A stretch of DNA of 64,000 bases from Haloplanus vescus (GTDB lineage: Archaea > Halobacteriota > Halobacteria > Halobacteriales > Haloferacaceae). Below the pieces are notes generated by a model that saw only the letters and a list, made by a program, of their open reading frames with translations, made no database searches and was not told the origin of the DNA. This document shows positions 1 to 64,000 of the stretch, in pieces (the first letter of the stretch is position 1; every line of letters starts with the position of its first letter). The DNA lies in the NCBI RefSeq assembly GCF_900107665.1, contig NZ_FNQT01000004.1, positions 62,001 through 126,000 of the forward strand, in the 5' to 3' direction. Made by a program: the position numbers and the translations under genes.

Positions 1-3000
1 TGGGCATCGGCAACGCTAATTGTACCTGCCTCACGATCGTCGTCTCCTCTGGTCGGCAACACCCATCGCCAATCGATTCGAGGGCCGATCTGTACGCCCA
101 GATGAATCAGGAAGTCCAGACGCAAGACCCGCTGGAGCCCCTCGCTACTTGACCAACTTCCAAACACCCGTTGCCAATAGTCGCTTTCTGGTTCCGCGAG
201 TGTCGGTGTCTCGGACGGTGTTACGCTGGACGCCTTCTCGATGACCGCTGCCCATCGCCGAAACGTAGTTGCTCGGGACTCTTCGTGTGACCCTGCGTCG
301 AAGAATCGATCTGAACTCGAATCGATTCCTTCTAGAATATCTGCAGCTGCTTCGAACTCGCTTACCCATTCGGTCCCGAATACGATTTGTTCGGCAGGAA
401 GCGTTTCGTCCTGCCCGTCCTGGTGTCCGATTGGCAATTCAACCTGCTGGGTGTAGCGCCGCTCAAGATAGTCATCGTAGTCGGAAGGCAATTTGTTCGT
501 CTTGGCACCAGTTAATGTGGCCTCTACCTCGTCGAATCGACGATTCCGATTGGGGATTGGATGAAGCCACTTCGCTATCTGTCCACGTGTTACCGTCTCG
601 TAGAGTGTCGAGAGATAACCGATAACGCTAGAATCGGAAGTTCTCTCCCCCGAATATCCTCCAGCCTCTGCAGCAACCCGTCGGTAGAATTCTGCAGGGC
701 TATCCAGATTTCTGGTCCCCCAGTCCCGGTTGAAACTCTCGAGTGGCCCGATCCATTCCGTTCGGAACGGGACCACGAACACGGGGAGTGTCGTCGGTGG
801 GGATGGAAGTTCTGAGATAATTGACTCAGACGTCTGACTACTCCCGGTTCGGCGAAAGACAATACGCTCGCTCCGTTGTGCTCCGTGTCCCTGCCGCGTG
901 TCTCCGCGAGAGCGAGCACGAACGAGATGTGTGACACCATTAGAGGCATCAGTGTCGTTAGCCTGGTGTGCTTCGGCGGGTATGAGGGGGACTCTTTTTT
1001 CCCCGAGCCGACCCGCTGCTCGCTTCACGTCTGAATCGTCGTCTAAGTCGAGTTCATCACCTTCAGAGGCTGATGTGAGGATCGAACAGATCGTCTCGAA
1101 GTACGCCTCCGCGTGTTCAACCCGTTCAACTGGTACCGCCCACCTACCAGAGGAAACAGCGCTTCCACTGAGCCCCCAGTACTCACACAGAATATCGATG
1201 CAGCCTCGGGCATTACCGGTGTCATCGTCGAAAAGACGCTCCAGAACCTCGGTCAGGCCCAGCCTCCTCGCACACTGGCGAAATGTATGCTCGGTGTCGC
1301 CCTGTAATGTAGAGACACGTTGACTCCAGGTGTCTCCCGACTCAATGACTGTCTCGGCTGGTAACGGTGCTTCGGGCGCGTCTCGACGAAGGGTCTCGAA
1401 CCCTCGAATGCGCTCGGGATCAAGCAGGGTATCCCGAGGGCATTGTGCGTCCGTGTCATCGGTCGGAACAATCGGAGAATCCTGAAGCAACGTGACCGCC
1501 TCCTGTACGCTCTCGGTTAGAGGCGTCCCGGAACCCGAACTGGGTTCCCCGCGTAACGGCATCGTCATCCAAGGCATCCACTGCCTGAATCCATCCCTGC
1601 TTGCTCCTCTCTCGTCGCCCCTCGCCAAGTCTGTCCCGGCGTCAGCAATTAAGTCTGGAAGCCGGTCAAGGATCTGTAGATTTTGTTGGTCGTCAGCGAG
1701 CGACTGCCTATCGAACTCGACCCGGAATGGTGCGTGGACGACGAACGGGAACGGGGTCGTAGCCTTCTCTATCGGGTAGTGGAGGTAGAGTGGCTTTGGC
1801 GATGGGTTCCAGTCATCCGTCGATTCGGGGGGCCGTTCGAACAGTAGGTGGATCTCGTCCCGTTCGTCTTGGTCGTCATTCGGAACAATCTCGTCATATG
1901 TTCGAGTGTAGCGTCTATACTGACGAGTCTGCGAGGTACCGTCGGCGGTCTGGACCGTATAATCGACTGACCTGCGAGTCGTATTGGAGTGTTCGTCTAT
2001 TGAGCGTTGATCAGCCTGGTCTATGCAAACCTGATGCCGATCTATAATCTGAAGCTGTCCTGTCTCGTCGTGCGTCACCTGAATCAGGTCGAGCTCTTCG
2101 ATCTCTTCAAGGAGAATCAGCGTTTCAGGTGAGATATCAGTGCACTCTTCCCAGAATTCGCGCCGACGTCGTTCGCAGAATGCAGCGCGATCCACGGGTT
2201 CTGACGAACGCCGGTTTGTGAATGTTGCCGCTCCTTCTTTGTCAGATGTCGTGAGGACCGACTCAATATGATCCAATAGATCACGCCACTGGTCATCCAA
2301 GTACTCGAGTTCGACTACCGTTGAGAAATCACCCCGATACTCGTCTAGCCAGTCAGCTAACTGAGGATCCACTCGCTTGGAGAGGTTCGCGCTCGATACA
2401 TTATCCCGAATGAGATGTGTCTGGAGTGGCGTTGAGTCCGCTTGAGTATCGTTCTGTAGGAACGGATAACGGAACAGGGAGATCCGGGGAATGTCTGTGA
2501 GAATATCTACAGGGGTCGGCGGCGGTTGTCTCGGCTCATTGAGGAGTTGATCCACCAGTTCGTCTATATCGATACTATCCGGGACGACACTTTGATCGGA
2601 GAATGAAAAGCGGCCTGTGTCTAAGAAATCCGACTGGGTCTCGGTGACTCCGAGACGGTCGACGAAAGAATCGGTATCGAGTAATCTTTCATACATCGAG
2701 AGAACCATTTGCGCACTCTTCGCCCGAGAGAACGTAGCCGAGAAATCCTCACCGTCCACGCTTGAGTGAATGCTGAATGCTTCACTCAGCTGTAAAATCG
2801 ATTTTAGTCCGACTCCCTTCTCCCCGATCGAATCCCGTTCCTTTGCTTTGGCAGAACGTCCCAGAGATGTGACTGCCTCGAACACGTCATCGTCGTCTAA
2901 ATGAAATGGCTCACCGGAGTTGGCAATTAGTAGTGATTCTGGCCCCACAATAACTGCGACTCGTCCATTGGTCTCTTCCTCACTCTCGACAATCGCGTCT

Positions 3001-3188
3001 CGAGCATTTTGAATTAGCTCCAGAATAGTGCGGTTGTCGTGTGCGGCAGACACGACTTGGTTCCCGTACCCAAGATCGCCTTCTCGATTCCAGGCGGTTC
3101 GGTTATTGAGCCCACTCAGAAGTTCGATGTATTCCTCGTGGCAGAGCTGAGATATACGACTGGTGACACCTGCCTGCGTGTCCATCAT
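1..3188 (-). CDS. GHKL/sacsin-like ATPase protein, 3' end outside window
   Basis: One minus-strand frame stays open from the ATG at 3188 to the left edge, about 1,062 codons, so the protein is truncated by the window. The N-terminus holds the Bergerat (Hsp90-like) ATPase signatures: an N-box LELIQNARDA near residue 50, a glycine motif ANSGEPF near 80, and a G2 lid motif GEKGVGLKS near 110. The rest matches no domain I recognise. The layout fits the large 'sacsin N-terminal ATPase-like' proteins of archaea and bacteria, some of which sit in defence islands. An in-frame stop lies just upstream, and there is a second ATG at 3185. It is transcribed divergently from the 3469 gene. The fold is secure; the biological role is unknown. 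Confidence 0.85.
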   Translation of the reverse strand, partial: MMDTQAGVTSRISQLCHEEYIELLSGLNNRTAWNREGDLGYGNQVVSAAHDNRTILELIQNARDAIVESEEETNGRVAVIVGPESLLIANSGEPFHLDDDDVFEAVTSLGRSAKAKERDSIGEKGVGLKSILQLSEAFSIHSSVDGEDFSATFSRAKSAQMVLSMYERLLDTDSFVDRLGVTETQSDFLDTGRFSFSDQSVVPDSIDIDELVDQLLNEPRQPPPTPVDILTDIPRISLFRYPFLQNDTQADSTPLQTHLIRDNVSSANLSKRVDPQLADWLDEYRGDFSTVVELEYLDDQWRDLLDHIESVLTTSDKEGAATFTNRRSSEPVDRAAFCERRRREFWEECTDISPETLILLEEIEELDLIQVTHDETGQLQIIDRHQVCIDQADQRSIDEHSNTTRRSVDYTVQTADGTSQTRQYRRYTRTYDEIVPNDDQDERDEIHLLFERPPESTDDWNPSPKPLYLHYPIEKATTPFPFVVHAPFRVEFDRQSLADDQQNLQILDRLPDLIADAGTDLARGDERGASRDGFRQWMPWMTMPLRGEPSSGSGTPLTESVQEAVTLLQDSPIVPTDDTDAQCPRDTLLDPERIRGFETLRRDAPEAPLPAETVIESGDTWSQRVSTLQGDTEHTFRQCARRLGLTEVLERLFDDDTGNARGCIDILCEYWGLSGSAVSSGRWAVPVERVEHAEAYFETICSILTSASEGDELDLDDDSDVKRAAGRLGEKRVPLIPAEAHQANDTDASNGVTHLVRARSRGDTRQGHGAQRSERIVFRRTGSSQTSESIISELPSPPTTLPVFVVPFRTEWIGPLESFNRDWGTRNLDSPAEFYRRVAAEAGGYSGERTSDSSVIGYLSTLYETVTRGQIAKWLHPIPNRNRRFDEVEATLTGAKTNKLPSDYDDYLERRYTQQVELPIGHQDGQDETLPAEQIVFGTEWVSEFEAAADILEGIDSSSDRFFDAGSHEESRATTFRRWAAVIEKASSVTPSETPTLAEPESDYWQRVFGSWSSSEGLQRVLRLDFLIHLGVQIGPRIDWRWVLPTRGDDDREAGTISVADA

Positions 3189-3318
3189 GAAGTAGGTTGT
3201 ACATGATGCCGGTAGCTATTCTGATAAATGTACTCTTCGAGAGGCGTGTGCTCAAGGTACAGTTCTACGGTAGATGCCCTCCATCACTCGGGAATTCGCT
3301 TAGGAAGTAATGATCCGA

Positions 3319-3382
3319 CTAGTCCGACTATTGTAAACTAGTGAAACTAGCCTCCTAGCCTACTAGCGAAATAACGGCCTAG
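3319..3382. repeat. cluster of six CTAG tetranucleotides in a divergent intergenic region
   Basis: Six CTAG sites lie within 64 bp (3319, 3338, 3347, 3354, 3363, 3379), between the divergent GHKL-ATPase gene (start 3188) and the 3469 gene. CTAG is rare in many prokaryotic genomes, so this density is unusual. Some sites have similar flanks (AACTAGTGAAACTAGC). It may be an operator region shared by the two promoters. The 3189-3468 gap holds no other feature I can support. Confidence 0.4.
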
Positions 3383-3468
3383 ACGGCCTGAAACGCCAAT
3401 TCTACAGAAACTCTTTATGCCTGAACCCGATAGTGAGCGCTACGGTGTGAGAGGCCTGTTCGAATACT

Positions 3469-3966
3469 ATGACCGACTACAAGAGAGCGAAAATCCAGTT
3501 CCTCGAATGGCTGCAAGGACAAGGAGAGCACCGGGGATACAGCCCCGAGGTCAACTACGATGCGAAAGTTATCTTGGAACGTCCACGTCTACTAGCCCGG
3601 TCCCGAGCCTCTGTTGAGCAACGAAGATACCTGAATTTCAAAGTCAACGACGAGATTGAATACAAGAACGACGAGTTCGAGAAGGTGTACTCTATCATCT
3701 TGGATCTGCACGACGGCAGTAACTGGGATGCAGAGCTGGATACGTTCTATCCGTTGCCTCTGAGATTAATCAACAATCTCGCTAACAAGGATATCAACGA
3801 GGACCATCCGGTTACGATTGACTTGTCTCACCCTGGTGTGGAGCGTCAGAAGAACCGATTACAGACCCTGTTCCCGATCGAGGAAGAGGAAGATCAGGAA
3901 CCACCGGCGGAGCGAATCACCGACAACCGGACCAAGGAGCTCAATGACATCGCGAAGAATCTGTAA
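3469..3966 (+). CDS. acidic protein of unknown function
   Basis: A 165-residue soluble protein with no membrane segment and no domain I recognise. Basic residues dominate the first 60 positions. The C-terminus is acidic (EEEEDQEPPAER near residue 140). The start ATG at 3469 lies about 50 bp after an AT-rich stretch near 3410. A shorter overlapping frame starting at 3417 is judged a shadow because its composition is not haloarchaeal. The gene is divergent from the GHKL ATPase and convergent with the conjugation operon, so it may belong with the ATPase gene rather than with the transfer genes. Confidence 0.6.
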   Translation: MTDYKRAKIQFLEWLQGQGEHRGYSPEVNYDAKVILERPRLLARSRASVEQRRYLNFKVNDEIEYKNDEFEKVYSIILDLHDGSNWDAELDTFYPLPLRLINNLANKDINEDHPVTIDLSHPGVERQKNRLQTLFPIEEEEDQEPPAERITDNRTKELNDIAKNL

Positions 3967-4089
3967 CACTATTTCTCCTGATTTGGAGGTCATTCACGTA
4001 CGCTTTCGTGTGACCGATGCGCGCGCTGTATACACACGGCCTAAACAGACTATCAGCAACTGAGAATTTCACCGGGGATTGTGGTAAAT

Positions 4090-6102
4090 CTATTCACCGA
4101 ACGAAAGAACCCGCCTTGCCTTGTCAAGAGGCGACTGTTCCTCCCGGCCTTCTTGACTCGGCTCCTGACCGAACCCGCGCTCTTTGAGTACGGCCTCCAG
4201 ACGGTCGCGTTCGAAGCGGACGGTCGTGAGTTCCGTTCGGAGTTGGTCGACCTCCGTCTCTAATTCCTCGATTCGCTCTGATTTCCCCTCCAGTTTAGCT
4301 TCGAGACGTTCAACCTTCGCTGCCAACAGCCGGTTCTTTTCGCGAAGATGAGCTTGATCTAGGTCACCAGATCGCTCGTCGCTCGCAGAGGCAGTACTGG
4401 CTGGCTCCGATTCATCGCCAGCCGCGTTCTCATCAGGGGTAACTCGCTCTCGACCGTGTTTCAGCCCTGCTGTTTCGATGGCTTCCAGCGTCTCGTTGTA
4501 TGTTTCGTAGCCGGGGAATCCCTCGTAGGTTCCATTCTCTCCCTCACGATCGACGAACGCGTCCTCGGGACAAACCTCGAGCGCGACAGCTGCTTTCCGA
4601 ACGGCCCAGAAGGGCATCTGGTCGTAGGACCCGCCGTCGACACGGTCTGATCCAGCCTCCGGGATCCACACCGGGATGTCATAGCCGACGCTCCGGAGTT
4701 CGTCGACGGCAGCCCAGTAGTCTTCGCCATCCAGGTTCGCATCGGCGTCGGCAACGATCCCCGTCGCGAGCGCCATCAGTTTCGCCGGCCCACCCCCACC
4801 GTTCACCTTTGAATCGCCGAAGGTGTTGGCCTGCTCGTCGACGAAACAGGACTGACCACTCTCACTGTGGCGCCAGCACGGATCGAACTGCGGCCGCGGC
4901 TGGTTTGGATCCGTATCGTAGGCATCGCTCGCGTAGTGACGGGCAATCTCGGTGATATCGATGTTCTCGACAGCCTCGTAGACGTCCTCTTTGAACGGCG
5001 AAATGGGCCGGCCTTCGAGGGTACCGTCGAGTTCTGCCAACCGCTCCTCACGTCGCTGGAGCGCCGCCTCACGTTGTCGCTGACGTTCACGTTCCCGCTC
5101 ACGCTCCGCTTCGACCCACGCCTTCAGCGTTGCCCGCCACCCGTCGTGGTCCTCGTACAGATCCGGCCAGAGTGTCGCGACCAGCGAGTCGACACAATCC
5201 GTGTGCTCGACTCGCGTGAGATCATCAGCCCAGCTGACCGCCTGCTCGATAAGGGTGTCATCGACGGTCTCGAACGGACGGAGCTCGTAGCGGACGTCGT
5301 CGGTCGCGATGGGCGTGACGACGGCATCGTGATCGGCGTGGATCGAGAGTGGCGGCTTGTACTGGCGGTTCTTGTTGTTCACCCAGTCGGGCTGGATGAC
5401 GTCGCCGGCGCCGTCGACGCGTTCGTTCACGCGGGCCTCTGCCTCCTGGAGCCATACGTTCGAGCGGTCGAGGAACTCGTCGTACACTCGTTCGAGCGCA
5501 TCCGGATCCTCGCTGAAGTGGTCCGCAATCGGGAGCGTGGCCTCCGGTGCCCCGAAGACGTACGCGCCCCCAACGGAGTCCAACGCATACACCGCGTCCC
5601 GCGTGCCGTAGAGCGTCGCATACTCGTCGACGTAGGCGTCGAGCGTTCGCTCGACGAGCGCCTGTGTCTCGGCATTGAGGTCGCCTCGCTGGGGCTTGAT
5701 GTCGTCGGCGAGGTCGATATCGCCCCAGGCGGGAACCGCCCGGAGGTCGGCATACCCGGGGGTCGGGGGCTCATCCTGCCAGACAGTCGTCTCCTCGGAC
5801 TCGTCGTAGCGACAGGGTTCCCACTGCTGGAAGGCGGACGGTGTCTTGTAGGTGGTGACGGCGTAGAGCGTCCGTTCGAGGCGGTCGTGGATCTCGTCGT
5901 AGTCACGATCGAGGCGGGCAACCCGCCCGCGCTGCGGATACCCGGCCTTGATCGCCTCGACGTCGTCGTGGTCGCGTTTGATGTACCATCCGACGAAGTC
6001 GTTCAGCCCGATGGTCGGGTAGTCCTTGACGGTCGCCAGTGCCTCGTAGACGGGGTTGGCACGACGGTAGTACTCGCGGATAGCTGATTCGGAGAGCGTC
6101 AT
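4090..6102 (-). CDS. archaeo-eukaryotic primase-like replication protein
   Basis: This 670-residue protein shows the ordered motifs of archaeo-eukaryotic primases. Motif I is WGDIDL (D128, D130), followed by the glycine turn DSVGGAYVF (about 175-183) and motif II LSIH (about 252-255), which fits the sxH nucleotide-binding motif. A central Arg/Glu coiled coil (about 335-360) precedes a Cys/His segment with FDPCWRH, which could be a metal site or PriCT-like domain, and a second coiled coil lies near 580-630. It is the last gene of the transfer operon, 39 bp after the VirD4-like ATPase. Conjugative plasmids often carry a primase to copy incoming single-stranded DNA, and that role is inferred here. 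Motif III was not pinned down. Confidence 0.72.
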   Translation of the reverse strand: MTLSESAIREYYRRANPVYEALATVKDYPTIGLNDFVGWYIKRDHDDVEAIKAGYPQRGRVARLDRDYDEIHDRLERTLYAVTTYKTPSAFQQWEPCRYDESEETTVWQDEPPTPGYADLRAVPAWGDIDLADDIKPQRGDLNAETQALVERTLDAYVDEYATLYGTRDAVYALDSVGGAYVFGAPEATLPIADHFSEDPDALERVYDEFLDRSNVWLQEAEARVNERVDGAGDVIQPDWVNNKNRQYKPPLSIHADHDAVVTPIATDDVRYELRPFETVDDTLIEQAVSWADDLTRVEHTDCVDSLVATLWPDLYEDHDGWRATLKAWVEAERERERERQRQREAALQRREERLAELDGTLEGRPISPFKEDVYEAVENIDITEIARHYASDAYDTDPNQPRPQFDPCWRHSESGQSCFVDEQANTFGDSKVNGGGGPAKLMALATGIVADADANLDGEDYWAAVDELRSVGYDIPVWIPEAGSDRVDGGSYDQMPFWAVRKAAVALEVCPEDAFVDREGENGTYEGFPGYETYNETLEAIETAGLKHGRERVTPDENAAGDESEPASTASASDERSGDLDQAHLREKNRLLAAKVERLEAKLEGKSERIEELETEVDQLRTELTTVRFERDRLEAVLKERGFGQEPSQEGREEQSPLDKARRVLSFGE

Positions 6103-6141
6103 CTCGTGTGCTCCTGCACCTCCTGACCGGGCGCGAAACGA

Positions 6142-9100
6142 CTACGCACTGGCATCGCTTGGTCCCTCCTGGTCGCCGGCGTCGGACAACTCGATTCCGA
6201 CGTAACACCGCCGCGTCTGGCCGTCCAACCACTTCTTGTCACGCTCGAACTGAGCGTGGTCGCGAAGCGTCTGTGTGAATCGGTTTTTCGGCTTCACCTC
6301 GTATCCCCCGGCCGCCGCATACTGCTCGTAGGCATCGTAGACCTCAGCAACCGCGACAACCCCGTCGTCGGATTCAGTGAGCCGGTCCTGGACGAATGCC
6401 TGAATGCCGTACGGGTCCACCTCGTTGTCTTCTTGCGCGTCGGAATCGATCGAGTCATCCGGGGGTTCCCCTGCTGGATGGAGCGTCCTGTCCTGGATCG
6501 CGTCCACGAGTGCCGGAACGGCGGTGGCCGTCTCCGTGTCTGGCGTGTAGATGTCGAGCGTCTGGTCGCTCTCGGTGGTCGCAATCGCATACGTGCGCTC
6601 CGTGTAGTCAGGGATCGGGAGGTCGGTACTGGGCACGAACGGGCGCTTGACAGGCACCCACTCCGCTTCGAATGCCTCGCGAGACTCGTAGGACTCGGGG
6701 AGCTCTCCCGGCCTGAAGACGGTGTATGTCTCGCTATCGGCGTCGTAGCTGTACGTCGCAGGGAACTGGTCTTTCGACACGGCGTCGAAGGAGTCTATCC
6801 GTGCGTGCTGGTCCCCGGCACTATCCTCGAGGACGAACGCCCCATCCCGCTTGAACCAGCGGGTGTGGCGACTGCCGCCAGTGGCCGGTCGGACGGCTGT
6901 CACCCCATCCGCGGCTCGCGCACCGCCGTTGAATGTGACGTTGTGGTTCATCGTATACAGCCGCGTCTCACCGGATGAAAGCTGATTTCGCGGCTCGCTG
7001 AGGATTTTCGCGAGCCGGTCGGCGACCTCGCCGGCTGGTTGATCGTTATGGTCTGCGACGACGAACAGCGGGATTCGCTCCTGTTCCTGAGCTTTCCGGA
7101 GGTTCGAGAGAACCTTCGCCGGGCGGACGTGCGTGGTGGTTTCGACTTCGACTTGGAGTTCCCAGTCGAGATCCGAATGCGTCGCGATGGCGTCGGGGCG
7201 GGACTCCCCGTTCTGATCGAGGACCTCCACAGAGAAGCCCGCCGCTGCGAGCGACTGCTCGACCGCTTCGAGGACTGTGTCGTGGTGCTCGCCCCCGCCG
7301 GTCGGTGACGTCGACGTGTCGGGCGTGGCTGCCTGCTCACCCTCGTCTGTGAGCCGACACTGCACCGACGATGCCCCGTCCGGGAGATCGACCTCGATGA
7401 GCGAGGACGCCTCCCGCACTTCTGGTAGTGTCTCGTAGCCCTGCGCCTCGATGGTGCCTTCCTCGATGCGCGAGAGCAGTTCCTCGTCGACGTCCTCGAC
7501 GGACACCCAGCCGTTCGTCTCGCGGACCTCGTTCGACAGCTGGACGGCGCGGATCGCACGGGCCATCGCGACTTCCAACGGTAGGTCATCCGCGTTCTCC
7601 AGAGCGACGTCAGTCGCAGCGTCACGGCTCTCCACGGTCGTCCCGCCAGCCACCCCGTAATCCTCTCGGGTATGCTCGTGAACGGCCTCTAGGGCATCCT
7701 GGAATCGCTCTTCCTGCGCACCAGTCAGAGGCTGCTCGCTATCGGGATGACCGGGCGGAATCGGGAGGGGTTCGATACTGAATGGGTCGGGACCGGTTTC
7801 GCCGAACTCCGGACTCGGGAGCTGTGCGATCCACTCGCCACGCGGGAGGGAACTAATCCGATTCTTGAACTCGACGGGATCCATCGCCTCATGTGAGAGT
7901 GCCTCGGCGATGTCGGCGTCGACGGCGATCTTCCCGACGAGGGGACTGCCGATATTGTTCAGGACGTTCAGGTAGACCTCGCGGTTGCCGGCCTCCTTCA
8001 TCTGCTCGGGGAACTGCGTCACGAGTTCGATGGACAGCCGGAACTCCCGCCCCTTTTCGAGCAGTGTCGTCAGCGTATCTGAGACGACGACCGACGACGC
8101 CTCGTCGATGAGCAGGTTCGCCACGTAGTCGTCCGGCTTGCGGGCCAGCTCGTCGCCGTCGCGACGCTTGACAGCGTCATAGAGTTGCGTCAGAATGACT
8201 CCGGTCATCACGCGGGCGGCTTCGTCGCGGAGATCGCCGAGGTCGAAGATGACTACCTTGTCCTCGTCGAGGAGGTCGCGGAAGTCGAACTGCGACTGGG
8301 TATTGTTGAAGATCCGTCGGAGGTGGGCGTCCTGCGTGATGTAATCCATTCGGTTGCTGATGCCGCTCACGACGTTCGAGAACGTCGCCGGGTTCGAGCG
8401 CAGGTGTCGCTCCAGCTTCTCCGCGACTTGCGGGTCGCTGGCTCGCGGTGCATCTTCCGGTGTCGAATCTGGTGGCCCGGCGGCGTGAAACTGGGTCACC
8501 GCCTGCTCGAACTGGTCGTGGGTGAAGTAGTTCGTATCCTGCCGGAAGTGCCCGTTTTCGAGGCCGTACTCCTCGTCGTACATCGCCTTGATGAGGTACT
8601 TGATGAGCGTCGGCGAGGCGATGGCGTCCTCGTACCGCTCCGGCCCCATCACGAGTTTGATGAGCTCTTCGTAGTGGTCGGCCTTGTCCTGGATCGCGTC
8701 GACGCGACGAACCCCATCTTCCAGCGCCGGCGTGATGTCGAAGAACGCGAACCCAGGTAGGATGTCGGGCACCGAGAAGTGGAGGACGTTCTCTTCGAGG
8801 TCCTCGGTGCCGAACCGCTTCCCGTGAGCCCGCATATAGTTCTCTGGGAGGTTCCCGCCCTTGGAGTCGATCAGGAACACGGGGCCCGTGGTCTGGTCGT
8901 ACAGGGAGAGCGCGTCGTTGATCAGCGCGACCGATTTGCCGGCGCCGCTCTTCGCGAACCGGCCGACGTGGAACGGGAGGAGATGCGGGGGAATCCGCAT
9001 CGGCTCCGGCGTGGGCGTGCCGTCCTCCCCGAGACCGCGGCCGATCGCCATCCCGGAGTCCGTGAATGCATCCATGTGGTCCTGCGCCGGGAGTGGCAGG

Positions 9101-10506
9101 GGCGTCCGGCTCTCGGGTTCGGCGTCGGACCCCCGCCCGCCCTCGGTCGTAAGGCCAGTCGCCGGCGGAACGACCACGAAGTTCGCCAACTCAGCCGGCC
9201 CAAGGACGAGATCGGGGCGGGTTTTCCGCCAGTCGCTCTTTGTAGCCAACGTAGCGTTGAGTACCCGGTCGGCGTGCTTCTTGGCCCGCCGCCCCTTTCG
9301 AAGCCCACGGCGGATGCGCTTCGGTCGGAGCCGATAGTGCGGCCCGTTCAGGTGATCGAACACCGACCCGATATCGTCGAGACGATGGTCAACCCGCTCT
9401 CGTTGTCGGTCGGAAGCCACGAGCGAAAGTGCCCGCATATTCACCGTGAACGTGTGCTGTGGCTCCTTCTCGTCGATAGCCTCGACTCGCTCCCGCCCAC
9501 CGATGTCGAGATACCGACGCTGTCGCCCGGTGTTCGACGGACTCTGTGGTTCGTTCTCCGTGTTTCCGAGGAGTTCTCCGAAGAACCAGTCGACGACCCG
9601 GTCTTCGCCTTCACGGAGCTTCCGCTGGCGCTCTCGTGCCTCGTGCGTCCAGTTCGATTTCCGCTGAAAGAGTACTTGGAAGGCGATCGGGTGTTCGGCC
9701 CGGGTCAGCTGATCGATGAGTGACGCGAGCGGGGCCCGAGCGTGATCGTCATCGTCGTCTTCCGTATTCGTGAATTGGGGGAGTGTCGTCATCCAGTCTT
9801 CCCGCCGGGTAGCCTGCCCGTGCCAACTGATTCCCAGTGGGGTCGTCTCATCGACGGTCGGTTGCGTATGGGCCGGCTGGTGATCGGCATCGAGTTCGGA
9901 GTCGGACGGACCAGCCGCTGTGGACTCGTCACTTGAATCGGCCTCGAACAGATCCACGTCTTCGTCCTGCGACGTAGAGCTCTCCGACAGCACACTTCCG
10001 CCATCACCGACCGGTTCCTGCCCCGTCGAACCGAAGAGAGTCACGGGCTCTGAATCCGAATTTGGGTCTCCGGGGGATTCCTCAGGTGTCCTGGGATTCA
10101 TTCCGTGGCTATCGTCTCTCCCGGTACTGTGGTCCTGAGATGGGTCTGCTGTCGATGGGAGTAGCTTCGTTTCCAAGTCAAGGGTGACCCGCTCGAACGT
10201 GACGGTCGGAGGATACAGCGTCCGGAGGCGTTCCTCGAAGGCATCTAATCGGCGGTCGGCCCCGTAATAGAACTCGACCGGCTCGTCTGCCCCCTCACTC
10301 ACTGCGAGGAACTCGAACACCGGTGGCGGATCGCTGAAGGGACCGATACTTGCGAGAAATCCGTCTTTGCCAGCGTCAAGGCCGTGGAGGCCGGCCAGCT
10401 GGCGGACTACGGTCTCCGGCGCGAGATCGCTCCGGGAGGGAGTGATCCGGATGTACTCGTCGCCGTTAGCCACTGCCGGGCGTTCTGACGGGGTCAGCTC
10501 AGTCAT
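6142..10506 (-). CDS. VirD4/TraG-like coupling ATPase with nuclease-like and wHTH extensions
   Basis: This is a 1,454-residue P-loop ATPase. The Walker A GRFAKSGAGKS is near 515-525, and the Walker B NLLIDEASS near 797 is followed by a sensor region (IELVTQFPEQM), as in HerA/TraG/VirD4 motor proteins. An acidic low-complexity N-terminal segment (about 130-250) precedes the motor. Residues about 1065-1160 hold SRPDAIA followed by LQVEVETTT, a pattern compatible with a PD-(D/E)XK nuclease fold. The C-terminus (about 1360-1440) resembles D5-type winged helices. The start overlaps the VirB4 stop by 8 bp, so translation is probably coupled. An in-frame upstream ATG at 10548 is less likely. The inferred role is a coupling protein for conjugative DNA. 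No relaxase is visible nearby. Confidence 0.85.
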   Translation of the reverse strand: MTELTPSERPAVANGDEYIRITPSRSDLAPETVVRQLAGLHGLDAGKDGFLASIGPFSDPPPVFEFLAVSEGADEPVEFYYGADRRLDAFEERLRTLYPPTVTFERVTLDLETKLLPSTADPSQDHSTGRDDSHGMNPRTPEESPGDPNSDSEPVTLFGSTGQEPVGDGGSVLSESSTSQDEDVDLFEADSSDESTAAGPSDSELDADHQPAHTQPTVDETTPLGISWHGQATRREDWMTTLPQFTNTEDDDDDHARAPLASLIDQLTRAEHPIAFQVLFQRKSNWTHEARERQRKLREGEDRVVDWFFGELLGNTENEPQSPSNTGRQRRYLDIGGRERVEAIDEKEPQHTFTVNMRALSLVASDRQRERVDHRLDDIGSVFDHLNGPHYRLRPKRIRRGLRKGRRAKKHADRVLNATLATKSDWRKTRPDLVLGPAELANFVVVPPATGLTTEGGRGSDAEPESRTPLPLPAQDHMDAFTDSGMAIGRGLGEDGTPTPEPMRIPPHLLPFHVGRFAKSGAGKSVALINDALSLYDQTTGPVFLIDSKGGNLPENYMRAHGKRFGTEDLEENVLHFSVPDILPGFAFFDITPALEDGVRRVDAIQDKADHYEELIKLVMGPERYEDAIASPTLIKYLIKAMYDEEYGLENGHFRQDTNYFTHDQFEQAVTQFHAAGPPDSTPEDAPRASDPQVAEKLERHLRSNPATFSNVVSGISNRMDYITQDAHLRRIFNNTQSQFDFRDLLDEDKVVIFDLGDLRDEAARVMTGVILTQLYDAVKRRDGDELARKPDDYVANLLIDEASSVVVSDTLTTLLEKGREFRLSIELVTQFPEQMKEAGNREVYLNVLNNIGSPLVGKIAVDADIAEALSHEAMDPVEFKNRISSLPRGEWIAQLPSPEFGETGPDPFSIEPLPIPPGHPDSEQPLTGAQEERFQDALEAVHEHTREDYGVAGGTTVESRDAATDVALENADDLPLEVAMARAIRAVQLSNEVRETNGWVSVEDVDEELLSRIEEGTIEAQGYETLPEVREASSLIEVDLPDGASSVQCRLTDEGEQAATPDTSTSPTGGGEHHDTVLEAVEQSLAAAGFSVEVLDQNGESRPDAIATHSDLDWELQVEVETTTHVRPAKVLSNLRKAQEQERIPLFVVADHNDQPAGEVADRLAKILSEPRNQLSSGETRLYTMNHNVTFNGGARAADGVTAVRPATGGSRHTRWFKRDGAFVLEDSAGDQHARIDSFDAVSKDQFPATYSYDADSETYTVFRPGELPESYESREAFEAEWVPVKRPFVPSTDLPIPDYTERTYAIATTESDQTLDIYTPDTETATAVPALVDAIQDRTLHPAGEPPDDSIDSDAQEDNEVDPYGIQAFVQDRLTESDDGVVAVAEVYDAYEQYAAAGGYEVKPKNRFTQTLRDHAQFERDKKWLDGQTRRCYVGIELSDAGDQEGPSDASA

Positions 10507-12568
10507 CCTCCTGAGAGGTAGTGCTAGTTGGTTCACCGCCGTCGGCACGCGTGCCGGCGGGTCGGCTATCTGGATTCGTCACGCTCGTCGTCGATTCGGG
10601 CTCGAGCTCGGCCACGTCCGCAGCGCCGCCGTCGATGACGTGGGCCTCGTAGTCGCTCGCCCGAATTCGGAGTGGGAACCAGCCCTCCTGGTCGATGCCG
10701 ACCAGCGCTTCCGAGTAGCCGTCCTCGTCCTCTCCGGCCTTCGCGGAGGTAACCCAGTTCACCTGCCGTTCGCTGAGGTCGAACCACTTGGCGATCTTCT
10801 CTTTCTCCTCGTTGACGCGGTGGAGGACGGTCAGCGAACAGAGGTTCGCGATGGTGCGTGCCTCCGGCGTCAGCGCGAATTCACCCCCCGTTTGCGTGAT
10901 AAATTCGAGGCTCAGATCGAAGTGGCGGCTGTGTCGGACGGCCGTCTCCAGGAAGTCCAGCGAGACAGCGTCGTTCATCAGGTAGTGCGCCTCGTCGATA
11001 CAGAAGACGACGCGCTTGTCGGTCTGCTTGACCCGCTCGTAGACACTGTTGAACAGCACCTGCATCATCAGGCTGGTCTCCGCCCGGCCACGGGTGCCCT
11101 CCTCCTGGTGGAGATCGAGGTAGATGACCTTCGAATCGAGGTCGAACTCTGAGGGGCGGGCCAGATTCTCGAGTTCGCCGCCTTCGCGGAACGACGGCCG
11201 GAGATCCTTCAGCAGCGACTGGGCATCGGACTGGACGGCTTCCTGCTCCCCATCCGTGACGTAGCCGTACTCCTCGGGATCTTCGACCATCTCTTCGAGG
11301 ACCGTGATGATGTCGTGGATGGTGGGCGAGTCCCGGGTGTGTGTCTCTGGATCGCGTGTGATCCCGCGCTTCTCGTAGGCTTCCTGGACGGCCCGCCGGA
11401 GCGTCTGGTTGCGCTCGCCGAGGGGATGGTCTGCGACGTGCTCGAAGAACGTCGCGAAGAAGGTCATCACCCAGTTGATCTGCTCGCCCCACGGGTCGAT
11501 GTCGTCGACCTCCTGCAGGACGTGGTCGGGCGTCGGTTTGATTTCCAGCGGGTTCAGCCCCCGCCGGCCACCGACCGTGATCCGCTCGCCATCGAGCGCC
11601 TCGTTGACGCCGGCGAACCCCCGCATCGGGTCGAGCATAATGACGACCGTATCCTCGTCGAACATCGCCCGCCGCACGAGCCGGAGCTTCGTCGCGAAGG
11701 ATTTGCCTGCGCCGAGCCGGCCGATAACCATCATACAGTAGCCGGTTTGCCGTTTGAATCGGTCGAGGATGAGTGGACTCGAATTCAGCGCGTACGTCCC
11801 GTATTCGATACCGGGTTCCGCAAACGCACCGGAAACGAAGGGGAACATCGCGCCGACTGCCCCGCCGAGCATCGGCGTCTTGCTGTCGAGCGTCTCGTTG
11901 AACTGATCCAGGGCGATCGGGCTCGCTGAGGTAAACGTCTTCAGCTGTGACCACCGGGGCGTCACCGGCGTCAGATTCGCAGGCGCTTGTCGGGCTGTCG
12001 TCGACACCGACTCGGCGTCGATGTTCTCGCGATCGTTGCCCCTGACCGTGAGATACATCGAGACGTCGAACGCCTGCATCGTCGTGTTCCGAAGGACGTC
12101 GTACATCTCCTGGTGGTCCTCGAGGTCTTTCTCGACGCCCCGGGCGCTCGCACGATGCTTCTCGGTCAGGTACTCGTAGTCGGCTTCGAGGTCCTCGATC
12201 TTGTTCTCCAGCGAATCCAACGTCTCTCGCGTATCACGAGGATCGATGTGGATGCTGACATCTGTCTGTTGGGTCTCGGCGGCCGCGTACAGTTTTTCGA
12301 GGAAGCCATCCATCGGAGCATCGGGATACTCACCGACCCACAGACTCTGCGCCCACTGGGTGTCAGTCCGGAGGGCGCTGGGCGTTCGCTCGATACTCGA
12401 CGGCGAGACGACGGTCTGATGGATCTCGGGGATGCCGTCGACTGCCTCACCGTCGGCCTCGTAGTCCACGGTAAACTGTGATTCAGCATCTTCCCCCTCT
12501 TCGTCGGGGGCCTCGTCGTCGGTTTCCGAACTATCCGAGCTGGTGAACGGAAGCAGGTTTCCAATCAT
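10499..12568 (-). CDS. VirB4-like type IV secretion ATPase
   Basis: A 689-residue ATPase of the VirB4/TraC/TrbE family. It has Walker A GRLGAGKS near residue 284, a following LDPMRGF, the GLNPLEI segment typical of VirB4 proteins, and Walker B VVFCIDEAHYLM near 523 with a downstream FITQ motif. The first 60 residues are very acidic. A coiled coil around 125-155 precedes the motor. The gene overlaps the upstream gene by ATGA and overlaps the coupling-protein start, the tight packing expected of one operon. In known systems VirB4 powers assembly of the mating channel or pilus at the membrane. Confidence 0.93.
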   Translation of the reverse strand: MIGNLLPFTSSDSSETDDEAPDEEGEDAESQFTVDYEADGEAVDGIPEIHQTVVSPSSIERTPSALRTDTQWAQSLWVGEYPDAPMDGFLEKLYAAAETQQTDVSIHIDPRDTRETLDSLENKIEDLEADYEYLTEKHRASARGVEKDLEDHQEMYDVLRNTTMQAFDVSMYLTVRGNDRENIDAESVSTTARQAPANLTPVTPRWSQLKTFTSASPIALDQFNETLDSKTPMLGGAVGAMFPFVSGAFAEPGIEYGTYALNSSPLILDRFKRQTGYCMMVIGRLGAGKSFATKLRLVRRAMFDEDTVVIMLDPMRGFAGVNEALDGERITVGGRRGLNPLEIKPTPDHVLQEVDDIDPWGEQINWVMTFFATFFEHVADHPLGERNQTLRRAVQEAYEKRGITRDPETHTRDSPTIHDIITVLEEMVEDPEEYGYVTDGEQEAVQSDAQSLLKDLRPSFREGGELENLARPSEFDLDSKVIYLDLHQEEGTRGRAETSLMMQVLFNSVYERVKQTDKRVVFCIDEAHYLMNDAVSLDFLETAVRHSRHFDLSLEFITQTGGEFALTPEARTIANLCSLTVLHRVNEEKEKIAKWFDLSERQVNWVTSAKAGEDEDGYSEALVGIDQEGWFPLRIRASDYEAHVIDGGAADVAELEPESTTSVTNPDSRPAGTRADGGEPTSTTSQEDD

Positions 12569-13578
12569 GACTTGTTGATGACGGGGGACGTTCGAAGCAC
12601 CTGTTCGGGGTCGCCGTACTCGATTTCCGTGCCGGTCCAGTATTCCGCGATGAGGCGGGTGAGTTCGGCCGCATCAACGGGGCGCGTGTCACACCCCTCG
12701 ATGCCGCGGAGGCCGCGCTCGACCCGCCGGCGCCGCTCGTCCAGTTCCTCGAGCATCGCGGCTCGCTCTTCCTCCTCCGGCGGCGCCGTGACAATCTGGA
12801 TGAGGATGCCCAGTACGGGGATCCCAGCGAGCTTTTCGAGGAGGCTGGCCCGTTCGTATCGGACCTCCTCAGGTCGTACCGGAATCAGGACGTAGTGGTC
12901 GCGAATGGTCATCTGACGCTGCGCCAGCTCCCGGTCGTACCAGTCGACGTAGTGCTCGATGAGCGCCTGGAGTTTCTCGTTCGATTTGACGTCCGGGTCG
13001 CTCAACCGGTCTTCGTACCGCCCGACGTACTCGTCGGCGGGGAACGCCTGCGTCGTCGAGTAAATCTGGATCGGGAACTCGACGGTCGTATTGACGAAGT
13101 CCTGGAAGGCCTCCGCCTTCTGGGCCCACTCCTCGTCGGTCGCGAGCGCCATCGTCGGTGGCGACACCTGAACGGCTCCGACAAGGGCCCGATCCGTCCG
13201 CTCGATGGCGTTGTGTCGCGGGTAGACGCGCTCGACGTGAGTGTACTCCTTCGCCTCCTCGTGGGCGATCTCCGTCTCGCTGCGGTGGAAGTTCACGAAC
13301 AGACCGAGCCAGTCGAGACTGTTGGTGTAGCCGGGCGTGAGGTAGACGAACAGCCCACCGAAGGCGATCGCAATCGCTGCGAGGGGGATCGTGAGGGCGG
13401 ACACCGGAATGCCACGAACGGTGAGTGACGGTGGGATAACGACCTGCGTCACCAGGACTACCAGTACACCGGGAAGACCGGCGACGGCGAGGTCCGTCAG
13501 CGAGTACTTCCCGAGGAACTGGGTGTCGGTACCGAGCGACTTCGGAATTCGTTTCGCGGGGTCAGTTGCGGAGCTCAT
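12565..13578 (-). CDS. VirB3/PrgI-like membrane protein with VirB4 N-domain-like region
   Basis: A 337-residue protein. Two hydrophobic segments near residues 28-48 and 58-80 are followed by a large soluble domain. The two-helix head directly upstream of VirB4 matches the position and topology of VirB3 (Gram-negative) and PrgI/TcpE-type proteins (Gram-positive). The soluble part, with its coiled coil (EEEERAAMLEELDERRRR) near 275-290, may be a VirB4 amino-terminal domain encoded separately. It overlaps VirB4 by four bases. The inferred role is an inner-membrane subunit of the transfer channel that docks VirB4. The family assignment rests on topology and context. Confidence 0.75.
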   Translation of the reverse strand: MSSATDPAKRIPKSLGTDTQFLGKYSLTDLAVAGLPGVLVVLVTQVVIPPSLTVRGIPVSALTIPLAAIAIAFGGLFVYLTPGYTNSLDWLGLFVNFHRSETEIAHEEAKEYTHVERVYPRHNAIERTDRALVGAVQVSPPTMALATDEEWAQKAEAFQDFVNTTVEFPIQIYSTTQAFPADEYVGRYEDRLSDPDVKSNEKLQALIEHYVDWYDRELAQRQMTIRDHYVLIPVRPEEVRYERASLLEKLAGIPVLGILIQIVTAPPEEEERAAMLEELDERRRRVERGLRGIEGCDTRPVDAAELTRLIAEYWTGTEIEYGDPEQVLRTSPVINKS

Positions 13579-13584
13579 GGGTTG

Positions 13585-14958
13585 TTAGTGGATATAGCGT
13601 GGCGGGTCATCTGCTGAATCTGGATTCCGGTTCCGAGTCTGGGGGTCCCGGAACGCATCGTCTCGATCGAATTCCTCGCCTCCGTCGTTCCCACTACTAT
13701 CCTCGCTGGTGGTGGAGCCGGCCGTAGAATCATCATTTCCGCCGCCGAGGTTTCCGCCTCCGCTGTTTCCTCCCCCTCCACCGCTGCCGTCGGTGATCGC
13801 TTCACGGAGGCGAGAGCCAGTCGTATTGAGTCGTTGGCCGGTAGAGTGGGCTCTCGAATCACCAGAGTTCAAGACGTATTGGCCACCGCTCTTGACTGCG
13901 GGCTCATCGCGCACTCCTCGAACGAAGTTTCTCCCACCCTGTTTGGCCGATTGGACTTGTTCACGTCCTCTAGACAACCGACTACGGGCCTTCTCAGCAG
14001 ACATATGTCTGGCCGCCCTGTCGGCGATGAAGAACAACGCCCCGGCCTGCCAGAACAGAACAAATGGAGAGGCAACGGCGAGAAGCGGGATAACGAGTGC
14101 CGTCAACCAAGCCCCGAACTCACCAGCTGAAGGGCCGAAACTCGTTCCCAAGATGTCCCCGAGACGGAACAGGAGAGCAACTGGGACCGTCATAAACAGG
14201 AAAGGGACGTAGAACCCGGCCAACTTCTTCATGAATTTCGAGACTAGGGCGAACGGCCCGACGCCAGGGATCCAGAATACAATGAGGAGTGGCATCAGGA
14301 ACACGAATAGGTAGAGCGCCAGCTGTCTCGCGAGATAAATCAGACCGATCAACACGAATAAGAGCAAATTCGTTGAGAGAGCAACAACTGTGCCGAGCAC
14401 GCCCATTCCAGTGAACGACAGCGTCTGGAATAGCGAGATCTCTGACACCGAGGGGACGAGGAACCCAGCTAATGCATCCATAAATCGCAACGAGAGCGCT
14501 GAGATCCACCACCACGATAAGATACCGAGCAATCCAGCGAAGGCGCGTTTCTTGAGCTTCGAGCGATGGTATCCGTTGAACAAGTGGCTCGTCGATTCAA
14601 GGAAAATGACGATCCCAAGCGAGAGACCGTACAGCGATAGCGAAAGCGGGATGATCATCTCCCAGTAGTAGTCGTAAATTCCAGGCCACGCTGCGTTCGT
14701 CGGCTGATTGAACACCGAATCTGGATGGGGAGTACCCACCACTGTCCGCAAGACTGCATCACCGTGATTTTCGATGACGGTCTCTATGGGGCTGAAAAGT
14801 ATCTCAAGGAGTTCTTGGATAGCGTTGATGATAATGTCTCCAAGGGCACCGCCATCGCTGCCCCCGTCACTTTGAGCTAAAACCGGAGCAGTGCCCGTAC
14901 TCAGTAGCCCGAAGAAGACGACGATAGAGCGAATTAGGAATCGAACGGGACTACGCAT
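13585..14958 (-). CDS. VirB6/TrbL-like polytopic transfer protein
   Basis: A 457-residue membrane protein starting with a signal-like helix (RFLIRSIVVFFGLLSTG) that ends near AQSDGG. At least six hydrophobic segments lie between residues 90 and 340. The hydrophilic tail contains Gly/Asn-rich runs (GGGGGNSGGGNLGGG) and an acidic end. A polytopic core with a signal peptide and a flexible tail, next to VirB4 and VirB3-like genes, is typical of VirB6/TrbL channel subunits. The start at 14958 is chosen over an upstream ATG at 15096 because it overlaps the lipoprotein stop (ATGCGTAG) and begins the signal peptide. Confidence 0.78.
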   Translation of the reverse strand: MRSPVRFLIRSIVVFFGLLSTGTAPVLAQSDGGSDGGALGDIIINAIQELLEILFSPIETVIENHGDAVLRTVVGTPHPDSVFNQPTNAAWPGIYDYYWEMIIPLSLSLYGLSLGIVIFLESTSHLFNGYHRSKLKKRAFAGLLGILSWWWISALSLRFMDALAGFLVPSVSEISLFQTLSFTGMGVLGTVVALSTNLLLFVLIGLIYLARQLALYLFVFLMPLLIVFWIPGVGPFALVSKFMKKLAGFYVPFLFMTVPVALLFRLGDILGTSFGPSAGEFGAWLTALVIPLLAVASPFVLFWQAGALFFIADRAARHMSAEKARSRLSRGREQVQSAKQGGRNFVRGVRDEPAVKSGGQYVLNSGDSRAHSTGQRLNTTGSRLREAITDGSGGGGGNSGGGNLGGGNDDSTAGSTTSEDSSGNDGGEEFDRDDAFRDPQTRNRNPDSADDPPRYIH

Positions 14959-15853
14959 TTTCTCCACCCCCGTCCAGTAGTTCAATCTGGACATCTTTAC
15001 ACGGGTGTTGGATCGCGCCTTGGTCGTCGATATGGTATCCACCGGACAGCTCTGCCCGAATCGGTTGCTCAATATCTCCGTGTGGGGTCTGAACAACGAC
15101 GGTTAATTCTGCAGTATCACTCTCACATGAGACATCGTCGTTGTCATCGATGACGAGAACACCCCGTTGTTTCAGGAATTCCCGTTCAGTACCGGGGCTG
15201 AGGAATTCTTCGCTCGCCTCCGGACGCTCGAACGTTGTATCGGCAACGCCGTCTCCTTCGATGACCTCAGGTGCGTTCCGATACGGCGCATTCCGGAAGC
15301 CAATATTATACACCCAGGAGGGACCAGTACCGATGTTCTCGACCGTCACAAAGAGCCGACCACTACTGTAGCCATCATCTTCATCGAACTCCGGTTCGAC
15401 ATCGGCTATCTGGATATCGGGCCGGATCTCCAGCGACATCGACTCAGATGTCTCGCCCGAAACGGCGACTAACTCGTACTCGCCGACAGAGTACGTCCCA
15501 CCAGTTTTGAAGACGATCTGTATTTCGACTCTTGTAGCTCCCTGTGTAACGGTTGACTGTTCGAACGTAGTACCATCTGGACCAATCAGATTGAGTTGGT
15601 CGACGTCGTGATCATCAGCCAGCGTCACCACGAGGTTGGGTCCCGCGAAGCTGATTTCCTCAAATACCGAATCTGTAGACGGCGACGTTGAGGACGAACC
15701 TGTTGGGGATTCAGTCTGGTTGCCGGGACCATCGGTTCCGGAACACCCTGCTACTCCTGCAAGCAGGGCTGTTCCAGACGAAGCCAAAAGACGGCGTCGA
15801 CTAATCCACCGTTCCGAATTCCGGTCATGGGATTCTGAATGTTCTCTGATCAT
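14951..15853 (-). CDS. Tat-exported lipoprotein of the transfer operon
   Basis: A 300-residue protein with a twin-arginine signal (ISRRRLLASSG) followed by the lipobox LLAGVAGC near residue 30, the usual haloarchaeal Tat lipoprotein arrangement. A Ser/Thr/Pro-rich linker then precedes a beta-rich domain, predicted to be anchored on the outer face of the membrane. The ATG at 15853 overlaps the stop of the upstream gene (TAATG), so the longer reading from 16033 is rejected. Its place in the operon suggests a surface or channel-stabilising component, loosely comparable with VirB7-type lipoproteins, but no sequence similarity supports that name. Confidence 0.8.
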   Translation of the reverse strand: MIREHSESHDRNSERWISRRRLLASSGTALLAGVAGCSGTDGPGNQTESPTGSSSTSPSTDSVFEEISFAGPNLVVTLADDHDVDQLNLIGPDGTTFEQSTVTQGATRVEIQIVFKTGGTYSVGEYELVAVSGETSESMSLEIRPDIQIADVEPEFDEDDGYSSGRLFVTVENIGTGPSWVYNIGFRNAPYRNAPEVIEGDGVADTTFERPEASEEFLSPGTEREFLKQRGVLVIDDNDDVSCESDTAELTVVVQTPHGDIEQPIRAELSGGYHIDDQGAIQHPCKDVQIELLDGGGENA

Positions 15854-17544
15854 TATAGTGACCTCCACGGGGGCCAGATACGCCACCCTGTAATCCGATC
15901 GATGAAGAACACTGCAAGGAGGAACAGCGAGACGGGAACGCCGATCCGGAACAGCGTCGACACCAGCTGGAGCACTGAGCCTTGCAGCAGGACGGTATCC
16001 GAGTCGCCGGTATAGCCGGGAGGATTGAGCCACCAGTGGCCGGGTTCGTATCGGGCCGACACACCGCCAGGGGAACGTTCAATCGTCATCGTAACGGTTC
16101 CGTTCCCGGTCGTGTTCACCCGCTGCCCGTTGACGACAACGTAGCCGTCCCGTTCGGCGGTGTTGATTGGTGCGTCGGTATTCGCGTTCAGGAGCGTAAC
16201 CCGGACGGTGACGGTGTCTTCGGTCTGGTTCACCACCCCAAGGGTGAGGTTGCTCTCGTAGATCTGGATTCGAGCGAACTCATCGGCGGGCCGCTCTGCC
16301 TCGACACCTTTGACGAGTCCCCACGCACGGACGGTTTCAGGCTGCTCGTCGGTCGTGGCCCGCGTCGCGATGCCGTAGCTGGCCGTGTACGGCTCCGTGA
16401 GAACGTCCAAGTGGACGTTCGATGGGAGCGTCGGAGGCGACGTCGACGTGCCGTACACATCCAGTATTGTCACGTTCCGGCGGGGCGACGGCGTCGGCCC
16501 CGTCTCGATGGGGTACGCGTTCACCTGGAGTGGATGGAGCGGTGAGTGGGCGGTCCGCTGTCCGTCGTCCGAGCTGTAGACCAGCGTATCCCAGTCCTTG
16601 TCTCGGGCTGAGTAGAACCGCCAGACACCTCGGACGTCACCGTTGGGCAACTGGTAGCCGAGCCACGGCTGGTTCTTGTAAACGACGAGGCCGAGATCAC
16701 CGTTCGGATACTCCGCGATGAACCCTGATACCGCGAGGTCGTACTTCGTGACCTCGATGGAATCGGTCACCGTGACGGTCTCGGTCGGGTATGAAACGGA
16801 ACTCTCCCAGTTGGTACAATCGCCTTCGTCGTTGTGGGCGGTACAAACTTCGACCTCCTTCCGAAGCCGGACCGAGATGTTCGCCTGGAGCGTGAGCTGA
16901 TGGTCTTCGCCGGCGTATCCATCCAAGGAGTACGACAGTGCCGGCGTGTGGGAACCACCAGCTGTCGTCTCTTCGTCGCCGTCGACGAGGAGTCTCGTCT
17001 CCTCAACCTGGTGGCTCTCCAGACTCCAGTAGACGCGTCGATCGCCGGAGGTGTCGTCAGGCGGCACTGCCACCCGGTAATCGACGGTCCCGCGGAGCGT
17101 CCCGTCTGGAGCGACGTAAAGCGGCTGTCTGGACGACGAGAGGCGCGCTCGGGTGGACGGCTGAACGGCGAACACCTCAGTATAGGCTTCCTTGATGAAC
17201 TGGTCGCTGGTGAGGTCCGCATCTGGTGGATGGATCGACACGGAGCTGTTGGTCGCCGGGAACTCTTGGTGGTCGCCCCGGTTCCATCGCTCGACTGCCC
17301 GCGGGGGCGAATCGAACGGGACATCGGTCCCCTCGCCAAGCTGCTCGACTGCCGATCCGTTACTCAGATTCGCACCGTCGGTCGCACCGTCTTGATCCCC
17401 CGACCACAGTTTGTGAAAGGTCTCCTCCGGGACGCCGTGGTCAGTACTATTCGGGGGATGGGCGCCCACCGGAACGGCGGCTGTCGATGCGACGAGGACG
17501 GCGGACATGACGAGTGCGAATCCTGTTGCGTAGTTAGAACCCAC
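15853..17544 (-). CDS. secreted, C-terminally anchored transfer-operon protein
   Basis: A 563-residue protein that begins at GTG (17544), overlapping the pilin stop by 11 bp. It has an N-terminal signal peptide (ALVMSAVLVASTAAVPVGA), a long Thr/Ser/Asp-rich extracellular region, and a single transmembrane helix near 530-552 (FRIGVPVSLFLLAVFFIDRI) with a short basic tail. A Cys pair lies near 231-245 (CTAHNDEGDC). The topology suggests a surface-exposed protein that could act in mating-pair contact or channel architecture. I recognise no named domain. It sits second in the operon after the pilin-like gene. Confidence 0.8.
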   Translation of the reverse strand: MGSNYATGFALVMSAVLVASTAAVPVGAHPPNSTDHGVPEETFHKLWSGDQDGATDGANLSNGSAVEQLGEGTDVPFDSPPRAVERWNRGDHQEFPATNSSVSIHPPDADLTSDQFIKEAYTEVFAVQPSTRARLSSSRQPLYVAPDGTLRGTVDYRVAVPPDDTSGDRRVYWSLESHQVEETRLLVDGDEETTAGGSHTPALSYSLDGYAGEDHQLTLQANISVRLRKEVEVCTAHNDEGDCTNWESSVSYPTETVTVTDSIEVTKYDLAVSGFIAEYPNGDLGLVVYKNQPWLGYQLPNGDVRGVWRFYSARDKDWDTLVYSSDDGQRTAHSPLHPLQVNAYPIETGPTPSPRRNVTILDVYGTSTSPPTLPSNVHLDVLTEPYTASYGIATRATTDEQPETVRAWGLVKGVEAERPADEFARIQIYESNLTLGVVNQTEDTVTVRVTLLNANTDAPINTAERDGYVVVNGQRVNTTGNGTVTMTIERSPGGVSARYEPGHWWLNPPGYTGDSDTVLLQGSVLQLVSTLFRIGVPVSLFLLAVFFIDRITGWRIWPPWRSL

Positions 17545-17956
17545 AACTCGTGCCGCCGACCACGATGTTGTTCAGGATGAACTGGACGATCTCCGTCCCG
17601 AGGGGGGCGACGATCACGCCCCAGAGCAGGCCCTGATTCCGGACAGATTTCATCTCCTTCTTCCAGTCCGAGCGACGGGTGAACGGGATCGCCACCGTCG
17701 CGCCGAGCGCGAGGACGCCGCCGATGAGCGGCCCACCGAACTGGATGATGGTGAAGATGTTCTGGATGGTGTCGGCCATATTCGAGTCGCAGAATGCGCT
17801 CCCCGGATCCGACTGTGCGGCCGCCGTCCCCACGAACAGGATCAGCGGGAGGAGCGCAAGCAGAATCGGGCCGATGGACCTGTGGATGATCCGAATGACG
17901 GACGTCGATTCCTCAGTACTGGCCGGCGTCTCGCCGGAGGGGACCTTAGCACACAT
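17534..17956 (-). CDS. VirB2-like pilin candidate
   Basis: A 140-residue protein with a signal peptide ending at GTAAAQS near residue 48, then two hydrophobic helices (about 65-90 and 110-132) separated by a short basic loop (TRRSDWKKEMKSVRN). This is the topology of VirB2/TrbC pilins. Two cysteines, one early in the mature part and one near the C-terminus (GGTSCGF), could form a disulphide. It is the first gene of the transfer operon, as expected for an abundant pilus subunit. The start ATG at 17956 leaves a 48-residue leader; a shorter start is possible. Confidence 0.75.
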   Translation of the reverse strand: MCAKVPSGETPASTEESTSVIRIIHRSIGPILLALLPLILFVGTAAAQSDPGSAFCDSNMADTIQNIFTIIQFGGPLIGGVLALGATVAIPFTRRSDWKKEMKSVRNQGLLWGVIVAPLGTEIVQFILNNIVVGGTSCGF

Positions 17957-18022
17957 CGTTTGTGGAAACGGATAGCACGACCAAAAGAGGTCAGAAAATT
18001 TGGATGAATTTGGAGATCTTCA

Positions 18023-18052
18023 AAGTTCTCCAAGTTCTCTAGAGAAGTTCTC
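18023..18052. promoter_or_regulatory. operator-like repeats between pilin operon and RHH gene
   Basis: AAGTTCTC occurs three times (18023-18030, 18032-18039, 18045-18052). The middle copy forms part of a perfect 12-bp palindrome TTCTCTAGAGAA (18035-18046). The first two copies are 9 bp apart, close to one helical turn, which suits paired ribbon-helix-helix dimers. The cluster lies in the 139-bp gap between the divergent transfer operon (start 17956) and the RHH gene (start 18096), just upstream of the latter's TATA box. Confidence 0.55.
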
Positions 18053-18063
18053 ATTCTACCGGG

Positions 18064-18069
18064 ATATAT
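18064..18069 (+). promoter_or_regulatory. TATA box of the RHH gene
   Basis: ATATAT lies about 27-32 bp before the ATG at 18096, the spacing expected for a leaderless haloarchaeal transcript. It supports the internal start at 18096 rather than the longer frame starting at 18000, which would put the TATA box inside the gene. Confidence 0.6.
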
Positions 18070-18095
18070 GCGACCGCATAGCTTGGGTGGAACTA

Positions 18096-18299
18096 ATGTC
18101 AGACGCGGACACAGCAACCAGCGCCAGCAACTCCGGCTCGGATGTTAGCGACGATGTGGCCCGAATCAATATGCGAATCCCGCAGGACAAATACGAGTGG
18201 TTGCAGGAAGAACTCGATTCATTCACGAGTGATACAGCCCGATTCCAGTACCTCATCCAGTTCTATTCCGACCACAAAGAAGACGACACCGACTGCTGA
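18096..18299 (+). CDS. small ribbon-helix-helix-like regulator
   Basis: A 67-residue acidic protein. Residues about 25-60 (VARINMRIPQDKYEWLQEEL followed by a second helix) have the strand-helix-helix pattern of MetJ/Arc-type DNA-binding proteins. It is divergent from the conjugation operon, and repeated AAGTTCTC sites lie between the two starts. It is a good candidate to repress the transfer genes and its own promoter. The role is inferred from position and fold pattern. Confidence 0.65.
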   Translation: MSDADTATSASNSGSDVSDDVARINMRIPQDKYEWLQEELDSFTSDTARFQYLIQFYSDHKEDDTDC

Positions 18300-18320
18300 T
18301 TTACGACCCACAGGGGCGAC

Positions 18321-18605
18321 TTAGACCTGCAGCGGAGCAACGATGAGAAGCGGGCACCCCTCGCCCTCGAAATAGTACTGCTTTACCGTCGTCGCGTCCT
18401 CGAACTCGTCCGCATTCTCGGGAAGGGTGATCGTGCGGGCGCTGCTGTGTTCGTGGATCGAGTAAATGCCGAGTTCGGAGAGGTCCTCGCACTCGGCGGG
18501 ATCCAGTTCTCTACTGACCGCCTCCAACCACGCTTCAATTGACACGGAGGACCGCTCGTCCGTATCAGGTTCACGGGGGGTACTGCGGGGACTGGCTTGT
18601 GCCAT
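18321..18605 (-). CDS. small protein of unknown function
   Basis: A 94-residue protein with a Ser/Pro-rich N-terminus followed by a compact mixed alpha/beta region (IEAWLEAVSRELD, then ARTITLPENADEF). It has no membrane segment and no recognised domain. The ATG at 18605 is preferred over one at 18620 because an AT-rich element (TATTTAGTAG on the minus strand) lies about 30 bp upstream. It is convergent with the RHH gene, with only 21 bp between the stops. Confidence 0.6.
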   Translation of the reverse strand: MAQASPRSTPREPDTDERSSVSIEAWLEAVSRELDPAECEDLSELGIYSIHEHSSARTITLPENADEFEDATTVKQYYFEGEGCPLLIVAPLQV

Positions 18606-18728
18606 GATACATTTACACATACTTGCGTCTTATCTACTAAATACTGACGGCCAACGAATTTCTTAAAATCTGACTATGTAACTAATGAAGTGTTTGTCTG
18701 ACGCAGACCGAATACACGTTAAGAAACG

Positions 18729-19103
18729 CTATTCTGAGGCGTTGAGACACGCTTGGATATCAGAACCACTCGGAAAAGTCAAAATCACGAGGGGAACGAC
18801 GACAAGCGACCACCCGACTGGATCCAGCTGTGGAACTGGATTCGACGAGAGATAGGCTACGATGCCAAATACGACAATGGGGGTATAGACGAGGGTCGGT
18901 GCGATCGAACCGAGTCGGATAGCGACCGTCGGAGCAGACGGGGCGTAAACGGCGTCGACGTATGGGCCACGTCGATTGACACCGAACGAGACTGATTCCG
19001 CATAGAGCCTGTGGACGGCGTAGTGTGCGGACTCGTGGAGGATCCACGCGACACCACACGCGAGTAGGTAGACGCCGAATATCAGAACCGTCTCATGGAA
19101 CAT
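18729..19103 (-). CDS. small membrane metalloprotease-like protein (HExxH)
   Basis: A 124-residue membrane protein with hydrophobic segments near 5-22, 55-85 and 92-110. The zinc-protease signature HESAH (HExxH) lies near residue 24, within the first helix (WILHESAHYAVHRL). A C-terminal SGSD could supply a third ligand. This resembles short site-2-protease-like or DUF3267-type membrane proteins. The substrate is unknown. It lies 75 bp downstream of a long inverted repeat (19178-19218) that recurs elsewhere in the window. Confidence 0.65.
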   Translation of the reverse strand: MFHETVLIFGVYLLACGVAWILHESAHYAVHRLYAESVSFGVNRRGPYVDAVYAPSAPTVAIRLGSIAPTLVYTPIVVFGIVAYLSSNPVPQLDPVGWSLVVVPLVILTFPSGSDIQACLNASE

Positions 19104-19177
19104 TGGAATTCTCGCCGAACGGTTCGAGATGGGAGGACATCGCAGTTAAGCCTGAAGGGTAGCCGTGGTCAGCGACC

Positions 19178-19218
19178 TTAACCAACAAGCTCGTGATCAA
19201 CGGAAGTCTGTTGGTTAA
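19178..19218. repeat. long inverted repeat, family copy 1
   Basis: TTAACCAACA (19178-19187) and TGTTGGTTAA (19209-19218) are perfect inverted arms with a 21-bp spacer. The same arms with 21- or 22-bp spacers occur at 55337, 60728 and 63896, while the spacers themselves differ. This copy lies between xseB (stop 19251) and the membrane HExxH gene (start 19103). Conserved arms with a constant spacing of two helical turns suggest a protein-binding site. Confidence 0.85.
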
Positions 19219-19250
19219 TGTAGAGAGACAGTCGATACTGTCCCCATTCT

Positions 19251-19433
19251 TCATTCGATCTCGATGACCTCGCCTTGGCCTTCGTGGAGTCGCTCGCGGA
19301 TTTCAGTCAGCAACTCCTGCCCTTCCTCGTACAGCTCACTCCCTTCATCAAGTGACACCTCATCCGCGTCGAGTTGGTCGATAATCTCTTCGATGCGGTT
19401 CATCCGACTCCTGATGTCCGAGTCTTTCGCCAT
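19251..19433 (-). CDS. xseB: exonuclease VII small subunit
   Basis: A 60-residue acidic protein with the XseB signature: a helix (RMNRIEEIIDQLDADEVSLD) followed by EGSELYEEGQELL and a charged tail. XseB is a small helical subunit that joins several copies per large subunit and is needed for activity on single-stranded DNA. It starts 3 bp after the xseA stop, so the two are co-transcribed. Its length is slightly below the usual 70-80 residues. Confidence 0.9.
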   Translation of the reverse strand: MAKDSDIRSRMNRIEEIIDQLDADEVSLDEGSELYEEGQELLTEIRERLHEGQGEVIEIE

Positions 19434-19436
19434 CGC

Positions 19437-20489
19437 TTAGATCACCCCCAGCCAGAGTGCGGTAATGAGCAGCAACAGCACCAGCAGCACGAAAATTGCG
19501 GCCTTGTAGTAAACTGGCGACAGACCCTCAGGCGCGGTCGCCTCTTCGACTGCCTCGGCCAGTTCCTGTTCGTGTTCGTGCTCCCGTTCAAAGGTCTCGT
19601 ACGCGGCCTCAAGCTGTTGCTCAAGCGGGTCAATGTCGCTAGCCAGGAAGTCACTCCGAGACTTCGCGATGTACTCGCCGGCCGCTGTCGGTGTGATCGC
19701 GGCCATATCCGCTACCCGATCCGCGATTAGCCGGTCGTCAGTATGGCCAATTGCCGTGACAATCGGGGTGTTCGCGGTGAAGATCGCTTCCGCGACCCGC
19801 TCGGTGTTGAACGCTTGGAGGTTCGAATCGCTCCCACCGCCCCGCCCGACAATAATCGAATCGACGTCCTCGGAGCGGTCCAGATGGTGAATCCCGTTCG
19901 CGATAGATGTCGGGGCCTCTGACCCTTGGACGGTCGCATCCTTCACCAGGATGTCGACGGTAGGGTCTTGCTCGTGGATCGCGCTCTGGATGTCGTACCG
20001 AGCATCCCCTCGGAGTGAGGTCACAACACCGACCCGTTCCGGGAACGCCGGCGGGCGCTGTTTCTGCTCGTCGCCGAACCAGCCACGCTCTTCGAGTTCG
20101 CTTCGCAGTCGCTCGACGGCAGCCGCCTGGTCACCGTCGCCGACGACGATCACTTCCCACGGCTTGAGATCGATTTTCCCACCTTCGACCCAGTAGTCGA
20201 TATCTCCCTCGAGGATGACTTCGGTCCCGTCGTCGAGGTCGGCGTCCATCTCCCGGTAACGGTTCGCCCAGATCATACAGGGGAGCTCGGCATCGCCGTC
20301 GGTGAGCGTGAAGTAAAGCGCCGTACTGTTCTGGTGGAGGTCGGTGACCTCGCCAATACAGCGGACGCCGTTGAGGGCAGGCGTGTCCTGGACGACCGAC
20401 GCAATCCGATCGTTCAGCTGGGACACGCTAAGGACCTCTCTCGCATCGGGTTCGACCGCCTGCCGTTCGGTATCCGGTGCGTCCGCCAT
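19437..20489 (-). CDS. xseA: exonuclease VII large subunit with C-terminal membrane helix
   Basis: A 350-residue XseA protein. An N-terminal OB fold (about 17-115: VSQLNDRIASVV, GEVTDL, YFTLTDG, MIWANRY) is followed by the catalytic region with RVGVVTSLRGDARYDI, the conserved GRGGGSDSNLQAFN near 217-230, and TAIGHTDDRLIADRVAD near 245-262. The bacterial enzyme is about 450 residues. Here most of the C-terminal coiled coil is replaced by a short charged helix and a strongly hydrophobic segment (about 328-349) predicted to span the membrane. Exonuclease VII degrades single-stranded DNA from both ends. Membrane anchoring is unusual and would place the enzyme at the cell periphery. Confidence 0.9.
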   Translation of the reverse strand: MADAPDTERQAVEPDAREVLSVSQLNDRIASVVQDTPALNGVRCIGEVTDLHQNSTALYFTLTDGDAELPCMIWANRYREMDADLDDGTEVILEGDIDYWVEGGKIDLKPWEVIVVGDGDQAAAVERLRSELEERGWFGDEQKQRPPAFPERVGVVTSLRGDARYDIQSAIHEQDPTVDILVKDATVQGSEAPTSIANGIHHLDRSEDVDSIIVGRGGGSDSNLQAFNTERVAEAIFTANTPIVTAIGHTDDRLIADRVADMAAITPTAAGEYIAKSRSDFLASDIDPLEQQLEAAYETFEREHEHEQELAEAVEEATAPEGLSPVYYKAAIFVLLVLLLLITALWLGVI

Positions 20490-20564
20490 CTCCGTTGCCT
20501 AACTTCTGAACAGGAACCTCAAAAAGCTACGTTCGAGTGACAGGGTTGGCTGCGTTACGCAGGC

Positions 20565-20732
20565 CTACAGGTCGCGGGGCTGGACCGTCTTCCGGTCATT
20601 GGCCTCGGCACGCTCTGCGGCGTCGTCGAGCAGTTCGGCGACCTCTTCGTTGAGGGCGTCGTAGAAATCTGCCGAGACGTTGTGGTCCGAAAGTGCGTCC
20701 TTCACGGCTGCTTTGACGATAAGGTCAGACAT
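20565..20732 (-). CDS. DUF1931-type histone-fold-like small protein
   Basis: A 55-residue protein beginning MSDLIVKAAVKDAL and ending KTVQPRDL. It matches the single histone-fold-like DUF1931 family common in haloarchaea: VKAAVKDAL, then ADFYDALNEEVAELLDDAAERAEAN, then the R-K-T-V-Q-P-x-D-L signature shared with histone C-termini. The ATG at 20732 has a strong TATA box 25-34 bp upstream. The inferred role is DNA binding, as nucleoid-associated protein or regulator. It lies on the same strand as xseAB. Confidence 0.88.
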   Translation of the reverse strand: MSDLIVKAAVKDALSDHNVSADFYDALNEEVAELLDDAAERAEANDRKTVQPRDL

Positions 20733-20756
20733 TCCATCGCGGATTTCTCCCGTCCG

Positions 20757-20766
20757 CTATATATAG
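20757..20766 (-). promoter_or_regulatory. TATA box of the DUF1931 gene
   Basis: CTATATATAG is palindromic and sits 25-34 bp upstream of the ATG at 20732, the expected place for a leaderless haloarchaeal transcript. Confidence 0.7.
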
Positions 20767-20866
20767 GTTCGAAGTTCTCACGTAGTCTTCCTGACCAGTC
20801 ACACCGAATTCGCCTCTGAGTATCAGAGAGAACATATGCCACCCCTCAAAAATAGGGAACAGGCAG

Positions 20867-21163
20867 ATGCACGATCTAACTGGGTTCCAGCGGGATATCT
20901 TGTACGTAACCACCGGGCTCGAGGAACCACATGGGCTCGCAATCAAGGACGAACTCGACGACTATTACGAGCAGGTGATCAACCACGGCCGCCTCTATCC
21001 GAATCTCGACGATCTCGTCAACAAAGGACTGCTGGAGAAGGGTGAACTCGACAAGCGGACGAACGTGTACACGGTCACGCAGCGCGGATTGCGGGAAATC
21101 GAGGCGCGACGTGAGTGGGAAAGTCAGTATTTAGAAGACGTGAACGCACCCACTACGTCGTAG
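20867..21163 (+). CDS. PadR-family winged-helix regulator
   Basis: A 98-residue PadR-like regulator. It has LTGFQRDILYVTTGL at the start, LAIKDELDDYYEQVINHGRLYPNLDDLVNKGLL across the recognition helix and wing, and a closing basic helix (RGLREIEARREWE). PadR proteins repress transcription as dimers, often of neighbouring stress genes. It lies 52 bp before the Fic-like gene and could regulate it. An AT-rich CTCAAAAATAG lies about 15-25 bp upstream of the start. Confidence 0.9.
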   Translation: MHDLTGFQRDILYVTTGLEEPHGLAIKDELDDYYEQVINHGRLYPNLDDLVNKGLLEKGELDKRTNVYTVTQRGLREIEARREWESQYLEDVNAPTTS

Positions 21164-21215
21164 AATCATTATAAAGCGGGACTGCTTTACCCACTTCCCA
21201 CGAATCCACAGTAAG

Positions 21216-22103
21216 ATGGCTCGGCTCGTCTTCTATCACCACCCACAGGCCGAGAATTTCTCCCTCAAATTTAGCTCGGCATCGGTGGCAGAGATCCTGT
21301 CTCAGCGAGAGCAATCCGACGAGTCGACAAAGCTCATCGGGTACCCCTTTGAAACACCGGTCTATGTGCTCTACGAAGGCGATTCAGAGATCGAATCAGC
21401 GCAAGATATCGACTTTGATCAGGAATGGCTGAGCGACCGTATTCGTGACCTCCCCCGTGCTGGGCAGGTTGTCGCATTCCGATTAGTAGAGTTGCTCGAA
21501 GCCGCGGTCGATGTTCGAGATGAGGATGAGTTCCGGCTCTACAAGGAGTTCGAACCACAAAAGATCCAGCAGGCACTCGATCACGTCTCCTGGGAAGCAC
21601 CGCTTCCGACCGTCGCTGGAGAGGTGATGTCGAATTTGATCCTCCGACATTCCCTCCCGAATGCGAATCATCGAACTGGCATCGCGATGCTGCAGTTCTG
21701 TATTGAGAGTGTGGACCCGGATTTTGAGATGCCACGAACGCACGTCGACGACGATTCCTGGCGAGAGTGGGTCGATCCCTATATCGTCGATTCCAAACGG
21801 CTCATTACTGTCCGCCGGAACAACCTCCGTTTCAAGCAACTCGAAGACTTGGACGTCGACGTCGTCGAACGGAAAGACGGGATCCAAATCCGATTAGCCG
21901 AGTTCGAGCTGGATATGCACTGGAGAGAAGCCCTCACAGAGTATGCTGGGCAGCACGAATCTCACTGTACGGACTTCGCGCAGGCAGTTCTCGAACGAGC
22001 AGGACGGGACGATCTACTTGACCGTCAAGGACCAACGAAACAAGAGTTCCTCACGTATCTGGAGAACGGACTGGTCGAACGGGACTTCAGAGAAATGTTC
22101 TGA
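21216..22103 (+). CDS. Fic/Doc-like protein
   Basis: A 295-residue protein with a variant Fic motif HSLPNANHRTG near residues 144-154. The canonical form is HxFxxGNGRxxR: the His, the central Asn and the Arg are kept, and Gly is replaced by His. Helices on either side fit a Fic/Doc fold. Fic proteins transfer AMP or phosphate groups to target proteins and act as toxins or regulators. No classical antitoxin is apparent. The PadR gene lies upstream and a 34-aa gene converges with it (stops adjacent at 22103/22104). Family conf good; activity uncertain because of the motif changes. Confidence 0.72.
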   Translation: MARLVFYHHPQAENFSLKFSSASVAEILSQREQSDESTKLIGYPFETPVYVLYEGDSEIESAQDIDFDQEWLSDRIRDLPRAGQVVAFRLVELLEAAVDVRDEDEFRLYKEFEPQKIQQALDHVSWEAPLPTVAGEVMSNLILRHSLPNANHRTGIAMLQFCIESVDPDFEMPRTHVDDDSWREWVDPYIVDSKRLITVRRNNLRFKQLEDLDVDVVERKDGIQIRLAEFELDMHWREALTEYAGQHESHCTDFAQAVLERAGRDDLLDRQGPTKQEFLTYLENGLVERDFREMF

Positions 22104-22208
22104 TCAGTCGCGAAGCTCGGCGACCGACTGTCCGACCTCGCGAACGTGTTCACTTCGCTCGAGGTCGAGTTCCTCGGCGAGGTAGTCAACTGTCTCTTCG
22201 AGGCTCAT
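22104..22208 (-). CDS. 34-aa conserved-looking small protein
   Basis: A 34-residue acidic protein reading MSLEETVDYLAEEL and then LERSEHVREVGQSVAELRD. Two amphipathic helices suggest a small dimeric or partner protein. A TATA-like TTTATACC lies 23-30 bp upstream of the ATG (22231-22238), as for a leaderless gene. It is exactly convergent with the Fic-like gene. An antitoxin role is possible but unsupported by similarity. A longer in-frame start at 22382 is unlikely given the promoter. Confidence 0.55.
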   Translation of the reverse strand: MSLEETVDYLAEELDLERSEHVREVGQSVAELRD

Positions 22209-22230
22209 GTTGGAAAGAAGTCCGTCAAGC

Positions 22231-22238
22231 GGTATAAA
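22231..22238 (-). promoter_or_regulatory. TATA box of the 34-aa gene
   Basis: TTTATACC on the minus strand lies 23-30 bp before the ATG at 22208. This spacing fits a leaderless start and supports the small gene. Confidence 0.5.
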
Positions 22239-22424
22239 CCTAGTGCTGGTGCAACAATGTAGCCCATCAGAGGAAGCGTCTGTGTATACCAAACTACGTA
22301 TCCCTCGGGAAAACTGTGGAATCGGTGACTGCATAGCGATACCCACCGAAATCACGCAGTGTCGCCATTTGCTGTCCATCAACCGAACTCAATTGAAAGA
22401 AGCTCCGAAGCGATCGGGAGCGTT

Positions 22425-24707
22425 TCAGTCTGCAGGTTGTGCGTCAGTCGCTGGTGTCCCGCTTGGAAGCTCGGGGATGGACAGGTCCACGCGGCGGAGC
22501 AGCTGAGCGTTGATCGCGACGATTACTGTACTCAACGACATCAGGAGCGCACCCACAGCGGGGGAGAGCAGAATCCCGATCGGTGCCAAGACGCCTGCTG
22601 CGAGCGGAATTGCGAACACGTTGTAGCCGGCCGCCCAGACGATGTTCTCCTGCATCTTCCGGTAGCTCGCCTTACTGAGTTTCACGAGCCGAACGACGTC
22701 CATCGGGTTGTTCTGGACGAGGATGACGTCGGCCGACTGGACGGCGACGTCGGTGCCGCTCCCGATCGCGATACCGACGTCGGCCCGCGTCAGCGCCGGC
22801 GCGTCGTTCACCCCGTCGCCGACCATCCCGACGAGCTTGCCCTGGTCCTGAAGCTCCTGAACTTTCTCGTCCTTGTCTTCGGGGAGGACCTCCGCGAACA
22901 CCGTGTCGATGCCCAGTTCGTCGGCGACAGCGTTGGCGACATCCTGGGAGTCCCCAGTCAACATCGCCACCTCGATGCCCAGATCGTGGAGGGTATCGAC
23001 GACACGGAAACTCTCCTCACGGATTACGTCAGCCATCGCGAACGCGGCAATCAGCTCGCCTTCACGAACAAGGTATACCACCGTCTGAGCGTTCTGTCCC
23101 GCCTCGTCAGCGAAGCGGCGGAGATGGTCGGGTATCTCGCTATCGAGTTGGGTTAACAGGTTTGGCCCGCCGACGTACACCTCATTTCCGTCGACGTTCG
23201 CACGGACGCCCCGGCCTTTGATCGCCTCGAAGTCGGTCGCGTCAGGTGCGGTGAGGTCCTGCTCGTCGCCGGCCTCGCGTATGGCTCGCGCGATCATGTG
23301 TTCGGAGTCGCTTTCGACGGCTGCTGCCAGCGCAAGAGCGTCGTCCTCTTCCACGCCCTCGACGGTCGCCATGTCGACGACGCCGTGTTCGCCTTCGGTG
23401 AGCGTCCCCGTCTTGTCGAAGATGATGGCGTCCAGGTTCCGCGCCTCCTCCATCGCGATACGGTCCCGGACCAGCATCCCGTTGCGAGCCGCCAATGACG
23501 TATTGATTGCGACCACTAGGGGGATGGCGAGCCCGAGTGCGTGCGGGCAGGCGATGACGAGCACTGTGACGACGCGCTCGATGACCGTTGCGTCGAATGA
23601 GACCGCGAGCGTCCACGCGATTGCTGTCACGACTGCCGCCGCGAGGGCGACGTAGAACAGCCAGCCTGCCGCTCTGTCGGCCAGTACCTGTGTCTTGGAT
23701 TTGCTCTGCTGGGCTTCCTCGACGAGGCGCATGATTCCCGCGAGCGTCGTCTCCTCGCCCGTCGCACCGACGCGCACGCGGAGGCTGCCGTCGCCGTTGA
23801 TCGTCCCACCGATGACCTCGTCGCCGGGGTCTTTCGAGACCGGTTTCGATTCGCCCGTGATCATGGACTCGTTGACGTCGGAGTCTCCCTCTTCGACGAC
23901 GCCGTCAGCAGGGACACTCGCACCCGGCCGGACGAGTACGAGGTCGCCCTCGGAGAGTTCACTCACCGGGACCTCCTCAGTGTCGCCGCCGTCGGTAATC
24001 CGCTCGGCGGTGTCCGGCATCAGCTTCGCCAGTTCGTCGACCGCACTCGAGGCCCGTCGCACCGACCGCATCTCGATCCAGTGCCCCAGCAGCATAATGT
24101 CGATCAGGGTGACGAGTTCCCAGAAGAACGCCGACTGCGTCGGGAAGACCACGCTCGCGAGGCTGTAGACGAACGCGACGGTGATCGCCATCGAGATGAG
24201 CGTCATCATCCCCGGCGACCGATCTTTCAGCTCCGGTACCGCCATCTGGAGGAACGGCATCCCACCGTACGCGAAGACGATGACCGCGAAGACGGGGTTG
24301 ATCCACTCGCTGCCCGGGAACGCGGGGACGGAGAACCCGAGCCACTCCTGCAGCATTTCGCTGTATAGCAGGACTGGGATCGACAGGAGCGTCGAGACGA
24401 AGAAGCGCCGGCGGAACATCTGCTCGTGGCCCTTGTGCATCCCGCCATGCCCCTCACCGTGGCCCTCATGGGAACCGTGGTCGTGTCCTTCGCCCTCGTG
24501 TCCAGCGTGCTCGTGCTGCTCGTCGAGCACTGTCTCACTCTCCGCAGCAGGGTGTGCCTCTTCTTCCAGTAGGTCCTGTTCTACCCGCTGCTCGTCCGAC
24601 TCGGCGTCCGATTCATCCTGCTCGCCGTGTTCGTGCTGGTGACTGCTGTCGTCCTGCTGGTGTTCCCCTCCAGGGAGATTCTCATTTGTATCTTTGTGGT
24701 CGTCCAT
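22425..24707 (-). CDS. copB: CPH-type copper-transporting P1B ATPase
   Basis: A 760-residue heavy-metal P-type ATPase. The His-rich cytosolic N-terminus (about 68-100, many H-E-G-H repeats) is followed by membrane helices, the actuator TGES near 255, the transmembrane metal motif CPH near 384 ([13 protein letters not shown]), the phosphorylation site DKTGTLTEG near 429, and the hinge GDGVNDAP near 640. A CPH motif and a His-rich tail in place of a CxxC domain define the P1B-3 (CopB) group, which exports Cu(I)/Cu(II). It shares a direction with the CopZ-like gene 131 bp upstream. Copper-responsive regulation is likely but no regulator lies adjacent. Confidence 0.93.
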
Positions 24708-24838
24708 AGCCCATATTCTCTGTAGAGGTGGATCCGCTGGCCCCCTGAATCTTCCCCACTGAACTGTACAGCAGGACCAGCGTAGCGAAGCTTCAAAGAC
24801 AACGGTTGGCCGTTGTCTCGGAGTGGTCCGCGCGATTC

Positions 24839-25036
24839 TCAGGCGTAAGCGGTGTACCCGGCGTCTTCGACGGCCTCCACGAGAGCTGTGACATTTGCCT
24901 CACCATCGACGCTCGCCTGTTCGCTCTCCCTGTCGACGGTCACGTCAGTCACGCCGGATACCTCTTCGAGGGCCTCTTCGACCGTCTGCTCACAGTGACC
25001 GCACGTCATGCCTTCCACGATGATCGTCGTCGTCAT
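24839..25036 (-). CDS. copZ: CopZ-like heavy-metal-binding chaperone
   Basis: A 65-residue HMA domain protein with the metal site [11 protein letters not shown] near residues 9-19 and the usual beta-alpha-beta-beta-alpha-beta pattern. It should bind Cu(I) through the CxxC pair and hand it to a transporter. It lies upstream of, and on the same strand as, the CPH ATPase. The ATG at 25036 fits the domain start; an upstream ATG at 25048 adds four residues without support. Confidence 0.92.
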
Positions 25037-25182
25037 ACAGGGATACACACGGCCTCCTCTCTTTAGCGGATTTCCCCTTCGATCATACTGATATCGTGGG
25101 GCTCAAACTTTAGATTCAAAGCGATACCTGCGGCCGTAACGAACTAGACATCGGATGCGCCAGGTGTCAATAGCGAGAAGGC

Positions 25183-25578
25183 TCAAGTATCGTTGTGACG
25201 CTCCCTGTACGTCTTCGCCGCTAAAAAGACATAGAGTGCGCCGATAGCCCGAATGCCCAAGCGGAATCGCTCGTTCCATTCTATCGACTCTGGACGCTCG
25301 TACAGGAACGCGGTGGCAAATCTCTGATACAGGTCGGGAAATAAGAGGACTATCGCGCCGAACACGCCGGTAAGATTCATCAGCAACGCGTATGCTCGCC
25401 CGTTAAAGAGTGAAAGCGCAGCTATCAGAACACCCTCCGACCGGACTGCTGGACGTATCCACCCTCTCACTGTTCCCTCGTCTGGATTCGAAATCGCGAG
25501 TTTCTCGAAGAGCTCGACGATTTCGTCCGGGAACAGCGCTGAGATAGCGCCGAGGACACCGACGAGTGTTCGAATCAT
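25183..25578 (-). CDS. haloarchaeal membrane protein of unknown function
   Basis: A 131-residue protein with three or four hydrophobic segments (RTLVGVLGAISALF at the start; EGVLIAALSLF; ALLMNLTGVFGAIVLLFP; RAIGALYVFLAA). The loop between the first two is charged and could be cytoplasmic. No conserved metal ligand is obvious. Its location among copper genes is the only hint of role. The start at 25578 is preferred over 25614 because it begins the first helix. Confidence 0.65.
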   Translation of the reverse strand: MIRTLVGVLGAISALFPDEIVELFEKLAISNPDEGTVRGWIRPAVRSEGVLIAALSLFNGRAYALLMNLTGVFGAIVLLFPDLYQRFATAFLYERPESIEWNERFRLGIRAIGALYVFLAAKTYRERHNDT

Positions 25579-25715
25579 ACGATATGGTACGACCGATATG
25601 GATATAACTCCCACTGCGACGCTACACTATCGAGAACGAGGGGAGTCCGAACAGTAGCGGCTTCGAACCGGGCACGACGCGCAGAGGCCGCTTGTCGAAT
25701 GGGCGTCCTGAATCC

Positions 25716-25991
25716 TTATGGATTCGGGGCATACAGGGCGTAGAGGATAGACAGCATCCCGGCTGCGGTGACGAGTGCTGCGACGAATCCTGCTTCGAAG
25801 ATCGACACCTGGAGGAGTTCGAAGAGGACGCCTTCAAGGAGGCCGCCAAGCCCGACCAATGCGAAGCCGGCGGCGACGTACAGGAGTAACTGCGTGTGAT
25901 GTCGTTGGTACCCGCGATAGGCCTGATATGCGATGACCAGTGCTAACGCGGTCGTGAACAGTTTGCCGATGACGAATAGCGTGTGGTCCAT
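25716..25991 (-). CDS. DUF7521-like small membrane protein
   Basis: A 91-residue protein with three membrane helices: LFTTALALVIAYQAYRGY, LLLYVAAGFALVGLGGLLEG and FVAALVTAAGMLSILYALYA. It resembles a family of small haloarchaeal membrane proteins regularly encoded just after a winged-helix gene, as here (4 bp after the HTH stop region, same strand). The pair probably forms one transcript. A membrane sensing or modulating role for the regulator is conceivable but speculative. Confidence 0.72.
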   Translation of the reverse strand: MDHTLFVIGKLFTTALALVIAYQAYRGYQRHHTQLLLYVAAGFALVGLGGLLEGVLFELLQVSIFEAGFVAALVTAAGMLSILYALYAPNP

Positions 25992-25994
25992 GAT

Positions 25995-26345
25995 TCAGTC
26001 TCCCCGCATTTCCTCGAAGATGGTCGTAATCCGGTCGGCGGGGTCAGGCCGGATGTCGATGTTGACGTCGAAGCCCTCCGCCTGCAGGAGGATTTCGATG
26101 CGTTCGAGGCGCGCCTCATACTCGCTGTAGTGTCGTCCCCCGGGGTCGACGTGCGTATACTCCTCGAGGAGGCCCTGCTCGACGAGGCGGGTGACACGGC
26201 GTGAGACGGTCGGGCGTGACATGTCACATTCCTCGCTGAGTTCCTTCGCAGACAGTCGGTCGGTCTTCGTCGCCACGAGGATGTCGCGAGCGTACTCGTC
26301 GTTGAGTGTAGCGAAGATTTCCGACGGGTCGGACTCCTCGGTCAC
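25995..26345 (-). CDS. winged-helix (ArsR/MarR-like) regulator
   Basis: A 116-residue regulator with a winged helix across residues 10-70 (DEYARDILVATKTDRLSAKEL, then DMSRPTVSRRVTRLVEQGLL, then a wing with YTHVDPGGRHY). It lacks the metal-binding cysteines of classical ArsR sensors. It is co-directional with the small membrane protein downstream and divergent from the DoxX gene (start 26460), so it may regulate both sides through the 114-bp gap. Confidence 0.88.
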   Translation of the reverse strand: MTEESDPSEIFATLNDEYARDILVATKTDRLSAKELSEECDMSRPTVSRRVTRLVEQGLLEEYTHVDPGGRHYSEYEARLERIEILLQAEGFDVNIDIRPDPADRITTIFEEMRGD

Positions 26346-26459
26346 ACGTCTCTACTCGCGACAGGAGCGTAATATAGCCCGCCGATTTTCTGACTCAGAA
26401 CGCCGGCTCGCTACTATATCGTCTCTGCCTCCGTACTGATAGTTGAAGGTGCAATAACT

Positions 26460-27020
26460 ATGTCCACACTTGACTCCGGCATGAACCAGCTCGAGAGCAG
26501 AGTCGGCGGCCTGACCGTCGGCGGGAAAGTTCACAGTCTCAGTGCGTGGTTCGTGCTCGCGCTCCGTCTCATGATGGGGTACGCGTTCGCGTACTCTGGG
26601 TTCACGAAGATCACCGGCGAGTTCGGCGCTGGCGGCTACCTGTCGAACGTCGCGGCGACCAACGGGAACCCGCTCGCGGGCCTGTTCGCGTGGATGGGCT
26701 CGACGCCGTGGTTCGTCGAATTCGCCAACGTCGCTGTCCCGTGGGGCGAGCTGTTCATCGGACTGGGCCTGCTCGTCGGCGCGTTCGTCCGCCTCGCGGC
26801 GTTCTTCGGCGCGCTCATGATGCTCATGTTCTACTTCGGCAACTGGGACATGGGCCACGGGTTCATCAACGGGGACTTCGCGTACATGCTCGTGTTCCTC
26901 GCGGTCGCCGCGTTCGCCGCGGGCCGCATCCTCGGACTCGACCAGTACATCGAGAACTACGACATCGACGGCGAGACGCTCGTCGAGCGCTACCCAGCCC
27001 TCGAATACATCCTCGGCTAA
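26460..27020 (+). CDS. DoxX-family membrane protein
   Basis: A 186-residue protein with four membrane helices. It carries DoxX features: ALRLMMGYAFAYSGFTKI near 35-52, and VAVPWGELFIGLGLLVGAFVRLAAFFGALMMLMF near 98-130. DoxX proteins are linked to terminal quinol oxidases and to membrane redox or oxidative-stress complexes. It is followed 28 bp later by a SHOCT protein, probably in one transcript, divergent from an HTH regulator. Confidence 0.88.
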   Translation: MSTLDSGMNQLESRVGGLTVGGKVHSLSAWFVLALRLMMGYAFAYSGFTKITGEFGAGGYLSNVAATNGNPLAGLFAWMGSTPWFVEFANVAVPWGELFIGLGLLVGAFVRLAAFFGALMMLMFYFGNWDMGHGFINGDFAYMLVFLAVAAFAAGRILGLDQYIENYDIDGETLVERYPALEYILG

Positions 27021-27048
27021 CCACGCCGAGACCGTTGGGAGTACACCA

Positions 27049-27444
27049 ATGCAAAATCCAATTCAAGCACGCGGGATTCGTTCTCTGGGACTCATCGTCG
27101 TCGGAGCGCTGGCTCTGGCCGTCGTCGCCGGAATGGCGCTAACACACGCGACTGTCCCAGATGCAATGATGTGGGGGTGGCACGACGGGATGTGGAACGA
27201 CGGCCACATGGCCGGATGGGGTAGCTGGGGCTGGGGGATGATGCTGTTCGGGCTCCTGTGGATGGCACTCCTCATCGCCGTCCCCCTCGGTTTCATCTAC
27301 TGGCTGGGAACGCGGTCGCAATCGAACGGCCCCGCTGAGGATAGCGCACTCGCCGTCCTCCAAAAGCGGTACGCCCGTGGCGAGATCGACGGCGAGGAGT
27401 TTGACCGCCGTCGCGCCCGTCTCACACCAGATGATGGACGGTAA
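27049..27444 (+). CDS. SHOCT-domain membrane protein, Met/His/Trp-rich
   Basis: A 131-residue protein with two membrane helices (about 12-32 and 65-87). Between them is a Met/His/Trp/Gly-rich segment (MMWGWHDGMWNDGHMAGW) that could bind copper or silver. The C-terminus is a SHOCT motif (LAVLQKRYARGEIDGEEFDRRRARL). SHOCT is a short oligomerisation module. The composition and copper-gene context suggest a periplasmic-side metal-binding function. A paralogue lies at 29632. Confidence 0.85.
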   Translation: MQNPIQARGIRSLGLIVVGALALAVVAGMALTHATVPDAMMWGWHDGMWNDGHMAGWGSWGWGMMLFGLLWMALLIAVPLGFIYWLGTRSQSNGPAEDSALAVLQKRYARGEIDGEEFDRRRARLTPDDGR

Positions 27445-27458
27445 CGGACGGTCGTTTC

Positions 27459-27908
27459 CTACTCGCTGACTTCTGTTTTCACGACGGTTGCCGGACGCGT
27501 CGTCAGCCGAAGGACGCGGTCGGTGACACTTCCGAGCAACGCACGATATTCGTCGGGCCGGCGTTTGGTACCGAGCACGAGGAGATCGGCGTCACAGTCG
27601 TCTGCGTGGTCCACGATGGTCTCAGCGGGGCGGCCATGTTGCATTGCCGTCTCGACATCGACATCGGTTTCTGCGGCTCGACGTCGGAGTTCGGAAAGCG
27701 TCTCCTCGCCGTGTTCTTCGAGGCCGTGTTCGGGACCTTCGGCTTCGTCGACGTACTCGTCCCCGCTGTACGCAGTTACGACATCCTCGTCAACGACGTA
27801 GAGCACATGGAGGACTGCGTTGTGAGCGGCTGCGAGCTCGAGTGCATGCGTTTCAGCATCTTCAGACGCAACAGTTCCATCGGTCGACAGGAGAATTCGG
27901 TCGTACAT
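27459..27908 (-). CDS. universal stress protein
   Basis: A 149-residue UspA-domain protein. It starts MYDRILLSTDGTVASEDA, has VLHVLYVVDE in strand 2, DLLVLGTKRR near 110, and the nucleotide-binding tail LLGSVTDRVLRLTTRPATVV. The G-x2-G-x9-G-S ATP site is only partly kept (GTKRRPDEYRALLGS). It is expected to be cytosolic and stress-linked. It is convergent with the DoxX/SHOCT pair, with 14 bp between stops. Confidence 0.92.
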   Translation of the reverse strand: MYDRILLSTDGTVASEDAETHALELAAAHNAVLHVLYVVDEDVVTAYSGDEYVDEAEGPEHGLEEHGEETLSELRRRAAETDVDVETAMQHGRPAETIVDHADDCDADLLVLGTKRRPDEYRALLGSVTDRVLRLTTRPATVVKTEVSE

Positions 27909-28063
27909 TCAGTCAGAATTCAAAGGCGGGTAACATAAATTCGGCTTCCAATTCTCTCTGCTCAAGAGTCACGGTAGCGTGTTCAGTATGGCCGCGTCAG
28001 CGGATGTGTCCAAGCACGACTGACGTACTCAATCGAGACTGTGAACCATCAACGAGCTGTCCG

Positions 28064-29449
28064 TCAGTGGTCGTGTCCCTCCATCACCATCGGATGCCCG
28101 GTGGCGTATTCGTCCGGGTTTTCCCCGAAGGTCTCCTTGCAGGTCTGCGAGCAGAAGTAGTACGTCTCGCCGTCGTGCGCCGCCGATGGCTCGCTGTCGT
28201 CAGTCCGCATCCCACAGACGGGGTCGCGGTACTGGCCGGGCGCACCGAGACCGCGACGATAAACATACAGCAGGAACCCGGAGAGCGCGAACGCGATGAG
28301 GTTGAGATAGAACGTGTAGTTGAGTTTGAAGTACGTCTGCTCCGTCGCCGTCTCACCGCCCGCCAGATCCGGAACGATTCCCAGCGCGTCGAACAGCAGC
28401 TCCATGAGGAAGCCGGTGAACGCCATCGTCACGAAAAAGACGCCGAGGATGTACAGCATGATCTTCCAGCCGTAGTACTTCCGGTAGACGTTCAGCACGG
28501 GAATCGTGATGAGGTCAGCGTAGACGAACGCGATGATCCCGGCGAAGCTGACGCCACCGCCCCACAGCGCGACGGCGAACGGGACGTTACCCATGCTGCC
28601 GACGAAGCTGATAACGGCGATGGCGACGCCCATAATCGCGTTCTCGGCAGTCACAAGTAGCCCGTCGCCCTGGATGAACAGGGTGTTCCACACCCACTGG
28701 GGGACGAACACGATGACGAACCCCGAAATGAGGAAGCCGGCGATGACGTCCTTCCAGATCATCGACCACTCCTTGCGGTACTGGTTCCCGACTTTGTACC
28801 AGCCACCCCACGACAGCAACTCGTCACGCCACCCACCGCGACTCGACATCTCCTGGCGGTAAGTCTCCATACACCCCTGCGAGCAGAACTTGAGCGTCTC
28901 ACCGCCGTCAGTCGTAAGCGTGTACTCGTCTTTGCCTTCCATCCCGCAGGTTGGATCCTCGGTGACGCCCGCCTCGTAATCGCGCTCGTTGAGCGTCTCT
29001 CGCACCTCATCGAAGAGGTTCTCCGGGAGCGTGAGGTGAACGATGACGGCCATCACGGCGATGAGAATGAGTCCGCCGAGTAACTCTGCGACTAGGAACT
29101 CCCAGCCGAGCAGAATCAGGATCATCAACCCGAGTTCGACGATGAGGTTCGTCGACGCGAACATGAACGCGAGGAAGTTCACCGCGTGCGCCCCCTTCTT
29201 GAACAACCCCTTCCCGATGGCGACGGCGCCGAAACTACAGCCACTACTGGCCGCGCCGAACGCAGTCGCCTTGGTGAGCCCGCTCAGATCGCCATCGCCG
29301 AGGACCTGCGCCATCCGCTCCTTGGAGACGTAGACTTGGACGAGGCTCGTGATCGTGAGGCCCATGATGATCGCCCACGCTGCCGTCCAGAGGAAGCCCA
29401 CTCCGATACGTAGAGCTTCGGAGATGCCACCAATCATCGTCGCTACCAT
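28064..29449 (-). CDS. ArsP/YraQ-like permease with two YHS metal domains
   Basis: A 461-residue permease of the DUF318 (YraQ/ArsP) type, with about eight membrane helices and the conserved AASSGCSFGAVAIGKGLF and ASTNLIVELGLMILILLG segments. Two YHS domains are added, one in a central loop (DPTCGME, FCSQGCMETY) and one at the C-terminus (DPVCGMR, FCSQTCKETF). The tail ends in a His-rich GHPMVMEGHDH. YHS domains are thought to bind metal ions through cysteines. The inferred role is efflux of copper, zinc or an organo-metalloid. The neighbouring copper ATPases favour a metal. Confidence 0.87.
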   Translation of the reverse strand: MVATMIGGISEALRIGVGFLWTAAWAIIMGLTITSLVQVYVSKERMAQVLGDGDLSGLTKATAFGAASSGCSFGAVAIGKGLFKKGAHAVNFLAFMFASTNLIVELGLMILILLGWEFLVAELLGGLILIAVMAVIVHLTLPENLFDEVRETLNERDYEAGVTEDPTCGMEGKDEYTLTTDGGETLKFCSQGCMETYRQEMSSRGGWRDELLSWGGWYKVGNQYRKEWSMIWKDVIAGFLISGFVIVFVPQWVWNTLFIQGDGLLVTAENAIMGVAIAVISFVGSMGNVPFAVALWGGGVSFAGIIAFVYADLITIPVLNVYRKYYGWKIMLYILGVFFVTMAFTGFLMELLFDALGIVPDLAGGETATEQTYFKLNYTFYLNLIAFALSGFLLYVYRRGLGAPGQYRDPVCGMRTDDSEPSAAHDGETYYFCSQTCKETFGENPDEYATGHPMVMEGHDH

Positions 29450-29631
29450 AGGTATCAGTTCGAAGGGATCATCTATTGTAGTTTTCCTTCAGATAGTTCG
29501 GGTCAGAGCCGTGGTGAGTAGGTATTCAAAAAAATTGTGGCGGGTGGAACACGTAGGTCAAAGGCACAACCGCATTGAATAGTTAGTGCGTAGTATAATC
29601 TGAGAACCCCAACTCAGGGAGGGATCACAAT

Positions 29632-30003
29632 ATGCCGACAAATTCAGACGATACGCGACTTGTTACGCTCCTCCTCGTTATCATCGGTGCCGTCTTCATC
29701 GTCCCGTTGTTCTTCATGGGCTTCGGGATGATGGGGTTTGGTCCGATGATGGGCGGGATGTGGGGCGGTCACATGTGGGGCGACGGGACGATGCCTGGCT
29801 GGATGTTCATCGTCGGCATCGTGATGCAGCTGCTGTTCCTCGCTGCCCTCGTCGGTGGTGGGTACCTCATCTATCGCGCAGTTACGGGAGCTGCGAGTGA
29901 TTCGGACCAGGCACTCGAAGAGCTTCGGCTTGCCTACGCTCGCGGGGAGCTGACTGACGAGGAATACGAACAGCGACGCGAAGCACTCGAACGAGATACC
30001 TGA
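29632..30003 (+). CDS. SHOCT-domain membrane protein, Met/Gly-rich
   Basis: A 123-residue paralogue of the 27049 gene. It has two membrane helices, a Met/Gly/Trp-rich external segment (GFGPMMGGMWGGHMWGDG) and a C-terminal SHOCT motif (ALEELRLAYARGELTDEEYEQRREAL). The Met-rich loop suggests soft-metal binding. The start ATG lies 30-40 bp after a GTATAATC element. It is followed 26 bp later by a membrane-protein gene on the same strand. Confidence 0.85.
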   Translation: MPTNSDDTRLVTLLLVIIGAVFIVPLFFMGFGMMGFGPMMGGMWGGHMWGDGTMPGWMFIVGIVMQLLFLAALVGGGYLIYRAVTGAASDSDQALEELRLAYARGELTDEEYEQRREALERDT

Positions 30004-30029
30004 TTACGACGAGACATCAAATCTGAAGG

Positions 30030-30686
30030 ATGACCGGCTACCCCGACCACCGTCAACAGTCTCCCCGTCCGCAACTTCCAGCGTGGCTTGACCGATACAC
30101 GACGGTGGGGTTATACGGGCTCCTCATCGGGACTGGACTCTGTCTGGTCGCGTTCCTCACGAATCCCGTTCCCGATCCCTCGTTCCCGTGGGCGACGCTG
30201 CCCGAGTCTCTACGATTACCGATTGCACAGCCCCGGATCGAACACTGGCCGGTGACCTACACTATCGGTATCTGGCTGTGGATTATCGGCTTTCCCGCGC
30301 TGTTCCTCGCTGGCTATAGACGATTCGGAGACTGGATGCCGTTCGGAACACCGATGTGGCTTGCTGGACTTCCGGCGCTCGCGATGCTCAGCTGGACGAC
30401 ATACTGCCGGTTTTTCTGGCCGAAGCTTCATCCGCCGACCTGGAACGCTCCCTCCTACACGGTCGTCTGCTGGCTATACTGCTCCTCGTACAACGTGCTC
30501 TGGAGTAATCTTGCCTATCTGATTGCGTTCGTCGGCGTCGCCGCGACAGTTCTAGCTGTGCGACGCCGGCACGTAGCCGGATACATCCTACTCGGGTTCG
30601 GAGTCTTCGCACTTCCCCTCGGATTGCCAGCTGTGTATGAGGGATATCGCCGGATAACTAAAACACACGGTGAAGTGAGGCCTTGA
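30030..30686 (+). CDS. polytopic membrane protein of unknown function
   Basis: A 218-residue protein with five or six membrane helices. The external loops hold several aromatic residues and cysteines (TTYCRFFWPKL, VCWLYCSSYN). I cannot assign a family. Its close spacing to the SHOCT gene (26 bp) and its place between metal-handling genes suggest a role in metal or redox homeostasis, as an inference only. It is convergent with the HTH gene ending at 30707. Confidence 0.65.
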   Translation: MTGYPDHRQQSPRPQLPAWLDRYTTVGLYGLLIGTGLCLVAFLTNPVPDPSFPWATLPESLRLPIAQPRIEHWPVTYTIGIWLWIIGFPALFLAGYRRFGDWMPFGTPMWLAGLPALAMLSWTTYCRFFWPKLHPPTWNAPSYTVVCWLYCSSYNVLWSNLAYLIAFVGVAATVLAVRRRHVAGYILLGFGVFALPLGLPAVYEGYRRITKTHGEVRP

Positions 30687-30706
30687 CAGCGGTACAGGGC
30701 GCAAGC

Positions 30707-31231
30707 TCAAGAATCTCGGTGCGCACGAACGAACGCCCGGCGGAGGACAGTCAGGAGCACGTAGGTTTCGTACTTCTGGGTCTGACAGTGCTCACACGGC
30801 TGCATATCTGCGACGATCTCCGCTATCGCGTCGTCGTGGTCTTCTGTGAGAGTATCGAGTGAGTCCCTGATCTGGGGTTGAACGGCCTCGATCATCTCCT
30901 CAACAGCGTCATCAGCTGACTCTGGCAGCGAGTACGAGAGGACGATCGTATTCGCGTGGTAGTACTTCGTCGTCCCACCGCGCCCTTCCTCGAAGCGGAC
31001 GACGTCGACGAGACCGGCATCCCGTAACTCGTTGATGTGATGACGAACCGTGTTCTCCGTGCGGTCGACGCCGCGGTCCTCCAAACGGCCGTGGACCTCA
31101 GTTGCGGTCAGCGCCTCCGCGGAGAGGATATCGAGGATCATCGCCCGCATCGGTTCGTCGATGGCGTCCGAAACCCGGGTGTCTCGCACCGCGATGTCCT
31201 CAAGCCGGTGGTCGGTACCGGAACTACTCAT
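30707..31231 (-). CDS. metal-sensing ArsR-like winged-helix regulator
   Basis: A 174-residue regulator. The winged helix covers about residues 25-90 (MRAMILDILSAEALTATEV, NTVRHHINELRDAGLVDV), followed by a dimerisation helix and a C-terminal MQPCEHCQTQKYE with a CxxC pair that could bind Cu(I) or another soft metal. It is divergent from the HMA/P-type ATPase operon at 31414. A 23-bp inverted repeat covers its own start codon, which suggests autoregulation. The likely role is copper-responsive control of the adjacent transporter. Confidence 0.82.
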   Translation of the reverse strand: MSSSGTDHRLEDIAVRDTRVSDAIDEPMRAMILDILSAEALTATEVHGRLEDRGVDRTENTVRHHINELRDAGLVDVVRFEEGRGGTTKYYHANTIVLSYSLPESADDAVEEMIEAVQPQIRDSLDTLTEDHDDAIAEIVADMQPCEHCQTQKYETYVLLTVLRRAFVRAHRDS

Positions 31232-31249
31232 ACGAGAACTGAGTATGAG
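31227..31249. promoter_or_regulatory. operator-like inverted repeat over regulator start
   Basis: CTCATAC (31227-31233) and GTATGAG (31243-31249) are perfect arms around a 9-bp spacer. The left arm contains the ATG of the HTH gene (start 31231). This is a natural site for autoregulation by the winged-helix protein. The same gap holds the divergent HMA/ATPase promoter. Confidence 0.5.
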
Positions 31250-31373
31250 CAGGCGGGAAAAGCTAGCGGGACGCTGCTTAGAACTCAGGTCGCTGGGTCC
31301 GCGATACCGAAAGCCCTAGACAACCCGTTTGACTGTTCCAATCACCTATATCTGTATTCAAACATATCATCTA

Positions 31374-31387
31374 AAAAATACTTATTG
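31374..31387 (+). promoter_or_regulatory. TATA region of the HMA/ATPase operon
   Basis: An AT-rich AAAAATACTTATTG lies 27-40 bp upstream of the ATG at 31414, in the position of a haloarchaeal TATA box for a leaderless or short-leader transcript. Confidence 0.5.
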
Positions 31388-31413
31388 GGGTACGGGCACT
31401 ACCTCAAACTGTA

Positions 31414-31629
31414 ATGAGCGACACAACCCAGTTCCGCGTCCTCGACTTCGACTGCCCGACCTGTGCGAGCACCGTCGAACGCGCCCTATCGAACGTCGAC
31501 GGTGTCCAGCACGTCGAGGTTCACTACGCGACCGGCCGCGTCGAGATCGAATATGACGACAGCGTCGCTGATCCCGACGCCTTCGCACAGACCATCGAAA
31601 ACCAGGGGTACACGCCCCAACCAGCCTAA
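31414..31629 (+). CDS. HMA-domain metal-binding protein
   Basis: A 71-residue heavy-metal-associated domain with the site DFDCPTCASTVERAL near residues 10-24. It is distinct from the CopZ-like protein (DCPTC instead of MTCGHC). It lies 4 bp before the P-type ATPase gene, which itself lacks an N-terminal HMA domain. The chaperone and pump domains therefore appear to be encoded as separate polypeptides of one transcript. Confidence 0.9.
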   Translation: MSDTTQFRVLDFDCPTCASTVERALSNVDGVQHVEVHYATGRVEIEYDDSVADPDAFAQTIENQGYTPQPA

Positions 31630-31633
31630 CACC

Positions 31634-33553
31634 ATGAATATTCAATCGATCATGCAGTACTACCGGAAACACCGGAAGGCCATCGTCACGGCGACGAGCG
31701 GCCTGCTGTACGGCGGTGGCTGGAGTCTGGGCTACCTCACGAGTTTCGAGATGGCAAGCGCCGCCATCCTCGTCCTCGCGACGATCGTGGGTGGCTACGA
31801 CATCGCCAAGACCGCCTACCACGAGGTCACGAACCGGACACTCGGCATCAAGACGCTGGTGACGCTGGCCGCTATCGGGGCCATCGTCATCGGGGAGTAC
31901 TGGGAGGCTGCCGCCGTCGTCTTCCTGTTCAGCCTCGGCAGCTACCTCGAGGGCCGGACCATGCGGAAGACCCGGACGGCCCTCCAGGAGCTCCTGGAGA
32001 TGACGCCCGACACGGCGACCGTCCGTCGCGACGGGGAACTCCAAGAGGTTCCCGCCCGGGAAGTCGAAGAGGGCGAGGTCGTCGTCGTGAGGCCGGGCGG
32101 GAAGATTCCGGTCGATGGCGAGGTCGTCGACGGCGAAAGCGCCGTCAACCAGGCGCCGGTCACCGGCGAGAGCGCCCCCGTCCACAAGGCCGACGGCGAC
32201 GAAGTCTACGCCGGGACGGTCAACCAGGAGGGCGCGCTAGAAATCCGGACGACGGGTGCGGGCTCGGACACGACGCTCGAACGTATCATCCGTCGCGTCG
32301 AGGAGGCCCAAGAGGCCCAGTCGCCCACGGAGAGTCTCATCGACCGGTTCGCGAAGTACTACACGCCGGCCGTCATCGTGCTGGCCATCGGCGCATATGC
32401 AGTCACGCAGAACGCGATCCTGTCGTTGACGCTGTTGGTCATCGGCTGTCCGGGCGCGCTGGTGATCGGGCCGCCAGTCAGCATCGTCTCGGCCATCGGC
32501 AACGCCGCCCGATCGGGCGTGCTGATGAAGGGCGGCGAACACCTCGAACGCGCCGGCAAGATCGACCTCGTCGCCTTCGACAAGACCGGCACCCTCACGA
32601 AGGGCGAAACCACCGTCGCCGACGTCGAGGGATTCGGCGTCGCCGATGACGAAGTCCTCTCGCTCGCGGCAACCGCCGAGAAGAAGAGCGAACACCACCT
32701 CGCTGACGCCATCGTTGACGCAGCCCGCGAGCGCCCGACTGCTGCGACGGACGGTGGGGCGGCGGTCGCCCAGGCGGACGAGACGGACGCCAGCCTTCAG
32801 TCGATTCCCGGTCCGGACGATTTCGACGTGGTCGCTGGTAAGGGCGTTATCGCCCATACCGAGGGCACCGAAGTTGTTGTCGGCAATCGCGCACTGCTGG
32901 AGGACCGCGACATTAACGTCCCCAGTCGGATCGCCGACTACGTCCGCGAGCGTGAGGAGCGCGGCGAAACTGTCGTCCACGTCGTCCGGGACGGGGACAT
33001 CATCGGCGCAATCGCGCTGCGGGACGAGCTCCGGAAGGCAGCTCCTGGGGTCGTCACGGCGCTTCAGGACGTCGGCATCGAGACGGTGATGCTCACCGGC
33101 GACAATGAGCGGACGGCCGCCGCCGTCGCCGAGGAGGTCGGCATCGACGAGTACCGCGCCGAACTCCTCCCCGAGGACAAGCAGACAGTCATCGAGGCCT
33201 ACCAAGCCGACGGCCACGTGGTCGCGATGGTCGGCGACGGTATCAACGACGCGCCGTCGCTGGCGACCGCCGACGTTGGCATCGCGATGGGTGCCGCCGG
33301 GACGGACACCGCCATCGAAACGGCAGACATGGCGTTGATGGCCGACGACCTCGACCGCATCCCCTACGCGGTCAAACTCAGCAAGGCGACGCGCTGGAAC
33401 GTCCTCGAGAACGTCGGGCTCGCAGTGCTGACCGTGACCGTCCTGCTCGCGGGCGTGCTCACCAGCTACGTCACCCTCGCCGCGGGAATGTTGGTCCACG
33501 AGGCCAGCGTCCTCGCGGTCATCCTCAACGGGATGCGACTGCTTCGCCACTGA
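31634..33553 (+). CDS. P1B-type metal ATPase with CPG motif
   Basis: A 639-residue heavy-metal P-type ATPase without its own metal-binding N-domain. The actuator TGES is near 175, the transmembrane motif is CPG (LVIGCPGALVIGPPVS) near 271, and the phosphorylation site DKTGTLTKG is near 316. The hinge GDGINDAP is near 535. Overall similarity is to ZntA/CadA-type pumps. Glycine replaces the third residue of the usual CPC motif, so metal specificity is unclear. The ATG at 31634 follows the HMA stop by 4 bp, so a longer reading from 31463 that would overlap the HMA gene is rejected. Confidence 0.9.
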   Translation: MNIQSIMQYYRKHRKAIVTATSGLLYGGGWSLGYLTSFEMASAAILVLATIVGGYDIAKTAYHEVTNRTLGIKTLVTLAAIGAIVIGEYWEAAAVVFLFSLGSYLEGRTMRKTRTALQELLEMTPDTATVRRDGELQEVPAREVEEGEVVVVRPGGKIPVDGEVVDGESAVNQAPVTGESAPVHKADGDEVYAGTVNQEGALEIRTTGAGSDTTLERIIRRVEEAQEAQSPTESLIDRFAKYYTPAVIVLAIGAYAVTQNAILSLTLLVIGCPGALVIGPPVSIVSAIGNAARSGVLMKGGEHLERAGKIDLVAFDKTGTLTKGETTVADVEGFGVADDEVLSLAATAEKKSEHHLADAIVDAARERPTAATDGGAAVAQADETDASLQSIPGPDDFDVVAGKGVIAHTEGTEVVVGNRALLEDRDINVPSRIADYVREREERGETVVHVVRDGDIIGAIALRDELRKAAPGVVTALQDVGIETVMLTGDNERTAAAVAEEVGIDEYRAELLPEDKQTVIEAYQADGHVVAMVGDGINDAPSLATADVGIAMGAAGTDTAIETADMALMADDLDRIPYAVKLSKATRWNVLENVGLAVLTVTVLLAGVLTSYVTLAAGMLVHEASVLAVILNGMRLLRH

Positions 33554-33581
33554 CCACTAGATACGATCATCACCACCACTC

Positions 33582-34235
33582 ATGACATCAAACTCGACTG
33601 CGACCGCCGAGACCCAGACTAGAACCAATTGGAAGGTAGACTACGACGTCGATCCGATCGAAATTCGCGACCCTGTCGCGGAGGCCCTCGGCGTTCTCGA
33701 ACCGGGTGACCCGTTCGTCATCACCTATAGAGACGCGGTGAAAGAGGCGGGACATTCCTGTCCGACTGCCTCGGGCGCCTACCGGATCGTCCAGTTGGGG
33801 CTCGACGCCCTGTATCCCGACGACTATCCAGTTCGGAGCGAAATCGAGGTGCAGGCGGCCGGCCCGCAGGACGATGCTGCGTATGGCGTGATGAGCCGCA
33901 TCATCTCGTACGTTACTGGCGCGACCGAAGACGACGGATTCAGCGGGCTCGCCGGCGGCTACGGCGGCCGCCGCGACCTCCTCGTCTTCGACGCGTTCGA
34001 CCCGGACACGGCAGAGCCGACGTTCCGGTTCCGGCGAACCGACACGGACGAGACCGTCGAAGTGACCTACCACGTCAGCGACGTTCCTGACGGTGGACCC
34101 GCAATCGGGAACCTCCAAGGGATTCTCGACGAATCGGCAACTGAACAGCAACGAGAGGCTTTCACTGACGCCTGGCACCGCCGGATACAGGTCGTCCTCA
34201 GTGACGACTCGCTGTTCACTGTCAAAGCGGTTTGA
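33582..34235 (+). CDS. FmdE-like zinc-binding protein
   Basis: A 217-residue protein resembling the FmdE family (formylmethanofuran dehydrogenase subunit E-like). It has GHSCPTASGAYRIVQLGLDALYP near residues 57-80, a Gly-rich GLAGGYGGRRDLLVFD near 125-140, and FRFRRTDTDETVEV afterwards. Stand-alone FmdE domains bind metal through the His/Cys site and occur in organisms without methanogenesis. Its close position after the ATPase (28 bp) suggests a metal-related accessory protein in the same transcript. Confidence 0.8.
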   Translation: MTSNSTATAETQTRTNWKVDYDVDPIEIRDPVAEALGVLEPGDPFVITYRDAVKEAGHSCPTASGAYRIVQLGLDALYPDDYPVRSEIEVQAAGPQDDAAYGVMSRIISYVTGATEDDGFSGLAGGYGGRRDLLVFDAFDPDTAEPTFRFRRTDTDETVEVTYHVSDVPDGGPAIGNLQGILDESATEQQREAFTDAWHRRIQVVLSDDSLFTVKAV

Positions 34236-34267
34236 CGCGACGGTCTACCCCTCTCACTCGAAATAAG

Positions 34268-35503
34268 TTACTGCGGTACACTATCGATCTCCTCGAGGGC
34301 CTCAGTAGCGACATCACCTAACTCACCAGCCTCGATATGCGAGTACCGCTCACGAACCATCTCCTCAGAATTATCGAGATATCGGGCCGCCACAGTATAT
34401 CCGAATGCCCGGACCAGAACCTCGCCCATGCCACGACGGCCACCGTGCGGAGCAAGATAATCGTGTTTCGGATGGTCGATGTCGATCTCCGCGGCCTCCG
34501 AGAGTCGTTGGAGAATCGACCGTGCGCCGTCCGTCGTGATCGACGGCGGCCGAATATTCTCATCGAGCGCCAGCAAGAGGTCCCGGGCGTGTGCCTCACG
34601 TCGCTCGTCGATTACTTCTGGGTGTTCCCCTCGTTCGGCTAGCTCTTCCCGGACGAGCTCTGCGAGCGTCCGTTGGTCGAACGTCGGAAACACCGGCCAG
34701 CGGTCCGTCGGCGGGTCCACCAGCTGACGGTAGCTCCGCAACGGAGAAATCACCGGATCGGGAAGACTCGCGGCGTCCCACTGCTGTTTCTTCCGGTAGA
34801 CGTCCATACTCCCGTCGTCGAGGGAAAAGTCCTCCCAGCGAACGCCGCGCCGGCGTGGGTCATTCGGGTCTCGTAGGAGTTCCCCGACCCGGACACCTGT
34901 GTACGCGAGAACGAACACCAGAGCTCGGTTACGAGCCGCCTTCAGCGCCGCGTAGCGCGCTCGCTGCTTGTCGAGGGGGTCAGTATCCTCCGGGAGTGTC
35001 GTGTACGCCTCGACGGCGTCGCGGGCCCGTTCGTCGACGTGGCGGGTGAGGGCGTGGCGCTGTTCGGACGTCCAGGCCTGCTGGTCGCCGGGCTTGCGGC
35101 CGTCGTCTTCCGGCAGCGGCGCCATCGCACTCGCCCGCTGAGCGTAATGCGCTTCGAGATATCCCTCGTTGACACACCACCCGCACCACGCAGAGATATA
35201 GCGGTAATAGGTTTGTACTGTGTTCTGCTTGAGTCCCCGATCTCCCCCGAGATGCCGAGCGTACTCCCGAAACACGCGTTCGTCGAGATCGTTGAAGGTG
35301 GGCTCCCGGTCGACGTCGTCGGGGACGATCCCGGTCCAGTCGTCGTCGCCGCGGTCGCCGGCGGCCCACTCGGCGAACCGCTCGAGCTCGCGTGCAGCGT
35401 TTCGTCGATAGTTCCCACCGTCCCCACCGCGGCCTTTCCCTTTGTCCTGGAGGTAGCGCTCGAAGCTGTCGTCGAGCGGCGTGGAAAGCGCTCGATTAGG
35501 CAT
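34268..35503 (-). CDS. tyrosine recombinase (phage-integrase family)
   Basis: A 411-residue XerC/XerD-type recombinase. An N-terminal SAM-like core-binding domain lies at about 20-130. The catalytic domain holds the first Arg in YTGVRVGELL near 204, the HGGRRGMGEVL box near 352, and the nucleophile in ERYSHIE near 386. Haloarchaeal proteins of this type mediate integration or plasmid dimer resolution. The ATG at 35503 begins the folded region. It is convergent with the FmdE gene. A large inverted repeat lies 115 bp upstream of its start, and a cassette of unknown genes follows beyond that. Confidence 0.9.
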   Translation of the reverse strand: MPNRALSTPLDDSFERYLQDKGKGRGGDGGNYRRNAARELERFAEWAAGDRGDDDWTGIVPDDVDREPTFNDLDERVFREYARHLGGDRGLKQNTVQTYYRYISAWCGWCVNEGYLEAHYAQRASAMAPLPEDDGRKPGDQQAWTSEQRHALTRHVDERARDAVEAYTTLPEDTDPLDKQRARYAALKAARNRALVFVLAYTGVRVGELLRDPNDPRRRGVRWEDFSLDDGSMDVYRKKQQWDAASLPDPVISPLRSYRQLVDPPTDRWPVFPTFDQRTLAELVREELAERGEHPEVIDERREAHARDLLLALDENIRPPSITTDGARSILQRLSEAAEIDIDHPKHDYLAPHGGRRGMGEVLVRAFGYTVAARYLDNSEEMVRERYSHIEAGELGDVATEALEEIDSVPQ

Positions 35504-35617
35504 CCACCGGCCCTCCACCGTCCTGCGGGCCCGGTCTCGGTGCCTCTACCCTGGGGGAAGCGCCGTCGTGAGGCGGTTGCAGCATTCGTGCTTCACCGAC
35601 GGCGGCGGGGTACTTCA

Positions 35618-35653
35618 AAGTGGTCGTGATTACGAGCATAATCAGGACCACTT
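35618..35653. repeat. imperfect inverted repeat upstream of recombinase
   Basis: Arms AAGTGGTCGTGATTA (35618-35632) and TAATCAGGACCACTT (35639-35653) pair with a single mismatch around a 6-bp spacer. The repeat lies between the recombinase start (35503) and the 35878 gene. It could be a recombinase-binding (attachment or cis-acting) site or an operator. Confidence 0.6.
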
Positions 35654-35724
35654 GTTGTAATTGAGCCATCGGGAGAATTCGGAGGTCTAGAGTCTCTTAG
35701 CGTCGGAATTCCGCACTACAGGAA

Positions 35725-35751
35725 TTTGTATATCATATATCGCTATACAAA
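35725..35751. repeat. short AT-rich inverted repeat
   Basis: TTTGTATA (35725-35732) and TATACAAA (35744-35751) flank an 11-bp AT-rich spacer in the 374-bp gap between the recombinase and the 35878 gene. Apart from this, the 35618 repeat and an AT-rich TTTTTAAAAG at about 35818-35827, the gap shows no coding sequence. Confidence 0.45.
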
Positions 35752-35877
35752 ATCTCGGGCCTGTACAGATAGAAGTCTCCCTGACAAGGCCTTCATAACA
35801 GTGTGTTTACCAATCTGTTTTTAAAAGACAAGTGGAGGAACTGGTAAATACAGAGAGCAAAAACAACGGTAACACTT

Positions 35878-36399
35878 GTGTATCTGCTGCAAGCCGATAT
35901 CTGGTCCACTATCACCGATGTAAGCCTCGGCACTTGGCTCGGCTTCCTCGTCACAATCGCAGCCAGTTTTGGCGTCTACCTATACCGGCGAAGACAACAA
36001 AAAATCAAGCTACGTCGCTCACTGATATCCGAACTCGAAGAACAGGACCTCGACCAAGTCATCAAAGCAGTCAACTCCTCAGAATCCGCAGTACCCCCTG
36101 ACGACAACGGTGAAAGTCCGGAACTTGACCCCTCAGAACTTCCACCGGCGGGCACCCTGCCCACCCAGATCTACACATCCAACGCCGGCAACCTCGGCAT
36201 CCTTTCCCAGGACGAGGTGGACGATATCGTCTCCTACTACTCAGGCCTGCTAACCCAGAAAGCCATCATCGAATCCATCCGCACAGATGAGGAACCGATG
36301 ACCGCCGACCAGAAAGAACTCCGGGACAAGATTTCGGACCTGGAAGACGACCGTTCCTCACTCGTCGATACACTGGAAAACGCCAAATCCATTCTCTAA
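35878..36399 (+). CDS. membrane-anchored coiled-coil protein of unknown function
   Basis: A 173-residue protein starting at GTG. One transmembrane helix near 18-36 (WLGFLVTIAASFGVYLY) is followed by a basic stop-transfer (RRRQQKIKLRR), a charged segment, and a C-terminal coiled coil (about 135-172). The topology is N-out with a cytosolic tail. It is the first of three co-directional genes of lower GC. A membrane partner or effector for the two genes downstream is possible. I know no homologous family. Confidence 0.6.
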   Translation: MYLLQADIWSTITDVSLGTWLGFLVTIAASFGVYLYRRRQQKIKLRRSLISELEEQDLDQVIKAVNSSESAVPPDDNGESPELDPSELPPAGTLPTQIYTSNAGNLGILSQDEVDDIVSYYSGLLTQKAIIESIRTDEEPMTADQKELRDKISDLEDDRSSLVDTLENAKSIL

Positions 36400-36496
36400 C
36401 ACCGGAGAAAGCCGGGAACCAGTCATATCCTCGAAACAAATGCTTTTTGCTCCTTGGGTATAACTTCCGAGGTACGCAGACAACTGAGAGTCTCTA

Positions 36497-37582
36497 ATGG
36501 CCAGTACAGAAGCGGATTTCCTCGACGCGATCGACCGCGACTTCTCCTCCAGAGCTGACTTCATCTCCTACATCAACTCAGAGGTCGATCTTGGGAAACT
36601 GGACAACAAACTCAGTTTGATCGGCTCGGTCTCCGACCACGACCGGGCAACCTTCATCGACCGGCTTAGCAACCACTTCAAACTCGTCAACCAGAGCGAC
36701 GACCTGCTCCTCTTGTGGGCCTCCGACGAACGCATCCCGTACTACGTACACCTGGAGGACAACGAGTTCCCGATTTTCTTCACCGCAGCGAACAAGACCG
36801 ACGAAATCCCTGACACCCTGGTCGAGTACCTGAAGAAAGACAGGGCGATGAGCCGGATGTGGGTCGGGAAACGAGAGATGGAACGTCTCCGCCAGCAAAT
36901 GGTGGACGAACACCGAGACCTGATCATCCCACAGTTCACCGCCAAACGCTCCATACACACCGACATCCCGGCCAAAAAGAGGCCTGAATACGACCGGACG
37001 ATGCGGTACTGGGCGGATGACGGGTTAGAGACCTACCGGCACATGAAAAGCCGGTACGGTGTCCTCCCTACCAACATCCAGTTCGAGGTACCCGGCAACT
37101 TCAAATTCCAGATCACTCAGGACGGCGTGTTCACCGCTATCGACGGCGGCGTTGACAACATAGCATCCTTGATCGATCAGTCGACGAAGCGGCTTCGATT
37201 CGTCAAACAGATCATCAACACTTCGGACTACGATGAAAACGGAACAGGATTCCTTGAAGACGTTTCCCTGCCGTACAGCAAGCCTTGGGCCATTCAACTG
37301 GATGACAGGCCTGCGAAGGACGATATCCGTCACTTCGAGGGTAACGTAGAGGCAAGCAACCTCGAGTTCAGCGTCGTCCATTTCGACTCTTACCTCGATT
37401 CACGAGGGTTCGACGCCGAACTGATGGATAAGAATAACTACGGGAAAACCGCTGTCCGGACAAAGGAAGACGCAATAAGAGTCTATCCACGGGAAGATAC
37501 TGGGATCGATCAGTCGTTCCGTATCTACAATTTCGTTGACGATCACATCGAGGCAGATCCTGAGGCAGTCGAAGTTGTATGA
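36497..37582 (+). CDS. unknown protein, first of an overlapping pair
   Basis: A 361-residue soluble protein with no domain I recognise. The N-terminal half is helical and charged. The middle holds an Arg/Lys-rich region (KKDRAMSRMWVGKREMERLRQQ near 115-137). The C-terminal half is beta-rich, with many aromatic residues. Its stop overlaps the next ATG (ATGA), so the two proteins are probably made together and may interact. Codon use has more A/T at third positions than the flanking par and metal genes, a sign of separate origin. Confidence 0.7.
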   Translation: MASTEADFLDAIDRDFSSRADFISYINSEVDLGKLDNKLSLIGSVSDHDRATFIDRLSNHFKLVNQSDDLLLLWASDERIPYYVHLEDNEFPIFFTAANKTDEIPDTLVEYLKKDRAMSRMWVGKREMERLRQQMVDEHRDLIIPQFTAKRSIHTDIPAKKRPEYDRTMRYWADDGLETYRHMKSRYGVLPTNIQFEVPGNFKFQITQDGVFTAIDGGVDNIASLIDQSTKRLRFVKQIINTSDYDENGTGFLEDVSLPYSKPWAIQLDDRPAKDDIRHFEGNVEASNLEFSVVHFDSYLDSRGFDAELMDKNNYGKTAVRTKEDAIRVYPREDTGIDQSFRIYNFVDDHIEADPEAVEVV

Positions 37583-38697
37583 AAGATCCCGAGGATCCCT
37601 GGACGTTCGATGACGGATATCTGGAAGATCTAAGCTCCAGGAATCAGGAACGGTTCGAAGAGGATTTTGACGATAACCTCGACGATTTCGACGAAGATAC
37701 GGTGGAACGCCGGTTGCAGACCCGGTTCAACGAGGCGGAAGAGCATTTGAAACTGGTGAAGGCAGCAGCTGCCTGTTTCCATCCTCGGGAGGGCGCAGGA
37801 CGTTCTGAAAGCGGGTTCCGGTATGTCGGTGTGGATCCTCTGCAAGCCGTAGCTGAGAATCCGGCGGATGTCCTATTGGTAAAACCGGAGTACAACGGAG
37901 CGTATTTCTGCGTGGTTTGCTGCGAGATCGGCGGTGAGAGCCGGAAGGACTGGGTTGAAAACGTGAACGAAGCACGGAGAGTGTTCGAATCACGGGACAA
38001 CAGAGATGTCCTGAAATCGCAGCTGGGTATTGAGAATGATGATCTGTCGTTCCAGTATGTGACGTTGACCCGGACTGATGATACCGTGGAGATGGATTTC
38101 TCAGTACTTGGCCGGAACTGTGACGCTGATACCTACGCTGTGTGGTCTGCCGATGTCGAGGATAAGTGGATGATGCACGAGAACGGTTCATTCGTCCATG
38201 CCGATCTCCGCTCAGCCTTCTCCGAGCAACTGGATTACATGCGTCGTGAGGACCCGTTGAAGTACACGGTCGGCACTCATCCGGTGTTCCCTCTTCAGCA
38301 ACTCGTATACCAGGTTGTCAAGGAGAAGTTTGAGTTCGACGACGAACACAAATCCGAGTTCGCCCACGACACTTTCTACGAGTTATTCGATAAAGGCCTT
38401 CAAATCCAGTGCAGTGGTGAGCGACGGAAACAGGTTGTATCATCGGAAGTGGATAGACTGCTGGATATGGCTTTGAAGACAGGGGTTTTCTCTGATGAGG
38501 ATGATGATCTCCGGTCTGATGACAGTGATTTCAGGATCATGTATTCAGGGACTCGTGGCCCGGATCATGCGGAGAACGCTGTGAAGCCGAAGTATTTCGA
38601 TAACATTGGCAGGGTTCAGGTCGGACAGCTGGCGTATGATAAGACCCGAGATGAGTTTGATCCGGAGACGGATCTTGGGAGTTACGGAGCGTTCTAA
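37579..38697 (+). CDS. unknown protein with possible nuclease-like core
   Basis: A 372-residue soluble protein. Residues about 75-125 contain ADVLLVKPEYNG followed by FCVVCCEIGGESRKDW. This strand-turn-strand with Asp then Glu loosely resembles the PD-(D/E)XK nuclease core, but the Lys is not in its standard place. The N-terminus is very acidic (EEDFDDNLDDFDEDTVERR). GAT codons and A/T third bases are frequent, unlike the neighbours. With the overlapping 36497 gene it forms a two-gene unit beside a recombinase, the kind of place where defence systems occur. The nuclease suggestion is tentative. Confidence 0.68.
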   Translation: MKDPEDPWTFDDGYLEDLSSRNQERFEEDFDDNLDDFDEDTVERRLQTRFNEAEEHLKLVKAAAACFHPREGAGRSESGFRYVGVDPLQAVAENPADVLLVKPEYNGAYFCVVCCEIGGESRKDWVENVNEARRVFESRDNRDVLKSQLGIENDDLSFQYVTLTRTDDTVEMDFSVLGRNCDADTYAVWSADVEDKWMMHENGSFVHADLRSAFSEQLDYMRREDPLKYTVGTHPVFPLQQLVYQVVKEKFEFDDEHKSEFAHDTFYELFDKGLQIQCSGERRKQVVSSEVDRLLDMALKTGVFSDEDDDLRSDDSDFRIMYSGTRGPDHAENAVKPKYFDNIGRVQVGQLAYDKTRDEFDPETDLGSYGAF

Positions 38698-38924
38698 ACC
38701 GGCGATATCAAAGGAGGGTTACTCGTCGATGTATCGGTAGGCGGGCTCGTCGTACACCATCTCACAGGGTTCGTCATCAGCCAGGGTGCTGAATATGCAT
38801 CTCTATCTAACAGCGGTTCCACCTCAATCAGTTTCTAATAAATCAGATACCGGCAGAGCCAATCGGAACCGTGTGCAGTGAGACAGTCAGTCTCAACTAC
38901 TGTCGGGCCTCGCTCTGCGCGAGG
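38698..38924. other. intergenic stretch with a short coding remnant
   Basis: This 227-bp gap between convergent genes holds, on the minus strand at about 38719-38795, a short open stretch reading CEMVYDEPAYRYIDE before a stop at 38719. It has haloarchaeal composition but no start codon in frame. It may be the 3' remnant of a decayed gene. Nothing else is apparent. Confidence 0.3.
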
Positions 38925-39332
38925 TCATTCGTCGCCGAGTTCCGAAAGCCGAGCCTGAATTTCCTCAGAATCCGCCTCAGAGAGCGCCTCAATACCGAAC
39001 TGGACGAGTAGTGGGTAGAAGTGGCGGTTCTTCTTGAACTCGTCCTGGCCCGCCTTGCGGAGCTTCAGCTGGGACTCGAGGTAGGTGTCCTCCATCTCGT
39101 CGAGGACATCGTCGGGAATGTAGATCGTCCGCCCATTCCACTCGTCCTTGATGTTCGTCTTCGTTTTGCTCGTTTCGTTCGTTTCACTCGTTGAAGTCGA
39201 TTCGGTCGTTTCGGTCGATGAACTGGTTTCCACCGGTTCACTCACCTCGCTCGTTTCGCTGGAATCAGCCTCCTCGTCCTCCTCTTCGTAGTTGCCCTCG
39301 ATGCCGGAAGCATCGCCCCAGCCGTCGGTCAT
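38925..39332 (-). CDS. RHH-type partition partner of ParA
   Basis: A 135-residue protein directly after parA, overlapping by four bases (ATGA). Residues about 20-62 are a Ser/Thr/Glu-rich low-complexity linker built on a three-residue period (ETS, ETN, ETS, KTK). Residues about 68-120 (RTIYIPDDVLDEMEDTYLE and following helices) look like a ribbon-helix-helix DNA-binding domain. Small RHH centromere binders of the ParG/omega class pair with ParA ATPases in type Ib partition. The linker-coding DNA carries the same 9-bp-phased TCGTT repeats found upstream of parA. Confidence 0.75.
   Translation of the reverse strand: MTDGWGDASGIEGNYEEEDEEADSSETSEVSEPVETSSSTETTESTSTSETNETSKTKTNIKDEWNGRTIYIPDDVLDEMEDTYLESQLKLRKAGQDEFKKNRHFYPLLVQFGIEALSEADSEEIQARLSELGDE
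39161..39219. repeat. 9-bp-phased TCGTT/TCGAT repeats inside the partition-partner gene
   Basis: On the plus strand TCGTT-type pentamers start at 39161, 39170, 39179, 39188, 39197 (TCGAT), 39206 and 39215 (TCGAT), exactly 9 bp apart. They coincide with the antisense of the three-residue linker repeats of the RHH protein. The same period is found in the intergenic array at 40153-40441, so part of the centromere may be embedded in coding DNA. Confidence 0.75.
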
Positions 39333-40147
39333 GCTTCCACCTCCTCAGGTGCGGTCTTTTCAAACGTCTCGTCGAACAGGTCGGCGATCTCGTTGAACAG
39401 GTCGCGTGCATCCTCGACGCGCTGGTTCTCCTTGCCGAAGCCGAAGACGGACACACCCTCACCAATCGACTGAGAGAGGTCGGTCCGCTTCGGGATCTCG
39501 AACACTGGGAGGGAGTACGCCGACTTGATCTCCTCGATGGTATCGCGGTGCTCAGCGTTCTGCTCGACACGGTTACAGACAATCGCGAGCCGATTGATGT
39601 CTCCGTACGCCTGTTCGAGAGAGCTCAGCTGCTTTGCGAAAATCTGGAGGCTGTTGGCGTTGAGCTTCTCGGGAATGACGGGGATGACGACGTTACCGGT
39701 CGCGACGAGGGCGTTGTCGGTGAGGACGTTCAGGGATGGCGGCGTGTCGACAATGATGTAGTCGTAGTCCTTGTCAAGCTCGTCGAGAGTCATCTCCAGC
39801 CGCTCGCGACTCTTCGGCGCCTCAAGCAACGTCTGGATGTTCTTGTTGTTTGCGAGCTTCTCGCTCGCGGGGAGGATGTCGAATTCCTCGTGCTCGACGA
39901 TGATGTCGTTCACCGACTCCATTTGGTCGAAGTCGAGGACGTCGAACAGCGTTATGCGGTCGGTATCGTAGTACAGATCGTTGTAGCCAAGCGAGCAGGT
40001 GAGCCCCCCGTGGTAGTCGATATCGACCAGGAGGACGTCGTGGCCTCGGGCAGCGAGTGCGCCGCCAGTATGAATGACGTCGGTAGTCTTCCCTGCGCCG
40101 CCCTTCTGATTCGCCACCGTGATTCGTGCAGTATTGGTGTCGGTCAT
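39329..40147 (-). CDS. parA: ParA-family partition ATPase
   Basis: A 272-residue ParA/Soj-type ATPase. The deviant Walker A KGGAGKTT is at about 14-21, LLVDIDYHGGLT near 40 gives the switch region, and YIIVDTPPSLN near 130 is Walker B. There is no N-terminal HTH, as in the short (type Ib) ParA proteins that leave DNA binding to a small RHH partner, encoded next. It drives plasmid segregation by ATP-dependent nucleoid binding. Its promoter lies within the TCGTT repeat array, so binding by the RHH partner would also autoregulate the operon. Confidence 0.95.
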   Translation of the reverse strand: MTDTNTARITVANQKGGAGKTTDVIHTGGALAARGHDVLLVDIDYHGGLTCSLGYNDLYYDTDRITLFDVLDFDQMESVNDIIVEHEEFDILPASEKLANNKNIQTLLEAPKSRERLEMTLDELDKDYDYIIVDTPPSLNVLTDNALVATGNVVIPVIPEKLNANSLQIFAKQLSSLEQAYGDINRLAIVCNRVEQNAEHRDTIEEIKSAYSLPVFEIPKRTDLSQSIGEGVSVFGFGKENQRVEDARDLFNEIADLFDETFEKTAPEEVEA

Positions 40148-40152
40148 TATCT

Positions 40153-40441
40153 TCGTTTCTCTCGTTGTGTTCGTTTCGTTCGTTTTGGTCGTTTAGTTCG
40201 GTGCGTTCGGTGAGGGTGTTTCACTCGGTGAGAGGATTACTACGATGTTAAAACCAACTGTTCGTTTCGCTCGTGGAAGTAAACACACTCGTTGCCATCA
40301 ACTCATTCGTTCTGTTCGTTACGTTCGTTCCCCTCGTTTTGTTCATCTAGTAGAGGGCGCCAGTTCGTTCCTCAGAATGCGTTCAATACATTCGTTTTTC
40401 TCGTTCAGTTCGTTTTGTTCGTTGAATTCGTTATAGTCGTT
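40153..40441. repeat. candidate centromere: TCGTT pentamers at 9-bp period
   Basis: TCGTT (or TCGGT) begins at 40153, 40162, 40171, 40180, 40189, 40198, 40207 and 40225, all in 9-bp steps with one gap. A second block has 40262, 40271, 40289, 40307, 40316, 40325 and 40334. A third has 40392, 40401, 40410, 40419, 40428 and 40437. The array fills the 406-bp gap upstream of parA and covers its promoter. Iterated short sites upstream of parA are the hallmark of centromeres bound by RHH partition proteins. Short frames within the array are not genes. Confidence 0.85.
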
Positions 40442-40517
40442 CCACGTGTTTTCAGCGGGAATCAGGACTACCTTCGAGAGTATGGAGAGATAGTGGCTTC
40501 ATGGACATTCGAGTAAG

Positions 40518-40547
40518 ACTTTTAACTGTTACCGGATTATTGGTAAC
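40518..40547 (+). promoter_or_regulatory. TATA box and operator-like repeat of the HTH/nucleotidyltransferase pair
   Basis: ACTTTTAACTG (40518-40528) lies 26-36 bp before the ATG at 40554 and fits a TATA box. Immediately after it, GTTACC (40528-40533) and GGTAAC (40542-40547) form an inverted repeat with an 8-bp spacer, placed where a bound repressor would block transcription. The adjacent HTH protein is the natural candidate. Confidence 0.55.
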
Positions 40548-40553
40548 CACCAG

Positions 40554-41228
40554 ATGTACGAGGTGCTCGACGACACCGCGGCGCAGGTCATCCTCGCTAT
40601 CGAGAGTGGTGACTCCATCCGTCGTGTCGCCCAACACCTCCACACTCCGTACGAGACGGTGAGACAGGCCGTCAACCGACTCGAAGACGCAGGCTACGTC
40701 CGCTATGACGACGGCCTCTCAGTCGTCGACGAGCGCGTGAGAGACGCAGCACGAGAGCTCGTCGCTGCCAGCGCCGGCGTCAGTCCACCATCCATCGAGG
40801 AGGCCTACGTCATCCCGCAGTTCGGTGACTGGCCGTTCGCATTCACACGGATCGACGCCGTCTACGTGTGGACCCAGGGCGGCTACCAAGTCGGTCGCGA
40901 GCCCAACGACTATCCACTGTTTCTGGCCGTCCGTGAGGAGGACGTCGACGCTTGGGAGGCGTTTTTCGAGTCGTTCGACATCCCGACCGCAGTTGAGCGA
41001 CAGCCCCGAGACGAGCTGGACGGACCGCTACAGGTCGTCCTCGAGCCACGCCCCTCACTCGACATCGAATACGTCGAGGGATACCCGGTGATCCCGAGAG
41101 CCGAGACAATCGAGTATATGCGCGAGAATTACGCCCAGTTCCAGTCGGCGCTCGCGATGCTCGACCGGATGTACGAGGACCTCGACCTCGGCGTCACGTA
41201 TCGAGAGACAGAACGGGCACAGCCATGA
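40554..41228 (+). CDS. HTH protein, antitoxin/regulator candidate of a two-gene unit
   Basis: A 224-residue protein with an N-terminal winged helix (about 5-60: AQVILAIESGDSIRRVAQHL, TPYETVRQAVNRLEDAGYV), followed by a larger alpha/beta domain with conserved-looking aromatic residues. The stop overlaps the start of a nucleotidyltransferase gene (ATGA). HTH plus nucleotidyltransferase resembles AbiEi/AbiEii-type toxin-antitoxin layouts, where the first protein represses the operon. An inverted repeat lies just upstream of the start. The family match is by architecture, not by clear similarity. Confidence 0.72.
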   Translation: MYEVLDDTAAQVILAIESGDSIRRVAQHLHTPYETVRQAVNRLEDAGYVRYDDGLSVVDERVRDAARELVAASAGVSPPSIEEAYVIPQFGDWPFAFTRIDAVYVWTQGGYQVGREPNDYPLFLAVREEDVDAWEAFFESFDIPTAVERQPRDELDGPLQVVLEPRPSLDIEYVEGYPVIPRAETIEYMRENYAQFQSALAMLDRMYEDLDLGVTYRETERAQP

Positions 41229-41920
41229 GCTTCACCAACCGAAGCGACGCACTCATCGAACTGCTCGAGGAACTCACCCAAGAGGGCCACGAGTACGTTC
41301 TCGTCGGCGGGTACGCTGTCTCAGCGTTCAATGCTCGCTTCTCCACGGACCTCGATATCGTCGTCGCGCCGGACTCCAAGGCTGACTTCGTCGAGTTCCT
41401 TGAGCGGCGGGACTTGGAGGAAACGGACAGCCACGCCAAAGAGTGGTTCTACGACACCGAAGTGATCGAGTACGAAAAACGGCTCACGCCGCAACAGCCG
41501 ATCGGCTTCGATCTGTTGGTGAACGGCCTCGGGTGTCGCCAGACGGAGGCACAGTGGTCGTTCGACTACCTGTACGACCACAGCCACCAACAGGAGGTGA
41601 GCGGAGGCACAGTAACGACGACGGCTAGAGTCATCGATGGGGCAGTCCTCGTCGCGGCAAAGCTCCACAGTGGGCGTGAAACCGATCTCCGGGATGTCCT
41701 GGCGGTTGCAGAAGAGATCGACCTCGACGCCGTCACGCCCCACCTGCGGCGAGGGGACGACGATGCGCTTCGGGAACAGCTTGAGCGTGGTCTGGAGATC
41801 TTGGAGAGTGACGAACTCAAACACGGATTTCGGAGTGACTTCGGGGCCTCAGCAGTCTCAGAAGAAACGGTCACCGCTCTCCAAGAGTATCTGTCTGTAC
41901 AGATTAACCACCTGAGCTGA
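41225..41920 (+). CDS. MNT/AbiEii-like nucleotidyltransferase
   Basis: A 231-residue protein with the polymerase-beta-type nucleotidyltransferase core: VLVGGYAVSAFNARFSTDLDIVV near 24-46 gives the GG and DxD metal-binding motif, and IGFDLLVNGL near 88 supplies a third Asp. Such proteins add nucleotides to tRNA or protein targets and are toxins or antitoxins in AbiE and HEPN-MNT systems. It is translationally coupled to the upstream HTH gene. The pair may stabilise the plasmid or act against phage, by inference from neighbours. Confidence 0.82.
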   Translation: MSFTNRSDALIELLEELTQEGHEYVLVGGYAVSAFNARFSTDLDIVVAPDSKADFVEFLERRDLEETDSHAKEWFYDTEVIEYEKRLTPQQPIGFDLLVNGLGCRQTEAQWSFDYLYDHSHQQEVSGGTVTTTARVIDGAVLVAAKLHSGRETDLRDVLAVAEEIDLDAVTPHLRRGDDDALREQLERGLEILESDELKHGFRSDFGASAVSEETVTALQEYLSVQINHLS

Positions 41921-42002
41921 AGCGGTCGGGACCCCCTTGATCGGAAATGAAATAGGGTCCTTCAGCGGTGTTTACAGTCAGTAAAAAATTGGAGGGGCGG
42001 TG

Positions 42003-42308
42003 TCAGTCGACCGTCGCTAACACACGGACATCCGTAGCTGAGTGTCGTTCCCGTTCAGTACGAGCACCGTGCTCGCGGAGGAACTCATCAATACGGTCGG
42101 CTAAGGACTCCGCATCCTCCCTATCGACGTGGACGATCAGCGTCGGATGTTCCTCGTCGCTGTTCTCGATCACGAGCGAGACATCCTTGAATTCGTCCGG
42201 CTGTCTATACGCCTCGAACTCATCGGCGACCTGGTCGGCCAAGTCGTCGAGTACCTCAATCGGTTCCTTTGTCATAGATTGAATTTTGGCTTTGGAAGGT
42301 TGTGACAT
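42003..42308 (-). CDS. small acidic protein of unknown function
   Basis: A 101-residue protein (a start at 42275 giving 90 residues is also possible) with helix-strand-helix content: LDDLADQVADEFEAYRQP, then DVSLVIENSDEEHPTLIVHV, then a final amphipathic helix. There is no recognised domain. It is transcribed away from the nucleotidyltransferase and lies 122 bp after the TRAM-protein gene on the same strand. Confidence 0.6.
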   Translation of the reverse strand: MSQPSKAKIQSMTKEPIEVLDDLADQVADEFEAYRQPDEFKDVSLVIENSDEEHPTLIVHVDREDAESLADRIDEFLREHGARTERERHSATDVRVLATVD

Positions 42309-42430
42309 CGTGAACGAACGGAGAGGGCGAACGTGACTTTCAGAACCACCTCCATCAGACAAACTCGAACGGAGCCTTCTCACACCGATGGTTTACAGAG
42401 AAGGAGATTGATCCACAGAAAGAACAGCAG

Positions 42431-42865
42431 TTAGAAAGCTCGTGGATTGCTATCGACAATGCTCGCAAACGCGACATTCTCCTGAACTTGTTCAATTTCG
42501 ACGGTTGGCTCGTCGCCAGGTTGAGCGCCGGCAACGATCACGACGTAGCCACGTTCGACTTTTGCGATACCGTCGCCCTGATCGCCGACTGTCTCGATGG
42601 TCACATCACGTACTTCGCCTTCCTCCACGGGAGGTCCTGAGGAAGAATGGCTCGCAGTCTCACGAGAAGGTGCTCTCTGTGACTCCTGTTGTACTGACGA
42701 CTCCGTCGAGACAGGAGATTCCAGAATCGCTACGCGATACGTTTCGTCAGCTGACAACGCTTCAAAGTCGATTTCGCTCGATGGGACCTCCACTATGTAC
42801 GTCCCATCCTGCTCTTTAATTGGAGCACTGAACAGAGAGCGAAGGGAGTTGGGAATTTCGACCAT
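42431..42865 (-). CDS. TRAM-domain protein
   Basis: A 144-residue protein. The C-terminal 58 residues form a TRAM domain (EEGEVRDVTIETVGDQGDGI, KVERGYVVIVAGAQPGDEPT), an OB-like RNA-binding module abundant in haloarchaea as a stand-alone protein. A Ser/Pro-rich linker joins it to an N-terminal region (residues 1-50) that haloarchaeal TRAM proteins often carry. A cold-shock or RNA-chaperone-like role is likely. The start at 42865 begins MVEIPNSLRSLFSAP, the usual family start. It is downstream of addA. Confidence 0.88.
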   Translation of the reverse strand: MVEIPNSLRSLFSAPIKEQDGTYIVEVPSSEIDFEALSADETYRVAILESPVSTESSVQQESQRAPSRETASHSSSGPPVEEGEVRDVTIETVGDQGDGIAKVERGYVVIVAGAQPGDEPTVEIEQVQENVAFASIVDSNPRAF

Positions 42866-42902
42866 TGAGTTTCTAGTGCTCAGTACCCACGAGACAAGTA
42901 AT

Positions 42903-45752
42903 TTAAACACTATGTGTTACCACTAGCTCTCGAAGAGCCGCCTTATCGAGAGGGGTAATATTGTGCCGAGTGCCATCATCGGTGTAGAAAATAGACGCAG
43001 TAACCGACCGATCAGGATATTGGTCGGCGACGACATGGTAGTAGATACTGAGCTGTTTCCGGTATTCATCTTCTGCGTGCGTTGTGAGATCGGTTTTGTA
43101 GTCGATGATCTCAACACGGTCAGATGTCACGTGGAGCAAGTCGATGATGCCGCCGATCGTTACCTTCTCGCCGTCGACGGTAAGCGGAAGGAACGCATCG
43201 ATCTCGGCTCTCGTCTCACCCTCGAGTGAGTCGAGTAACGCCTTGACGTGCTCTTTGTCAGGGTTATCGCCGGTTTCGACTGCTTCACCGAGAACATACC
43301 GTTCCGCAAACTCGTGGACGTCTGACCCGAACTCCATTCCCCGGCCGCCGGTATTCCCTTCGAAGACTGCGTCATCGATGAAGGTGTGTGGTGAGTAGCT
43401 TGCCGGTCCATCAGGCTCCGGAATATCGACCGTGTAGGTCGAATGCTCGCCGGGTTCTGGGTCGAACGCAGATAGATCGGGGTCGATATCTTCGACATCA
43501 ACAGGGAGTGAATCGAGGAACGAATTTGGGTCAGTACCGCCAGTCAAGACGAGGTGGCTCTCAGCACGCGTGACAGCCACATAGAGAAGCCGACGTTCCT
43601 CGTCGTAGTTCTGTGGGAGGCAGCGATTAAGAACGTCAGTCTTCCAGTCGTCGTAGACGTGTGGAACGCCGTGTGCATCCTCTGAGTACACCTTCCGCTG
43701 ACGGAGGCCAATCGGGTCGGTGTAGGCAATATCGCTTCCGCTGCCACCGGAAGACGGGAATTTGTTCGCGTTCATATTTGCGAGGATGACGATCGGGTAT
43801 TCGAGCCCTTTCGTCGCGTGGATCGTTTGGACAGTCACCGCGTTCGTCCCAGCCCCGGCGTCGACGTCGTGTGTACTCCCATCAGCAATCGCCTCCTCGA
43901 TGAATCGGATCAGCTCTCCACGGGTGAACGTCGTCGTCCCGTGAACCGACTGAATAGTGTCGAGGACGACGTCTGCGGTCGGGCCGGAACGGCCGTACTG
44001 TTCGAACACGCGTCGGGCGACGCCGCCGAACGTCTCCAAATCCCGTAGATCCTCTCGGAATGCGACCATAGCTTCGGGATATGCCTCACGCTCGATGATC
44101 GTCTTCGTCTCGTCAATCGTGTAGCCAGCCTCTTCGAGGACGAGTGCCCACCCGCGTTCAGCGTCACGTTCGAGGATACGTAACCACGCTAACACCAGCT
44201 TCGCGGCGTCGGTCCGGAAGACCTCGATCCCACCCTCGTAGGCCATCGGCAGACCGAACGTACTCGCCGTATCGAGCAGATCCCGACCGAAATCGCGGGT
44301 TCGCGTCAACACAGCGATGTCGCCGTACTCCGGAGCGCGATACGTGCCGTCGTCGCCTTCGACGGCGTAATCATCGTTGTCGACGATTGCGTCGATCTTC
44401 GCGAGAATGGCCTCGTGTTCGTCCTCACTCGTGAGCGCCTCGATGTAGCTATCATCTCGATCTGTATCGGCAGTCAGTGGTGTAACCTGCTCGGAGATAG
44501 CCTCCGCATCCAGAGATTCGTTCTTTGTCGCACGGGCAGTCAGCGCGTGGGTAGAGAAGTCCAAGATGGACTGCGTCGACCGGTAATTCCGCGTCAGCTG
44601 CTTGTCATCAACCGGCGTCGTCGGGAACGTGACTCGATCTACGTCCCGATTCAGCTCCGCGGTAAATCGTTCGAGCCGATCGTCGAACTCGCGGATATTG
44701 TCGACGTCCGCGTACTGGAAGCTGTAGATGCTCTGTTTCCAGTCGCCGACCACACAGATGTTGTTCGTGCCGGCAAGCAGCAGCGTGAGTTTAAACTGGA
44801 TCTCACTGGAGTCCTGGAACTCATCGACCATCACGTACTCGTACCCCAGTTGCTCTCGGAGGTCGTGATCCTCACACAGAAGCACGAACGCGAACAGCTG
44901 AAGGAACCCGAAGTTCAGGTAGTTCCGCCGAAGCGCGAACTCAAGATAGGCGTGATATACGTCGTGGACGAACCGCTTGAGAGCCGTTCGGTCCTCCTCG
45001 AAGACACGTTTAGCGAGGTCCGCAGGGACTTGCTTGCCATCGCCGCGGATGTCCCACTTTGCGGGCGCCTTCGGGAGATACGTCTTATCTTCACCATACT
45101 GATAGAGCTTCTTTCGAAGCTTCGATTGCTTGCTCCCGCCGTTCCGTGGTTCATTCCGGTCGGTGAACAGCGTCTCGAACGCCTCAAAGTCCCCATCGAG
45201 GTGTGACTCGCTGTCCCGGTACCAGCCATCCGCAGTGGGGAACACACCTTTTGCGGACAGTTCCTTGATCAGATCGAGTAGCTCCGACGTCTCCGACAGT
45301 GCCGTGAAGAACTCGTCATACTCTGGGTGGTTATCGATGAACTGGCCGATGAACTCACGAAACAGCGCCTGTTCGATGATTTTGTCTTCGATAATCCGTG
45401 TCGAGCCAGTGATCGTCTCTTCGATCCCGAGGGACATCGGTGCGTCGTGTCCGTATTCGTCGAGCAGGTCGTGTGACAGCGAGTGGAACGTCTGGATCGG
45501 CGCGTTCGCGAGCTCCCGCATCCCGTACTCGCTGTGACGCACTATCCGTTCCCGCATCTCCTCGGCCGCGTTGTTCGTAAAGGTCACCAACAGCACGTCT
45601 TCGGGATCGACGCCATCTTGGGCGACAATGTTTGCGTATCGCCGGGTAACGGTGAACGTCTTCCCGGTGCCAGCACCCGCGTCAACGAGATAGAGGCCAT
45701 CGGTCGCCTCTATGAGTTCGCGTTGCTCCCGGTTCGGGTCGACGCCGCTCAT
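42903..45752 (-). CDS. AddA/UvrD-like helicase-nuclease
   Basis: A 949-residue superfamily-1 helicase. Q-motif NREQRELIE and Walker A DAGAGTGKT lie near 7-31, motif II DEFQDS near 310, GDWKQSIYSF near 335 and the motif VI region VAVTRAESHLV near 725. The C-terminal nuclease domain has EIIDYKTD near 888, the PD-(D/E)XK core of RecB/AddA. It is translationally coupled (ATGA) to the AddB-like gene upstream. AddAB enzymes resect double-strand breaks and degrade foreign linear DNA. The name is by family; it has not been shown in this organism. Confidence 0.9.
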   Translation of the reverse strand: MSGVDPNREQRELIEATDGLYLVDAGAGTGKTFTVTRRYANIVAQDGVDPEDVLLVTFTNNAAEEMRERIVRHSEYGMRELANAPIQTFHSLSHDLLDEYGHDAPMSLGIEETITGSTRIIEDKIIEQALFREFIGQFIDNHPEYDEFFTALSETSELLDLIKELSAKGVFPTADGWYRDSESHLDGDFEAFETLFTDRNEPRNGGSKQSKLRKKLYQYGEDKTYLPKAPAKWDIRGDGKQVPADLAKRVFEEDRTALKRFVHDVYHAYLEFALRRNYLNFGFLQLFAFVLLCEDHDLREQLGYEYVMVDEFQDSSEIQFKLTLLLAGTNNICVVGDWKQSIYSFQYADVDNIREFDDRLERFTAELNRDVDRVTFPTTPVDDKQLTRNYRSTQSILDFSTHALTARATKNESLDAEAISEQVTPLTADTDRDDSYIEALTSEDEHEAILAKIDAIVDNDDYAVEGDDGTYRAPEYGDIAVLTRTRDFGRDLLDTASTFGLPMAYEGGIEVFRTDAAKLVLAWLRILERDAERGWALVLEEAGYTIDETKTIIEREAYPEAMVAFREDLRDLETFGGVARRVFEQYGRSGPTADVVLDTIQSVHGTTTFTRGELIRFIEEAIADGSTHDVDAGAGTNAVTVQTIHATKGLEYPIVILANMNANKFPSSGGSGSDIAYTDPIGLRQRKVYSEDAHGVPHVYDDWKTDVLNRCLPQNYDEERRLLYVAVTRAESHLVLTGGTDPNSFLDSLPVDVEDIDPDLSAFDPEPGEHSTYTVDIPEPDGPASYSPHTFIDDAVFEGNTGGRGMEFGSDVHEFAERYVLGEAVETGDNPDKEHVKALLDSLEGETRAEIDAFLPLTVDGEKVTIGGIIDLLHVTSDRVEIIDYKTDLTTHAEDEYRKQLSIYYHVVADQYPDRSVTASIFYTDDGTRHNITPLDKAALRELVVTHSV

Positions 45753-48334
45753 TGTTCACCCTCTAAGAGAAGGTCACGATTGTCTACCCGTCGGTAGTTC
45801 GTCTCGTCGGCAAGCCCCTCGATGGGGAATTCCTCGTCGCCAGTGCGGCGTCGGTTGAGTTCCGTCAGTCGCTCGTCGACAAATGATTCGAACGCATCGA
45901 GATCACGTTTGAAGAATGCACCCTTCTGTCGGTCGACGATTGCTCGCATCACCTGCTTGCTCCCCGTCGTCACGTACTTGTACTCGCCAATCTCCGCTTG
46001 GAGTCGATCGATCATCGTCTGTCCGAACTCGGACTCGATGAGTTCGTCGCTATCGGTCGTCTCGACGAGCTGCGCAGCATCGAAGAGCGCGGCGTACGTC
46101 TGATAGTCAATCTTCGAGAGGATCTTTTGGCACTTCTGTGCCCCCTCCTCACGGAGATACTCGAAGAACTCCTCACGTTGCACGTGCTCGGTGAGCGATT
46201 CAGGGTAGTATGTTACAGTCGTCAACGCGTCGTCGATGTCGGCGTCGCCGGCGATCACGTCGTCGACGAGTTCGGTGACGTAGAAGAAGGTGAACGAGAG
46301 TTGGTCACCCGGACGTTGTGATCGCCAATAGGTGAGATAGAGTGCTGCCTGAAAGTCAGGCTCGTCTGTCGGCTCGTCAATCGCGGCGTGTTTGACGATT
46401 GAGGTGGCGCTGCTCTCGCTGCCACTCTTGTAGTCGAGCAGTTCTTGCTGCGACTGAACGAGGTCGATCATTCCGTTGATGCCCAATTCTTCGTCAGTAA
46501 ACCGACGTTCAGTCACGGGAGAGTCGATATCGCGACCGAAGTGAGCAGCGACGGCATTATCACCCCCACTGGACGGCGTCAGAAACGCGCCCTCGGTCGG
46601 CTGGTTCGCGTCAAGATATGAGACGATCGTTTCGAGGCTCGCACGATATTCAGTGCGCCGGGTCCGTTCGTCGACGGAGCGAACCAGCGGACGGACGTCC
46701 TCGAGCATAAGTTCGACGACCTCCGAGAGTGTCTCTTCGTCAATCTCGTCCGGATGGTTGACGTAGAACTCCGCGAAGTCGTGGAGCAGGTTGCCCTCGG
46801 TGAGATACGCCTTCTCCGGACCGTCGACTATCCGGCTGAAGTAGTAGTCTCGCGGTGAGTTCACGTAGGTGTTGAGACTCGACTTGCTGATCGTCTCGAC
46901 CGGGTCGGAAGTCACACCGACAGGTTCGTTCTCGAATCCGTCACCAGCTCGTGCTGCGGTTTCGATCTGATGACTTGTCGAAGGTAGATCGGAGAAGCGG
47001 TCGTACTCCGGTTCGAGGAGCTCTTCGAAGTACAGGCACGGCGTAACGGGTGATCCGCCGGTCGCATCTTGGACGAGATAGTGTTGCTGGCTGCCGCTCT
47101 GCAACAGCAGCTGGAAGCTCTTAAGATTCCGTGTGAACTGGGCGTCCTGGTCGACCCACGGACGACGTGGGGCCGAGTGGGTCCAGCGGTCGTCAAGCCC
47201 TAGGTAGAAGACAACCTCACGACCCACGTACGACGCTGATTTCGCATCGGCGAGCAAGACACCCTCGTTCTCTCGATCGACCGGCACCTCGTAGGTCTGG
47301 AGATAGAACGACAAATCGTCGAGGCGCGCTTCCGTGATGGATTCGTCCGCGATGGTGAGTGTCTCCAGTTCCTCCCGGAAGGCATCCAGCGTGTCGCCGG
47401 CGTGGCGTTCAAACACTGAAAGGGCATCCGAGAACGTGTACTCTTGGACATCGTGGCAGAAGTCGATCAGCCACTTGAGATCTCCATCGTCAAGCTCGTG
47501 CAGTCGCTTGTTTGTGTCAGCGTCGACGACGTCACAATCGAAGACCGTCAACAGCGACCGGATCTCGCTTATTCGGGTATCAGTCCCCCGGTGGGCGGTC
47601 CGGAGGAGGTGGAGGAACAACCGGTGTTCGCTGCGATCTGTGAATCCCGGCCCGCCGAAAAACGGGATATCGGCCGCTTCGAGCGCGGACTCGATAAGCG
47701 GTGAGTATTCGCTTTCCTGATCGAGAACAATCCCGACGTTATCAGCGTTCTCGTCATCGACGGAATCGACGACGGTCTCGACGATCGCAGTCGGCGAATC
47801 GTGTATACGGAACGGCGGGAGCTCGAACTCGGTATCAGCGAAGAGGTCGACCGTGTCGTACTCGGCAGGCAGATACGCTCGTTCGAGCTGGGTGAGCATC
47901 GCCGGCTCGACGACGACCACGTCGAAATTCGGATCGATGGTCTCGTTTGTGAGCTTCATCGAGGCGGTCTCGAGTTTCGCGATTCGCTCCACAGCTCGTT
48001 CGGTGGCATCGTCGACGTAGCCGTCGTACTCGAAGATAGCGTCGTGTGACCCTCGGTGTTCCCAACACTGGAGGATATTCCCAACCGCGTATGCACAGCG
48101 CTTCCAGGAGAGGTCCTCGTGATCAAGCATACCGAGGAAAGCGAGACGGTCCTCGGACTCTTGGCGTCGACCAACTGCAAGTCGGCGTGGTGGGATCGCG
48201 AACGGACCGAGATGCGAACGATCGAGGTGGCGGTTGAGAGCACTTGCAAGCGGCCCATCCGGAGTGATCACCCGGTCGTACGATCGAACCTCTTCGTAGA
48301 GTTGGCCTGGCGATTTGGCGCGGGGAAATGGCAC
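45749..48334 (-). CDS. AddB-like PD-(D/E)XK nuclease
   Basis: An 861-residue protein forming a pair with AddA. The N-terminal region resembles an inactivated helicase (AddB type) without a clear Walker A. The nuclease core is INGMIDLVQSQQELLDYKSG near 620-640, with a QAALYLTYWRSQ helix following, as in RecB-family nucleases. In AddAB, AddB scans for recombination hotspots and cuts the second strand. It starts at 48334; a large inverted repeat (48404-48446) lies upstream. Confidence 0.85.
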   Translation of the reverse strand: MPFPRAKSPGQLYEEVRSYDRVITPDGPLASALNRHLDRSHLGPFAIPPRRLAVGRRQESEDRLAFLGMLDHEDLSWKRCAYAVGNILQCWEHRGSHDAIFEYDGYVDDATERAVERIAKLETASMKLTNETIDPNFDVVVVEPAMLTQLERAYLPAEYDTVDLFADTEFELPPFRIHDSPTAIVETVVDSVDDENADNVGIVLDQESEYSPLIESALEAADIPFFGGPGFTDRSEHRLFLHLLRTAHRGTDTRISEIRSLLTVFDCDVVDADTNKRLHELDDGDLKWLIDFCHDVQEYTFSDALSVFERHAGDTLDAFREELETLTIADESITEARLDDLSFYLQTYEVPVDRENEGVLLADAKSASYVGREVVFYLGLDDRWTHSAPRRPWVDQDAQFTRNLKSFQLLLQSGSQQHYLVQDATGGSPVTPCLYFEELLEPEYDRFSDLPSTSHQIETAARAGDGFENEPVGVTSDPVETISKSSLNTYVNSPRDYYFSRIVDGPEKAYLTEGNLLHDFAEFYVNHPDEIDEETLSEVVELMLEDVRPLVRSVDERTRRTEYRASLETIVSYLDANQPTEGAFLTPSSGGDNAVAAHFGRDIDSPVTERRFTDEELGINGMIDLVQSQQELLDYKSGSESSATSIVKHAAIDEPTDEPDFQAALYLTYWRSQRPGDQLSFTFFYVTELVDDVIAGDADIDDALTTVTYYPESLTEHVQREEFFEYLREEGAQKCQKILSKIDYQTYAALFDAAQLVETTDSDELIESEFGQTMIDRLQAEIGEYKYVTTGSKQVMRAIVDRQKGAFFKRDLDAFESFVDERLTELNRRRTGDEEFPIEGLADETNYRRVDNRDLLLEGEQ

Positions 48335-48403
48335 GCTCAGAGACAGTCAGTGATGTCGGTTAAATCTTTGTCAGTTAGATCAGGCTTTGGAAATGTACAG
48401 CTT

Positions 48404-48446
48404 CAGAACGACGGTCGTGAGTCCTATAGCCCGGACCGTCGTTCTG
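48404..48446. repeat. 13-bp perfect inverted repeat upstream of addB-like gene
   Basis: CAGAACGACGGTC (48404-48416) and GACCGTCGTTCTG (48434-48446) are exact inverted arms with a 17-bp spacer. It lies 42 bp after the stop of the 258-aa gene and 70 bp before the AddB start. It could be a transcription-termination hairpin for the first or an operator for the second. Confidence 0.65.
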
Positions 48447-48487
48447 TATGAATGGAAGATTCAAACCTCACAAACACCGCTCACAAC

Positions 48488-49264
48488 TCACGGCGGGTAC
48501 TTGAATGTCTCTTCGACCCGTCGTTGCAACTTGTGATCTGAAGACTCCGACGAGAATCGGAATTCGCGGATATCCTCCAGCGTCACCCCACCAGTAATCT
48601 CACCTGGCTTCCCCATCACCTGATTAAAATACACGTTCTCGTTCACGTCCGTATACAGCACGTGTAGCTGGAAGGAAACATATCGAATCCCGGCGTCATA
48701 CAGTCGCTGAGTTGTCTCAAACACTGGCGACCGGACGTACTCGGCTCGACCCTCTTCGCCGTGGAACACCTCCTCAAACTCAACTTGCGTGCTGAACTCG
48801 ACACGGCCTTCATTTGGGCTTAACACCCCGCCCTCCCGTGAGTTATTTTCAAACTGGTCTCCCTCGGTCCTGTTCAACGGGAAGTATCTTGGGAGGATCT
48901 CGAATCCGTCACCGGCGGGAGTGAGGAAACACGCGTCCTCTATGTCGATAGGCGTCCCTTCTCCGGGGTCTGGATCGTAACTGACGACGAGTGTGGGCCG
49001 AACATACAGGTTCTGAGCGACGCCTTCACCGAGATTTTCCAGCTGGATCGTGAGAATATCGAACGTGCTGCCTCGGCCGCTTTTCGACTGGGTCTCCCTC
49101 CTTCGACTCTTCACGACTGGTTTGCTTTGCCGCTCGATAGTGTCTTGCAGGTCCTCGGTCGGAACCTCAGTATTTGACTGCCAGAAGACGAAGTTCTCGA
49201 CGAAAACGGCCTTCACTGCAGTAAAGCTGAATTGAGGGATATAGTCACGGAAACGTTCGAACAT
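48488..49264 (-). CDS. protein of unknown function
   Basis: A 258-residue soluble protein, probably beta-rich after residue 65 (STFDILTIQLENLGEG, LYVRPTLVVSYDP). A short hydrophobic amphipathic segment lies near 10-28. There is no signal peptide or recognised domain. It is divergent from the 49324 gene and upstream of the addBA operon on the same strand, separated by the inverted repeat at 48404. Confidence 0.62.
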   Translation of the reverse strand: MFERFRDYIPQFSFTAVKAVFVENFVFWQSNTEVPTEDLQDTIERQSKPVVKSRRRETQSKSGRGSTFDILTIQLENLGEGVAQNLYVRPTLVVSYDPDPGEGTPIDIEDACFLTPAGDGFEILPRYFPLNRTEGDQFENNSREGGVLSPNEGRVEFSTQVEFEEVFHGEEGRAEYVRSPVFETTQRLYDAGIRYVSFQLHVLYTDVNENVYFNQVMGKPGEITGGVTLEDIREFRFSSESSDHKLQRRVEETFKYPP

Positions 49265-49323
49265 ACTGGTTAACCGTCACTCGTTGATAATAAATGGGTG
49301 GTCGGGGTACTCGAAGACAGGGA

Positions 49324-49575
49324 ATGGAAGACATCCCGCAACCCTCACCGGACCCGTACGACCCGGACGACACAGTGCGCGTGTATCTCGACCCGGATGA
49401 CCCGGACAGTCGCTTCCACGGCGTCCGCTGCGAGGTCGTAGACCGGTTCGCCGACGACTTAGACCGAGAGAGCGGGCGCGACTCGGACCGGTTCACGTAC
49501 CGTGTACGCGCCGTTGAGGACGGTGGCGTACTTCCCGTCGAATTTCGGCACGCAGATCTCGTCCCCGAAGAGTAG
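49324..49575 (+). CDS. small acidic protein of unknown function
   Basis: An 83-residue Asp-rich protein (PDPYDPDDTVRVYLDPDDPD) ending in a compact beta region (FTYRVRAVEDGGVLPVEFRH). The ATG at 49324 is preferred over one at 49294. Its stop is 12 bp from the stop of the convergent restriction-modification gene. An accessory role for that system is possible but has no direct support. Confidence 0.6.
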   Translation: MEDIPQPSPDPYDPDDTVRVYLDPDDPDSRFHGVRCEVVDRFADDLDRESGRDSDRFTYRVRAVEDGGVLPVEFRHADLVPEE

Positions 49576-49587
49576 CCGCGTCGCCGT

Positions 49588-52500
49588 CTAATCGTCCGCT
49601 TCGGCCGCTTCCGCGGCGTCCACGTTCAACGTCACGTCCTGCTTCCGCTCCGGTGCCGGCGGCTTCCCATCAGGGTACAGCTCCTGCATCGTTTGATGAT
49701 ACGCGACGAGACCCATCTGGTTAGAGATATGGACCATGTCGCTTCCGTCGAGACCGTACAAGTCCTGTAGTGCTTGCTCGATCTTCCAGTCCGTTTCTCC
49801 ACCTAACTCCCCGTCACCGGCCAGCAACTCCTCGACACACTCTGCGATTTTCTCTGCCGTCTCCACGCCCTCCTCTGTCGTTAGCTTCGCAACAGGGATC
49901 GGGAGCGACCGGATTTTCGTCTGTGTCAGCTTAGCGAATGCCTGCGCAGCATCAATTTCACCGAACCGTTTGAACACGTAGTAATGGAATACGCGGGAGT
50001 TCAACGCGCCTAACAGGAACTTGTGGTACGTTTCCGTGTTCAATCCGTCTGGGATATTCTCCGGGACGGTCCACTTCCCGTCATACTCCTCGTCATCAGG
50101 GTCAATGTCAACGTACCAGTTCCGCATTTCACTCCGGTCGTCCCGGATTTTGTAGATGTAGACGCTTTGCGGGCAGTACACGGGATCACCGTGGTACGCG
50201 ACGGACAGACCTACACCGGCTTGCCTGATGAACACTTTATCCCCGCGATAGATCTCCTCGTCCTTGTACTGAATTCCGTTGTACCCGGTGTCTAACCCTT
50301 TCAGCGTCAAGTGATCGTACCGTTCCCCGAAGGAATCCCCGTCCATGTACGTCACATCACCGTCTGCCGGGTCGTCGGAAACGATGTACTCTTCCCCGAG
50401 CTTGTTCTGGTACTCGAATTCAGTCTCACAGTCGGGGCACGTTTTCTTCGTGTCCGGGTCACGTCCTCGCGGCGGCGGCATCCACACTCCGCATGCGGGG
50501 CACTGAATGATGTGCCCGGCTTTGTTAAGCTCAACTCCGCGGTGTGATTCACATAACGCACCGAGCGGAATTGAGTTCGACTGCATCGTCCCGAGTATCT
50601 CGTCGTCTGTAGTGTAGCGGAACGGCTCGATCTCCCCGGACTCGATGCACCGGTCCTGCGGGATATCGAATGAATACGCCGACTCCAGCTGTGACAGGCT
50701 CAACTCACCTTCTATCGCCGCTCGCCGGTCATCGTCTACGAGCGTCATGCTACGGAACGTATTCCCGTCGCTCGGATCCTCGTTCCGGACTTGCAGCGTC
50801 GTGGTGTTCATCCGGATTTCTGGACCGAACCAGTCGGCTCCGAGCATATGGTACCGTTCGAACGTGTAGTTCCCCAGTAAGTGCTCGCGGACACCGGAGT
50901 GGTCCGGATTCAACAGGGTTTGCGGGAGTACGAACGCTAACCGTCCGTCGTCGTTCAAGTATTTCAGTGCGACGAGAATGAACAGTTCGTACGTGTCGAG
51001 ATTATCGACGTCGAATTCGTCGCCGAACTCGTCACTCAACCACTCCGCGGCTTCGGGACTCACCTGCCCGCCCCACGGCGGATTCCCGATAATCAGGTCG
51101 AATTCGCCGAATCCGGGCGTTTCATCCTCGTCTTCGAATTGGATTTCACCGTCGAGTGCGTCTTGCGACGCGAAATTCCCAGTAAGCATACCGAGCGACG
51201 TATTCTTCCGCGCGCTGCGTAGCCACACGGAGAGTTTCGAGATTTCAATCGCTTCCTGCAGCAGGTCGTTACCATGCAGCGATTTGTCGAGAATGTCGAT
51301 TTCAGTCTGCTCGTACGATTCAAGTGAAACTTGGTAGTGACCGTCGGATCCGGTCGCTCGTGCGGATCGGAGCTTTTCGTGCACCCGTCGCGCCTCACGA
51401 CTCAAGTGGTTGAAACAAGAAACCAGGAACGCACCGGACCCGCACGCGATGTCCGCGATTCGGATGTTGACAATTTCCTTCAGGTAGGCTTCAAGGAATT
51501 CCTTGTCGGGGTTCTCCATCTCCATCTCCCCGTTCTCAAGGTCTAACTCGTCCCGAATCTTCGTGCGCTTGTCCTGTAGAAGGTCCTGTATCGCGTGCTC
51601 GGCGACGTACTCGGTGAGACCCTCCCGCGTGAAGTACAGGCCATAGTCCCCTCGGTCACCGCTGAACGGGTTCGATTCGCCTTCTGCGAGGTTCGCTCGC
51701 ACCTGCTCGATATCACCCACGCTCTCCTCGAAGATACGGCCGAGAACGTGCTCATTCAGGTCTTGGTGGAAGTCGTACTCGTAGAACCCGTACACGCCGT
51801 TAATCGTCGTATCCCCGATCTCGTATTCCCGAGTGAACAACTCGTCCGGGAGGGTCACTGACTGCAGCACTTCGTCCTCCTCGAACAACCCGCCGTCGTA
51901 CCCGAAGATATCGTACGGGTACTCGTCCGGGCTCCCAGTGTCGATGACTCTGAACATATCCTGAATGAGCGGGTAGATTTTCCGGTCGTCCAGCGTCGGG
52001 AGTGTCGCGCCGGTGCTGACGACGTCCTCAAGCAGGTCGTCCGGGAGTAGTCCGGACGGGTGGTCTGAGAAGAAGCAAATTACGAGACCGCGGTGTATCA
52101 GGGTTTGAGCGGCTTGAATCGCGGCGAGTTGCCCGTCGCTGGATTCGCCGAGCTCCGGGGCTTCGTTGATAATTTCCTCGTACACGTCCTCCACAGCTTC
52201 CCGGTAGAATTGGTAGAAGTCCTCGGTGAGTTCCAACCGTTCGGACAGGTTCTGCGCCATGAGGTCCTCGATGTCCGAATCGGCATCCTCACCGATTAGG
52301 AACCGTCGGTGCATAATGAAGTAGAATTCCCAGAACGTCTCGGTCAACTCACCGTCGGCGTCAAGGAACTCGTCGATCTCCCACTCCTCGTAATGGTCGA
52401 TACTGCCGTGGTGGTACAACCTGACTACTTCCATGTTCGACGCGACAACCCACCGAACGGACAGACCGTTCGTGATCGCGTACTCGAATGCCTGCTCCAC

Positions 52501-52902
52501 CGGTGATTTGAGGCGCGATGGATCGACTTTATCGAGGTCCGTCCCCGGGTCTTTCAGCTCTCCGACGACTTTCCTGACGTCTTCAGTGAGATCCCCGTCG
52601 TCCTGTTCGAAGTGACCGAGTAGAACGTCGGGGAACCCGTCACCGCCTTCGGAGAGTGATTCAGGGAGGAGCTGGAATTCACCGGCGCTGCCGCGCGGTC
52701 GAGTGTATCCAAGTACATCGCTGAAAATGTCACTTACGAACGATTGCTGCAGGTTGCGCTCAGTGAGTGACGTGCTCGTTCCCGTCCAGCCTTCCACGGC
52801 ATCAACAATGTCGTCGGTATCGACTGGGCGTTCGACTTCCTGTTGCTGTAAGTACTCATCCACTAGGTCCGCGTCGAAGAGAGAGTGCTGATTAGTCGGC
52901 AA
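49588..52902 (-). CDS. type IIG-like restriction-modification enzyme
   Basis: A 1,104-residue single-chain enzyme. The N-terminal nuclease has FPDVLLG near 90-96 and VVGELKDP near 112-119, a PD...ELK core. The N6-adenine methylase has motif [12 protein letters not shown] near 482 and motif IV GNPPWGG near 605. The target-recognition half contains a four-cysteine zinc ribbon ([15 protein letters not shown]) near 800-835. This matches type IIG/IIL enzymes that methylate and cut at one recognition site. The start is TTG at 52902, with a TATA-like CCTGTATAAG 17-26 bp upstream. A BREX PglX-like methylase is less likely because a nuclease motif is present and no BREX genes are nearby. Confidence 0.87.
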
Positions 52903-52918
52903 GGATATTGGGTTCTTT

Positions 52919-52928
52919 CTTATACAGG
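52919..52928 (-). promoter_or_regulatory. TATA-like element of the type IIG gene
   Basis: CCTGTATAAG on the minus strand lies 17-26 bp before the TTG start. Such close spacing implies a leaderless transcript and supports the TTG start at 52902. Confidence 0.4.
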
Positions 52929-53195
52929 ATACTTTGTTCTATCCCTTAACCAGTCACGGCGCCATTGTCCATCCCCTTGGCCGCTATTAAAAAATTTGTC
53001 GTGTTGGGTAAATTACTGGAATTTGAGGTAGGGTATTGAGACACCTCTGACATGACCGTGTCGCTCTCGACAATGAAACAATTTTCGCCGCCCCTGAACC
53101 GTAGTTCAACCGACCGGAACACTGAATTCCCGTTGCTATCGTATCGGACACGTCTCCCCCGTCGTCCTGTCCCCGGACGGAGAGTACGATTTTGA

Positions 53196-53345
53196 ATGGA
53201 CTCGAGATACAAAGCCGAAGCACAGCTACTGTATGATGTCGTGGACTGGTTTGCTGAAAAGTACAATTCCGGCAACCAGATGCTCGTCACGTACAAGACA
53301 GCGACTATGATATCGCGGTTTTTTGAAGCACTGGGGTATGATTGA
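53196..53345 (+). CDS. possible 49-aa protein
   Basis: An ATG frame of 49 codons begins MDSRYKAEAQLLYDVVDWFAE and ends SRFFEALGYD. It has helical amphipathic content and plausible codon use but no recognised family. It is the only coding candidate in the 632-bp gap between the restriction enzyme and the first cdc6 gene. The opposite-strand frame there looks random. The call is tentative. Confidence 0.35.
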   Translation: MDSRYKAEAQLLYDVVDWFAEKYNSGNQMLVTYKTATMISRFFEALGYD

Positions 53346-53387
53346 CGTGGCATTGCCTTGCCAAACGCCACATTACGTTCGACCTCA

Positions 53388-53486
53388 GGTGTTTCCGGAA
53401 ATGCTTGGTTTCCTCAAAACGAACCGCATCACAGCGTGGTCAAACTCGGATTGAACTGAGATTGAATAGTACTTTCCGGAAACACC
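53388..53486. repeat. 14-bp inverted repeat upstream of cdc6 no. 1
   Basis: GGTGTTTCCGGAAA (53388-53401) is repeated in inverted orientation as TTTCCGGAAACACC (53473-53486), with 71 bp between. Each copy contains the palindrome TTTCCGGAAA. The pair lies 49-147 bp before the initiator gene. Inverted pairs of initiator-binding sites next to orc1/cdc6 are typical of haloarchaeal origins. It could serve as an origin element or for autoregulation. Confidence 0.65.
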
Positions 53487-53494
53487 CCGGTCAC

Positions 53495-53504
53495 GTTTTT
53501 AGTA
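53495..53504 (+). promoter_or_regulatory. TATA box of cdc6 no. 1
   Basis: GTTTTTAGTA lies 31-40 bp before the ATG at 53535, directly after the inverted initiator-like repeat, so a protein bound to the repeat could block it. Confidence 0.45.
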
Positions 53505-53534
53505 CTAGCCAGAAAACCAGTCTATCAATCAAAG

Positions 53535-54563
53535 ATGATCCGCGATGCTCGCGTTCTCCGCGCCGGGTTCGTCCCTCGGGAAGTTGAGCATCGCGACGCC
53601 GAAGTTAACCACCTCTCCAGCGTTCTTGAGCCCATCACGAACGGGGAACCCGCCGACACAGCCATCGTCACTGGACCCAGCGGCGCCGGCAAGACCTGCA
53701 TCTCGCAGTTCGTCACCGAACGACTCCGGGAAGAGGTCCTCGACGTCGAGACCACCTACGTCAACTGCTGGCGCAACTACACGCGGTTCCGCACGCTCTA
53801 CCAGATCCTCGACGACCTCGGCGCGACCATCGACATCCACCGACAATCGACGCCGCACGACGAACTCGTCGACCGCCTCCAGCAGCACGACGGCCCGCGA
53901 ACCGTCGTCATTCTCGACGAGGTCGACCAACTGGAGGACCCCAGCGTCATCTACGACCTCCACAGCCTCCCGCAGTTTGCGATCATCTGCATCGCGAACA
54001 AGGAGGAGGAGCTGTTCAGCCGCGTCGACGACCGGCTCGTGAGTCGGCTCCGTTCGAGTGAACACGTCCGGATGGACAAGTACCACGACGAGCAGCTGTA
54101 CGACATTCTGAGTGCGCGGGCGAAGTGGGGCCTCGATGAGGACGTCATCACCGACGACCAGCTCTACCGGATCGCCGACGCGGCCGCCGGCGACGCCCGC
54201 CTCGCAATCGGCATCCTCCGAACAGCCGCCGGCAAGGCCGATCGTGAGAACCACGAGCGCATCACCGACGATATTCTCCTGGACGCCGCCGAGGATGCTC
54301 GGGCCCAGATCAAGCAGAAGAGCCTCGACTCGCTCACGCCGCACCAGCGCGTCGTCTACGACATCGTTCGCGAGCACGGCCCGGTCGGGCCGAGCGAGAT
54401 TCACGAGCGCTATACCGAGGACGTCGATGACCCACGGACGAAGCGGACTATCCGCACGTATCTCTCGAAGATGGAGCAGTACAACCTCCTCGAGGCGGAA
54501 GGCACGAGTCGGGATCGAGAGTACTCGCTCGTCGATTCGGCAGCTGCATCGCCGATGCAGTGA
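53535..54563 (+). CDS. Orc1/Cdc6-family initiator no. 1
   Basis: A 342-residue AAA+ protein. Walker A GPSGAGKT lies near 47-54, Walker B VVILDEVDQL near 120-129, the sensor 1 region AIICIANKEEEL near 147, and an arginine-bearing RLVSRLRSSE near 165. A C-terminal winged helix (about 265-335) begins SLTPHQRVVYDIV. It lacks the acidic N-terminal extension seen in the second initiator. Orc1/Cdc6 proteins load the MCM helicase at origins, and some act as transcription regulators of damage genes. It is convergent with the SRAP gene (18 bp between stops). Confidence 0.93.
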   Translation: MIRDARVLRAGFVPREVEHRDAEVNHLSSVLEPITNGEPADTAIVTGPSGAGKTCISQFVTERLREEVLDVETTYVNCWRNYTRFRTLYQILDDLGATIDIHRQSTPHDELVDRLQQHDGPRTVVILDEVDQLEDPSVIYDLHSLPQFAIICIANKEEELFSRVDDRLVSRLRSSEHVRMDKYHDEQLYDILSARAKWGLDEDVITDDQLYRIADAAAGDARLAIGILRTAAGKADRENHERITDDILLDAAEDARAQIKQKSLDSLTPHQRVVYDIVREHGPVGPSEIHERYTEDVDDPRTKRTIRTYLSKMEQYNLLEAEGTSRDREYSLVDSAAASPMQ

Positions 54564-54581
54564 CCGTGACGCCGTCAGCTA

Positions 54582-55268
54582 TCAGGAACTGAACTCGCCG
54601 AGGCCCGATTGCTCGTGGTCCAGCGGCTCGATGACCTGGGGATCGTCGTTGCCAGGGTTGTTGACTCGCGTCGAGATCTCATAAGCGTCTAGGTCGTCCT
54701 TCGGGTACGGCTGGCACAGTTCCTTGCGGGTGTCCGGGTCTGCGGCGAGCCAGTCGGACTCGGCGTCCTGCGGGAGGACGACCGGCATCCGGTCGTGGAT
54801 TGAGTTCATCAGGTCGTTCGGCTCCGTCGTGAGAATCGTGACGCACGAGATCGTCTCGTCGTCGCCCTCCCAGACGTCCCAGAGCCCAGCCATCGCGAAT
54901 GCGGGGTCGTCCTCCCGGTAAATCCGGTAGGGCTGCTTCGACCCGCCGTTCGGCGATTTCCATTCGTAGAACCCTGACGAGGGGACGAGGCAGGGACGTG
55001 ATTTCCACGCCCGCTCGAAGACGCGTTTCTCGTCGGCAGTCTCGGAGCGAGCGTTGATGATGCCCTCCTCGGGCTCGTCCGCCCAGAACGGAATCAACCC
55101 CCAGTGGTAGGCGTCAATCTCGTCGGAGGCCTCGTTCGTGATGATGTGGAGGTCGTCGCCAGGCGCGATGTTGTATCGGGGTGTGTACCCGCCGTCCGCG
55201 ACGACCTCGGCATCGAAGCGGGCCTCGAGGTCTGCTTGGTCGATGAAGAGCGAGTTTCGGCCACACAT
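54582..55268 (-). CDS. SRAP/HMCES (YedK) DNA-crosslink protein
   Basis: A 228-residue SOS-response-associated peptidase domain. The invariant start MCGR places Cys2 at the mature N-terminus. YNIAPGDDL near 33, the NARSET segment near 72, PSSGFYEWK near 92 and SIHDRMPVVL near 145 complete the active-site pattern. The protein forms a stable thiazolidine crosslink to abasic sites in single-stranded DNA. The start at 55268 is fixed by the Cys2 requirement, and a longer frame to 55412 is rejected. An inverted repeat of the TTAACCAACA family lies 69 bp upstream, in what was a divergent promoter region before an IS insertion. Confidence 0.95.
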   Translation of the reverse strand: MCGRNSLFIDQADLEARFDAEVVADGGYTPRYNIAPGDDLHIITNEASDEIDAYHWGLIPFWADEPEEGIINARSETADEKRVFERAWKSRPCLVPSSGFYEWKSPNGGSKQPYRIYREDDPAFAMAGLWDVWEGDDETISCVTILTTEPNDLMNSIHDRMPVVLPQDAESDWLAADPDTRKELCQPYPKDDLDAYEISTRVNNPGNDDPQVIEPLDHEQSGLGEFSS

Positions 55269-55336
55269 ACCGAGGAGTTCGGAGGGTAGCATCTTCAACG
55301 TAATCGCACAGGAACTTCGCGTCAGCGCCGATGTTC

Positions 55337-55378
55337 TTAACCAACAAACAGCCCCGGAAGATCCGGTGTGTTGGTTAA
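55337..55378. repeat. long inverted repeat, family copy 2
   Basis: TTAACCAACA (55337-55346) and TGTTGGTTAA (55369-55378) are perfect arms around a 22-bp spacer. It lies upstream of the SRAP gene. If the IS between 55536 and about 57100 is removed in thought, it falls between the divergent SRAP gene and the RecA-like/PolB operon and could serve both promoters. Confidence 0.85.
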
Positions 55379-55540
55379 CTGAGCAGCAGCGGAAATAGTC
55401 AATCGTCCGCAAAACACGACGACCGAGATTGGGCTGCCATCTATCTCGTGGCTTTCCTGAAACGCGGAAGCGCCACGGCGAAGCGTATCGGGACTGTGGA
55501 CAACTAGTAAACTCGCCCAGATCGCGCCCATTGACATCCT

Positions 55541-55560
55541 CCCATCCTTAGGGGAATGGG
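55541..55560. ncRNA. hairpin at IS right end, possible omega-RNA 3' part
   Basis: CCCATCCTTAGGGGAATGGG forms a short hairpin 23 bp beyond the tnpB stop. Right-end hairpins of IS605 elements are recognition structures, and the omega-RNA of TnpB is transcribed across the tnpB 3' end and this right end. The guide would be the flanking sequence below about 55536. The RNA itself is inferred from the family. Confidence 0.4.
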
Positions 55561-55582
55561 ATTCCTCCGGTGGGGATATTGG

Positions 55583-56899
55583 CTATGCCGCACCCACGGA
55601 GGCAAGTTTCCCCGTGCGAGTACTCCGGTTTGTGCGCTCCTCGTTGGGACTGGCCCTCTCGGGAGAGCGTGAGAACTCCGACCAAATGTGGTCGTCCCAC
55701 TTGAGGCGCACAGGCCGTGCCATCGACCCGACGTCCAGATTTACGCCAGCCTGTCGTTCGAGGAATGTCCGTGACGCACCGAGGTCGGCGTGCCCCTCGT
55801 AGCCACACGAACAGCGGAACACGTTGCCGTCCCGCTCCGTCTTCTCTCGTTCGCCACACACTGGACACTCCGCCGTCGTGTATGCTTCTGAGCGGACTTC
55901 GACCGTGATACCGTACTCCTCGGCGGTCGTGGCGAGACGATCGATGAACGAGCGATACGCCCAGAACTGGTGGGTTTTCTCGTTCACTTCCGCGCTCCAG
56001 TAGTCCACCAGCACGTCCGTAAGGTCGCCGACGTACACCGTATCGACACCTTCGTCGTATAGTCGCTCGATCAAATTCCGCACGAGAGCGTCTTGGGCGT
56101 GGTCGCGGCGGCGCGTTCGCTTGCGGTACAGGGATCGAATCCGCTGACTGCTGTTTCGGCCCTCTTGGAGTTTCGATTGGAGCCTCGCGATTTCTTCGGT
56201 GGTTTCACGGAAGCGGGCGAACAGGTCGCGTCCCTCGTAGAGATACTGCTGGCCGGTGGTGGTGGTACAAGCGACGAGGTTGTTCGCGCCTACATCCAGA
56301 GCAGCCGATTCGTCGGCTAGTGGTGAATCCTGTCGAGAATCCGGGACAGTGACAGGCTGAATGGCTCTGAACGTGTCGTCGATCTCGTCGAAGTACAGTT
56401 CCAATCGGCCCTGTTCGCCGTCCCACTTGGGAGCGCCGCAGACTTCGAGCCGTAGGCGGTCGTAGTAGCCAAGTCCGTACTCATCTTTCAGGTCTTGGCC
56501 GACCGGGATTTCGAGGCGACTCCGTTCACCAGTTTCGATGGTGTAGGAGTCATTACGGATGTACGTCCGCAACTCTCTACCGGCCTCCTCGTTGCCCCAG
56601 TAACCGGGCGGGGCGGCGTCCTCGCCATCTTCGCAGGCGGCGAAGAACGACCGCCACGCCTCGCTGTTCTTACGGATGACTTGTTGGGCAGTAGCGGAGC
56701 CGAGGACACCGACGTACTGTTTTCGGTAGTCGGCAGTATCCCATACGGAGTCGCCGTCGAAGAAGTTCTGACGGCGCTCGTAGTTCAGTTCGTTCCACAG
56801 GCTGGCGGAGGCGTCCAACAACTCGCGGAGCAGTTGCTCATCCTGCTCGGAGAGCGGTCGCACCGCGAACGTATTGGTTCGCCTCACGACAACAGACAT
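55583..56899 (-). CDS. tnpB: TnpB with altered RuvC-II motif
   Basis: A 438-residue TnpB protein. RuvC-I is [12 protein letters not shown] near 200-210 (Asp kept). The RuvC-II position, normally ...EDL, reads VYVGDLTD near 286, so Gly replaces the catalytic Glu. RuvC-III is GHADLGAS near 370 (Asp kept). A zinc finger lies between ([17 protein letters not shown]). TnpB is an RNA-guided DNA nuclease that helps retain IS605 elements. Loss of the Glu may weaken or abolish cleavage, although a neighbouring acid could compensate. The start at 56899 ([11 protein letters not shown]) is the usual family start; a GTG-initiated frame to 56968 would run into the divergent small gene. Confidence 0.92.
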
Positions 56900-56937
56900 T
56901 TGTTTCTGAATGTCTAAATGTCTTTTGGACACAAACG

Positions 56938-57081
56938 ATGCGACCGAACATCGACATCTCGCACACACTGAATGGGCGGGTGAAAGACTACGCCGAACAA
57001 GAGGACAAGCACCTCGAAGAAGCCTATCAAGAGATTATCGAAGCCGGTCTAGAGGCGGTGGAAAATCCAGACAAGCCGTAG
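56938..57081 (+). CDS. 47-aa RHH-like protein of the TnpB element
   Basis: A 47-residue protein reading [20 protein letters not shown], then a charged helix and [13 protein letters not shown]. The strand followed by two helices fits a ribbon-helix-helix regulator. It is divergent from tnpB with only 38 bp between starts, so it could repress the tnpB promoter. Confidence 0.6.
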
Positions 57082-57277
57082 CACCTGGATTGTGGGGCCG
57101 TGTTGTCGCTCAGACCCAGCCTGAAAGGATGGGCCCACTCGCTACGAACCATCCGAACCAAGGTCATTCTGGAAGCCTTCTCGGAAACCTTCGGACGGTC
57201 GCCAAAATCCAGCGCCTGAGTCCGATTTACCGCATTACTCAGTCATTCCTTGGAAATGCGGAAGCGACACGCCGCGG

Positions 57278-57286
57278 CTTATCTGG
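57278..57286 (+). promoter_or_regulatory. TATA-like element of the RecA-like/PolB operon
   Basis: CTTATCTGG lies 22-30 bp before the ATG at 57308, which fits a leaderless start. The rest of the 57082-57307 gap shows no gene and is probably the part of the divergent control region left on this side of the IS. Confidence 0.45.
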
Positions 57287-57307
57287 TACGTGGCCATCTA
57301 TTGGAGT

Positions 57308-58255
57308 ATGCCCGACCGCTCCACATCGACGTCGAACCGATTGGCGGTAGACCAGCCAACACGGAGCGCTGACCGCAACCAGAATCTGGCTAATCAAGCC
57401 GACCCCGCGACGGACGGAATGCTGCTTCCCTCCCTTGAGGACGGTATAACTCTCCTTGATGTCGAAGGTGATCGGGGTGTACCGATTCTTCAGTCATTGG
57501 TACTCGATCATCTCCTCTTACATGACGGGCCCGCTTTCTGGATTGACGCAAACGGCCATGCGACGACGGCCACGCTGACGCAGATAGCCCCCAGTCAACG
57601 GTTGCTCAACCGAATCCACGTGGCACGCGGATTTACCGCCTACCAGCACTACGGTGCCAGCTGTGATCTCCCGACGGCAGTGAACAAGTCGATCCAGATG
57701 TCCACCACCGACGCCGGCCCGGCCGGTCGACAACCGAGTCGCGACGAGGACACGTCGTCCCACACGCCCGCTCTCATCGTCGCGCCGGCCGTCGACGCCC
57801 AGTACCGCGCCGACGATACCCTCGGCGAGACTCACGCGAAAACCCTCCAGGCCCGAACCCTCGCCCGGCTAGTGACCTACGCCGAGGGGTATGACATCCC
57901 GGTGCTCGTTACGCGAAACGAACGAAACGAATTCACCGAATCAATCGCGACGGTCGCCGACCACCACCTGGAGTGCGAGCAAACCCGGATGGGGCCGCGG
58001 GTCGTCGGCGAGGACTTCGAGACGCTCGTCTATCCCGTCGACGACGGCGCGTACTACCAGACGACGTTCGCGTACTGGCGGCAGCTGCTCGCGGCACGCG
58101 CCACGCAGGTCGGCGTGGAACCGACGACGCCGGCGCCGTCGACGCCGACTCCCAAAGGCGTCGGGACGGGCGTCACAGCTGACGGTGAGACGGTGTCGGC
58201 TACCGCGAATCCCCTGCTCGATGCGTGGACCGCGACCGGAACAGGAGGTCGATAG
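57308..58255 (+). CDS. RecA-fold protein without P-loop (mutasome-type partner)
   Basis: A 315-residue protein with the outline of a RadA/RecA core. DGPAFWIDANGHATTATL near 75-92 sits where Walker A should be but lacks the GxxxxGK[ST] signature. ARGFTAYQHYGASC is near 110. PALIVAPAVDAQYRADD near 155-172 stands in for Walker B, and DIPVLVTRNERNEF follows near 195. It is probably ATP-inactive. The C-terminal 40 residues are a Pro/Thr-rich tail. It is followed 2 bp later by a small gene and then a PolB. Inactive RecA paralogues next to a translesion polymerase parallel the bacterial ImuA-ImuB-DnaE2 mutasome, and that comparison is inferred. An upstream GTG at 57290 is possible. Confidence 0.8.
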   Translation: MPDRSTSTSNRLAVDQPTRSADRNQNLANQADPATDGMLLPSLEDGITLLDVEGDRGVPILQSLVLDHLLLHDGPAFWIDANGHATTATLTQIAPSQRLLNRIHVARGFTAYQHYGASCDLPTAVNKSIQMSTTDAGPAGRQPSRDEDTSSHTPALIVAPAVDAQYRADDTLGETHAKTLQARTLARLVTYAEGYDIPVLVTRNERNEFTESIATVADHHLECEQTRMGPRVVGEDFETLVYPVDDGAYYQTTFAYWRQLLAARATQVGVEPTTPAPSTPTPKGVGTGVTADGETVSATANPLLDAWTATGTGGR

Positions 58256-58257
58256 CG

Positions 58258-58563
58258 ATGGGGCGCACAAACCCGACGTACCGAGATGCGCTGCGGGCCA
58301 TCGAAGAGCGCTGGACGGAGTTCCGCCGGGCACTGCGGCGTCGCGACCAGCCGCGCTTCGACCGACTATTCGAGTACGCCCGCGAGCACGCCGACGCGAG
58401 CGGGCTGTTGAACCACCAGAACCCGCTGCTGCCGGCGCTACTCAGCATCGATCTCGAACAGGAGGCCCGCCTCGACGACCACGAGGAACGCCTCGAGGAG
58501 CTCGAAGCCGCGGTCGCAGCACGCGATGACCAGGAGAGTGCCCCACCGGACGCGAACCCGTGA
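58258..58563 (+). CDS. coiled-coil small protein between RecA-like and PolB genes
   Basis: A 101-residue protein with an Arg-rich N-terminal helical half (RDALRAIEERWTEFRRALRR) and a Glu/Leu coiled coil near 70-92 (LDDHEERLEELEAAVAAR). It starts 2 bp after the RecA-like stop and ends 2 bp before the PolB ATG. A scaffold linking the RecA-like protein and the polymerase, in the manner of a mutasome adaptor, is the most economical idea. I recognise no domain. Confidence 0.7.
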   Translation: MGRTNPTYRDALRAIEERWTEFRRALRRRDQPRFDRLFEYAREHADASGLLNHQNPLLPALLSIDLEQEARLDDHEERLEELEAAVAARDDQESAPPDANP

Positions 58564-58565
58564 CG

Positions 58566-60731
58566 ATGTCGTTCAGTATCGACTTTCTGGACGACGGCCG
58601 CGTCCTGGAGTGGGAGGCAACTGCCGACAGCGCCGTGGCGACCGAGCGCCAAGACTACACCCCACGCTTCTACGTCGCCGCTCGCGACCCTGATGCCGAC
58701 CTCGACCTCACGACACTCCAGTCGGTGTACGACCAGCACCCGGACGTCGTCGCGACCGAGATGGTTGCGCGACGCCCCGGCTTTCGACGAGACGAGGAGG
58801 CCGTTCTCGCAGTCGACGTTGCCCACATCGATCGCGTCACTCCACTCGCCCGGCAGGCACGCCAGCTGTCGGACTATCCAATCGGGGATCTCGCCTGTTT
58901 CAACGTCGACTTCTCGCGAGAGTTCCGGTACTGTCTGGAGACCGGCGCCGATCCGACGCCGGCGAGCGAGCTCTCGACGCTCCGTCTCAGCGTCCCGGTG
59001 ACCGAAACGAGCAACGACGTCTATGGGGAACTGTCTGTCGCCGGCGACACCGTCACCGGCTCGCCGACGGATATCCTGACCGCCGTCCAGGAGGTGCTCG
59101 AAGCACACGATCCGGACGTCCTGGTCTGCTCAACCAGCGAGATCGTCCCGACGCTGTACAAGATGGCGACGGACGCCGGCGTCGGCGACTTCTCGCTGAG
59201 TCGGTGGCCGGACGTCGACTACCAGCAGCTTGCGAGCCGGTCGACGTACTCGAGCTACGGTCGCGTCGGTCACTCACCGGCGCGGTACAACGTGCCCGGA
59301 CGGGCGATCATCGACGAGTCGAACACGTTCTTCTACGGGGAGACGAACCTCGAGGGCGTCATCGACCTCGTGTCGCGCTCGAAAAAGCCCGTCCAGGAGC
59401 TCGCGTGGGCGTCAATCGGGAACGTGCTGACGGCGATCCAGATCTGCGAGGCCCACGACCGCGGTGTCCTCGTCCCGTGGAACTCCTGGCGCCACGAGTT
59501 CTTCAAGCCGATGGGGACGCTCCACGACGCCGACCGTGGCGGCTTCATCTTCGCGCCCGAGGTCGGGCTTCACGAGAACGTCCACGAACTCGACTTCTCC
59601 TCGTTGTACCCGAACATCATCTGTACGCGGAACGTCTCACCGGACGTCATCCGGTGTGACTGCCACAGCGACCGCGACGACGTCCCCGGCCTCGGGTACT
59701 CGATCTGCGACGACCGGGGCTACCTTGTCGACGTGCTACAGCCGATCATCGACGCGCGCGACGAGATCAAGGCGGCCATTCGTCGCGAGAAGGAACGGAA
59801 CAACCCCGACGAGGACCGGCTGGTGGAACTCGAGGGACGGTCGGGAGCGCTGAAGTGGATCCTCGTCGCCTGCTTCGGCTATCAGGGATTCAGCAACGCG
59901 AAGTTCGGCCGCATTGAGTGCCACGAGGCGATTAACGCATTCGCTCGCGAAATTCTGCTGACGGCAAAACAGCAACTGGAAGCCGGCGGCTGGCGGGTCG
60001 TCCACGGCATCGTTGACTCCATCTGGGTGACCCCGGACCCTGACGTCGACGACGAGAACCGCGAAGACCTCAAAGCACTCGCGACGGCAATCACGGAAGA
60101 GGTCGAGATCCGGCTCGAACACGAAGCCCACTACGACTGGGTGGCGTTCGTGCCGCAGCGCGAGAGCGACGCCGGCGCGTTGACGAAGTACTTCGGGAAG
60201 GTCGCCGGCGACGACGATTTCAAGATACGCGGTATCGAAGCCCGGCAGCGCTCAACCCCACCGTTCATCGAGGACGTCCAGCGGGACTGTCTCGAACGGC
60301 TCGGTGCGACTAAATCTCCGGACACCGTACTCGACTGTCTTCAGGACGCGATCAAGCGCCTCCACGCTGGAACGGTGCCGGTCGAGCAGCTCGTCGAACG
60401 GAATCGTGTCTCCAAGCCGCTGGAAGGGTACACGCAGAATACGCAGAACGTGGCGGCGCTGAAGCGGGCTCGGGACCAGGACCTCGCCATCCACCCAGGA
60501 CAGGACATCGAGTACGTGGTCGTCGACGACGAGAAGAGCTCGCGAGAGCGGGTCGCGTTAGCCCACGAAGAGATAGAGTCGTACGATGCGTCGTACTACG
60601 AGACGCAACTCGTCAGAGCTGTCGAGAGTGTGCTGGCACCACTTGGCTGGGATCGGATGGAGATTCAACGCGAGATCGCGGAAACTCGGGAAACGGACTT
60701 GGACGCCTTCACCGAGATTGAGAGTGGTTAA
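58566..60731 (+). CDS. family-B DNA polymerase with degenerate exonuclease domain (PolB2-like)
   Basis: A 721-residue polymerase. Motif A ELDFSSLYPNII near 342-353 and motif B KWILVACFGYQGFSNAKFG near 430 are intact in outline. Motif C reads HGIVDSIWV near 480: the second Asp of the usual DTD is kept and the first is lost. The exonuclease motifs are not recognisable (LRLSVPV where DIE is expected), so no proofreading is expected. Such PolB proteins are linked to translesion synthesis. It is the last gene after the RecA-like and coiled-coil genes. The stop TAA lies inside inverted-repeat copy 3. ATG 58566 is preferred over GTG 58560. Confidence 0.9.
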   Translation: MSFSIDFLDDGRVLEWEATADSAVATERQDYTPRFYVAARDPDADLDLTTLQSVYDQHPDVVATEMVARRPGFRRDEEAVLAVDVAHIDRVTPLARQARQLSDYPIGDLACFNVDFSREFRYCLETGADPTPASELSTLRLSVPVTETSNDVYGELSVAGDTVTGSPTDILTAVQEVLEAHDPDVLVCSTSEIVPTLYKMATDAGVGDFSLSRWPDVDYQQLASRSTYSSYGRVGHSPARYNVPGRAIIDESNTFFYGETNLEGVIDLVSRSKKPVQELAWASIGNVLTAIQICEAHDRGVLVPWNSWRHEFFKPMGTLHDADRGGFIFAPEVGLHENVHELDFSSLYPNIICTRNVSPDVIRCDCHSDRDDVPGLGYSICDDRGYLVDVLQPIIDARDEIKAAIRREKERNNPDEDRLVELEGRSGALKWILVACFGYQGFSNAKFGRIECHEAINAFAREILLTAKQQLEAGGWRVVHGIVDSIWVTPDPDVDDENREDLKALATAITEEVEIRLEHEAHYDWVAFVPQRESDAGALTKYFGKVAGDDDFKIRGIEARQRSTPPFIEDVQRDCLERLGATKSPDTVLDCLQDAIKRLHAGTVPVEQLVERNRVSKPLEGYTQNTQNVAALKRARDQDLAIHPGQDIEYVVVDDEKSSRERVALAHEEIESYDASYYETQLVRAVESVLAPLGWDRMEIQREIAETRETDLDAFTEIESG

Positions 60732-60768
60732 CCAACACTATCGAGGTATCGGGAGGTTTGTTGGTTAA
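60728..60768. repeat. long inverted repeat, family copy 3
   Basis: TTAACCAACA (60728-60737) and TGTTGGTTAA (60759-60768) flank a 21-bp spacer. The left arm supplies the TAA stop of the PolB gene. Copies 2 and 3 therefore bracket the SRAP-IS-RecA-like-PolB block. Confidence 0.85.
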
Positions 60769-60815
60769 TACTGAGTGAAGACACGGAAGGGAGCTGGAGA
60801 GAATACCTCGCCCAC

Positions 60816-60835
60816 ACACCCCTCGTCCAGAGTGA
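60816..60835 (-). repeat. ORB-like repeat, inverted orientation
   Basis: The minus strand reads TCACTCTGGACGAGGGGTGT, identical to the copies at 61217 and 61526 but inverted. It is the outermost left member and faces the direct array, as origin-recognition boxes often do around an unwinding element. Confidence 0.85.
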
Positions 60836-60863
60836 AAACCAATCGGAGAGTGGGGTGAGGTCC

Positions 60864-60880
60864 ACGGGAAACGGGGGTTC
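60864..60880 (+). repeat. GGGAAACGGGGG element
   Basis: ACGGGAAACGGGGGTTC resembles the CGGAAACGTGGGG repeats at 63248, 63321 and 63387, on the other side of the initiator gene. It may be a weaker initiator-binding site. Confidence 0.5.
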
Positions 60881-61216
60881 TTGTGGGGAGAAAGCAACAG
60901 GAATCGCGGAAAGACTGCTTGAGACGGGAGAACACGGAGGAAATGGAACAGCGAACACGAGCAGCGGTTCGAAACCACCCGGACGAATGCCGCCTTCGTC
61001 CTCCTTCTTGTGCTGAATGCACTTGGGGAGTGGTAGGAGGTAGGTAGTAATAAAACCTCTAGGTAATACTATGGAGATTGGTATGTTTAGAGGATCTTCG
61101 ACTGTGTGACGACTGCTGTTCGAGGGATACTCGTCTCACGTCTTGTGATTTCGGTACTTTCCAGCCGACTCGTCGTGTGGTTTCCGCCGGGTCAACCGAG
61201 GGACTCTCGTAGCGTT

Positions 61217-61875
61217 TCACTCTGGACGAGGGGTGTGGGGGTTAGATTTCATCGTCCGCGTATTATGAGACGTTGAAGGAAAATCGTCATTCTGACTATT
61301 CGCCAACCAGCGAACCGGCATCAAAGCCGAAATCGGGATTGGTATCTCCCGATCTCCCTCATCACTCGGAATCAAGATACCCGATCCCGACAGTTCCGAT
61401 TGTACCCTGCTTTGCTTCGGCTGGAGATCTGACCTGTGTCTTCACTCTTGATTGGGGGTGCCGACGAACGCTCGTCAGCATCACTCGAGGTTCACACTTC
61501 ACTCCTGCTCGTCACACCTACGCTTTCACTCTGGACGAGGGGTGTCTGCCGTGCGTCAGACGTCCAGGGTCGATGTGTCCTCTCATAGAAATGATTGATT
61601 ACCAGGTTCGGGAGATACACTCTGGACGGGGGGTGTCGTCTCAACCAAGTACGCTGCTCCCGTATGGAGGGCTATTCACTCTTGACCAGGGGTGTGTCAA
61701 ACCCGCTCCAGTCTGGCGTTTTCACTCTGGATTGGGGGTGCCCGTCTGCGGCGGTAACTCTCGCTCCGAATCCGATTTCACTCGGGACCGACTCGACCCT
61801 TTGTGAGGATGATACGCCAGCGACAAAACATCAGAAGACGACCATAGCCCGATTTACACTCTGGTCGAGGTAGCC
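61217..61875 (+). repeat. ORB-like direct repeat array
   Basis: Six 20-bp copies follow the form TCACTCTKGAYNNGGGGTGY. They start at 61217, 61442, 61526, 61617 (first base A), 61676 and 61722. A degenerate seventh, ACACTCTGGTCGAGGTAGCC, starts at 61856. The copies share CACTCT at one end and a G-run plus TG at the other. Spacing shrinks toward the gene (225, 84, 91, 59, 46 bp). They are interpreted as origin-recognition boxes for the initiator encoded at 61915. The spacers are not unique-length and there are no cas genes, so this is not a CRISPR array. Confidence 0.88.
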
Positions 61876-61914
61876 AAATCATTAAGTAGGTCCCATCCGC
61901 GATATCTGATATTG

Positions 61915-63192
61915 ATGGCTGAGGAACCGTCCCAACTCTCTGACTTCGACGGCCGCTACGAGGATCCCGCTGACGATCCCCTCTTTGACTTTGATGAAGA
62001 CGACCCCGACCGAGCCAACATTTTCGCTCGAAAGGAACTGCTGAAGGTTGGCCACGTCCCTGAAAGCGGCCGTATCGTCGGCCGAGATGGCGAGATCAAG
62101 GCCGTTGCTGCTGAACTCAGGCCGATCGTTCGTGGCGATCCGCCCAACAACGTGATTATTTACGGGAAAACGGGTACGGGGAAGTCGCTCGTTGCCCGTC
62201 ACGTCACAGAACGAGCCCGCCGAGCCGCGGAGTCGAACGGTGTGTCCGTCGGCACGGTCTACGTCGACTGCGCGCAGCACAACACACAGACACGCGTCGC
62301 GAGGACGGTGACTCGTTCACTCAACGAAACGGACGAGACTGACTTCGATATTCCACGCGCAGGGATTGGCAGCGGGGAATACTACGACTATCTCTGGGAG
62401 ATTCTGGATACTGCCTACGAGTCAGTCATCATCATTCTCGACGAGGTGGACCGACTCGATGACGATGATATTCTTATGCAGCTCTCGCGGGCTCGCGAAT
62501 CGGGGAAAGCGGATTGCCACCTGGGCGTCATCGCAGTCAGCAACAAGATCGAGTATCGCGACCAGCTGAACGAACGCGTCAAGTCCAGTCTTCGCGAGGA
62601 GGAGTTCGTCTTCCAACCCTACGACGCGAATCAGCTGCGCGAGATTATGAAGCACCGACGGGACGCGTTCCACGATGGCGTTCTCTCTGATGATGTGATC
62701 CCGCTGACGGCGGCACTAGCTGCCCAAGAACACGGTGACGCCAGAAAGGCCATCGAAATTCTTCGTCACGCCGGCGAACTGGCCGAACGAGAAAACGTCG
62801 AGACGGTCGTCGAGGAACACGTTCGCGATGCCCAGGAGTGGGCTGAAATCGATCGCTTCGAGGAGCTGCTACGCGGGTCGACGACACAGGTCAAATTCAT
62901 CCTCTATTCGCTCGCGCTGCTCACCGAAGAGAATCCGAACGAGGATGGATTCTCTACCAACCGAATTTACGAACGGTATCAAGCGACGACAGAGAAGGCC
63001 GATGCGAAGACTCTCAGCGAGCACCGCGTCTACGAGCTGTTGAAAGAGCAGGCGTTCCTCGGTGTCGTTGAATCTACTCGGACCGGGGGTGGCCGGGGTG
63101 AAGGCAGTTATCTCGAGCACCGGTTGGTTCAGGATACCGGCATCGTGCTGAAATCTGTCCTCCGGGATAGCCGGCTGGAAGACCTGGCCTAG
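61915..63192 (+). CDS. Orc1/Cdc6-family initiator no. 2 (origin-linked)
   Basis: A 425-residue AAA+ initiator. An acidic N-terminus (DPLFDFDEDDPD) is followed by HVPESGRIVGRDGEI, the usual Orc1/Cdc6 lead-in. Walker A is YGKTGTGKS near 83-91, Walker B IIILDEVDRLDDDD near 168-181, and the sensor 1 region GVIAVSNKIEYRDQL near 205. The C-terminal winged helix begins STTQVKFILYSLALL near 320. It lies within an array of ORB-like repeats on both sides and is the best candidate for the plasmid's replication initiator. ATG 61915 directly follows a possible TTG at 61912. Confidence 0.95.
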   Translation: MAEEPSQLSDFDGRYEDPADDPLFDFDEDDPDRANIFARKELLKVGHVPESGRIVGRDGEIKAVAAELRPIVRGDPPNNVIIYGKTGTGKSLVARHVTERARRAAESNGVSVGTVYVDCAQHNTQTRVARTVTRSLNETDETDFDIPRAGIGSGEYYDYLWEILDTAYESVIIILDEVDRLDDDDILMQLSRARESGKADCHLGVIAVSNKIEYRDQLNERVKSSLREEEFVFQPYDANQLREIMKHRRDAFHDGVLSDDVIPLTAALAAQEHGDARKAIEILRHAGELAERENVETVVEEHVRDAQEWAEIDRFEELLRGSTTQVKFILYSLALLTEENPNEDGFSTNRIYERYQATTEKADAKTLSEHRVYELLKEQAFLGVVESTRTGGGRGEGSYLEHRLVQDTGIVLKSVLRDSRLEDLA

Positions 63193-63213
63193 CTCCCGTT
63201 TCGGTCGCTGACC

Positions 63214-63233
63214 ACACCCCTGATCACGAGTGT
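63214..63233 (-). repeat. ORB-like repeat right of cdc6 no. 2
   Basis: The minus strand reads ACACTCGTGATCAGGGGTGT, matching the left array in form and inverted relative to it. It lies 22 bp after the initiator stop. Confidence 0.7.
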
Positions 63234-63247
63234 ATCTCTCGATACGT

Positions 63248-63403
63248 CGGAAACGTGGGGTGGGGGATCCGAGGTCGTCTTCTACTCCCAATAATCGACT
63301 TTGGCCGGGTGACGAAACGACGGAAACGTGGGGGGTGTGATCCCCTCGATCGTGGCTGCGTTCCCTCCACCGACCTCCAGTTACGACGGAAACGTGGGGT
63401 GGG
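63248..63403 (+). repeat. CGGAAACGTGGGG repeats right of cdc6 no. 2
   Basis: CGGAAACGTGGGGTGGG occurs at 63248-63264 and 63387-63403, with CGGAAACGTGGGGGGTG at 63321-63337. The 73- and 66-bp steps are near integral helical turns. This is a second repeat type, distinct from the CACTCT boxes, in the 363-bp gap downstream of the initiator. Confidence 0.82.
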
Positions 63404-63446
63404 TATTTTTTCTCCGAGTGTTACCTGTTTGGACTGACCGGACCCA

Positions 63447-63499
63447 TTCACACTGAGGGGTGTGGGGTGGGTTGAACCCATTCACACTCTGGGGGGTGT
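63447..63499 (+). repeat. tandem CATTCACACT...GGGGTGT elements
   Basis: Two direct elements, TTCACACTGAGGGGTGT (63447-63463) and TTCACACTCTGGGGGGTGT (63481-63499), each preceded by ACCCA or CCCCA-like sequence, share the CACT...GGGGTGT frame of the ORB-like boxes. They form the right limit of the origin region. Confidence 0.7.
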
Positions 63500-63555
63500 C
63501 CTCTGCGACGCTACTAATTGCGCTTGACAAACCTCCGGCTACGGTTCACCACCGT

Positions 63556-63879
63556 CTACTCGTCGGGACTGACGGGGCCTTTATACTGGGAACGAACTTT
63601 TTCGCCTTCTCGCCACTGCCAGTAGTAGTAGCGGTTGTCGTTAATCTCCTTGATCGTGATCGTGGCCTTCGCCGGGACGTCGTCCGGCAGATCGTCGGGA
63701 CGTTCTTCAATTTCGCTTTCATCTGAATCCTCTTCGAGACGTGCCTCGCCAGCTTTGTGCTCAGCTAGCTCTTCAGCGTAGCGGGCAACGCGCTGGAGCT
63801 GCTCAGAAGAGGACTCGTTGAGCGTATTGACGAGGTCTGTCGGGAGTTCCGCCGGCGGCGTCGGTGGCTCGTAGGACAT
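63556..63879 (-). CDS. haloarchaeal DUF6788-like small protein
   Basis: A 107-residue protein. Its helical N-terminal half (LPTDLVNTLNESSSEQLQRV, ARYAEELAEH) leads to an acidic linker. The C-terminal strand region (ATITIKEINDNRYYYWQW, REGEKVRSQYKGPV) resembles a short domain in many haloarchaeal plasmid and viral proteins that predicts nucleic-acid contact. The start at 63879 (MSYEPPTPPAEL) is chosen over 63906, which would lie inside inverted-repeat copy 4. That repeat ends 17 bp upstream of the start and could act as an operator. Confidence 0.7.
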   Translation of the reverse strand: MSYEPPTPPAELPTDLVNTLNESSSEQLQRVARYAEELAEHKAGEARLEEDSDESEIEERPDDLPDDVPAKATITIKEINDNRYYYWQWREGEKVRSQYKGPVSPDE

Positions 63880-63895
63880 CAGCGGTCGCCTCGTG

Positions 63896-63936
63896 TTAAC
63901 CAACATAACCCGCTAATCCATAGTTTTGTTGGTTAA
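63896..63936. repeat. long inverted repeat, family copy 4
   Basis: TTAACCAACA (63896-63905) and TGTTGGTTAA (63927-63936) flank a 21-bp spacer. It occupies the -18 to -57 region of the 107-aa gene, where a bound protein would overlap the promoter. The remaining bases to 64000 hold no gene I can support. Confidence 0.85.
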
Positions 63937-64000
63937 GTTGGTAATATCAGTCAGTCCTCGCTACCTGTAACATTACTCGCAACTTCTTTATGAATGAATT

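Follow-up and report, generated by a model that had tools for sequence, protein, structure and literature searches.

A conserved candidate operator common to a plasmid-borne cdc6 gene and the PolB2 mutasome genes of haloarchaea

The 64,000-nucleotide stretch of Haloplanus vescus DNA analysed here (the window) carries two cdc6 genes, one of which, cdc6 no. 1, is preceded by a short box and its exact inverse, and the question raised by this locus is whether such boxes belong to a second origin of replication or to an operator of an Orc1/Cdc6-type regulator of neighbouring repair genes, both of which had been suggested in an earlier note on this DNA. The contig concerned (C4; 201,092 bases) consists of a 104,006-bp circle repeated head to tail and assembled almost twice over, and because the repeat units show 0 differences over 21,994 overlapping bases, the replicon of the window is taken to be a plasmid of about 104 kb. 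The repeat joint is crossed by the window at 42006/42007, and owing to the repeat each plasmid site on C4 appears twice in the genome-wide site lists. The box pair and cdc6 no. 1 are thus located on a 104-kb haloarchaeal plasmid, in a genome of 2.78 Mb.

The pair itself was found as the earlier note described it: the left box, GGTGTTTCCGGAAA, occupies positions 53388-53401 (+ strand; dyad 53392-53401) and the right box, TTTCCGGAAACACC, which is its exact reverse complement, positions 53473-53486 (- strand; dyad 53473-53482), leaving a gap of 71 bp between the two and a further 48 bp between the right box and the ATG of cdc6 no. 1. What is probably the TATA box of the cdc6 no. 1 promoter (TTTTTA, 53496-53501, + strand) lies 12 bp downstream of GGAAAC. 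It was also correct that these boxes are unrelated to those at cdc6 no. 2, the latter being G-string boxes (CACTCTGGACGAGGGGTG and variants, 8 copies). Within the window this is the only exact inverted 14-mer pair with a gap of 20-120 bp, but at least one such pair also occurred in 5 of 60 simulated windows (first-order Markov), which makes the exact pair by itself weak evidence that could be due to chance. Its 14-bp inverse symmetry, although exact in the window, proved to be a local feature, exact in only one of the 80 related loci considered below (L060), and additionally in L146.

These 80 loci, retained from many haloarchaeal genera, encode relatives of Cdc6 no. 1 that are 86-100% identical to it; over the order as a whole, a relative (E <= 1e-60) was found in 127 of 195 genomes. 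The right box (TTTCCGGAAA) is present with at most two mismatches in all 80 loci and with at most one in 71 of them, the chance of the latter being about 0.0004 per locus, and in 57 of the 80 it stands at exactly -62 from the ATG, the position that it has in the window. Of the 70 non-redundant loci, 54 also have an extra upstream dyad with at most one mismatch (0.004 expected per locus by chance) at a variable distance, the left box of the window being an auxiliary copy of which the location varies among relatives; strict looping between the left and the right box was ruled out by this variable spacing. It is conservation, and not the exact pair, that marks the right box as real and important, and we therefore treat it as the conserved candidate operator.

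The relatives sampled for promoter comparison are a subset of the matches, namely 36 that are at least 81% identical and 20 drawn from the 50-60% identity group (group B). Group A counts refer to 35 loci plus the window (in two of them, L151 and L172, the contig ends within the locus), a locus with a partial cdc6 gene (L174, residues 31-342) is excluded from all counts, and part of the gene calls of the relatives come from a simple gene caller, so that starts may be wrong. The box just upstream of TATA in group B is a direct repeat of GGAA: 19 of the 20 loci fit, the other (L193) having GGCA, with TTCTGGAAnTTCCGGAAAC and TATCGGAACTATCGGAAAT as the forms seen in different subgroups. From the second half-site to TATA the distance is 12-14 bp in the cdc6 promoters of group A and 10-12 bp in most of those of group B, and a GGAA direct repeat is found at the cdc6 promoter in 5 of 9 relatives near 40% identity.

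Downstream of cdc6 no. 1, three genes follow one another on the + strand: iRadA (57308-58255), encoding a 315-aa relative of RadA/Rad51 without the GK[ST] P-loop; PPB2 (58258-58563), encoding a small protein with the N-terminus MGRT; and PolB2 (58560-60731), encoding a family B polymerase (NF004418, 1436 bits) with a degraded motif C (GIVDSI), disrupted catalytic motifs being usual in the PolB2 group. The Rad51 Pfam match was obtained for 10 of 16 members of the iRadA family, the window copy not being among them, and a profile search with the family matched PDB RadA at 3.9e-8; GK[ST] is absent from the window iRadA, which agrees with an inactive-ATPase signature, and the predicted iRadA fold (mean pLDDT 30) was not used. 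The MGRT start is present in 31 of 39 PPB2 members, including the window copy, and corresponds to the arm known from published accounts of PPB2. The order of 315-aa protein, MGRT protein and family B polymerase on one strand is kept in both identity groups, and iRadA is found downstream of cdc6 in 28 of the 36 loci of group A and in 14 of the 20 of group B, with cdc6 and the three genes in close succession in several of the latter. By these sequence features the three-gene unit is the iRadA-PPB2-PolB2 translesion mutasome of PMC11791011, which reports that the neighbourhood of the archaeal PolB2 mutasome is enriched for orc1/cdc6 and SRAP, an association observed earlier for arORC2 in PMC4104785.

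The earlier note had suggested looking for the box near other genes. Exact copies of TTTCCGGAAA are absent from the rest of the 2.78-Mb genome; a box of the same type does, however, stand in the iRadA promoter, where TTCCTTGGAAATGCGGAAGC (57246-57265, + strand) lies 12 bp upstream of CTTAT (57278-57282), and this box and TTTCCGGAAAC are candidate target sequences for Orc9 and Cdc6 no. 1. In the genome of the window the iRadA-type pattern has just two sites, one in front of iRadA and one at 55453, the latter a second copy and possibly a relic (TTTCCTGAAACGCGGAAGC, 55453-55471, + strand), and two narrow patterns have sites only at cdc6 no. 1 and iRadA. A TnpB-type gene (55583-56968) lies between the two iRadA-type boxes, as if inserted in or near the iRadA promoter. 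Group A iRadA promoters mostly have TTTCCTGAAACGCGGAAGC-N12-TATA at -62, and those of group B have a GGAA repeat of the same kind as the cdc6 promoter. Since the same box type occurs at the same place before iRadA-PPB2-PolB2, one regulator can set both promoters.

This sharing was evaluated with a scoring matrix built from 19 of the 20 group B cdc6 boxes (L193, with GGCA, omitted), and 836 other genes served as the background, whose 99th percentile is exceeded by 10 of 14 group B iRadA promoters (p = 2e-8). In group A the iRadA box is of a variant kind to which this matrix gives low scores, 0 of 28 promoters exceeding the 99th percentile and 3 the 95th (p = 1.2e-5 overall). Among group A iRadA promoters, GGAARC-N12-TATA was counted in about 22 of 27, a figure that is approximate because the non-matching promoters are not deduplicated; of the 14 iRadA promoters of group B, no more than 4 fit the strict form of the TATA pattern. 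When 12 genomes were scanned blindly with the pattern, 19 matches were obtained, against one for the reversed pattern: 10 belong to promoters of cdc6 no. 1 and 5 to iRadA genes with an intact start, 1 falls at a decayed-looking iRadA start (G142), and 3 are unassigned. Two of the iRadA genes with a box are unlinked to cdc6, being on another contig (G102) or about 200 kb away (G073), and so the sharing of the box between promoters is not due to linkage alone. Moreover, the half-sites of the cdc6 and iRadA promoters covary by genome (p = 0.0005, with near-duplicates removed, kinship ignored and the half-sites hand-picked from every group B locus with iRadA but L199, 13 of 14 in all), and the GGCA variant is found in the cdc6 and iRadA promoters of one genome alike.

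Over the 195 genomes, cdc6 no. 1 and iRadA occur together in 101, cdc6 no. 1 alone in 26, iRadA alone in 12 and neither in 56, counts that ignore kinship. Where no cdc6 no. 1 was detected in the assembly, the box is absent from 8 of 11 iRadA promoters and present in 3, and where a cdc6 relative is present it was found in 6 of 9 and is missing from 3. At the same place, 9 of the 11 box-less promoters (L218, L220-L223, L225, L227-L229) have, by eye, a CTTYCACTTTCACC-like repeat, which may represent a second class of operator at iRadA promoters; the genomes concerned either lack cdc6 no. 1 or have only a relative with 40% identity. An exact search for CTTYCACTTTCACC in 11 genomes gave 6 matches, 4 of them at iRadA, and because the reversed control gave 7, this motif is specific by its position and not by its count.

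The candidate regulator, Cdc6 no. 1 (53535-54563, + strand), is a 342-aa protein of the Orc1/Cdc6 family, to which the damage regulators of the Orc1-2 type belong. It exceeds 300 aa and has Pfam matches to AAA+ and the Cdc6 lid, with none to Cdc6_C, and its C-terminal part is predicted to be folded. The AlphaFold model (mean pLDDT 84) has DNA-bound archaeal ORC1 (2v1u, 2qby) as its nearest Foldseek neighbours, the match spanning the whole chain, and model and match together indicate a winged-helix part.

As regards the surroundings of cdc6 no. 1, a helicase gene and a type IIG-like restriction-methylation gene lie upstream (42903-52902). In related plasmids (L101-L112) differing cassettes are found at this side, by name often related to defence (BREX-5, DUF1156/DUF499, TIR/DUF262, AbiE), such names occurring upstream in 10 of 12 annotated plasmid regions, the exceptions being L108 and L110. 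A role of Cdc6 no. 1 as a regulator of defence was dropped, because these upstream genes vary while the box tracks the downstream mutasome. The SRAP gene (Pfam PF02586; 54582-55292, - strand) was likewise ruled out as a member of the regulon, no box being enriched in SRAP promoters. A dispersed inverted repeat, TTAACCAACA-N21/22-TGTTGGTTAA, occurs in the window at 19178-19218, 55337-55378, 60728-60768 and 63896-63936, with 8 copies on the 104-kb circle and 5 on contig C5, while the remaining contigs have none and the reversed control gave 0; its arms are identical and its spacer is not conserved, and it is perhaps a partition, recombinase or regulator site. An Rfam scan of positions 50000-64000 gave no match.

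If the boxes before cdc6 no. 1 were a second replication origin, they would act as minimal inverted ORBs flanking an AT-richer stretch, with binding of Cdc6 no. 1 leading to helicase loading. Inverted repeats do adjoin a cdc6 gene here, the DNA between the boxes has 55% AT against a window average of about 41% (from GC values), and the Orc fold as modelled is nearest to DNA-bound archaeal ORC1. However, ORB-like elements harbouring a G-string are what PMC3528665 looked for near cdc6 genes, and the boxes of cdc6 no. 1 contain no G-string, whereas eight G-string ORB-type boxes are found on the same plasmid at 60817-63232, around cdc6 no. 2 (61912-63192), and form the canonical candidate origin. 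The near-fixed spacing of the box to TATA and the occurrence of the same box type at iRadA promoters, even unlinked ones, not beside an origin-type array, likewise argue against an origin. Furthermore, Table 1 of PMC3528665 gives origin-associated cdc6 genes as 0 of 1 on pNRC100 and 1 of 2 on pNG600; the one on pNRC100 is the orc9 gene of Halobacterium NRC-1 (a published deletion primer falls in its promoter), a family member that has TTTCCGGAAA at -64 in its promoter (VNG_RS12560) and that could be deleted (5 of 20 colonies). Because of the G-string array elsewhere, the entries of that table and the deletion of orc9, an operator is favoured, and the second origin suggested in the earlier note appears quite improbable. 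The GC skew minimum, at circle position 17,744, is nearer to cdc6 no. 2, with an amplitude within the shuffled range that decides nothing.

The comparisons that indicate a shared operator do not by themselves name its binder, and another transcription factor might read the box, with Cdc6 no. 1 only being regulated through it or working with the mutasome in replication; the three iRadA promoters that have the box in assemblies in which no cdc6 no. 1 was found would fit this explanation. We nevertheless hold it to be rather unlikely, given that cdc6 no. 1 and iRadA co-occur across genomes, that the box is present in cdc6 promoters down to 40% identity, as autoregulation predicts, and that the haloarchaeal ORB-like element given in section 7 of PMC3528665 has a core similar to GGAAAC. 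The boxes could also do no more than mark where plasmids recombine and swap their upstream cassettes, in keeping with the upstream genes that differ from plasmid to plasmid and with the blastn matches that in many plasmids begin at query positions 173-175, corresponding to the edge of the right box (window 53472-53474); such a boundary would leave both the box at unlinked iRadA promoters and the near-fixed TATA spacing unexplained, and is very improbable.

We consider it likely that the boxes are instead operators of a small dedicated regulon, autoregulated and common to the mutasome, for which Cdc6 no. 1 would be the most likely regulator, and the putative operator is best read as an archaeal analogue of the SOS box. 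The right box lies just upstream of the expected BRE and the probable TATA of cdc6 no. 1, with the left box as an auxiliary site, and Cdc6 no. 1 would contact GGAAAC-type half-sites through its winged helix and its AAA+ part and regulate, after DNA damage, both its own expression and that of the PolB2 translesion mutasome. Activation with positive autoregulation is preferred to repression, since about 12 bp lie between the end of the box and TATA and the box covers neither TATA nor the start site. Position of the box, together with the precedent of Orc1-2 and dpo2 in Saccharolobus, leads us to infer that Cdc6 no. 1 binds there and, with damage as the signal, may activate both itself and the mutasome. 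Of the earlier proposal that an Orc1/Cdc6 regulator acts on the neighbouring repair genes, the part concerning cdc6 no. 1 and iRadA-PPB2-PolB2 is retained, the promoter motif common to the candidate regulator gene and the PolB2 unit having been recognised by comparing sequences only, and the part concerning SRAP is not. The group A box variant, the exceptions among iRadA promoters, the 26 of 127 cdc6-bearing genomes without iRadA, the position of SRAP outside the regulon and the three unassigned pattern matches all count against this reading. Going further, and with somewhat less than even confidence, one may envisage an SOS-like haloarchaeal switch in which an initiator paralogue serves as a one-component damage regulator, reads GGAAR(C) and controls both its own gene and the error-prone PolB2 mutasome in trans, the whole spreading with plasmids as a portable mutator cassette, other iRadA operons having the CTTYCACTTTCACC-type operator and therefore another regulator.

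The neighbourhood of cdc6 and polB2 is already in print. In contrast, no description of the box or of a haloarchaeal PolB2 operator was found in the open-licence literature (subscription papers lying outside it): the available text of PMC11791011 contains the word 'promoter' at 0 occurrences, that of the UV microarray paper PMC1224876 makes no mention of the gene terms looked for, and that of the silver-stress paper PMC10694973 contains nothing relevant. Because the box is short and specific and a candidate regulator can be named, the proposal is directly testable in Halobacterium or Haloferax. If true, it would mean that Orc1/Cdc6 proteins act as damage regulators in Euryarchaeota as well as in Crenarchaeota, suggest a reason for the many non-essential orc/cdc6 genes in haloarchaea and caution against naming every cdc6-adjacent repeat an origin.

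Among known systems, the origins adjacent to haloarchaeal orc/cdc6 genes (PMC3528665) likewise have inverted repeats beside orc/cdc6 and a CGGAAAC core, but here there is no G-string, the spacing to TATA is near-fixed and the box is also found at a non-cdc6 promoter. The published PolB2 mutasome operon (PMC11791011 and PMC4104785) has the same three genes in the same order with orc1/cdc6 and SRAP nearby, and to these accounts the operator is added here; in the same two sources lexA adjoins bacterial polB2. The closest parallel for the proposed regulation is the Sulfolobus/Saccharolobus Orc1-2 damage response, in which, according to PMC10470591, Orc1-2 acts via a promoter motif and the dpo2 genes are up 21-26 fold with the DNA-damaging agent NQO: both involve an Orc1/Cdc6 paralogue (here as candidate regulator), a promoter motif and PolB2 in the regulon. 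Unlike that response, the regulon here would be small and mostly local (cdc6 and the mutasome) and often plasmid-borne. Its box is a GGAA repeat or dyad.

Bacteria offer further parallels in their LexA-controlled mutasomes and in plasmid-borne mutagenesis operons, among them mucAB and rumAB. The haloarchaeal arrangement would be like these in placing an autoregulated regulator and an error-prone polymerase unit, often plasmid-borne, on one operator, and would differ from them in having as its candidate regulator, in place of LexA, a paralogue of the AAA+ initiators that is probably an activator.
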